A stretch of DNA of 32,606 nt from assembly GCA_903892995.1 (NCBI GenBank), contig CAITKP010000006.1, positions 1 to 32,606 on the forward strand, read 5' to 3'. Source of the DNA: an uncultured Campylobacterales bacterium. Lineage in GTDB: Bacteria > Campylobacterota > Campylobacteria > Campylobacterales > Sulfurimonadaceae. Of the stretch, positions 1-32,606 are shown in pieces. The notes beneath the pieces were generated by a model that worked only from the letters and a program-made list of their open reading frames with translations, ran no database searches and had not been told where the DNA came from. Positions within the stretch are counted from its first letter, which is position 1; every line of letters begins with the position of its first letter. A program made the position numbers and the translations under genes.

Positions 1-1
1 A

Positions 2-886
2 GGAAGCAGTTTTAATCTTGAATATGCTTTGATTTTACTTGGAGAGGGGCGAAATGGAAAAAGTACCCTTCTCAATATTATTGCTAAAATGGTTGGAAAA
101 GTAAATTGTAGTTATGTGGAATTACAAGACATGGGTAAAAATGAATATATCAGTAGCTTAGATGGGAAACTCCTAAATATTGGTTCAGATAGTTCGGATA
201 AAAACTTTGACACTTCCAAATTTAAAAAAGCTATCAGTGGTGAAACACTCATCGCACGTCCACTATATGCAAATCCATATGAAATTTCTGAATTACCTAA
301 ATTCATATTCGCTATGAATAACCTCCCCTATACACAAGGAGATTCATCTTTTGGATTATTTCGCAGATTATTAATCATCAAGTATAATGTAATTATTAAA
401 GAAGAAGATATTGATCATGACTTAGAAAATAAACTCACAAAAGAGCTTCCTGGGATTTTCAATCTCGCTCTTAAAGGTGCACAGCGATTATTGCTCAATA
501 AACAATTTACATACTCACAAACAATTAGAGATGAAGTTGAGAACTATGAAAAAAATATAAACATGGTCAAACGCTTCATTCAAGATTTACAAATTCAACA
601 TGATGAAAAAGAACGTGTAGGCAATCAGCAACTCTATGCAATTTTTAAAAATTGGTGCGAAGAAGAGGGAATAAAAGTACCCACAAAAAGATATTTAATC
701 GAAAAATTCAAATCTGCTGGTTTTTTCCAGTATAAAAATAATGCTATTCGTGGATTTATGATAACATACATCGAGCCATACAATAGTTCTGATCCTATAG
801 ATCAACACTCTGATACCAAAAAAACAAAAAAAACATTCAACAAACCACCATCCGTACGATCCGTTGATGAGGATATTGACGAATAA
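2..886 (+). CDS. P4/D5-type SF3 DNA helicase (primase C-terminal part), 5' truncated
   Basis: This is the C-terminal part of a superfamily 3 replicative helicase of the phage P4 alpha/D5 type. Such proteins unwind the origin of plasmids, phages and islands and often carry an N-terminal primase. The reading frame is open to the window edge, so the true start and any primase domain are missing. A Walker A motif GEGRNGKST lies at about 46-72. It is followed by an SF3-like sensor stretch (KFIFAMNNLP), an arginine pair (FRRLLIIKY) that fits the arginine-finger region, and a C-terminal winged-helix-like segment (YAIFKNWCEEEG). The final 30 residues are Ser/Lys/Asp-rich and probably disordered. The family assignment is firm; whether the gene is complete upstream is unknown. 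Confidence 0.85.
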   Translation, partial: GSSFNLEYALILLGEGRNGKSTLLNIIAKMVGKVNCSYVELQDMGKNEYISSLDGKLLNIGSDSSDKNFDTSKFKKAISGETLIARPLYANPYEISELPKFIFAMNNLPYTQGDSSFGLFRRLLIIKYNVIIKEEDIDHDLENKLTKELPGIFNLALKGAQRLLLNKQFTYSQTIRDEVENYEKNINMVKRFIQDLQIQHDEKERVGNQQLYAIFKNWCEEEGIKVPTKRYLIEKFKSAGFFQYKNNAIRGFMITYIEPYNSSDPIDQHSDTKKTKKTFNKPPSVRSVDEDIDE

Positions 887-902
887 ATATTTTTAAAACT
901 TC

Positions 903-934
903 ATGCCCATCGAGCCCATACGGGCTTGACGGGA
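903..934. terminator. GC-rich hairpin, probable terminator, related to the hairpin at 19480
   Basis: The arms CGAGCCC and GGGCTTG, extended by outer CCC and GGG, fold into a stem of about 11 pairs with a 4-base loop and one mismatch. It lies 17 bp after the helicase stop codon and before the convergent toxin gene. No clear U-tract follows, so it may act as a bidirectional stop or be a repeat element. Its sequence matches the inverted hairpin at 19480-19522 closely. Confidence 0.5.
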
Positions 935-956
935 CAAATAATCATTGTATTTATTT

Positions 957-1232
957 TTAATTATCTACTTTGTACCACTCATTCTGATTAAATATCCCTA
1001 ATATAACAATTTTTTCATCATCTATGAGATAAGGAAGTACATACCCTTTATAAATCAGCTCCCTATGTCCTTCTTGTGCCAATCTCCCTTTTTTAGGATT
1101 ATCAGGGAGAGAATCAATAAGAAGTTGAAGTTTTCTACTAAAATCCCTAGCTGCACTTTTCTTGTCTTTGGCTATATATTGTAAAATTGCTTTTATTTCT
1201 ACTTTAAACTGACTGCTACGAATTATATTCAA
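957..1232 (-). CDS. RelE/ParE-family toxin
   Basis: This 91-residue protein has the RelE/ParE layout: an N-terminal helix pair (SSQFKVEIKAILQYIAKD), a central helix with PDNPKKGR, then strands ending in GYVLPYLIDDEKIVILGIFN. Members cleave mRNA on the ribosome or poison gyrase; which one applies here cannot be told from sequence. The start is a TTG at 1232, two bases after the antitoxin stop, because no ATG is available in frame nearby. Translational coupling to the antitoxin is therefore likely and would keep toxin output low. The toxin is downstream of its antitoxin, the usual order for ParDE/RelBE. Confidence 0.8.
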   Translation of the reverse strand: MNIIRSSQFKVEIKAILQYIAKDKKSAARDFSRKLQLLIDSLPDNPKKGRLAQEGHRELIYKGYVLPYLIDDEKIVILGIFNQNEWYKVDN

Positions 1233-1234
1233 TG

Positions 1235-1450
1235 TTACGCCACAGTATTAATATAGGAATCCATTTCGTCCCAAAAAGCTTTATCAAGAGGAGCGGTTTG
1301 CATTTTTCCTGTTCTGTATTCTTCAATTCGATGTTTAACTTCATCAGCATACCATGGGCGTGTTTCCTCAACGACAACCGCTTCGGACGGTAGTGTTTTT
1401 AAAAAAGAGAGTACTTGATCGGAGAAACTGTCATTTATTGTGATTGTCAT
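1235..1450 (-). CDS. Antitoxin partner of the RelE/ParE toxin
   Basis: A 71-residue acidic protein is encoded immediately upstream of the toxin and in the same direction. The frame is open further upstream, but the ATG at 1450 is preferred because CGAGG lies six to ten bases before it and the added N-terminus would be unnatural. The N-terminus (MTITINDSFSDQVLSFLKTLP) is compatible with a short DNA-binding dimerisation element, and the C-terminal half is acidic and aromatic, as in toxin-wrapping tails. I do not recognise a specific antitoxin family. The role rests on size, spacing and position. Confidence 0.65.
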   Translation of the reverse strand: MTITINDSFSDQVLSFLKTLPSEAVVVEETRPWYADEVKHRIEEYRTGKMQTAPLDKAFWDEMDSYINTVA

Positions 1451-1478
1451 GTTTGCCTCGTTTGTATTAATATATAAA

Positions 1479-1487
1479 ATTGTATCA
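1479..1487 (-). promoter_or_regulatory. Candidate extended -10 for the toxin-antitoxin operon
   Basis: On the minus strand the sequence reads TGATACAAT, an extended -10 box. It would start transcription about 20 bases before the antitoxin ATG at 1450. No convincing -35 box is seen. This is a pattern match only. Confidence 0.35.
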
Positions 1488-1569
1488 CGAAACGCTCTAA
1501 GAAAAAATAGTCTCACGCAATTTATATATAATGACAAAAAAAACTTACCCCTTAACGACCGTTTTTGTG

Positions 1570-1596
1570 TGTTCCAAAATTACTATAATAGGAACA
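1570..1596. promoter_or_regulatory. Dyad TGTTCC-N15-GGAACA enclosing a TATAAT box
   Basis: Perfect six-base inverted arms flank a 15-base AT-rich centre that contains TATAAT (1584-1589). The site lies between the divergent toxin-antitoxin operon and the serine recombinase gene. It could be an operator overlapping a promoter for the recombinase. No protein can be assigned to it from sequence. Confidence 0.35.
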
Positions 1597-1615
1597 TATA
1601 AAACCCTCTTTTTTC

Positions 1616-1656
1616 TTACCTCTTACCTACATTTTGACCCTAAGAGGTAATACCTC
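1616..1656. promoter_or_regulatory. Nested inverted repeats upstream of the recombinase (possible res site or operator)
   Basis: TTACCTCTTA (1616-1625) is the exact reverse complement of TAAGAGGTAA (1641-1650), separated by 15 bases. A second dyad, GAGGT-AAT-ACCTC, overlaps at 1644-1656. Serine recombinases of the resolvase type bind several dyads just upstream of their own genes, and this cluster starts about 110 bp before the recombinase ATG. It could equally be a repressor operator. Confidence 0.4.
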
Positions 1657-1723
1657 AAAATATAGCTTACTTTTTCTCTCAAAAACTGCTATTATTAATT
1701 CTACCTTAAAGTAGGAGTCCATT

Positions 1724-2332
1724 ATGACTGTAGGATATATTCGTGTCAGTACAGAGAAACAAACTGTACAAAATCAAAAACATGCTATCTTGGAATATGC
1801 CAATGCACATCAGCTTGGGAGTGTAACTTTCATAGAGGTAGAGATGAGTAGTCGCAGATCTACTTCGGAGAGAAAGATTGATGAGCTTCTTGCTTTGCTT
1901 GTATCTGGAGATACTCTCCTTGTGAGTGAACTGAGTCGCTTAGCTCGTTCTCTATCTGGGTTATTTTCATTGGTAAATCTTTTAATTGAAAAGGGAGTCA
2001 GGCTCATCGCTCTTAAACAGAATATGAGTTTGGATAAAAACAACATCAATAATCTACAAAACAAAGTGATGCTTACAATGTTTTCCCTCATGAGCGAATT
2101 AGAGAGAGATTTTATCTCTGCTAGAACCAAAGAAGCTCTCAAAGCTCGCAGGGAAGCTGGCATCATTTTAGGTAAACCTAAGGGAGTGATTCAGGCTTCC
2201 ATGTATGATAGCGATGCTCTGCGTATAGAAGAACTGGTCAAGTTGGGTGTTCCTATCAATAAAATCTCTAAACTACATCTTGGATATGGAACAGCTAAAA
2301 GTTTGGGAGAGTATGTGAAAAAGATCTCATAG
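1724..2332 (+). CDS. Serine recombinase (resolvase/invertase family)
   Basis: This 202-residue resolvase/invertase has the catalytic serine in the N-terminal YIRVSTEKQ motif (Ser9) and the conserved LLVSELSRLARS block near residues 65-75. The long E-helix region (NLQNKVMLTMFSLMSELERDFISARTKEAL) is followed by GKPKG, the linker to the DNA-binding tail. The C-terminal helix-turn-helix (about 165-200, KLGVPINKISKLHLGYGTAKSL) is present and full length. The enzyme would cut and religate DNA through a 5' phosphoserine link, resolving dimers or inverting segments. GTAGGAG precedes the ATG at good distance. Nearby dyads at 1616-1656 are candidate targets. It could be a plasmid-type resolvase maintained by the island. 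Confidence 0.9.
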   Translation: MTVGYIRVSTEKQTVQNQKHAILEYANAHQLGSVTFIEVEMSSRRSTSERKIDELLALLVSGDTLLVSELSRLARSLSGLFSLVNLLIEKGVRLIALKQNMSLDKNNINNLQNKVMLTMFSLMSELERDFISARTKEALKARREAGIILGKPKGVIQASMYDSDALRIEELVKLGVPINKISKLHLGYGTAKSLGEYVKKIS

Positions 2333-2334
2333 AG

Positions 2335-2350
2335 ATGACACACCCTGTCA
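2335..2350. promoter_or_regulatory. 16-bp TGACA-N5-TGTCA site, copy 1
   Basis: The sequence ATGACACACCCTGTCA is identical, in opposite orientation, to 16058-16073. It lies just after the recombinase stop and about 70 bp before the gene starting at 2422. Both copies sit upstream of operon starts, which suggests a shared operator. Confidence 0.45.
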
Positions 2351-2421
2351 AGAGCATCCTCTATGATACGGTTAACGAAAAAATAAACCCTTTCGTGACT
2401 TTCATACATAAGGTGATATAG

Positions 2422-2961
2422 ATGAGTGAAAATAGATTAATCGATCCTAAGTTGTTACTTGATTTCATTATCAGTGATGCTGTTAATAATGATGAATCTG
2501 TAGATTTTGCAGAGCATATACGTTGGCTACAAAATAGGACTGCAGCCTATTATAAAAAACAGCTTCATGAAGAGTTTGTTTATACGAACCCCAAATTTCA
2601 AGAGTTATATGATACCTATTCTTTTGTAGAAGAGTTCAAACAAAAAGGCAACGGCTTACTTGCCACTACCTACGATATTGTAAAAGATGATTTAGAACAT
2701 AAGATCTCACAACATTTTGATTTGATACTCAACACTTTCTCAGATGAGACCCAGCATCTGTATTTTGATATACAAAGTACTGTTATGAAGACAAATTTAT
2801 TGCATCTCACCCTTGTTATGATGCACAGAGCCATCTTTAATAGTCACTTGAGCCATCCTTCATTTAGTAAAGTCGATGAGGCTGTAGACAAAGCAAAGGA
2901 AACCCTTCAATCTATATTTGAGGTTATAAAACCAAACAACGCTAAATTTAGCACAAACTAA
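2422..2961 (+). CDS. Hypothetical helical protein
   Basis: A 179-residue soluble protein is predicted. It is rich in helix-forming stretches, lacks a signal peptide and membrane segments, and I do not recognise its family. The start ATG has AAGGTGATATAG before it. It is the first gene of a short plus-strand group (2422-4075) whose other members begin with a glycine-rich membrane segment. The spacing to the next gene is only 10 bp, so they are likely co-transcribed. The 16-bp dyad at 2335 lies just upstream and may control the group. Confidence 0.65.
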   Translation: MSENRLIDPKLLLDFIISDAVNNDESVDFAEHIRWLQNRTAAYYKKQLHEEFVYTNPKFQELYDTYSFVEEFKQKGNGLLATTYDIVKDDLEHKISQHFDLILNTFSDETQHLYFDIQSTVMKTNLLHLTLVMMHRAIFNSHLSHPSFSKVDEAVDKAKETLQSIFEVIKPNNAKFSTN

Positions 2962-2971
2962 GGAGAATATC

Positions 2972-3211
2972 ATGTTGAGATTTATTATTGGAGGGCTTGT
3001 AGGAGCCGCTGTTACTGCTATTGCTATGAGTCAAGATTCTGTATATGAAAAAAAAGAGACTGATTCAGCTTCTTGTGAACCTGAAACAACTAATCAACCT
3101 TTAGATGAAATAAAAGAGGAAACTGAAAATGATTTTGATGGTGGTGTAAAAACACATTATACTCAATTAACTGACGAACTTAATCGACTTATGAACATGG
3201 AGAGAAAGTGA
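2972..3211 (+). CDS. Small membrane-anchored acidic protein with Gly-zipper N-terminus
   Basis: This 79-residue protein starts with one hydrophobic segment (MLRFIIGGLVGAAVTAIAM, residues 1-19) containing GxxxG/A spacings, followed by a strongly acidic polar tail. The start is well supported by AAGGAGAATATC before the ATG. The same N-terminal pattern occurs at the start of the proteins at 3243 and 3870, so the three look like relatives or share an anchoring module. The tail is probably cytoplasmic or periplasmic and disordered; no function is recognised. Confidence 0.65.
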   Translation: MLRFIIGGLVGAAVTAIAMSQDSVYEKKETDSASCEPETTNQPLDEIKEETENDFDGGVKTHYTQLTDELNRLMNMERK

Positions 3212-3242
3212 TCCTTTTTAGCTCCCTGCGAAGAGTTAGCTT

Positions 3243-3821
3243 ATGCTACCTCTAATTTTGGGTGGACTCATAGGAGCTGCCACTATCTCTCTATTGGCTA
3301 AATTAACAGAGGGAATGATCGAAGTTAATGGTCAAGGCTACCATACGAATTTAACTAAAAGAGGAGAACTAAAAGATTTAGCTCATAAACTTACCGCTAA
3401 CTGTAATGGGAATGATGCTCTAGAAGTACAAGCATTATTTGATTTTGTAACTGCCATACCCTACCGTTCAGATCATACTAGCCGTAATCCCCATAATGTG
3501 ATAAAAACAAATTGGGGAGATTGTGATGATAAATGTAATCTGTTTGCTTCCCTGCTACAAGAACGTAAGCATGAGTATCGATTTGTGTATGTGCCCTCTC
3601 ATGTCTTTGTTGTCGTACATGTAAAGAACTGCCGAACATCAAATGCAAAAACAAAACTGATGATAGATGGTAGACCCTTTTATTATGCAGAAACAACTAT
3701 CAAAGGTGCGAAAATTGGTACTTATAATGGATATCCTCTAAAATCTATCGAGGGTGTTTATGATATTCGAAGAAAAACGGCTATCGCGATAGAAAATATT
3801 CGCTTTAGAAGAGGAGCGTAA
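3243..3821 (+). CDS. Membrane-anchored transglutaminase-like cysteine protein
   Basis: This 192-residue protein has an N-terminal membrane segment (MLPLILGGLIGAATISLLAK) and a transglutaminase-like fold. The Cys of NWGDCDDKCNLFASLL (Cys94) matches the family nucleophile, the His of VYVPSHVFVVVHV (His120 or His126) the second catalytic residue, and the FYYAETT segment (Glu150) the acidic position. Prokaryotic members are mostly cysteine proteases or amidases rather than true cross-linkers. The anchor resembles those of the neighbours at 2972 and 3870, suggesting that the three act together at the membrane. The ribosome-binding site is weak (GAAGAG). Substrate is unknown; proteolysis of a membrane-associated target is an inference. 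Confidence 0.75.
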   Translation: MLPLILGGLIGAATISLLAKLTEGMIEVNGQGYHTNLTKRGELKDLAHKLTANCNGNDALEVQALFDFVTAIPYRSDHTSRNPHNVIKTNWGDCDDKCNLFASLLQERKHEYRFVYVPSHVFVVVHVKNCRTSNAKTKLMIDGRPFYYAETTIKGAKIGTYNGYPLKSIEGVYDIRRKTAIAIENIRFRRGA

Positions 3822-3869
3822 TCTTCATTTTTGAAGATTTAATTTTATGAAATAACCAAAGGAGTGGCT

Positions 3870-3995
3870 ATGTTACGATGGATCATAGGTGCCGTGATTG
3901 GTGCAACTATTGCAGCGATCACATTTCAGGAGGCTGAAGAGAGAGAAAAAGCTGAAATAGCTAAAGAGGATGAAGAGGCAGAACGAACTGTATAA
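3870..3995 (+). CDS. Very small membrane protein (41 aa) with Gly-zipper N-terminus
   Basis: The protein begins MLRWIIGAVIGATIAAITF and continues with a charged Glu/Lys-rich tail. It has a strong ribosome-binding site (AAAGGAGTGGCT) before the ATG. Its hydrophobic start mirrors that of the 79-residue protein at 2972 and the transglutaminase-like protein at 3243. No known family is recognised. The shared N-terminal pattern and good start signal make it likely to be real. Confidence 0.6.
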   Translation: MLRWIIGAVIGATIAAITFQEAEEREKAEIAKEDEEAERTV

Positions 3996-4075
3996 TGCAA
4001 TTTGGAGGAATGTTAGAAAATTTCGTATTAGTCGGTAGTGTTCAAGATTCTCTGTCTGCATCAAGTAATTCCTAA
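3995..4075 (+). CDS. Possible 26-residue coupled peptide
   Basis: The ATG overlaps the stop codon of the preceding small gene (TAATG), so translation could be coupled. An internal ATG at 4010 lies one base after GGAGG, too close for a good start. The product is short, with a hydrophobic start and Ser-rich end, and nothing identifies it. It could be fortuitous. Confidence 0.25.
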   Translation: MQFGGMLENFVLVGSVQDSLSASSNS

Positions 4076-4182
4076 AATTGTATCACAAATTTAAAGCATC
4101 ATCAAGCCGTCCATCGAAGTAGATGGCAAGTTGAGAGATTGCTAAGCTCTAGTTTCTAATTGAACGAGAAGCTCGATTTGAA

Positions 4183-6000
4183 TCACTTACAAATCCTTTG
4201 CACACCTTCTAATGAACTTTTACTTACACCTTTAAAAACGATACCACAAAAATCACCTGCTACGGCTTGCTCTAATGCTGTTTGAAACATTTCTATCCCT
4301 ATAATAGTTATTTTTCTCTTCCTTTTTTTATTATCTTCAATCTCAATTACTTCACCTACTTTAACTACCCCATACTCTATATTTCCTGTTATTACGGTAC
4401 CGCGTCCAGGAATTGAGAATACATCGTCAACAATCATTGAAAATTCGCTGCAAGTTTCATTATCAATTTTCTTTTTTGAAGATTTATGTACATTTATATC
4501 TATAATATTAGTTGATCCGAATACCTCTTGAAGACTTTGAAGCATCATTTTCTTAATTATTTCAAGATCTTTTAATTGATTCTCTAATTTTTTAACCCCA
4601 AACATACTTCTCATTTTGTCTAGTCTATTATTAACAATATCATCGTTCATTTCGTAACCTGATTGAAGTAAATCTAATTCAAGTGATTTAAAACTACTCT
4701 GTATATTTTTTGTCCATTTTATTTCATCATTAATTGCATTTTGATACATATCGAATACGGAATACAACTCTTCCAATATTTGTTTATATACTTCAACTTG
4801 ATTATTTTCTTGAGTTAAAAAATCAAATAAAGATATTTTTCTGTTAAAAATTTCTTTTTTATGTACTGAGCTATACGCACTGATACCTTCATAGTCTATA
4901 TCATGATCATCTAAAATTTCTTCAAAAATATCTAAAATTTCTTCTAAATCTTCTTCGCTTCTCAGATCAGCTTTATTGGCAACGATATAAAGTTTTTTCT
5001 CTTCAAGGGATGATTTTTTTATAAAATCTAAGTCAGAAGATGGAATAGTTCCATTAGTATCAAGACCAATAAGCCATAGGAGGACGTTTGATTGTTTTAG
5101 ATATTCTTGTGCAGTACTAAAGTCTTGATCCGTAAAAGCTTCTGTATTTGATGGATTGTATCCGGGAGTATCAATAAAACATATCTTATCAAAATGCTCT
5201 ATTGGTGTTTCTATCGCCATGACAGGCATAATGTCTTTTAAATTAAAATTAAATGATTTCACAAAATCATGCGATAAGAGTTTATATAAATCGGGAGCAA
5301 TATCAATGGCTCCACCTTGATGTGAATAGCCTTTTATGACACTAGACGAACCAGCCATAATATAGGTAGGTATCGCCGTAACTGGCTTAATACCAATAGA
5401 AAGTTGCACACTCTTATCTTTAAAAAAACTATTTAAAAATTCTGATTTTCCAGTGCTGAACCCTCCACCTACTGCAATCATATTTTTGTTGGATGTTCCT
5501 GAAAAGCTAAGCATTAATTGTAATTGTTTTTCAATACTTTGAAGAATTAAAATCGCTTTTGCCTCTTCTTGAAGGGAAGATTCTTCATTAGCAAAAGTCA
5601 TAAATTCATTGTTTAGTAAACTACTGAATCTTTCCATAGCCTTATTGCCTGAATTTTTTGCAGCTAGAATAGAACTTACCAGTTCATATTTTGTACTAAG
5701 CATTTTATGCGTTTTTTGTAAATCTTCTAAGCTATTACGTTTCGTTAAAAGCTGCTCATTTAAGAGTTTTTCATTCTCTTCAAGCCTAAAAATGCTATTA
5801 CTCTGAGACTCCTTTTCAACTTCCAATACTTTAATTTCATTTTTCATAAGACTTACCTTAGACTCTAAAGACTTATAGCTATCTTCAAATTCAACCAATG
5901 AATCTTTAATGGAAGAAATGATGTTTTTTCTTCCGAATTTAATGAACTTACTAACTTCATGCAACTGGCGGTATGTTTTTTCAAGAATATAATTTTTCAT
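4183..6000 (-). CDS. Dynamin-like GTPase with C-terminal EF-Tu domain II
   Basis: This is a 605-residue protein. Residues about 30-110 form a long coiled coil. The GTPase domain follows, with G1 GGGFSTGKS (178-186), G2 threonine in [10 protein letters not shown]3 DTPG (277-280) and a canonical G4 NKAD (342-345). A helical region covers about 390-500. Residues about 518-605 match EF-Tu domain II almost throughout, including [26 protein letters not shown] and AGD. EF-Tu domain III is absent. In EF-Tu this beta-barrel helps hold the aminoacyl-tRNA end; here Gln follows GIEMF where EF-Tu has Arg. The start codon abuts the stop of the preceding gene, implying tight coupling. It is the only one of the three dynamins with a canonical G4. 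I infer that the barrel senses or docks to the translation apparatus or acts as a decoy of EF-Tu. Confidence 0.85.
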
Positions 6001-8238
6001 TTAATCAATCTTTCCTAATTCTCCATTTAATCTATTAAAACTATCAAGTGTCATAGCTTTATTTTTGATTTGATTTTCAAGTTCTTCAAGCATGGTGTTG
6101 TAGCTTGAAAAAATATTTTCAGATAAACTCACTGCTTTAAGCGTGTGAACCAATGAAGATAGATAAGAATTAATATCTTGGCGTACTCTATTTCGTAATT
6201 TTGAAATGTATTCTTGTGCATCTTGTAAAAAATTTTCAGCATGATTACCAGTCAGCGTTCCTTTTGCAGATAAAGAGGCAGGTAAATTGTTACTATAGGA
6301 TATATCGGGATAGATGACAGAATTTAAAACGTTACGAATTACTTTTTGAATTTGTTGAGGATCAAGATCGTCATCATCTACATTATCTCTCATAGTTTTT
6401 ATGAGCTGAAGATAGAGACTTTTCTTCCAGTTAAGTATAAATTTTTTTGAATCTATATCAATATTACTTTCTATATGATTATTTAACTCTTCAAGAGAAC
6501 TTCTGATTGCGCCAGTTCTGGCTGTTGTAACCTCTCTTTGTCTTGTTTCAGACCCATTAAACCAATACCATCTTTCAATTACTACTGTATATTCTTCAGT
6601 TTTACTTCCTTCTGCACTATTAACAGCATTTTTTGTAGTTATGAAGTGCTTTTCTAACGTATTTTTTAGCTCATTTTTAATATTTACTTCTAGTTCACTG
6701 ACTAGATCATAATATTCCTCGTCTAATATAAGTGATACCTTTTCCTTGATATTTTTGAGCTTCTTTTGTTGTACTTGTAATTCATCAATATCACCGCTTT
6801 CAATACTTTCGATTTGTATATTTATGTATTTGATTAGCTCATTTCTATAGTTAATGAGGGAATCCATTTTTGCTTTTACGAAATCTTCTTTGCGTCTTTT
6901 AAGAATTTCGTCTTTTTTCCCTTTTACTTCCTCAATGATAATATTGATTGAAGAAATATTTGCCAATAAATCTAAATTTGACTTAGAGAGCTCTTTATCT
7001 GTATTAGAATAATAATCAGGGTAGTGAGTTGTCAGGTTTTCCCACGCTTTTTTAGTTCCCTCATCCCAAGTTTCTTTACTATCAAATTTTTCTTTTATAC
7101 TCAGACACATTCCCGATGAATGGATGACTTTTGTTTTACTCTGCTCGATGAGTTGATCATACGTTGTCCCAATTTCAGGATTACTTTTTTTTAATTCCGA
7201 TAGTGTCGAGTGCAGATGTTCTGCTAAATCTGATGTTATGGATTCAAATGCTCGATGTAAATCACCATCATTTTCCGACTTGACACTTCCAAAAAGTTGT
7301 AAATCGACTTGGCTTGCAACGACATAAAGCTCACGAATCCCCTCTTTGGAGGTTATTCTATCCATTAGCTCCATATCTTCTCTACTCAAAAACTGCCCCG
7401 ATGGACTAACAATAAGAACCACATCACAAAACTTTAATAGCTCGCGAGTTCTCTCTTCTCGGGATTGGACAGGATCGTTAACGCCAGGGGTGTCAACAAT
7501 TTGGATATTTTTGAGATTTTCTTGAGGTAGTTTAATATGTACACTTTTGGTAAAAGGCATATACTTTCCATCTGCACCCACATACTCTAATAACTGATCA
7601 CTCAAATCAGCTAATGTAGGCGCAACGATAATTTTTTTATCTCCAATAGTCGCGGGGTTAATACCCGAAGCCTGTATTTTATTGTATTGGTCATAAGCTG
7701 AACTCAAGCCAATTTTAGATTTCAGATCTCTTTTTGCTTGATTTTCAGCTTTCTCGCGTAATTCTTGCACGTCTACATTTGAAATAGATACGCCATCGGT
7801 ATTTTTTTGTCCTTTACGCTTTATTATTTCCTCAAGATTTTTTTGAGTAAGATTTTTGAGTTCATGTATATATGCTGCATGTTCTTCTCTAATATTTTTA
7901 ATATCGTTTTGAGTAAAAAATTCTACTTCAGTTGACAATGTATCGCCATACGAAATTACCGTCAACGCGGCTGTCATTGGTGTAGCCGCTTTTGGCAAAA
8001 TTGATTTTCCATCAAAAAGCATGGCATTAAGAAGGGATGATTTTCCTGCTTTAACCCGTCCTATAATCCCAATTTGCAAAAGCCTATTTTCTTGTTCTAT
8101 CTTTTGCAAAGCCTCTTTCATTTTTTCAGAGGATTGAATAGCATACTCCGCTATCAAATTATTGGATTCATCACCAATAATATTATTATGCTTTGTGATA
8201 ATATTTTCAAGCTCTTCTCGAAATTTAATCAGTTCCAT
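6001..8238 (-). CDS. Dynamin-like GTPase (LeoB/LeoC-like), 745 aa
   Basis: This large dynamin-family protein has G1 GRVKAGKS (60-67), the G2 threonine in AATPMTAALT (about 86-89), G3 DTPG (249-252, followed by VND) and a degenerate G4 (SQVD, 309-312, in place of N/TKxD). An insert of about 100 residues lies between G2 and G3. Residues 440-530 and 660-740 are strongly helical and should form the stalk or neck. No convincing transmembrane segment is seen, so membrane contact would be through a paddle or a partner. AAAAGGAAC precedes the ATG at 8238. Bacterial dynamins often work as pairs of unequal partners, and this gene lies between two others, consistent with a hetero-oligomer. Confidence 0.85.
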   Translation of the reverse strand: MELIKFREELENIITKHNNIIGDESNNLIAEYAIQSSEKMKEALQKIEQENRLLQIGIIGRVKAGKSSLLNAMLFDGKSILPKAATPMTAALTVISYGDTLSTEVEFFTQNDIKNIREEHAAYIHELKNLTQKNLEEIIKRKGQKNTDGVSISNVDVQELREKAENQAKRDLKSKIGLSSAYDQYNKIQASGINPATIGDKKIIVAPTLADLSDQLLEYVGADGKYMPFTKSVHIKLPQENLKNIQIVDTPGVNDPVQSREERTRELLKFCDVVLIVSPSGQFLSREDMELMDRITSKEGIRELYVVASQVDLQLFGSVKSENDGDLHRAFESITSDLAEHLHSTLSELKKSNPEIGTTYDQLIEQSKTKVIHSSGMCLSIKEKFDSKETWDEGTKKAWENLTTHYPDYYSNTDKELSKSNLDLLANISSINIIIEEVKGKKDEILKRRKEDFVKAKMDSLINYRNELIKYINIQIESIESGDIDELQVQQKKLKNIKEKVSLILDEEYYDLVSELEVNIKNELKNTLEKHFITTKNAVNSAEGSKTEEYTVVIERWYWFNGSETRQREVTTARTGAIRSSLEELNNHIESNIDIDSKKFILNWKKSLYLQLIKTMRDNVDDDDLDPQQIQKVIRNVLNSVIYPDISYSNNLPASLSAKGTLTGNHAENFLQDAQEYISKLRNRVRQDINSYLSSLVHTLKAVSLSENIFSSYNTMLEELENQIKNKAMTLDSFNRLNGELGKID

Positions 8239-8249
8239 TGTTGTTCCTT

Positions 8250-9971
8250 TTATTTAAAGAGTGTATTGTTGACGAGGGTCATAATGTTTTCGTTAACTTT
8301 TTTATATTCAGAAACTTCTTTGTCAATATCAACTATTTTACTTTCCAGTGTTTGTTGAGTTGAGGCAATTGTTTCTTGCTTCAACTGTATTTCACTTTCA
8401 AATTGATAACTAATATTAGCAATCATCTCTTTAACCTGTGTATTAAATATTTCAGGAAGCTTAGTGCGTAATTCTCTTTTCATCGAAGGAATAATTTGCG
8501 TTAAGATTGCGTTGCGAATCTCTTTTTCTTGCTTTTGTTTTTGAAAATGTTCAAATATACCTGACAATAAATCTGGTAAAAAGATAATCACTACTTCTAA
8601 AATTGGAGCTAGAACGCTTGTCGTTACTGCAAGAACTGTCGTGATTGCTTTATAAATTTTATCCGTATCCCCATTTTTATTTCGTTGCTTTAAAATAGCA
8701 TTTATTCCATTTGTAGCCATAGCAAACATTTTGTGAGTACTTTCTGTAACTTTAGATAACCAATTATCTGACATTGAAAAATTAGACATAGACTTATTGA
8801 TCTCAGATAAATTAAGCGAGAATCCTTCTACTATTTCATTACCAATTTCACTCATTGTATATTTAATATTTTCAACTAAAGAGTGACGTACTATTTCAGA
8901 TATAGATTGTGATAATGCGTCTTGACCACCACTTGTTGCGGATATAACTAACTCATCTATACTACTAGACAAATCGCTTCCAACTGATTCCACAATACGA
9001 CTAACATTAATATCAGTATATTTTTCGTTTGCTTCGTTTATCATTTTGTCACGCTCTTTTAAGAGATCATCAAGAGCTTTTTGTAATTCTGAAATTGCTT
9101 GTTCATTACGCCCTTTATCTTTACCAAGAGTCGCGATTAAAGTATTGATCACTTCGGCTATTTTGTAATAGTTGTCTTTTAAGTCTGTAATAAATAGACT
9201 ATAAAATAATACCTCTGTGTCAACTTTTGATAAAATTTGACGAAGACTATCTCCTCCATTATTATCAATTGTAAGTACATCTTTCGAAATATCAAAATGA
9301 TCTTGAATTTGTGCTTCAACCATCTCAACAATCTCTTTTACTTCTGATTCCGCCCTCAAATTTGTTTTACTCAGAAAAAATGAGAAATCCCTACCATAAG
9401 TTTGAATATCGCTTAGCTGTCTTACCATTGAACGAGTAATAGTTCCATCCTCAACGCTTGTCAATACAATATAATGCACGCCCTTATTGATATATTCAAG
9501 TATTGCTTGATTATGTAGATCTAATGGTGACTCAAAGCCAGGCATATCCACTAATATTAGCGGCTCAATAATCCTAAGATTCTCATTATTGATAAACATT
9601 CTTAGAAATTTATATTCCGATGCTCTATTTTTAATTTCCTCTATATCAGCAATTGCATATTTTTCAAAAGAACCATTTGCCTTTACTGCTTCTATATATT
9701 CTTCAATAGAAAATCTTAATTCTGTTGCTAATGCCGTTTCTGGGGTAATTCCTACGGGTAAGTAATCTTTCCCTAGAAAGGAATTTAATAAAGAACTTTT
9801 TCCAGCACTAAATGCGCCTATAATTGGAACTAAAAGCTCTGCATCTCTTATTGCCTCTGCTTGCGATAACAGATCAAAAGCTTCATTGATCTTTACTGAA
9901 AAACTAATTTTATTGATTTCATTCTCTACTTCTTTTAAATAGTTTAAAAATCTCGTCTGAACACTTAACAT
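8250..9971 (-). CDS. Dynamin-like GTPase with hydrophobic hairpin (LeoA-like), 573 aa
   Basis: This is the first gene of the operon. Motifs are G1 GAFSAGKS (52-59), G2 threonine in GITPETALATE (about 76-79), G3 DMPG (142-145, then FESP) and a poor G4 (SKTN, 201-204). Residues about 285-440 are helical. Residues 442-471 form a long hydrophobic stretch (KAITTVLAV through FLPDLLSGIF) that could insert in the membrane as the paddle, followed by basic residues and a C-terminal coiled coil. Size and hydrophobic region recall LeoA of enterotoxigenic E. coli. The ATG at 9971 is preceded by AAGAGG. An IS element ends only 17 bp upstream, so the native promoter or upstream operon partner has been displaced. 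Confidence 0.85.
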   Translation of the reverse strand: MLSVQTRFLNYLKEVENEINKISFSVKINEAFDLLSQAEAIRDAELLVPIIGAFSAGKSSLLNSFLGKDYLPVGITPETALATELRFSIEEYIEAVKANGSFEKYAIADIEEIKNRASEYKFLRMFINNENLRIIEPLILVDMPGFESPLDLHNQAILEYINKGVHYIVLTSVEDGTITRSMVRQLSDIQTYGRDFSFFLSKTNLRAESEVKEIVEMVEAQIQDHFDISKDVLTIDNNGGDSLRQILSKVDTEVLFYSLFITDLKDNYYKIAEVINTLIATLGKDKGRNEQAISELQKALDDLLKERDKMINEANEKYTDINVSRIVESVGSDLSSSIDELVISATSGGQDALSQSISEIVRHSLVENIKYTMSEIGNEIVEGFSLNLSEINKSMSNFSMSDNWLSKVTESTHKMFAMATNGINAILKQRNKNGDTDKIYKAITTVLAVTTSVLAPILEVVIIFLPDLLSGIFEHFQKQKQEKEIRNAILTQIIPSMKRELRTKLPEIFNTQVKEMIANISYQFESEIQLKQETIASTQQTLESKIVDIDKEVSEYKKVNENIMTLVNNTLFK

Positions 9972-9988
9972 ATTTACCTCTTAATTTG

Positions 9989-10007
9989 ATTGAACCCTCT
10001 GAACAAA
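9989..10007 (+). repeat. Left terminal inverted repeat of the IS5-family element
   Basis: ATTGAACCCTCTGAACAAA is repeated in inverted orientation at 11860-11878 with one difference. A six-base-pair hairpin (AGCCAC-TTTT-GTGGCT, 10007-10022) follows immediately inside and might stop transcription at the IS edge. Confidence 0.75.
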
Positions 10008-10137
10008 GCCACTTTTGTGGCTCTGTTTTGAAAGTTGGATATTTTTGAATGTTTCTAATCTGATTTTCTGATGATTATGTTTTAAAATTTAGTAATTTTG
10101 TCTATTTTTACTCTCTTTGTGGGTTATTTTTACCATT

Positions 10138-10459
10138 TCAGGCACCTCTTTGCATCAGATTTGGCATTCTTCGTAGATTATAGGCTGCGGCAAGCAGGTA
10201 ATGATGTTGGGTATTTTTCTGCAATCCAATATATCTTGATTCGGTATAGTTCATCAAGCGTTTGATAAATGCAAATGGCATTTCAACAATTGCTCTAATT
10301 TTAGAGAAACGCAAATTGTTTCTTGATTGTTTTTGTCTGAGTGTTGATTGTCCACGGACTCTGCGTTCAATGATTCCTGCAAAGATTCCTTTGGCTCTTA
10401 AAGAGCGTTTACGCTCTTGAGACATATAACCGCTATCGGCAAATATTGCCTTCTTGATC
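10138..10459 (-). pseudogene. IS5-family transposase, C-terminal fragment
   Basis: The frame resumes at about 10456 with KKAIFADSGYMSQERK and continues to a TGA at 10138. ADSGY and the later RRVRGQ and RAIVEMPFAFIKRLMNYT stretches match the end of IS5-type DDE transposases, including the region with the catalytic Glu. It is the continuation of the fragment ending near 11130 and has no start of its own. Confidence 0.75.
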
Positions 10460-11139
10460 TGTCAACCTTATTTCATACTCAGAACCCAATAGGCTAAGCA
10501 GCTATTTCTTTTCGTAACATTTTTTCTTCAAACTCTACAGGTGACAAATTATTATTTGCACTATGCATACGCTGTCGATTGTAATAAACTTCTATATATT
10601 CAAAAATACTCTGATTGGCTTGAGCTTTTGTTTCATAGATCTCATGATAAACGAGCTCAGTTTTTAAAGTATGGAAGAAACTCTCTGCGACTGCATTATC
10701 CCAGCAATTGCCTTTTCGACTCATACTTTGAGTGATATTATATTTTTGCAAGAGATCTTTATGTGCGCATGAAGCGTATTGACTACCTCTATCGGTGTGC
10801 CAGATAAGTCCCTTTGGCGGTTTTCTACTCGTCATTGCCATCTTTAAAGCATCATTTACAAGAGAGACTTTCATCGTATCATCCATTGACCAACCGACAA
10901 TTTTTCTTGAATACAGATCGATGACTGTTGCGAGATACAACCATCCTTCGTTTGTAGGGATATAGGTTATATCACCAACATATTTTTGATTTGGTGAAGA
11001 TGCATAAAAATCTCTATTGAGAACATTTGGAGCTATTGGTAAGTTATGATTAGAATCAGTAGTATTCACTTTATATCTTTTTTTGACTTTGGCAACAAGC
11101 CCTAAATCTTTCATAATAACACCTATACGCTTCATCTTG
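10460..11139 (-). mobile_element. IS3-family remnant inside the IS5 transposase gene
   Basis: The left boundary is placed at TGTCAACC (10460-10467), which looks like an IS3-type terminal repeat. At the right side the IS3 sequence begins abruptly within the integrase-core ORF at about 11130-11139, so OrfA and the N-terminal HTH part of OrfB are missing. The junction sequence CAAGATGAAG fits both elements, suggesting recombination at a short homology followed by deletion rather than a clean insertion. Confidence 0.65.
10494..11135 (-). pseudogene. IS3-family transposase OrfB, N-terminally truncated
   Basis: A 213-residue frame holds the complete rve integrase core. The three catalytic acidic residues lie in VGDITYIPT, WHTDRGSQYAS and DNAVAESFFHTLKTE. 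The usual OrfB N-terminal segment (about 70 residues) and OrfA are absent. It begins in the stretch MKRIGVIMKDLGL, which is normally internal. A protein might still be made, but without the DNA-binding part it should not be active. Confidence 0.8.
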
Positions 11140-11793
11140 AGTCAGTTCATCTATCATTTGTGAATCATGTACTTTAGCAGTGGTGGTTCTGATATCTTTG
11201 ATAACTCCTGCTCTATCAGTTGCAATATGCATTTTATATCCATGATATTTTACACCTCTTTTGGAGGTATATGTTGCATCAGTGTCAGCAGCTTCATTGG
11301 AAATAACTTTACCATTTCTATCACGCTTGCGCTTTGGCTGGGAAGCATGAATCAGTGTCGCATCTACCAGTGTTCCTTCATTCAGGATTAGATTCTTCTC
11401 CATCATCTGTGATTTTACTCGATTGAAGATCACCTCCATAAGATTCTCTTTAATGAGTGCTTTTCTGAATTTACAAATTGTTGTCTCGTCTGGTATAGTA
11501 TCTTCATCTTTAATATCCAAGAATTTGCGGAAGCTGATTCGATCATGGATTAACTCCTCTGTCATTGGATCAGACAAACCATACCAGCTTTGTAAAAAGA
11601 GGGCTCCAACTAACACTGTTGCAGGAATTGATGGTCTGCCTTGTTTGCCTTTGTTTGGTTTGTATATCCCTTTTTCGATGAGTACTGCTTCTATCGTATC
11701 AAATGGTATGAGAAGTTTCATCTCAGTTAAAAACTGAGTACTTCTTTTCCCTCCCTGATATTCCAGTGCGTAATCGAAAAAACTCGGCTGCAT
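11130..11793 (-). pseudogene. IS5-family transposase, N-terminal fragment
   Basis: About 220 residues of an IS5-family transposase begin MQPSFFDYALEYQGGKR. The DUF772-type N-terminal domain (GRPSIPATVLVGALFLQSWYGLSD) is followed by the DDE core start, with Asp in LVDATLIHASQ and in KVHDSQMIDEL. The frame then enters IS3 sequence near 11139 and ends in about 20 unrelated residues at 11071. The remaining part lies at 10138-10459. Confidence 0.8.
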
Positions 11794-11859
11794 TCCATCT
11801 TCCTGTTATTGATATATCTTTATTTTACCATATCAGAGTAAATCTTGAATATTGTGATG

Positions 11860-11878
11860 TTTGTTCAGAGGGCTCAAT
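11860..11878 (-). repeat. Right terminal inverted repeat of the IS5-family element
   Basis: The inverted copy of the 9989-10007 repeat, with one mismatch. It lies 50 bp beyond the stop codon of the UPF0174 gene at 11929. Confidence 0.75.
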
Positions 11879-11928
11879 TTTTCAAACGCAAACAAATTAG
11901 TGCAAAAACTTTCTTCACTGTTCTGAGC

Positions 11929-12654
11929 TTACAATTGTTTCTGCTTGGTGCGTAAAAATGCGATCTGAACAACACTAGGGATTGTTACTCTGTAGGCTGG
12001 TCCAGCCATATCTATTGCCGTCCAGAGAGCTGTAAGTGCCCAACCAATTGGTCCAGCAAAAACACCTATAGTTCTTGTCAAACCAGCATTTGCAGCTAAT
12101 GCCAGACCTCTTCCAACCATTGCTTTTGCAATAGCATTTGCAACAATAAGTGCAACTTGATAGGATGCAAATCCACCCAATCGAACAGCTGTTTGGAGTG
12201 CTATAATAACAGCTTCTTTTGAAAAGTTAGTAGTTTTCAAATCAAGATCTTTAACAATTTCCTGAAGTTGCTCTGGAGTCATTTTATCCATTGAATCTGT
12301 TAAAATTTTCATGAGTAAATTCATTTCAATCATCTCAACAGTGGAGTTTGAATTATAATTTACGTTCATTTTATCACAAGCATCCGTAAGTACCTCTTTG
12401 TACAACACACCTTTACCACCTCTGAACATTGTTGCAAATGTATTGCCACCAAAACCTTGAACTTCAGCGGCAACCAAGTCCCAATATTTATTATGATCGG
12501 GAGCGTACTTTTTAAAGCGCTCATTTATTGTCAAATCTTCTGTTAGTCTTGCCGTACCGTCTTTATCTGTTGTTAAGATTGATACCAAAATATCCAAGTC
12601 TTCACTACTACATTTTTTCAAGAACTCAAGATCACTATCGTCTCTATATGCCAT
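11929..12654 (-). CDS. YaaW/UPF0174-family protein (DUF3944 N-terminus)
   Basis: This is a 241-residue member of the UPF0174 family, represented by E. coli YaaW and Helicobacter homologues. The N-terminus MAYRDDSDLEFLKKCSSEDL matches the DUF3944 part, and the C-terminal AYRVTIPSVVQIAFLR matches YaaW almost exactly. In between is a Gly/Ala-rich hydrophobic region (about 155-225) that may contact membrane. The ATG at 12654 with AAAGGATTG before it is preferred over a TTG two codons upstream. The family's function is unknown. It lies between the WYL regulator and the IS-displaced dynamin genes, all in one direction, so I infer that it belongs to the dynamin system. Confidence 0.85.
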   Translation of the reverse strand: MAYRDDSDLEFLKKCSSEDLDILVSILTTDKDGTARLTEDLTINERFKKYAPDHNKYWDLVAAEVQGFGGNTFATMFRGGKGVLYKEVLTDACDKMNVNYNSNSTVEMIEMNLLMKILTDSMDKMTPEQLQEIVKDLDLKTTNFSKEAVIIALQTAVRLGGFASYQVALIVANAIAKAMVGRGLALAANAGLTRTIGVFAGPIGWALTALWTAIDMAGPAYRVTIPSVVQIAFLRTKQKQL

Positions 12655-12703
12655 TTTCAATCCTTTTTTTATTTTTTAAATACCACAACTTTTTAATTGG
12701 CTT

Positions 12704-13594
12704 CTACTGTGTATGCAACAAATCCGTATGTAGGTATTTTTGAATCTGTTTGTGAAATTGCTTATTTAACGATTCAGGGCTAAGCACCCGAATATGTGGC
12801 AGCCAATACCCCACGATATTAAGGGCTTGCCTCTCATCGGTGAATTTACCAGATACGATTAGTCCACCGTCTTCAAGCTCTTTTTCGATCTTTTGCTCTG
12901 GAATTAGATTACGTCTTCGAAAATAAGTTGAAGCTTCATTGTCAATCTGAAAAACCGCTTCTTTAGTTTCTGTACCTATCCACTGTGTATCACTTTGCTC
13001 GATGAGCTTAACAATTTGAGGATCTGGAGTATAGGTCTCACCTGTTATATTTGCTTCAAAGATTTTAGTTAAAGAAAAACTTTTTAATTTATCTTCCACA
13101 GCAGCAAGATACCAAATCCCTTTTTGATTGACAAGGCGATAAGGATCTACAATTCGTTGAGTTGATTTGTACCAGAACTTTACTTTTTGGTGAGCGACTA
13201 TGGCATCTTCTAAATGTTTAAATAGGCTCTCTTTTCCATCTAATCTTTCATAATGATGCCCTTTGATAAGGTAAGCTCCACGAGCAGTATCATCAAAGAT
13301 TCGACGTAAAAAACTGTTATCTAAAGAGGGAAAAAGAGATTTAACACCTGAGAGAGCCGCAAATGTACGAATCTCATCAGTGGAAAGTTTTCCAAGATAA
13401 GCGGGATCAAGAGAGATTATCCCATCCTTTTTTTGGATGGGGAGGTAAGACAATCGCTCATTAATATCCCTCTGTATAGTGCGCAGACTGACAGAATACT
13501 CTTGGGCTAATTCAGCCATGGATGGAAACTCTCCCTCATTTAGTTTTATTAAAATGGAAGAGAGGCGAAAAGCCGTTTTATCGTGTTCTTTCAT
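12704..13594 (-). CDS. WYL-domain transcriptional regulator
   Basis: This 296-residue protein has an N-terminal winged HTH (residues about 10-60, with MAELAQEYSVSLRTIQRDI as the recognition region). A WYL domain follows (about 125-195, including KVKFWYKSTQRIVDPYRLVNQKGIWYLAAVE), then a C-terminal WCX extension (210-290). Such proteins bind inverted repeats and often control phage-defence loci (BrxR/CapW group), responding to nucleic acid or nucleotide signals through WYL. It lies 49 bp upstream of the UPF0174 gene in the same direction and 74 bp after the protease gene. The repeated TGACA-N5-TGTCA site is a candidate operator, but that link is only inference. Confidence 0.85.
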   Translation of the reverse strand: MKEHDKTAFRLSSILIKLNEGEFPSMAELAQEYSVSLRTIQRDINERLSYLPIQKKDGIISLDPAYLGKLSTDEIRTFAALSGVKSLFPSLDNSFLRRIFDDTARGAYLIKGHHYERLDGKESLFKHLEDAIVAHQKVKFWYKSTQRIVDPYRLVNQKGIWYLAAVEDKLKSFSLTKIFEANITGETYTPDPQIVKLIEQSDTQWIGTETKEAVFQIDNEASTYFRRRNLIPEQKIEKELEDGGLIVSGKFTDERQALNIVGYWLPHIRVLSPESLNKQFHKQIQKYLHTDLLHTQ

Positions 13595-13668
13595 GCTTAT
13601 ACTTTACTGTAGATTGACGTTTTGAATATTATCATAAATATCTTCAAAATATTTGTTAAATATGCAAA

Positions 13669-15642
13669 CTAGTTTATTTTGGCTTGGTGTTCGTTATACC
13701 AAGTCTCTAATTGTGCTGGAAATTGAACTGAGTCAGATTTATCGCTAGAGTACCATCTAAAGTCTTTTCCCTCGCTCAATATAAGCACAAATAAATCAAG
13801 ATTTTTTCGATTAATTGCAAATATAGCCTCTTCATATCCTCCTGAATGTGCAGCTATTCCTGAACCTATATAGAAATCTGCGTCTCGCGTGACATCACTG
13901 GCAACTTCTAGATTTTGAATAAAATGTTTATAATCTTCTCCAAGAAGTTTTTTCATTTTTCTTTTAATTAAAGGATCGTTGATAAGATCTGTAGGATATT
14001 TTCCAATATATTTGTCCAAATCATTTGTACTTGGCTTTTCTACACTTGTGGTAGTAGGCGCTGGTGTTGTTTGAGCTATTTGAATCTGTTGAGCCGTTGG
14101 TGTTGCTGGTGTTGTTTGATTTGCATCTTCTTTTGTATGAGTAAGATATAAAATTGTCAAAGGAACCATAATAGCAAAGCCAATCAAACGGATCTTTTTT
14201 GCGCCATCATTTTTTACAAATTTTTCTTCAAATTCCTGATCAGATTTAGCTTGCGTCCAATATGCATATATTTCTGCAAGAACAATAGGCAAAGAGAAAA
14301 ATGACATAAGTAAATGAGGATAAATCCACCATGGACGTTTCATATAAATATGATGCCCACCTATAAAACTAAATAAAATTCCATAAATAGTTGCTTTTTT
14401 TCGACTATGAGGAAGCACTTTTTTTGTTGCTAATCTTGAGTATGTCTCAAAATCCAAAGCATTTACTCTGTTATCAATCATAGGGTGTGTAGAAAACCAT
14501 TCCATAAATCTCATAGGTGCTGATATCTTCATACAGTTGTAGCTTGATTGTGCAGGAGCAGGTATATTGGTATCGCCTTTAAGACGGTTTAAAGCAGCCA
14601 TCATCGATTGTTTACCAACAAGAACGCTCGCAATAGCATCTGCACGATACTCACGCTTTCTAGAAAAGGTGTTTAAAACGATGGTTCCAAAAAAGGTAAA
14701 AACTATACTGACTATATATTTTACAAAAGCCAAAATGATATCTACAATAAAAAAAGAACCACCATTATTTGCAAAAAGATTAAATATACGTAATGCATAT
14801 AAAGGAAAGGTGAAAAGTATTGTAATACCATTAATGACACCTTGAAACAAAGTCATAGCTATCATATCTCTACTCGCAATATGTCCTATTTCATGTGCAG
14901 CAACAGCTTGCACTTCTTCTTGTGTCATATGATCTAATAAAGCGGAACTAAACGCCACCATAGAGTTGCTTTGAGTCATTCCAACAGCAAAAGCGTTCAT
15001 ATCTTTAGCCTCATAAATTCCAACCTCTGGCATAGAAATACCAGCTTTTTCTGAAAGATTTGCAACTACATTATAAACCCAAGCATATTGATGATGAGAA
15101 TTTGGAGATAAGGTCTCAATATGATGTGCTTTTTTAGCCATAGACTTAGAAAATATTAGCACAAACAAAGCACTGATGATTCCTGCAAGTAATGCATATC
15201 CTGCACTGGCAAATGAACTCAATCCAAGAGCTATAGCAAAGATTAAAAACCATTTAAAAAATCCATAGTTCAATAACTCTCCAAGCTGTACTTCTTTACT
15301 TTGTGGTTCTAACGAGAGTGATGATGAAGATTCACTCTCTTGAGGTGAGAGCAGATGAGAAATCATATCGGTGAGCTCTTGAGCTTTTCTCTTAGCTGAA
15401 CCAAAAGTATCCATAGCATCCACAAAATCACCTTGAACGGTTAGTGTATAACTATGTTCATCATATTCAGATATGAAAAGCCTAATACGCATTCCAAAAG
15501 CATTCACTCCATAACTAAAACGGACATCAAATTCACCTGTCTCTAGGTCCCATTTTTTAAAAGATGCGTTTTCTTGGATTAGAAGAGACTTTATTTTTTC
15601 TAGTGACTCTTCTAATGATTTTTTTTCAATGTTGATACTCAT
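13669..15642 (-). CDS. M48-family membrane zinc metalloprotease with TM2-like and C-terminal domains
   Basis: This 657-residue HtpX-like protease carries HEIGH at 250-254 for zinc binding and catalysis, and the third ligand Glu331 in REYRADA. STHPMIDNR (about 385) is also typical of the family. Membrane segments lie near 130-165, 265-325 and, after the protease, 415-460 and 487-500; the 417-440 piece (FSFIGGHHIYMKRPWW) resembles a TM2 domain. It has two unusual additions: about 100 N-terminal residues of unknown fold and, after a Thr/Pro/Gln-rich linker (503-540), a C-terminal domain of about 115 residues. HtpX is normally near 290 residues. The start overlaps the upstream gene by ATGA. It may degrade damaged or foreign membrane proteins; a defence role is suggested only by the neighbourhood. 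Confidence 0.85.
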   Translation of the reverse strand: MSINIEKKSLEESLEKIKSLLIQENASFKKWDLETGEFDVRFSYGVNAFGMRIRLFISEYDEHSYTLTVQGDFVDAMDTFGSAKRKAQELTDMISHLLSPQESESSSSLSLEPQSKEVQLGELLNYGFFKWFLIFAIALGLSSFASAGYALLAGIISALFVLIFSKSMAKKAHHIETLSPNSHHQYAWVYNVVANLSEKAGISMPEVGIYEAKDMNAFAVGMTQSNSMVAFSSALLDHMTQEEVQAVAAHEIGHIASRDMIAMTLFQGVINGITILFTFPLYALRIFNLFANNGGSFFIVDIILAFVKYIVSIVFTFFGTIVLNTFSRKREYRADAIASVLVGKQSMMAALNRLKGDTNIPAPAQSSYNCMKISAPMRFMEWFSTHPMIDNRVNALDFETYSRLATKKVLPHSRKKATIYGILFSFIGGHHIYMKRPWWIYPHLLMSFFSLPIVLAEIYAYWTQAKSDQEFEEKFVKNDGAKKIRLIGFAIMVPLTILYLTHTKEDANQTTPATPTAQQIQIAQTTPAPTTTSVEKPSTNDLDKYIGKYPTDLINDPLIKRKMKKLLGEDYKHFIQNLEVASDVTRDADFYIGSGIAAHSGGYEEAIFAINRKNLDLFVLILSEGKDFRWYSSDKSDSVQFPAQLETWYNEHQAKIN

Positions 15643-16007
15643 AAAGACTCTTTCACAAGATGAGCGTTGAGAGCTTCTCTAAAATCCATTTCTTTTACTG
15701 GACCAAAGTGTTTTACATCAAACATCATGATTCCAGAATAAGAAAATCCTGCGTCAACATTTAAGATAGCATACGTCTTATTTTTATATGTAGCGCATCT
15801 AAGATCATGATACATATATGTATTGTCTAGTTTTTTATGTTTATTATTTATTGTAAGCATTATGTCTTGCTGCGAGACTGGAGAATCAGAACGAGCAGAA
15901 AAGAGGACCTTTTCCCCATTACATGTAATCAATTTTTGTATATGTTCGGCATGAAGTTCACAACTTAAGCACAAAGCACTACACAATAGCAATAACTCTT
16001 TTTTCAT
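15639..16007 (-). CDS. Small secreted protein upstream of the M48 protease
   Basis: This 122-residue protein has a clear signal peptide (MKKELLLLCSALCLSCELHA) and about 100 residues of mostly strand-forming sequence with two cysteines. It ends by overlapping the protease start (ATGA), so the two are made together and the product may be a periplasmic partner or substrate adaptor. AAGGAATAAAA precedes the ATG. I do not recognise the family. One exact TTACATGTAA palindrome lies inside it (15919-15928). Confidence 0.7.
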   Translation of the reverse strand: MKKELLLLCSALCLSCELHAEHIQKLITCNGEKVLFSARSDSPVSQQDIMLTINNKHKKLDNTYMYHDLRCATYKNKTYAILNVDAGFSYSGIMMFDVKHFGPVKEMDFREALNAHLVKESL

Positions 16008-16057
16008 TTTTATTCCTTATTTGAATTATGTTTATAAGAAATTTTAACGAAGCGGTG

Positions 16058-16073
16058 TGACAGGGTGTGTCAT
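16058..16073. promoter_or_regulatory. 16-bp TGACA-N5-TGTCA site, copy 2
   Basis: TGACAGGGTGTGTCAT is the reverse complement of 2335-2350. It lies in the divergent gap, 51 bp before the secreted protein/protease operon and about 100 bp before the gene at 16171. On the minus strand a TATAAA -10-like box (near 16030) lies about 20 bases downstream of the site, so a bound protein would affect that promoter. Confidence 0.45.
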
Positions 16074-16170
16074 AGGTCGGAGAGATTGCAAGAACATAAA
16101 AAAGTTTTTTACTAGTTTCACTGCTTTTCACACAAAAACTCGTTAAAATTCATAAAAAAGGGCGAAATTT

Positions 16171-16623
16171 ATGGCACAACTTTTTAAAACCATCGAAGAA
16201 CATATAGCTCACGATCGTAAACAGACGACTCTCTTTGTCAACTTCAGCCACACCTATAATAAAACCCGATTGGGTATTGTGTTTGAGAAAAATGATAATC
16301 CGTTCTTTTGGCTCAATAAAGAGAATGTCAACTGGGAAAAACGGGAAGAATTTCAAGCGTATATGGCAAATAATTATCCAAATATTACTCTCACAGATGT
16401 ATTTGATTCTGTCCCTCCAGAATATGAAGTATGGTCATTTTTAGGAACAATCGCTCTTGATGTAGAAGTTGATTCCCCAGAATACAATACAATTTGTAAC
16501 GCTTACGAAAACGCTGACGGCTCTCCAAAATCTCTCGATACCGTCATGTACATCATGACCCCAGAAGAAGCTGAAATACTTCTCAGCAAAAAATCCTCCG
16601 ATGAGGATCAAGAATCGCTATAA
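16171..16623 (+). CDS. Hypothetical soluble protein
   Basis: This 150-residue acidic protein has no signal peptide or membrane segment and no family I recognise. It is divergent from the protease operon, with a gap of 163 bp that contains copy 2 of the 16-bp dyad. The ATG is preceded by GGGCGAAATTT, a weak ribosome-binding site. Its last codons form two small hairpins (16593-16608 and 16613-16630), followed at once by a run of ten C. Confidence 0.6.
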   Translation: MAQLFKTIEEHIAHDRKQTTLFVNFSHTYNKTRLGIVFEKNDNPFFWLNKENVNWEKREEFQAYMANNYPNITLTDVFDSVPPEYEVWSFLGTIALDVEVDSPEYNTICNAYENADGSPKSLDTVMYIMTPEEAEILLSKKSSDEDQESL

Positions 16624-16630
16624 AGCGATT
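16613..16630 (+). terminator. Possible terminator hairpin overlapping the stop codon
   Basis: AATCGCT and AGCGATT form a seven-pair stem around ATAA, which contains part of the stop codon. Instead of a U-tract it is followed by one T or two and then ten C, so intrinsic termination is doubtful. Confidence 0.3.
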
Positions 16631-16631
16631 T

Positions 16632-16641
16632 CCCCCCCCCC
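16632..16641. repeat. Homopolymeric tract of ten C
   Basis: Ten consecutive C in otherwise AT-rich DNA, between the stop of the gene at 16171 and the small gene at 16704. Poly-G/C tracts in Campylobacterota often change length by slippage. This one is outside coding sequence, so any effect would be on transcript level or read-through. Confidence 0.8.
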
Positions 16642-16703
16642 TTGCGTATCAACACCTCTCTCAAACACATATTAAATCTTTGTAATCACATACAAGGAGA
16701 CAA

Positions 16704-16838
16704 ATGTATCACTATTCCCCTACCCACTCCCACGAGAACGAAACAGAAGTAGTAAAAAGATTAAACAGCCTTCTTACTTTTTCAGGTGCTCAAGCAGCTA
16801 ATAACAAAAACTACGCGCCCTTTACGCCCGTAGCATAA
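16704..16838 (+). CDS. Small hypothetical protein (44 aa)
   Basis: A short polar protein begins MYHYSPTHSHENETEVVKRL and has a strong ribosome-binding site (ACAAGGAGACAA). It is the first gene of the plus-strand group leading into the exonuclease and strand-annealing genes. No family is recognised. The excellent start signal argues that it is translated. Confidence 0.5.
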   Translation: MYHYSPTHSHENETEVVKRLNSLLTFSGAQAANNKNYAPFTPVA

Positions 16839-16855
16839 AGATAGGAGCTAAAAAG

Positions 16856-16930
16856 ATGATCAACTTTAACATCGATTTTATCCTCAACAGATTCCCTGAC
16901 TGCACCTGTCCCTCCAGCGAGGAGGAGTGA
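16856..16930 (+). CDS. 24-residue upstream peptide overlapping the exonuclease start
   Basis: The frame starts 17 bp after the previous gene, with TAGGAGCTAAAAAG before its ATG, and stops in TGATG, which is also the ATG of the exonuclease. It ends in three Glu codons (GAG GAG GAG) that also supply the exonuclease ribosome-binding site. It may serve mainly to couple translation. Confidence 0.4.
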   Translation: MINFNIDFILNRFPDCTCPSSEEE

Positions 16931-17700
16931 TGCTTCCTCAAGCCGACAAGATCTGGATAAGACCCTCAAGTATAAAGACCTTCTTGAAAAACCCCTACGA
17001 ATGGTATCAAACCCATATTTTAAAAGAATATACTCCTCCAAAAAGTTATCTGACTTTAGGTACAGCTGTACATCATGGATTAAACATCGGTTATGCCCAG
17101 TATATAAAAACAGGAGTAATACCTAGCAATAGTCTTATCTTAGAGGCAACTAACGAAGAGTTTCTAAAACTCTCAGCTACAACAAGCTGGCAAGAGGGAG
17201 AAGATTCTAATGAGTTTGCAGATTTGGCAAATAGACTGGTACTGGCATATCATAAAGAGATCATGCCAAAGATACAACCCAAATACACAGAACAGTACGT
17301 GGAAGTAAAGTTCGATAAGAACCCCTATATTGCAGGAGTAAGAGGAACTATAGATTTAATAACCCAAGATGACACCCTTGTGGATATAAAAACAGCAGGA
17401 ACCATCAGTCAAAGCTTACAGCTCAAACATGAGCTACAGCTTTCTGTCTATAGCCTCCTAGCTAAAGCTACCGACCTATCTATTAACGCTGCACAGATTC
17501 ATGAGATCATCAAACCAACAGCAACACTAGATACAAGAACCCGTATAGTAGATATCACCCTGCAAGAACAAAAAGCCGATGAGATCTTAGAGCAGCTTGC
17601 TAGTCGTATTAGTGACTTTTACAGAGCAGTAAATGGAGAACCTATCATAGATCCAGCCAATCTCTTTCATATGTCAAACAGTGAATATATGTACGCATAA
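16930..17700 (+). CDS. PD-(D/E)XK exonuclease (RecB/Cas4-like, phage type)
   Basis: This 256-residue nuclease has the RecB-type motif set: GTAVHHGL near residue 45 (His), GTIDL (Asp142), VDIKTA (Asp152 and Lys154) and HELQLSVY (Gln170, Tyr174). The N-terminal SSIKTFLKNPYEWY stretch is typical of the PDDEXK_1 group. The ATG at 16930 follows GGAGGAG; a GTG one codon earlier is also possible. It is followed by a probable strand-annealing protein, so the pair would act like lambda Exo/Beta or RecE/RecT in recombination-dependent replication or repair of the element. It lacks a Cas4-type cysteine cluster, so it is not Cas4 itself. Confidence 0.85.
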   Translation: MLPQADKIWIRPSSIKTFLKNPYEWYQTHILKEYTPPKSYLTLGTAVHHGLNIGYAQYIKTGVIPSNSLILEATNEEFLKLSATTSWQEGEDSNEFADLANRLVLAYHKEIMPKIQPKYTEQYVEVKFDKNPYIAGVRGTIDLITQDDTLVDIKTAGTISQSLQLKHELQLSVYSLLAKATDLSINAAQIHEIIKPTATLDTRTRIVDITLQEQKADEILEQLASRISDFYRAVNGEPIIDPANLFHMSNSEYMYA

Positions 17701-17723
17701 ACACAAAAATACAAAGGAAAAAA

Positions 17724-18791
17724 ATGTTATTAGACAAAGACTTATCTCTTCAACCCTATACGGTTGAAGAGCTCACAACATCAAACAACCCAAACTTTAC
17801 AGGTGGAGCCATCCAAACAAAAAATCGTTATGTCACAGCAATGCAAGTAATAAAACCACGCAATCTAAATCGCGTTATCTCTAAATGCGTAGAGGAAGCT
17901 TCTATCGCAGGAGAAGAGTTTCTCTATAGCTGGAAACAAGGAGGCAGTATTATAGAGGGACTCACCATAGGAGCTGCTCTCTCTATAGTACGTAACTTTG
18001 GAAACAGCTTTGTGGATGTAGATATGCAAGAACAAGAAAACGCCTATATCTTTACCGCATATTTTTGTGACTTAGAGACAGGATTTAACCTCTCACGCAG
18101 TTTCCGCCAAAACAAAGCCAGCCCAAAAACCAAATATGGCAAAGATATCTATGAAGGAGAGAGAGGGAGTGATATTATCTTTCAGATAGGACAAAGTAAA
18201 GCGATCCGTAATGTCATCCTCAATGCAGTGCCCAGATGGCTCGCTACCAAAGTGCTAGAGGAAGCCAAAAACAACGCTATGGCTACCATCAACAACATGG
18301 GAGAGGTGAAAGCAAAAGAGCTACTACTCAAAAAGATTTCAGCTTTAAAATTGGATCTAACTCGTATAGAAAATCTCTACGGTAAAAGTAAAGCATGGGA
18401 TAAAGTAAAGTTGGTGCAACTCAGCTCTGCTTTACGTTCACTAGAGAATGGATATGAGGATGAAGATACTCTCTTCCCACAAATAAAAGATGCCACACAC
18501 AACCAGCCAATACAAATAACCAACACAGAGAGAGAACCTATAGCGGTAATCGAGAATGATACGGCTACAACACTGGCGAATAACCGTACTAGACAATACC
18601 GTATCAATCAAGAGATCCTTAAAGCTGTAGAGGGAGATTTTAAGCTAGGGGCAAGTGTACTAGAAAAAATGTTTGAGCGTAAATTCAAACTCAACAGCTC
18701 CTTTGCTTCTCAGCTAGACCCTCATGAACTCGATAACATAGAGGGTATCTTCTTACAAAAGATGCAAGAGCTGCATCTGGAGGTGGCATGA
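17724..18791 (+). CDS. Probable phage-type single-strand annealing protein
   Basis: This 355-residue soluble protein is encoded 23 bp after the exonuclease. The central part contains EEFLYSWKQGGSIIEGLTIGAA, the aromatic stretch IFTAYFCDLETGFNLSRSFRQ, and IFQIGQSKAIRNVILNAVPRWL. The pattern resembles phage recombination proteins found beside exonucleases. After about residue 200 the sequence is helical and ends in a basic/acidic tail. The order exonuclease then annealing protein is the common phage arrangement. Assignment to RecT, Erf or another annealing family cannot be made by eye, so function is inferred mainly from position. AAAGGAAAAAA precedes the ATG. Confidence 0.6.
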   Translation: MLLDKDLSLQPYTVEELTTSNNPNFTGGAIQTKNRYVTAMQVIKPRNLNRVISKCVEEASIAGEEFLYSWKQGGSIIEGLTIGAALSIVRNFGNSFVDVDMQEQENAYIFTAYFCDLETGFNLSRSFRQNKASPKTKYGKDIYEGERGSDIIFQIGQSKAIRNVILNAVPRWLATKVLEEAKNNAMATINNMGEVKAKELLLKKISALKLDLTRIENLYGKSKAWDKVKLVQLSSALRSLENGYEDEDTLFPQIKDATHNQPIQITNTEREPIAVIENDTATTLANNRTRQYRINQEILKAVEGDFKLGASVLEKMFERKFKLNSSFASQLDPHELDNIEGIFLQKMQELHLEVA

Positions 18792-19093
18792 TGTCACATC
18801 AACTCATACCTACCAAGCACTCTATCCCTCTACTCTATGCGACAGAAGAACAAAAAGATCCTATGGCCTACGTCAAACTATTCACACCTGATAGCCACTG
18901 GACTTGGTATATTACAGAATACTCCCCAGAAGAGGATCTATGTTTTGGATTAGTGGTAGGATTAGAGACGGAACTGGGATATTTTAGTATTTCTGAGCTT
19001 CAAAGAATGCGAGGACCAATGGGGCTTAAGATAGAGAGAGATATACATTTTATGCCTGAGCAGTTATCAGTATTGAAAAAACAGCACCAATGA
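18788..19093 (+). CDS. DUF2958 family protein
   Basis: A 101-residue protein that matches the DUF2958 family seen on plasmids and islands. The pattern is LLYATEEQKDPMAYVKLFTP, then SHWTWYITEYSPEEDLCFGLVVG, then GYFSISELQRMRGPMGLKIERD. The start overlaps the previous stop (ATGA); a second ATG is the next codon. Function is unknown. It is a frequent companion of island DNA-processing genes. Confidence 0.85.
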   Translation: MMSHQLIPTKHSIPLLYATEEQKDPMAYVKLFTPDSHWTWYITEYSPEEDLCFGLVVGLETELGYFSISELQRMRGPMGLKIERDIHFMPEQLSVLKKQHQ

Positions 19094-19458
19094 AAAGCAT
19101 ACAAAGCTGGGAACAGCTAGCTGATCTTGAGGAACCTTACAAAACATACCTCACTGAAACAAAAAAAAGAATCCCTAACAGTGATGCTTGGAATTTCACG
19201 GAGTGGGGATATTGGATTATTATAGAGCGGTTTGAAGAGCTGTATTTACCTCTCAAAATAAACAGTATATATACCCTCTTGAGCATCCGAGAAGGACTTT
19301 TAAAGAAGATAGAACTCATAGAAGAACACTTTGGAGTGTGTGAGATTGTAGTGCTATTGGATAATGATTTTGGGGTGGGGATACTCTTTCGTACAGATAA
19401 AATCTCAGATCTATTCAGAAAAATAATTGAAACACATAAACTCTCTTGCTCCAAATAA
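19090..19458 (+). CDS. Hypothetical protein (122 aa)
   Basis: A soluble protein with Trp-rich N-terminal half (NFTEWGYWIIIERFEELY) and no recognised family. It overlaps the previous gene by four bases, so it is the last gene of the exonuclease group. It ends 22 bp before the hairpin at 19480 and converges with the integrase. Confidence 0.6.
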   Translation: MKSIQSWEQLADLEEPYKTYLTETKKRIPNSDAWNFTEWGYWIIIERFEELYLPLKINSIYTLLSIREGLLKKIELIEEHFGVCEIVVLLDNDFGVGILFRTDKISDLFRKIIETHKLSCSK

Positions 19459-19479
19459 AAAGAGTTTTTAAAAAACACG

Positions 19480-19522
19480 CGCCCGTCAACCCCGTAAAAT
19501 CTATTATGGGCATGACGGGCAT
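19480..19522 (-). terminator. Long hairpin between convergent genes, probable integrase terminator
   Basis: GCCCGTCA (19481-19488) pairs with TGACGGGC (19513-19520), and an inner CCCGTA/TATGGG stem extends it. On the minus strand it is followed closely by six T, which fits an intrinsic terminator for the integrase gene. The sequence is an inverted relative of the hairpin at 903-934. Confidence 0.6.
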
Positions 19523-19536
19523 AAAAAAGTGAAAAA

Positions 19537-20682
19537 TTATTTCTTGTACAAGGATGAGAGAGCATTTTTTGTCCCCTCATGTAACTCAACCTTAGCGTAT
19601 CGTTCAGTCATTTGCAAGCGGCTATGACTCATTAATTTTTTTACATCCAATAAATTTATATTTGGATTTTTGACAAGATGCGTAGCAAACGTATGTCTAA
19701 AAGTGTAGAGAGTAACACGATATTTACGATCATTTGCATCTAAATCTTGATTAAATAATTCATTGAGTGTAGGTTGAATTTGATTTTTAATTCCTTCATA
19801 AGTTAATGCTTTTGAGGGGATTGTTTTGGGGTTATCTGGATGAAAAATAAAATCATCATTTTTAAGATCTGCTACACGCTCCATTAACATTTCATACAAT
19901 TCATCCATCAAAGGGACAGAATATCTTTTACCCTTTTTTAATGCACCAAAAGTAATCATCTGATTCGTTGTATCTATATCTTTCTTTTGAGTATTTAAAA
20001 TAGCTTTTGGACGTGCTCCCGTACCTAAAGCTATCGAAATAAAAAGTAAAGCTTTAGGTTTATGGGCAAGACATTCGAAAATATGATTGATTTCTTGTGT
20101 TGACAGAACACGTTCACGTTCATTTTCTGGAGCTTTGATCGATATTTTTTGTGCGGGATTTGCAAAGCTTTCTATCTCATCGAAGTTTTTAATTCCATAA
20201 TTTATTATAGCTTTTAATGTCGCATGATAGCTATTAATAGATGCTTGTTTATAAGTCTTTTCAAAACTCTTTAACCAATTAACTAGCATTTCCTTTTTAA
20301 TTTCCACAATTGGCAAATGCCCAAAAGTTGGTTTTATCTTATTTACATATTTCTTATAAGATTCTAAATAGATTTCGGGTTTTGCACGTGTTTTATATTC
20401 TTCAAAATATTTTACTGCTACTTCTTCAAGTAATAATTTTTTGACAATTCTACGTTTTTTAATAAAATTTGGCTCATCTCCATCTAGCTTAATTGCGCTG
20501 AGAGTTTCCAATCGTTTTCTATATGCATCGGACTCATTAAAACTATCTGATTGCTTACCAACCTTAATCCATCTTTTTTTTCCTTCTAAATCTTTATAGG
20601 TAAACTCATATACTCTATCGCCATTGAGCGTATCCCTATAGTAAACACCTTGATATTTTTTTGAACGTATTCTATTTGCCAT
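19537..20682 (-). CDS. Tyrosine recombinase / phage-type integrase
   Basis: This 381-residue integrase has an N-terminal arm-binding-like part (MANRIRSKKYQGVYYRDTLNG) and a core-binding SAM-like domain (about 90-180). The catalytic domain carries Arg224 in GTGARPKAIL, YTFRHTFATHL (Arg329), SHSR (His353) and the nucleophile Tyr362 in MTERYAKVE. The His of the usual HxxR box appears as Tyr (YTFR), a tolerated variation. It would insert and excise the island. It lies at the island's right edge and reads leftwards. Three GCTACC repeats lie in front of its start. No tRNA target is visible next to it. Confidence 0.9.
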   Translation of the reverse strand: MANRIRSKKYQGVYYRDTLNGDRVYEFTYKDLEGKKRWIKVGKQSDSFNESDAYRKRLETLSAIKLDGDEPNFIKKRRIVKKLLLEEVAVKYFEEYKTRAKPEIYLESYKKYVNKIKPTFGHLPIVEIKKEMLVNWLKSFEKTYKQASINSYHATLKAIINYGIKNFDEIESFANPAQKISIKAPENERERVLSTQEINHIFECLAHKPKALLFISIALGTGARPKAILNTQKKDIDTTNQMITFGALKKGKRYSVPLMDELYEMLMERVADLKNDDFIFHPDNPKTIPSKALTYEGIKNQIQPTLNELFNQDLDANDRKYRVTLYTFRHTFATHLVKNPNINLLDVKKLMSHSRLQMTERYAKVELHEGTKNALSSLYKK

Positions 20683-20690
20683 TGTTGTAT

Positions 20691-20727
20691 GCTACCTAAC
20701 TTTTTTTTGTGCTACCCTCTTGCTACC
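20691..20727. promoter_or_regulatory. Three GCTACC direct repeats upstream of the integrase
   Basis: GCTACC occurs at 20691-20696, 20711-20716 and 20722-20727, the last two as GCTACCC. Such short repeats in front of an integrase may be arm-type binding sites for it or an excisionase, or operator half-sites. No flanking att duplication is apparent. Confidence 0.45.
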
Positions 20728-20890
20728 CATTTTGCAAATTTTTATATGATTTTAGAGAGTAATTTACAGCAAGTATCTTAACAGAAAAGTCTTAAAAGTG
20801 GCTATTTATGGGATTGTGAAGTTTTAGAAAGTTTTATGAAATATACGAGCACAATGATTATCGATCATTAAAATCATAAATTTCTCTTTT

Positions 20891-20927
20891 ATAAAATGCT
20901 ATAAGGAGTGAAATTATAGCATTTTAT
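20891..20927. terminator. Thirteen-pair AT-rich hairpin, probable terminator
   Basis: ATAAAATGCTATA and TATAGCATTTTAT are exact inverted arms around an 11-base loop, with TTTT after the right arm. It lies 14 bp beyond the stop of the ComEA-like gene and separates it from the integrase promoter region. The stretch 20728-20890 holds no gene that I can see. Confidence 0.55.
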
Positions 20928-20940
20928 TTTTCAGCAGAGA

Positions 20941-21192
20941 TTATTTTGTTTTACATTTTCCAACAGTCAAATCTTTTTTATTTTGTTCTACAAATTTATC
21001 GCCAAGACCTTTAACCGCTGTTAACTCTTGTATATTTTTAAAACAATGATCTTTTCTATAAGTGAGTATTGCATCAGCTTTTGCATCGCCGATCCCTTTG
21101 ATACTCATCCACTGATCTTTTGTTGCGTTATTGATATCAACCGCACCAAATAACAAACCTGCACTAATTGCTAGCGTTGCTAAAATTTTCAT
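20941..21192 (-). CDS. ComEA-like secreted helix-hairpin-helix protein
   Basis: An 83-residue protein with signal peptide (MKILATLAISAGLLFGAVD) and a double helix-hairpin-helix domain (INNATKDQWMSIKGIGDAKADAI and IQELTAVKGLGDKFVEQNKKDL). ComEA proteins bind double-stranded DNA in the periplasm and pull it in during natural transformation. The short form without a long linker is typical of Gram-negative bacteria. It has an excellent AAGGAGTTCAA ribosome-binding site. It lies downstream of the polysaccharide operon but has its own start region. Confidence 0.85.
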   Translation of the reverse strand: MKILATLAISAGLLFGAVDINNATKDQWMSIKGIGDAKADAILTYRKDHCFKNIQELTAVKGLGDKFVEQNKKDLTVGKCKTK

Positions 21193-21244
21193 TTGAACTC
21201 CTTGTTTTTTTTATGAAAAAAATTATACATCAAAATATTTTTTT

Positions 21245-23029
21245 TTAGTTAAGTTTATGCTCAAACTCGGGAACTATCTCTTTTAATTTTGCCAATTTAT
21301 CTTTACATGTAAGCAGTTCTTCAATATCTGCATTCAATTTATCAATATCATAAAAGCTAGGTGCTGCAACAGTGATAGACTCATATTCTGTTGCTGCATC
21401 ACTCTCATCGATGAGCAGTTCTTCATAGAGTTTTTCTCCTGGACGCAAGCCTGAAAATTTAATCTCTAAATCCTCTTTTCCACTCAGTTCAAGCATCTTT
21501 TTCGCAAGATCGACAATCTTAACAGGTTCCCCCATATCGAGTATAAATATCTCTCCCCCGCTTCCAATTGCCCCAGCTTGCAAAACAAGCTCGCACGCTT
21601 CGTTAATAAGCATAAAATATCTCGTGATATCTGGATGTGTTACAGTGAGTGATCTGCCCTGCTCTATCTGAGAGCGAAATTTTGGTATCACACTGCCACT
21701 ACTGCCTAAAACATTTCCAAAACGAACAGCCACAATATCTGTACATGGAGCGTTTTGCGAAGAAATTGCATTTTCTAAAGAAACTACGTTTTGCGCATAG
21801 AGTTCACAGATACGTTTTGTTGTTCCCATCACATTTGTGGGTCGTACTGCTTTATCTGTGGAGATCATCACCAATTTTTTGACTCCATATTTTATAGCTG
21901 TATCGATGACATTTTTTGTACCGATGATATTGTTGAGTATCGCTTCATGGATATTGCTCTCTACTAAAGGAACATGCTTATATGCTGCTGCATGGATCAC
22001 GATATCGGGGCAATAGCGTGCAAAGGTCTCTTCAAGACGCTCTTTATCCACAATACTTTGCATCACAGGAACTCTTGTTACATCTAAAATCTCTTCTGTA
22101 ATTGCATAAAGATTGTATTCGCTATGATCGAGTAAAATCAGTTTTTTAGCACCAAACATTTCGCATTGACGACTTATCTCGCTTCCGATACTTCCTCCAG
22201 CACCTGTGATAAGGATCACTTTATCTTTGATAAATTCACCTATTTTATTTTTATCAAGATCTTTTGGATTGCGAGCGAGAAGATCCTCGATGGTCAGATT
22301 TTTGAGTTTTGTTTCATGATTTGTCAAAGAGATCATACGGATATCTGTAATATGCATCTCTTTTAAAACTTTATATATCTTGTTTAACTCTTCAGCCTTA
22401 AAAGGTTTTGCAATAATCACAGAATCAACACTTTTTTCCATGATGATCTTTGCCAAGTTTGCTATTGATTCAATTTTTAGATTTGAAAAATATGTTCCTA
22501 TGAGATGCTTATCATCATCAACTAAGGAGCAGATATAATGGTCTGTTTTCTCTTTCATAATAGTTTGAGAAAAAGAAGACGCTCCAATGATAAGCGTTCT
22601 TTGTGAACTTTTATTGGATTCGTTTTCCAAGATAAGACGTTTTAAAACTCGAAAAAAGCCTAGAAAAAGTATCGATAAAGAGAGATCAATGATCAAAACA
22701 CTTCGCGGAAATGGAGCAAAAAACTGAGGAACTGCATAATAGATAACAATCATCAAAGGATAAGCGATCATATGCGCATATACGATTTTCTTAAGATCAC
22801 TGAGCGAAAAAAACTTCCATGAGACTTCATAAAGATTAAAGTATGCGATAGAGCCTATCTTTAAAAAAAGAAGGATAAAAAAGACTAAGAAAAAATGCTC
22901 TAAATAGGTTCCATCTACACTAAAATTAAAGCGTAGATTATAAGCTAAAAAGAGTGTACCAAGCGAAATAACAATATCAAAAAATATAAAAAATAGAGCC
23001 CTTTTTGCAGGCGTTGGCTTTAGAATCAT
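21245..23029 (-). CDS. pglF/wbpM-like: UDP-GlcNAc 4,6-dehydratase, membrane-bound (PglF/WbpM type)
   Basis: This 594-residue enzyme has four N-terminal membrane segments (about 12-30, 45-65, 85-103, 110-128) and a CoA-binding-like domain (145-240). The SDR dehydratase domain has the Rossmann motif TGAGGSIGSE (275-284), HAAAYKHVPLVE (346-357), STDKA (390-394) and MGTTKR (Met401, Lys405) in place of the common YxxxK. It converts UDP-GlcNAc to UDP-2-acetamido-2,6-dideoxy-4-hexulose, the first step to QuiNAc, FucNAc or bacillosamine. Its length matches PglF of Campylobacter (about 590). It overlaps the upstream transferase by four bases; the gene order wbpV-wbpL-wbpM favours a WbpM role. No pgl-type transferase is next to it. 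Confidence 0.85.
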   Translation of the reverse strand: MILKPTPAKRALFFIFFDIVISLGTLFLAYNLRFNFSVDGTYLEHFFLVFFILLFLKIGSIAYFNLYEVSWKFFSLSDLKKIVYAHMIAYPLMIVIYYAVPQFFAPFPRSVLIIDLSLSILFLGFFRVLKRLILENESNKSSQRTLIIGASSFSQTIMKEKTDHYICSLVDDDKHLIGTYFSNLKIESIANLAKIIMEKSVDSVIIAKPFKAEELNKIYKVLKEMHITDIRMISLTNHETKLKNLTIEDLLARNPKDLDKNKIGEFIKDKVILITGAGGSIGSEISRQCEMFGAKKLILLDHSEYNLYAITEEILDVTRVPVMQSIVDKERLEETFARYCPDIVIHAAAYKHVPLVESNIHEAILNNIIGTKNVIDTAIKYGVKKLVMISTDKAVRPTNVMGTTKRICELYAQNVVSLENAISSQNAPCTDIVAVRFGNVLGSSGSVIPKFRSQIEQGRSLTVTHPDITRYFMLINEACELVLQAGAIGSGGEIFILDMGEPVKIVDLAKKMLELSGKEDLEIKFSGLRPGEKLYEELLIDESDAATEYESITVAAPSFYDIDKLNADIEELLTCKDKLAKLKEIVPEFEHKLN

Positions 23030-23988
23030 TGAAACCCTTTTTTTGTATCTACAAATCTCACAACACTATACAAGAAGATCAAAGAGATCCCAAAGGCAAG
23101 AAAAACATTGGAGATAAAATAGAGCGATGCAAATAAAATAAAGTTCACTAAAACCGAAAATAAAACCACTTTTTGATGGCTCCAGCCACTTTGTGTAAGT
23201 CTTTGATAGGCATGTTTTCTATGTGCTTGAGAGAGCTTCTCTTTGTTTTTAAATCTTCTAAAAAGCGTCAAGGTCGCATCAAACCAAAACACTCCAAAAA
23301 GCAGGATCCAAATCCATAAATTTTCACTTGCTTTGTTGGCGTAGTAGAGCGTAAATACAGCAATATTGAAACCTAAAAGTGTGCTTCCAACATCGCCCAT
23401 AAAGATCTTTGCCTTTTGCCAGTTCCATACCAAAAATCCCAAAACAGCAAGAGCTAAAAATAAAAAATGCTCTCCGCCAAAAAGTAAAAATCCAGCAATC
23501 GCTAAGAATATCGCTTCGCTTCCTGCATAGCCATCAATTCCATCTAAAAAATTGTACAGATTTATAAACCAAACTATCAGAAAAAAAGCGAAAATATTGA
23601 GAAGAAATGGATTCGTCAGTTCAAAAATTCCAAAATCTATTTTCACTAAACCGCCAAGAAAAAAGAGTGCGCCAAGAGCGACACCACTTTGAGTAAAGAG
23701 TCTGATTTTGGGACTCAGTTCAAAAAGGTCATCTAGATAACTCACAACAGATAAAATACTTCCAAGAAGAAGTGCGTAAAACAGTTTTTCATCTATTTTA
23801 TCGCTTACATGTAAGCTAAAAAGTGCTCCAAACCAAGTGATGGCAATGGCAATTCCTCCGCCGTGCGGCGTGGCAACAGTGTGAGAACTTCGTTCATTTA
23901 CCTCGGCAACCAAGGCGTTTTTAATGGCATAATTTTTAATAAGATAGGTCGCAAAAAAAGAGCAGACAAATACAATCAAATAGCTCAA
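23026..23988 (-). CDS. wbpL-like: Undecaprenyl-phosphate glycosyl-1-phosphate transferase (WecA/WbpL family)
   Basis: A 320-residue polytopic membrane enzyme of the MraY/WecA family, with about ten hydrophobic segments. Active-site features are DDLFELSPKIR, NLYNFLDGIDGYAG, MGDVGSTLLGF, and a basic loop with RRFKNKEKLSQAHRKHAYQRL. It would attach a HexNAc-1-phosphate (QuiNAc, FucNAc or GlcNAc) to undecaprenyl phosphate at the inner membrane, starting the repeat unit. Its neighbours supply UDP-QuiNAc or UDP-FucNAc, so I infer that substrate. It is 1 bp downstream of the epimerase gene. Confidence 0.85.
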   Translation of the reverse strand: MSYLIVFVCSFFATYLIKNYAIKNALVAEVNERSSHTVATPHGGGIAIAITWFGALFSLHVSDKIDEKLFYALLLGSILSVVSYLDDLFELSPKIRLFTQSGVALGALFFLGGLVKIDFGIFELTNPFLLNIFAFFLIVWFINLYNFLDGIDGYAGSEAIFLAIAGFLLFGGEHFLFLALAVLGFLVWNWQKAKIFMGDVGSTLLGFNIAVFTLYYANKASENLWIWILLFGVFWFDATLTLFRRFKNKEKLSQAHRKHAYQRLTQSGWSHQKVVLFSVLVNFILFASLYFISNVFLAFGISLIFLYSVVRFVDTKKGFQ

Positions 23989-23989
23989 A

Positions 23990-24847
23990 CTACGCTTCTC
24001 CCTTTATCATAAACCCCATTGCATCCTCTACTTTGTAAGGATTTTTAAGGTTCAATCTCTCTTTTGTAATTTTGTTATCCACTTGTAAACTCCCATATAA
24101 GCGCTTATGAAAAGATGGCTTGAGCAGTTTTAAGAATGTTTCAAAGAGCACAATTGTAACAAGAAAAATCTTTTTATTTAAATTTTTTGCAATATGCTCT
24201 ATGAGTTCACTCGTGCTGAGCGCTTCATCATCGCTTGATAAAAATATCCCACTTGGCTTTTGAATAATCAGTTCATCTATTAAGTGGCAAAGATTGCCTA
24301 CATACACCATACTTCGCTTATTTTGGATATTTCCAAAAGGCAAAATAGGCATTTTCTGCACTAAGGTTATAAGATTTTTGATATTTGCCCTCACACCAAA
24401 TCCATACACTATCGGAGTGCGGATAATCGTGACACAAAAATTTTCATCTTCAAGTTTTTTGAGCTCATTTTCAGCTTTTAGTTTACTCTTTCCATACTCA
24501 TCTTGGGGCTTACAGGGAAAGCTTTCTGTATATTTTTCATCTGCTTCTTCGCCGTAAACTTTCACTGTGCTCATAAAGACAAACTGCCCTACTCCAGCAT
24601 TTTTTGCCTTTTGTGCAAGGTCAAGCGTTTGAGTCACATTTACTCTTTCATACTCAACCTCACTTGGCATCACACCCATCTGATGCACAAGCGCAGAGAG
24701 ATGAATGACAACATCAATATCGCTTACATTTAAGGCTTTTATATCCTCTTTTAAAAATGAAAATCTTTTTATCTCGTACTTGCCTGCATATTTGTTCAAA
24801 AAATAGCTTCCTACAAAGCCGTTTGCACCAGTTAATAAAACTTTCAT
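23990..24847 (-). CDS. wbpV-like: NAD-dependent epimerase/4-reductase (WbpV-like)
   Basis: A 285-residue extended SDR with the NAD motif TGANGFVGS (residues 7-15), STVKVYGE (catalytic Ser/Thr region) and YGKSK (Tyr and Lys). WbpV-type enzymes reduce the 4-keto product of WbpM to UDP-QuiNAc; GalE-like epimerases look similar, so the substrate is an inference from the wbpV-wbpL-wbpM order. It overlaps the glycosyltransferase gene by ATGA. Confidence 0.75.
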   Translation of the reverse strand: MKVLLTGANGFVGSYFLNKYAGKYEIKRFSFLKEDIKALNVSDIDVVIHLSALVHQMGVMPSEVEYERVNVTQTLDLAQKAKNAGVGQFVFMSTVKVYGEEADEKYTESFPCKPQDEYGKSKLKAENELKKLEDENFCVTIIRTPIVYGFGVRANIKNLITLVQKMPILPFGNIQNKRSMVYVGNLCHLIDELIIQKPSGIFLSSDDEALSTSELIEHIAKNLNKKIFLVTIVLFETFLKLLKPSFHKRLYGSLQVDNKITKERLNLKNPYKVEDAMGFMIKGEA

Positions 24848-25692
24848 CTTTTATAATATCCTAAATTTTGAAGAGTTTTTTTGTTCACACGAGTTCGTTC
24901 TGCATCAAAAAACCAGCCATATTTTTTAAAATAAGTAAAAACAGAAGCGATGAAAATATAGAGAAGTTTTCTACTTTTATGCGCGCCTCGTTGGTACTCA
25001 TGCACAATGCTCACTTTTGGGTAATAGAGCGTTTTTGAGATTTTAGCGATCCTGCGAGTAAGGTCAGCATCTTCGAGATACATAAAAAACTCTTCATCAA
25101 AGAGACAATCTTGTGCCAAAAAATCTGTGCGAAAAAACATAAAACAGCCCGATAAAAAAGGGATCTCAGCGATTTCGTCATAGCTGAAAAACTCTAGTTC
25201 GTAACGATTATTGATCCAGTTTACAAAAGATTTTATTGGGATAAATCTCCTTGCAAAAAGATCAAGCGGAGTTGGCAAAAGTTTGCAAAGTTTTTGTAAA
25301 TCTCCATTTGGATAGAGCACTTTTGGCATAATCTGACCAACATCTCTATGCGCTTGCATATACGCATAAAGCTCCTCAATCACCCCTTTTTCAAAGTAGA
25401 TATCAGGATTTAAAACCACATGATAAGCCACACCATTTTCTATACTTTTTCGCATAGCGATGTTGTGTCCACCGCCATAACCGAGATTTGCATTGTTAAA
25501 AATATACTCTATTCTCTCATCATTTAAGGCGAGTTCTTTTAGCGCATCAGTTGCAGAGTTATCGATGAGATAGAGCTTTATGCCAACAGGGAACTTTACA
25601 TGTAGGTCTGTATTTAAAAAGCTCTCTATCACTTTTTGGAGTTGTTCTTTGTTGTTATGGTACAGCACTATTGAAGCGTTAATTTGTGACAT
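24844..25692 (-). CDS. Family 2 glycosyltransferase (rhamnosyltransferase-like)
   Basis: A GT2-fold enzyme of about 282 residues. It starts SQINASIVLYHNN, has LYLIDNSATD (nucleotide binding), the metal site in VVLNPDIYFEKG, and FMYLEDADLTRRI for the acceptor base region. The ATG at 25692 has AAGAGAG at good distance; an ATG at 25698 is too close to it. Rhamnosyltransferases of the WbbL/RfbN group look like this, but sugar specificity cannot be read. It overlaps the acyltransferase gene, so both belong to the same transcript. Confidence 0.8.
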   Translation of the reverse strand: MSQINASIVLYHNNKEQLQKVIESFLNTDLHVKFPVGIKLYLIDNSATDALKELALNDERIEYIFNNANLGYGGGHNIAMRKSIENGVAYHVVLNPDIYFEKGVIEELYAYMQAHRDVGQIMPKVLYPNGDLQKLCKLLPTPLDLFARRFIPIKSFVNWINNRYELEFFSYDEIAEIPFLSGCFMFFRTDFLAQDCLFDEEFFMYLEDADLTRRIAKISKTLYYPKVSIVHEYQRGAHKSRKLLYIFIASVFTYFKKYGWFFDAERTRVNKKTLQNLGYYKR

Positions 25693-26677
25693 TGGCATCT
25701 CTCTTTATGATTTTTTTTCCTAGTTGAATAAATCTCTTTTCTATATACTTTTCAGAAAAATAGGATAAAAATAAAACGATAAAAAATAGACTAAAAAATG
25801 AGATAAAAGGGTTACTAGAAATCAATTTGAAATACAAGCCTAATTGAATGATTGGGAAATGCAAGATATAAAAACTATATGAAAAATCAAATTTAATCTG
25901 AATATTTTTAAGAAAATAGGCTAAAAAAATGACGATTATACCAATAGAAAATGGATAAAGTGTAAATTTAAAATAGCTATTATCAGAAAATAAAAGGATT
26001 AAAATAAAACTTAATACAAGCAAAGGGTAGATATTTTGTTTGTTGATTTTATCAAAGAAGATATAAAAAATGACACCAACCATAAAAAGTCTAAGTTGCG
26101 AGGGAAACTGCACTAAGAGTTTTGTCATGCCAAAATGCTCAACTCCAAACATATATATAACCGATAAACTATACAAAACAGCAAGAAAAAGTACTCCAAA
26201 TTTTTTATATAATGCAAAAATAAAAGGTACTACTATGTAAAAGATTACTTCATTTTTAAGCGTCCATAAACTTCCATTTATGGCATCTACATGTAAGCCA
26301 CTCAATGTAGTTGCAACAGACTGAGATAAAAAGTTCAAAAAGAAAATGTTAGATACAAAATATTTTCCAATCTGCAATAAAGTTCCATCAGAAAACAGAA
26401 TATAAAAGAGTGTTTGCAATAAAATCAAAATTGCATAAAGTGGAAATATTCTAAAAAATCTTTTTATATAAAAGTGCTTTTTGTTTTGATCTGCATCAAA
26501 ACTCCAAAAGATCAAAAAACCACTTACTATAAAAAACATATCCACCGCAAAGCCACTCAAGTGAAAAAGTGGATTTAATAACTCTTGTGAGGTTAGAATA
26601 TTCCAATGAGCAAAAAATACCAAGACTGCAAAAAGTAGTCTTAGTATATTGAGATTATTTTCTTTAATGTTTATCAA
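25679..26677 (-). CDS. Acyltransferase-3 family membrane protein (OafA/NodX-like)
   Basis: A 332-residue protein with about ten membrane segments. The family signature is an N-terminal LRLLFAVLVFFAHW with the His used in catalysis, then GFAVDMFFIVSGFLIFWS and KRFFRIFPLYAIL. Such enzymes O-acetylate surface polysaccharides. It has no extra SGNH domain. It sits between two glycosyltransferases and overlaps both, indicating modification of the same polymer. Confidence 0.85.
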   Translation of the reverse strand: MINIKENNLNILRLLFAVLVFFAHWNILTSQELLNPLFHLSGFAVDMFFIVSGFLIFWSFDADQNKKHFYIKRFFRIFPLYAILILLQTLFYILFSDGTLLQIGKYFVSNIFFLNFLSQSVATTLSGLHVDAINGSLWTLKNEVIFYIVVPFIFALYKKFGVLFLAVLYSLSVIYMFGVEHFGMTKLLVQFPSQLRLFMVGVIFYIFFDKINKQNIYPLLVLSFILILLFSDNSYFKFTLYPFSIGIIVIFLAYFLKNIQIKFDFSYSFYILHFPIIQLGLYFKLISSNPFISFFSLFFIVLFLSYFSEKYIEKRFIQLGKKIIKRDANVTN

Positions 26678-27434
26678 AATAATCCTTGAAATAGAGTCTT
26701 ACATATTTTATAAGTGAAAAAATAATTAAAAATGGGAGTGCTAAAAATAGAATTTTTTTGTATTTCAAAGCATTGATATACATTTGAATCTCCCCTTTTC
26801 TCATATTCCATTTTTGTGCGCTCAATCCACCAGATGATAGTGGCTTGCGCCCGAGTAAAACAAGTGGAAGATCGAGGAAATATATATTTTTTTTAGATGC
26901 GATTCTAAGCCACAATTCATGATCTTCAGCAAACTTCATCTTCTCATCGAAGAGTTCTAGTGCCTCTTTTCTCACAACAATACTTGGAGTAACCGCAAAA
27001 TTTCTCATAAGAAGCTGAAAAAATGAGATTTTTCTTGGCGTTTTATTTGTATATTTTTCAGAAAAATTTTCATTTAATGTATATGAATGACCCAAAAGAT
27101 CGATCTCTTTGTTATTTTCTAAAAGATTTAAAACTAATTCCAATTTTTGAGGATGCCAAACATCATCTGCATCAAGAAAAGCTATGTATTTGCCAGTGGC
27201 TTTTTCAATCCCTTTATTGCGTGCAGCAGAGGGTCCACTATTGTCTTGATAAATATAGGTGTATCGTACATTTTTATCTTGCAAAAGCTGTTCTATGATC
27301 TCTCTTGTTTTATCGCTACTTCCATCATCTACAATAATAAGTTCATACTCTTTATATGTTTGATGAAGGACACAGAGCAAAGTTTTTTCTATGCTCTCTT
27401 GAGCGTTAAAACAGGGGATAATGATGGAAAACAA
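26664..27434 (-). CDS. Family 2 glycosyltransferase
   Basis: A 256-residue GT-A enzyme with FSIIIPCFNAQESI, IIVDDGSSDKT, GPSAARNKGIEKATGKYIAFLDADD (written here in part) and EDHELWLRI in the catalytic-base position. A C-terminal hydrophobic helix (LFLALPFLIIFSLIKYV) could hold it at the membrane. It is 2 bp after the GT4 gene and overlaps the acyltransferase gene by 14 bases. Donor and acceptor sugars are not predictable. Confidence 0.85.
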   Translation of the reverse strand: MFSIIIPCFNAQESIEKTLLCVLHQTYKEYELIIVDDGSSDKTREIIEQLLQDKNVRYTYIYQDNSGPSAARNKGIEKATGKYIAFLDADDVWHPQKLELVLNLLENNKEIDLLGHSYTLNENFSEKYTNKTPRKISFFQLLMRNFAVTPSIVVRKEALELFDEKMKFAEDHELWLRIASKKNIYFLDLPLVLLGRKPLSSGGLSAQKWNMRKGEIQMYINALKYKKILFLALPFLIIFSLIKYVRLYFKDYFDKH

Positions 27435-27436
27435 TG

Positions 27437-28699
27437 CTATTTCCCTTGAATTTTTTCAAAGATATCAACTAATTTTTCTACTTGATATCTTCTCTCAAAC
27501 TGAGATCTATCTATTTTATATGCGTTATCGATCTCTTCTAAAACAGTTTTATCTTTAATATTTTTCACAAACGCAACTATCTCTTTAATCTTATTCGAAG
27601 CCAATCCAAAGTTATGATCTCGAATAAGATTTGAAGCCACATCATCAACTGCACCAATAGATAAAATAGGTTTTGCACTGCCTATGTATTCAAAAAGTTT
27701 TCCAGTGAAGACACCTTTTTCTTGTGGATCATTCCATGTGAGAAGCAGTAAAATATCACTGCGAGCTTGTAGTTTTAGCACTTCCTCTCTATCGATTGGA
27801 GTGAAAACTTTTACATTCTTACTCAACCCATGTTCTTTGGCTCTTTCATTGACCCAAGCTAAAGAATTACCATAAAAAAGGCATTCTACATGTTCTTTGA
27901 GGTAAGCATCACTTGCGATTGCTTCAAACAAAACAGATGGGTCTCTCTTGCCGGCATACATCATTCCTGTATAAGTGATAACAATCTTTTTCTCATCTTC
28001 TACAAAATCACTATATTTAAAATCCTCTGCATCAAAAGCATTTCTAATTTCATAACAAGGAACACTATACTTTTGACTTAGTTTTTCAACTAAAGGTGCT
28101 GAAACAGTGACAATAGCAGAAGCATTTTTAAGTGTAATATACTCTAAAAATCTACCAACACTATATTGAGGATCATAATGGTTATCTGACCAGAGATCAC
28201 GAAGTTCTGCTACAAAAGGAATTCCATACTCTTTACTTAGTTTCGATGCCACCATCAAACCAGTATAGGGTCCAGAAGAGGCGTAAATAATATCTGGTTT
28301 CCACTCATCCACTACTTCACGAGACTCTGCCAAAGCATACTTATACCAGCCAATCCACTGATCTGGAACATAAAAGAAAAATTTATAAAGTGCAAAAAGC
28401 TTTTGAATGATCTTGGTCTTTAAACTCATTTTTCCGCCATGAAGGACTTCTCCTTTGAGCTGATCTTTTTTTCCGCGACCTAAAATATTGACTACTGCAT
28501 CGTCAATACTAAACCAAGAGGTTTGATGCAAAAGATTTTTTGGTATCTCAACCTCTAGCTCCTCTTTCATACTATTTTTAGCAGAGATAACTTTAATTTC
28601 ATGCCCCATCTCATGGAGCAGTTTGGCAGTTTTTCCTGTTCGTATAGAGGCAACTGTTTTATAGGGAGGAAAGAAGAATGTAATAAATAATATCTTCAT
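27437..28699 (-). CDS. Family 4 glycosyltransferase
   Basis: A 420-residue GT-B enzyme. The N-terminal domain begins MKILFITFFFPPYKTVASIRTG, and the C-terminal domain has VITYTGMMYAGKRDP and GVFTGKLFEYIGSAKPIL, where the conserved acidic residue of GT4 (EX7E-like region) is expected. It resembles WbuB-type transferases of O-antigen clusters. It overlaps the wecB gene by four bases. A role in adding ManNAc- or FucNAc-type sugars is likely given that neighbour, but unproven. Confidence 0.8.
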   Translation of the reverse strand: MKILFITFFFPPYKTVASIRTGKTAKLLHEMGHEIKVISAKNSMKEELEVEIPKNLLHQTSWFSIDDAVVNILGRGKKDQLKGEVLHGGKMSLKTKIIQKLFALYKFFFYVPDQWIGWYKYALAESREVVDEWKPDIIYASSGPYTGLMVASKLSKEYGIPFVAELRDLWSDNHYDPQYSVGRFLEYITLKNASAIVTVSAPLVEKLSQKYSVPCYEIRNAFDAEDFKYSDFVEDEKKIVITYTGMMYAGKRDPSVLFEAIASDAYLKEHVECLFYGNSLAWVNERAKEHGLSKNVKVFTPIDREEVLKLQARSDILLLLTWNDPQEKGVFTGKLFEYIGSAKPILSIGAVDDVASNLIRDHNFGLASNKIKEIVAFVKNIKDKTVLEEIDNAYKIDRSQFERRYQVEKLVDIFEKIQGK

Positions 28700-29757
28700 T
28701 TAAGTAGCTCTTTTATAATCATTTCACTCGCTTTTCCTCCGCCATAAAGATCGAGCGAACTATTCGTGCTATCAAAAGATGATCTAGTTTTATACGCTTC
28801 AAGGATCTTATTTTTATCTGCTCCAACAAGTGTATTTGCCTTACATGTAACGAGTTCTATCCACTCCGTTTCATCTCGAAGCGTGATACAAGGCTTTGAA
28901 AAAAAGTAGGCTTCTTTTTGAAGTCCACCGCTATCTGTCATCACTAAACTCGAATGATCTATAAGCCAGACCATCTCAAGATATCCTACAGGATCGATAA
29001 TTGTAAGATTTTGAAAATTTAAATCTAAGTTTTCTAAAATCTTTTTTGTTCTTGGATGCAAAGGCAAAATAATCTGCTTTTCTTGTGCAATCTCTTCAAG
29101 AGCTTCAAATATAGCCCTTAATCTTTGTTCATCATCTGTATTTTCTGCTCTATGAATAGTACAAAGGATAAAATCATTTTGAATATCACAAGATGGTTTT
29201 TTTGCAAACTCTTTATAAAAGAGCGCTCCATCTTGCATCACATCACCACTTTTTACGACCTTACATGTAAAGGTATCAAATCCCTCATTTTTAAGGTTTT
29301 GCACCGCTGTGTCTGTTGGACAAAATAATATATTACTTACTCTGTCTGTAAGTATCCTATTTATCTCTTCTGGCATATTCATGTTAAAACTTCTTAGCCC
29401 TGCTTCTATATGGGCTAGCTTTACATGTAACTTACTTGCGACTATCGCACCCGCTAATGTGGAGTTTGTATCACCATACACCATGATCCAGTCTGGCTTT
29501 TCTTTTAAGCAAACTTCTTCGATCTTTTCTATCATCTGCCCTGTCATAGCACCATGTGATTTTCCGCCAATTCCAAGAAAATAATCAGGTTTTGGTATCT
29601 GCATCTCTTGAAAAAAGATATCAGACATATTGGCATCGTAATGTTGCCCTGTATGAACTATGATCTCTTCTATCTCTTTGTGCTTTGCAATTTCACGACT
29701 GACCGAGCCAGCTTTAATAAACTGTGGTCTTGCCCCGAGTATGGTTAGTATTTTCAT
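28696..29757 (-). CDS. wecB: UDP-GlcNAc 2-epimerase, non-hydrolysing
   Basis: A 353-residue enzyme that interconverts UDP-GlcNAc and UDP-ManNAc. Signature pieces are ILGARPQFIKAG, VHTGQHYD, MVYGDTNSTLAGA, HIEAGLRSF with MPEEINR, and CTIHRAEN, all containing known active-site residues (Asp, Glu, His). The length is normal for WecB/MnaA. It supplies ManNAc or its derivatives to the operon. Three exact TTACATGTAA palindromes lie within this gene. Confidence 0.9.
   Translation of the reverse strand: MKILTILGARPQFIKAGSVSREIAKHKEIEEIIVHTGQHYDANMSDIFFQEMQIPKPDYFLGIGGKSHGAMTGQMIEKIEEVCLKEKPDWIMVYGDTNSTLAGAIVASKLHVKLAHIEAGLRSFNMNMPEEINRILTDRVSNILFCPTDTAVQNLKNEGFDTFTCKVVKSGDVMQDGALFYKEFAKKPSCDIQNDFILCTIHRAENTDDEQRLRAIFEALEEIAQEKQIILPLHPRTKKILENLDLNFQNLTIIDPVGYLEMVWLIDHSSLVMTDSGGLQKEAYFFSKPCITLRDETEWIELVTCKANTLVGADKNKILEAYKTRSSFDSTNSSLDLYGGGKASEMIIKELLK
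28841..29430. repeat. Cluster of TTACATGTAA palindromes (three of six exact copies)
   Basis: Exact copies lie at 28841-28850, 29261-29270 and 29421-29430; others are at 15919, 21303 and 23805. One-mismatch copies are at 3615, 25596 and 26287. All are inside coding regions, so they are unlikely to be promoters. A genome-wide motif such as an uptake or segregation signal is a possibility. Confidence 0.6.
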
Positions 29758-29799
29758 TTTGTACTCTTCCTATTTTTAGACTGTCTTCCAATCAATCTA

Positions 29800-30915
29800 T
29801 CAAGACGTTAAAATTCTGATAAATTCACGATATTTTTGATTCACAGAATCTTCGGACCAATTTTTTTTCAATATCTCTCTATTTATTTGTATTTCATTGG
29901 AAGTTAAACTTGAATTTAGTGAATCATTGTTAATTTCATCAATAGAATATACAATAGCACCTTCTCTTTTTAAAAATTTATAAACTATATTTTCTTTGTT
30001 TAAAAAAAGTTTGCTTCCTAAATAGATCATGCTGATTATATTGCCCATTGATTGCTGTCTCTTGTGATTCATTATACAAATTGAACAACTAGCTATTAAC
30101 TTATGATATTCGTGTTTCTCTAAAAAGTCTATTTGTGGATAAAAATTTGAATACAATAATTCTTTACCATAATTCAATATTATCTTCTTATATTTCTCAT
30201 CTCCATAACTTAATGGTGTTATAATTTTTCTATCTTTTAAATCAAGTCCAGCCAATAGGTGTAAAATACTTAAATGATTATTTGTATAAGAGGCTGAATT
30301 ACCCAATAATATGTTGTTGCTAGTTATATTTAAATTTTCAATACCTTTAAGAAAATCGTTCTCCAGTTGCCCATAACTAAATGGTAAATATTTAGTATGA
30401 ATTGGCTTAAATAATTTTTCTAACAAATCATATTCATCATATATCACTGGAGCAAAGTATTCAATCCTTTTATAAATAAGAGCCATATCTATGCCAAGAT
30501 AAGGAATGAACTTTTTAATTAATCTTTTTAACTTTTCTTGCAAACTCGGTTGCATTAATTTAACTGTTTTTAAATCATAGAGATTCTTTTTTAACTCTGC
30601 AACAGTTTCATAATAATCACCGCCCCACCCTATCCAAACAAATTTAAAGTCGTTTTCTGACTTAAGTATCATTTTTTTAACATATTTTGAAAACATTGAA
30701 TGCACGACAATATAACTGAAATTCTTAAGATACTGTAAAAAATCTTTTGTTAACAAGCTTTTTTCATTGATTATATCTACATTCTCACTTTTGGTATAAA
30801 TCAACTTATCAGTATTTGATAATATTAGAAACTTATGGTTATTCGCATCAAGATGATTAAACTTATTTATAACAAAGTCTGTAAAAACTGAATCAGGTAT
30901 TAGATGTAATATCAT
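29800..30915 (-). CDS. WecF-like 4-acetamido-4,6-dideoxyhexose transferase (GT56)
   Basis: A 371-residue protein resembling WecF (TDP-Fuc4NAc transferase of enterobacterial common antigen). Shared features are ILLGNSASYTNNHLSIL, ITPLSYGDEKYKKIIL and the C-terminal QQSMGNIISMIYLGSKLFL. WecF uses dTDP-Fuc4NAc as donor and a lipid-linked disaccharide as acceptor on the cytoplasmic face. The two genes just upstream encode an aminotransferase and an acyltransferase able to make such a donor, which supports the call. It is separated from wecB by 42 bp, the largest gap in the operon. Confidence 0.75.
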   Translation of the reverse strand: MILHLIPDSVFTDFVINKFNHLDANNHKFLILSNTDKLIYTKSENVDIINEKSLLTKDFLQYLKNFSYIVVHSMFSKYVKKMILKSENDFKFVWIGWGGDYYETVAELKKNLYDLKTVKLMQPSLQEKLKRLIKKFIPYLGIDMALIYKRIEYFAPVIYDEYDLLEKLFKPIHTKYLPFSYGQLENDFLKGIENLNITSNNILLGNSASYTNNHLSILHLLAGLDLKDRKIITPLSYGDEKYKKIILNYGKELLYSNFYPQIDFLEKHEYHKLIASCSICIMNHKRQQSMGNIISMIYLGSKLFLNKENIVYKFLKREGAIVYSIDEINNDSLNSSLTSNEIQINREILKKNWSEDSVNQKYREFIRILTS

Positions 30916-31463
30916 CTGAACAAACTCCCAACTCTTACATTTTCACGAGTAAGTAAAAACTTTTCATAGTTTTTTAAGACTTCCTCTTTATTCCGAGTCC
31001 CGACTTTTTTATTTCCAATATAAATACCCCAAGGTTCTAAATCTTTTGTTATTACAGAATTTGCTCCAACTGTAGCTCCTTCTCCGATGGTTACACCTGG
31101 CAATACTACGGAATTAGCTCCAACTATACAATAATCACCAATGTTAATTAATGAACTTGTAATATTTCTAAATTCATTTGATATTGTAGAATTTCCAAAA
31201 CCCCATTCCTTAAAATCATCAGTGGCAGTCAATATTCTACATCCTTGAGATATGGCTGCATAGTTCCCAATAGTCAGTTCGTTACCACCTGTAATTGAGC
31301 TAAAGTTAGCAATATGAACATAATTACCTATTTTTATTTTTTCTTTTGCGTAGATCAAAACAAAATCATCAATAATGATATATTTCCCAAAATCTATATT
31401 TTCTAACCCAATTATTTTTGTATATTCAAAGGTCTTAACATGAGGGATTTTATATTTATCCAT
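30912..31463 (-). CDS. Left-handed beta-helix acyltransferase
   Basis: A 183-residue hexapeptide-repeat acetyltransferase. Repeats such as IKIGNYVHI, LTIGNYAAIS, INIGDYCIVGANSVVLPGVTIGEGATVGANSVI form the left-handed helix, and the C-terminal WGIYIGNKKVGTR is typical of sugar acetyltransferases. It would N-acetylate an amino-sugar nucleotide, most simply the product of the aminotransferase whose stop it overlaps by one base. VioB or FdtC-like roles fit; specificity cannot be fixed. Confidence 0.85.
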   Translation of the reverse strand: MDKYKIPHVKTFEYTKIIGLENIDFGKYIIIDDFVLIYAKEKIKIGNYVHIANFSSITGGNELTIGNYAAISQGCRILTATDDFKEWGFGNSTISNEFRNITSSLINIGDYCIVGANSVVLPGVTIGEGATVGANSVITKDLEPWGIYIGNKKVGTRNKEEVLKNYEKFLLTRENVRVGSLFR

Positions 31464-32536
31464 TACAAAGTCTCTTTAATAATTGAAATGATTTTTGTCT
31501 GTATCTCTTTTTCGAGTTCAGCATAAATAGGCAAACAAAGTATTCTTGTTGAGATATCTCTTGATATTTGACATATCTGTTTTGGTTCGATATAACTTAA
31601 GGTATCAAGTGAGGGGTAAAAATATCTTCTTGGCATTATCTCTTGCTCATTTAAAGCTTTTTGCACTTTTAAAAGTTGCTCTTCACTTTCAAAAACTATT
31701 GGAAAATAGCTATAGTTCTCTGTAGCATTTTCATTTTGCTCTTGAAACTGAACCAATCCATTTAACTTTTCTCTATAGTTTTCTAAAATATCTTTTCTTT
31801 TTTGTTTTATCTCTTCTATATCATCAAGCACACAAAGTCCCATTGCCGCTTCAAACTCATTCATCTTAGCATTTGTCCCAAGTTCTGGTATCTCTTGCGC
31901 ATTTTTGATACCAAAGTTTATAAGATATCTTGCTTTTTGCACAAGCTCATCATCATTTATGATCAACGCTCCACCCTCTATGCTATGAAAGAGTTTTGTA
32001 GCATGAAAACTCAAAGTTGAGATATCTCCATAGTTTAATACACTTTGCTCTTTATACTTCACATCAAAAGCATGAGCAGTATCATAGATGACTTTTAGAT
32101 CATGTTCTTTAGCAATACGCTCTATCTTTTCTACTTCACAAGCATTTCCAAATACATGTACAGGAAGTATTGCTGATGTATTTGGAGTAATGAGTTTTTC
32201 TATATTGTTTGGATTTAGATTAAATGAATTTGGGTCAATATCTGCAAAAATTGGTAAAAGCTGATTTGTTACAAGTGAGCTTGTGGTTGCTACAAAGCTA
32301 AAAGGTGTTGTTATTACAAAACCTTTTAATCCAAGAGTTCTATAAGCTATCTCTAACGCAACTGTACCATTTGAAACTAATACTATATTTTTTACTCCGA
32401 GATACTCTGCAAGCCTTTTTTCAAGTCTTTGAACCAATGGACCATTGTTTGTAAGCCATCCGTTTTCATAAATTTCATCTATGTACTTTTTATATTTTTC
32501 TTTATTTGGAAGGTAAGTTTTTGTTACGTTAATCAT
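31463..32536 (-). CDS. DegT/DnrJ/EryC1-family sugar aminotransferase
   Basis: A 357-residue PLP enzyme that aminates a keto-sugar nucleotide. NGTVALEIAYRTLGL binds the cofactor phosphate, TTPFSFVATTSSL follows, YDTAHAFDVKYKE holds the Asp that contacts PLP, and SFHATKLFHSIEGGAL holds the Schiff-base Lys. VioA- or FdtB-type enzymes making 4- or 3-amino-4,6-dideoxyhexoses look like this. With the following acyltransferase and WecF-like protein it forms a donor-making and transfer trio. The ATG has GGGAGATGCTAA in front and overlaps the end of another frame. Confidence 0.88.
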   Translation of the reverse strand: MINVTKTYLPNKEKYKKYIDEIYENGWLTNNGPLVQRLEKRLAEYLGVKNIVLVSNGTVALEIAYRTLGLKGFVITTPFSFVATTSSLVTNQLLPIFADIDPNSFNLNPNNIEKLITPNTSAILPVHVFGNACEVEKIERIAKEHDLKVIYDTAHAFDVKYKEQSVLNYGDISTLSFHATKLFHSIEGGALIINDDELVQKARYLINFGIKNAQEIPELGTNAKMNEFEAAMGLCVLDDIEEIKQKRKDILENYREKLNGLVQFQEQNENATENYSYFPIVFESEEQLLKVQKALNEQEIMPRRYFYPSLDTLSYIEPKQICQISRDISTRILCLPIYAELEKEIQTKIISIIKETL

Positions 32537-32606
32537 TTAGCATCTCCCGTTCTATTTTTGAAATATTATATACCCATCTAAAACTAAATATAAAATAGAT
32601 TGACAT
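32529..32606 (-). CDS. C-terminal end of a preceding operon gene (partial)
   Basis: A frame open from the window edge ends at a TAA (32529-32531) that overlaps the aminotransferase start by eight bases. Only about 25 residues are visible (ending SKIEREMLND). This is the spacing seen elsewhere in the operon, so it is probably the tail of the previous gene. Too little is present to name it. Confidence 0.45.
   Translation of the reverse strand: MSIYFIFSFRWVYNISKIEREMLND

Follow-up and report, generated by a model that had tools for sequence, protein, structure and literature searches.

The palindromic decamer TTACATGTAA is a maintained genomic signal of some sulfur-cycling relatives of Campylobacter, which carry it in hundreds to 1,500 copies. 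In Sulfurospirillum an orphan DNA adenine methyltransferase tracks its maintenance, since the sites are conserved in species that carry the enzyme and erased in two species without it. These observations point to a hitherto undescribed signal of self-recognition, the most likely use of which is the uptake of own-kind DNA.

Abundance and architecture of the palindrome

The window, meaning the whole stretch of 32,606 nucleotides that was analysed, is contig C6 of a Sulfurimonadaceae genome of 2.43 Mb in 107 contigs. It contains six exact copies of TTACATGTAA, all at the positions given by the first-pass annotation, together with altered copies that retain the core, TACATGTA:

15919..15928, unstranded: exact TTACATGTAA in the ORF 15639-16007 (minus strand), encoding TCN
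21303..21312, unstranded: exact TTACATGTAA in the polysaccharide biosynthesis gene 21245-23029 (minus strand), encoding TCK
23805..23814, unstranded: exact TTACATGTAA in the glycosyltransferase-type gene 23026-23988 (minus strand), encoding LHV
28841..28850, unstranded: exact TTACATGTAA in the UDP-GlcNAc 2-epimerase gene 28696-29757 (minus strand), encoding TCK
29261..29270, unstranded: exact TTACATGTAA in the same UDP-GlcNAc 2-epimerase gene, encoding TCK
29421..29430, unstranded: exact TTACATGTAA in the same UDP-GlcNAc 2-epimerase gene, encoding LHV
3615..3624, unstranded: GTACATGTAA, outer base altered, core kept
25596..25605, unstranded: TTACATGTAG, outer base altered, core kept
26287..26296, unstranded: CTACATGTAA, outer base altered, core kept
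32152..32161, unstranded: ATACATGTAC, both outer bases altered, core at 32153-32160

Markov models of order 0-4 predict 0.04-0.13 exact copies in the window, in agreement with the earlier estimate of about 0.1. Three one-mismatch copies had been reported; these (3615, 25596 and 26287) are present with the core intact, but the window holds six, and in the others, at 22078, 24724 and 30900, the core is broken, which is consistent with background. The statement that all copies are in coding sequence is true of the window, judged by its ORFs, but not of the genome, where 16 of 74 sampled sites were in the noncoding sequence that constitutes approximately 9% of the total. The accompanying view that the sites are unlikely to be promoters is supported by the analysis.

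Statistics for this genome were taken from a sample of ~320-350 kb and from whole-genome counts. The genome-wide count proposed by the first-pass annotation gave 756 exact copies of TTACATGTAA against one of the reversed control, which is clearly neither near expectation nor an enrichment limited to polysaccharide genes. In the sampled DNA the core TACATGTA occurred 132 times against 4 expected, whereas its single-mismatch variants were at background (139 observed, 149 expected). Genome-wide, the only near-misses enriched are outer-base variants, with the outermost base changed mostly to C. The sites are preceded by C and followed by G, with A nearly excluded at -1 and -2; symmetric A/T-rich arms, spanning -4 to -8, border them on both sides, whether the site is coding or noncoding. 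A terminator hairpin as the cause of the arms is ruled out because coding sites also have them. The site is an exact palindromic core within a dyad of approximately 26 bp.

Genic sites encode LHV(K/S/N) or (L/F)TC(K/N), and these fixed LHV or TCK peptides are a cost of the sites to the proteins. The recurrence of LHV and TCK/TCN might suggest an artefact of codon pairs or composition, but this reading is already refuted, with next to no probability left to it, by the 756 copies against a single reversed control, by the enrichment in a genome of ~54% GC (G005, 1,061 copies) and by noncoding sites that are even better conserved than coding ones. Noncoding DNA shows a 2.5- to 4.5-fold enrichment of sites, with a higher density downstream of genes and a lower one in divergent promoter gaps. 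Inverted site pairs, 14-18 bp apart, number three in G016 and show little excess in Sulfurospirillum.

A palindromic dyad of ~26 bp, with A/T arms 4-8 bp outside the core at coding and noncoding sites, could be bound by a protein of chromosome organisation, segregation or the nucleoid, the dimer of which would read core and arms, perhaps in a methylation-sensitive manner. The avoidance of divergent promoter gaps is in keeping with such a role, as is the strict conservation site by site described below. Nevertheless, 756-1,496 sites greatly exceed the segregation or nucleoid-occlusion site sets known to us, patchiness among close relatives would be odd for a core chromosome function, and no candidate protein was found. 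We regard this explanation as unlikely, although it ranks next after an uptake signal, which fits best.

Distribution across the Campylobacterota

Among 397 Campylobacterota genomes, motif-rich genomes are found only in part of the Sulfurimonadaceae, in nearly all Sulfurospirillaceae and in one genus of a third family; the remaining genomes have approximately 0-10 copies. In 101 genomes of the window's own family, the Sulfurimonadaceae, the motif is abundant in g1, g3, g5, g6 and a few g2 species, and is near zero in most others. In family f10, placed as Sulfurospirillaceae through tree labels, genus g39 has 49-1,496 copies; ten Sulfurospirillum genomes have 1,056-1,496 and the type strain of S. 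deleyianum (G216) has 1,099. In family f3, genus g74 (G399) has 1,059 copies and a single g66 genome has 78. The signal occurs in dialects, with CTTACATGTAAG in g1, CTTTACATGTAAAG in Sulfurospirillum, TTTACATGTA in G004 and the looser ACATGT/TCTACATGTAGA in G064 and G094. No substitute palindrome of comparable strength was found in the sampled motif-free relatives. A phage or mobile origin was also considered and set aside, as close pairs sought in IMG/VR turned up only in unrelated tandem-repeat contigs. None of the open-licence papers searched in full text for the decamer reports TTACATGTAA as a bacterial genome-wide motif, and the same literature contained no report combining Sulfurimonas with 'uptake sequence'.

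The linked methyltransferase and the loss of sites

Many motif-rich genomes contain members of a subfamily of D12-class adenine methyltransferases (PF02086). Relatives, both within Campylobacterota and in other phyla, adjoin ICEA/NlaIII-type endonucleases (PF05315, E 8.7e-121), with an ICEA-type match at 25 loci, 24 of them strong, and CATG is nearly missing from several of the loci with such a partner. From these two observations we infer that the methyltransferase family is CATG-specific; CATG is the centre of TTACATGTAA. No solved structure matching the methyltransferase profile was found. In a tree of 115 proteins, one clade of 14 rows (support 100/98) is restricted to genomes that have 794-1,496 copies, namely ten Sulfurospirillum genomes (1,056-1,496) and four g3/g6 genomes (794-1,061). 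The clade enzymes are orphans, none adjoining an endonuclease gene. Long-branch orphans, with an unsure placement in the tree, are present in other motif-rich genomes (G004, G022, G016, G409, G435, G399).

The clade enzyme, of predicted CATG specificity, is present in 10 of 15 Sulfurospirillum genomes and has relatives in g3/g5/g6. In Sulfurospirillum the gene occupies one conserved locus, with a CheY-like gene as one neighbour and, in most cases, a gene for a small protein as the other. In genus g39 none of the ten clade carriers has fewer than 1,056 copies and none of the five non-carriers more than 934, a ranking with odds of 1 in 3,003 were the genomes independent, which they are not. The non-carrier with 934 copies (G322) is also without the neighbouring gene, and so the assembly may just not include this locus. 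The simple rule that presence of the methyltransferase equals presence of the motif was rejected: fewer than 10 motifs occur in six genomes whose methyltransferase is full-length, and several exceptions run the other way. The methyltransferase splits genomes cleanly only for the orphan clade, and only within Sulfurospirillum.

Pairwise comparison of seven Sulfurospirillum species positive for the clade methyltransferase showed motif sites to be identical in 759 of 907 comparisons, against 18% for all 10-mers. Sites were identical in 80% of coding and 93% of noncoding comparisons, over backgrounds of 18% and 28%, and the peak of identity was exactly ten bases wide (0.93-0.97 per position, ~0.78 outside). 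Two species, G235 and G269, keep the neighbouring genes and lack the orphan methyltransferase gene, leaving the conserved locus empty. Between carriers and these two, only 12 of 175 sites were identical, below the 17% background, with 10% of coding and 2% of noncoding sites kept; the identity comparisons share genomes and are hence not independent. In a tree rooted on G412 and built from 18,628 aligned positions after masking of the motif sites, G235 and G269 were nested among the carriers; G293 may represent another loss, according to where the root is placed. Over whole genomes, the excess of one-mismatch sites over control per exact copy was 0.12-0.25 in ten carriers and 0.29-3.4 in five non-carriers. 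No replacement motif was found in G235.

In the Sulfurospirillum that have lost the methyltransferase, sites are less alike than their flanks even in noncoding DNA (identity 0.61 versus 0.69), as if the unmethylated motif were counter-selected. Such decay would be expected of an anti-restriction or defence mark, with methylated TTACATGTAA shielding DNA from, or instructing, a self/non-self nuclease and unmethylated copies being harmful, and the relatives of the enzyme do reside in NlaIII-type restriction systems. However, restriction normally leads to avoidance rather than to 30- to 100-fold enrichment, the orphan enzymes have no adjoining partner nuclease, and the comparisons from which the faster decay is derived lack independence. 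A defence mark is considered quite improbable.

A methylation target was one of the functions proposed at first pass. The methyltransferase link in Sulfurospirillum, where sites are conserved with the gene and erased after its loss, lends this proposal support, but in the genus of the window this link is only partial. The M.NlaIII-type gene of this genome (C37:83507-84376), which adjoins an N6/N4 methyltransferase gene and an HNH gene, lacks its N-terminal 44 residues and with them the AdoMet motif; the D12-class catalytic motifs FAGxG and DPPY, present in the linked enzyme, are absent from this shortened copy. Its sole intact relative in the genome, C25:6087-7115, is a divergent paralogue and a candidate methyltransferase for the motif, although its neighbours are uncharacterised and it may therefore belong to a restriction system. 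No methyltransferase of the family was found in the motif-rich genomes G053 (340 copies, complete), G046 (380) and G038 (194). Moreover, only 5 of 29 aligned sites in the window's genus were identical by hand count, so that sites turn over. Because of the shortened copy, these exceptions and the turnover, either another methyltransferase or another process is considered to maintain the motif in this genus.

A putative methylation-gated uptake mark

Enrichment, exact conservation, association with a methyltransferase lineage and erasure in a lineage without the enzyme are established here. The explanation that we favour, tentatively and as somewhat short of probable, is that TTACATGTAA serves as a self-mark, dispersed and with each copy maintained individually, that is methylated by the orphan enzyme and favoured by the transformation machinery or another reader of self-DNA. 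In Sulfurospirillum, upkeep of the mark would depend on, or travel with, an orphan adenine methyltransferase descended from the M.NlaIII (CATG) family. This enzyme would methylate the mark, DNA bearing the methylated form would be preferred by the machinery of natural transformation or by a different reader of self-DNA, and recombination would keep re-importing intact copies. Mutated copies would consequently vanish, as would every copy once the enzyme is lost. An uptake mark fits because the sites are many, exact, costly, denser after genes and erased with the enzyme; the 3'-intergenic enrichment, the dialects and the A/T arms also appear to fit the idea. The ComEA-like gene of the window, taken at first pass as a pointer to uptake, adds nothing, since ComEC is found in nearly all genomes with or without the motif and fails to separate the two groups. 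No account of natural transformation in the motif-bearing genera was found in the papers searched.

The DUS of Neisseriaceae and the USS of Pasteurellaceae have genus dialects, noncoding enrichment after genes and strong conservation of individual sites. TTACATGTAA resembles them in its dialects, in its noncoding enrichment 3' of genes, in site conservation in Sulfurospirillum and in belonging to a naturally transformable phylum. Conservation beyond the surroundings, as for DUS, was found in Sulfurospirillum and not in the window's genus. Unlike DUS and USS, TTACATGTAA is linked to an orphan methyltransferase, its part in uptake is putative, and it is a perfect palindrome, without the asymmetry expected of a DNA uptake sequence; to our knowledge, known uptake sequences are not palindromic.

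Within the same phylum, C. jejuni imports only DNA methylated by CtsM (PMC8468864), the target of which, RAATTY, has 28,482 sites in a C. coli genome (PMC8627207). Both systems comprise an orphan adenine methyltransferase and a palindromic target, and by analogy TTACATGTAA may likewise mark self. However, RAATTY is short and simply abundant, whereas TTACATGTAA is 10 bp long, actively accumulated and centred on TACATGTA. The methyltransferase family, with relatives adjoining ICEA/NlaIII endonucleases, is shared with NlaIII/HpyI (CATG) restriction-modification, but the motif-linked enzymes are long-branch orphans and the CATG-centred site is enriched, not avoided. It is possible, and put forward a shade more cautiously than the self-mark itself, that this is a third DNA-uptake specificity, combining the logic of Neisseria with that of CtsM: a genome-wide long palindrome gated by an orphan methyltransferase of NlaIII-type derivation, the loss of which erases the signal.

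The closest parallel in form is HIP1 (GCGATCGC) and the alternate HIPs of cyanobacteria, which are also short palindromes in hundreds to thousands of copies with a methyltransferase tetranucleotide at the centre, deviations mainly at the first and last positions, and some bearers without the methyltransferase. TTACATGTAA could therefore be an epiphenomenon of the same kind, arising and persisting through a repair bias that methylation directs, without a function of its own; the central tetranucleotide, the enrichment of near-misses at the outermost base only, as in HIP1, and the dependence on an orphan methyltransferase in Sulfurospirillum are all compatible with this. Elhai's published model for HIP1, methylation-directed repair, requires MutS and MutL. 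MutL (PF01119) was found in none of 23 motif-bearing genomes searched, against 11 of 14 controls, so the mechanism as published cannot work here. In addition, the 3'-intergenic enrichment and the A/T arms would require a further reader, and an epiphenomenon is accordingly thought distinctly unlikely. TTACATGTAA also differs from the cyanobacterial HIPs in phylum, in sequence, in the absence of MutL, in its dyad A/T arms, in enrichment at gene 3' ends and in the erasure linked to methyltransferase loss.

The function of HIPs has been a standing question since HIP1 in cyanobacteria, and the same phenomenon is now found in a different phylum. As culturable, non-pathogenic bearers exist, among them type strains such as S. 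deleyianum, and species nested among the carriers have lost both enzyme and signal, the question becomes testable in these bacteria.

Motif-free and element-like DNA in the window

No exact copy of the motif lies in positions 1-15918 of the window (15.9 kb), where about five would be expected at the mean density of the genome. Judged by its gene content, this part looks like mobile DNA, and so the mark seems to be absent from recently acquired DNA.

1-15918, recombinase, transposase and primase-like genes
4183-9971, minus strand, three dynamin-family GTPase genes, side by side
19537-20682, minus strand, phage-type integrase gene
20941-21192, ComEA-like HhH gene

The third dynamin-family GTPase (605 aa) ends in an EF-Tu domain 2, an odd fusion. 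The integrase gene adjoins the ComEA-like gene, marking the border of an integrated element.

Methyltransferase copies

Methyltransferase genes were present in the window genome (G000) and in the Sulfurospirillum genome G151.

L114 5504-7890 (G000:C37), M.NlaIII-like gene, 5'-truncated; its neighbours are a fragment of an N6/N4 methyltransferase gene and an HNH gene
L115 3498-7115 (G000:C25), intact divergent paralogue with two uncharacterised genes downstream
L297 (G151:C2:1692-2621), second copy, on a short second contig

The truncated gene group is flanked by tsaD and a hydrolase gene, a spot occupied in relatives by varying restriction-type genes. The intact paralogue and its downstream genes are possibly a restriction system, and the short contig of G151 is possibly a plasmid.

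Words and sites in relatives

In two relatives without the motif, non-palindromic words are over-represented, of the ACCATTCACC type in G025 (L179-L182) and of the GCGAATCGC type in G010 (L175-L178). In the Sulfurospirillum-genus genome G293 (L303/L328-L331), all 29 noncoding motif sites compared are kept, against just one third of those in coding DNA, which suggests that coding copies are lost before noncoding ones.
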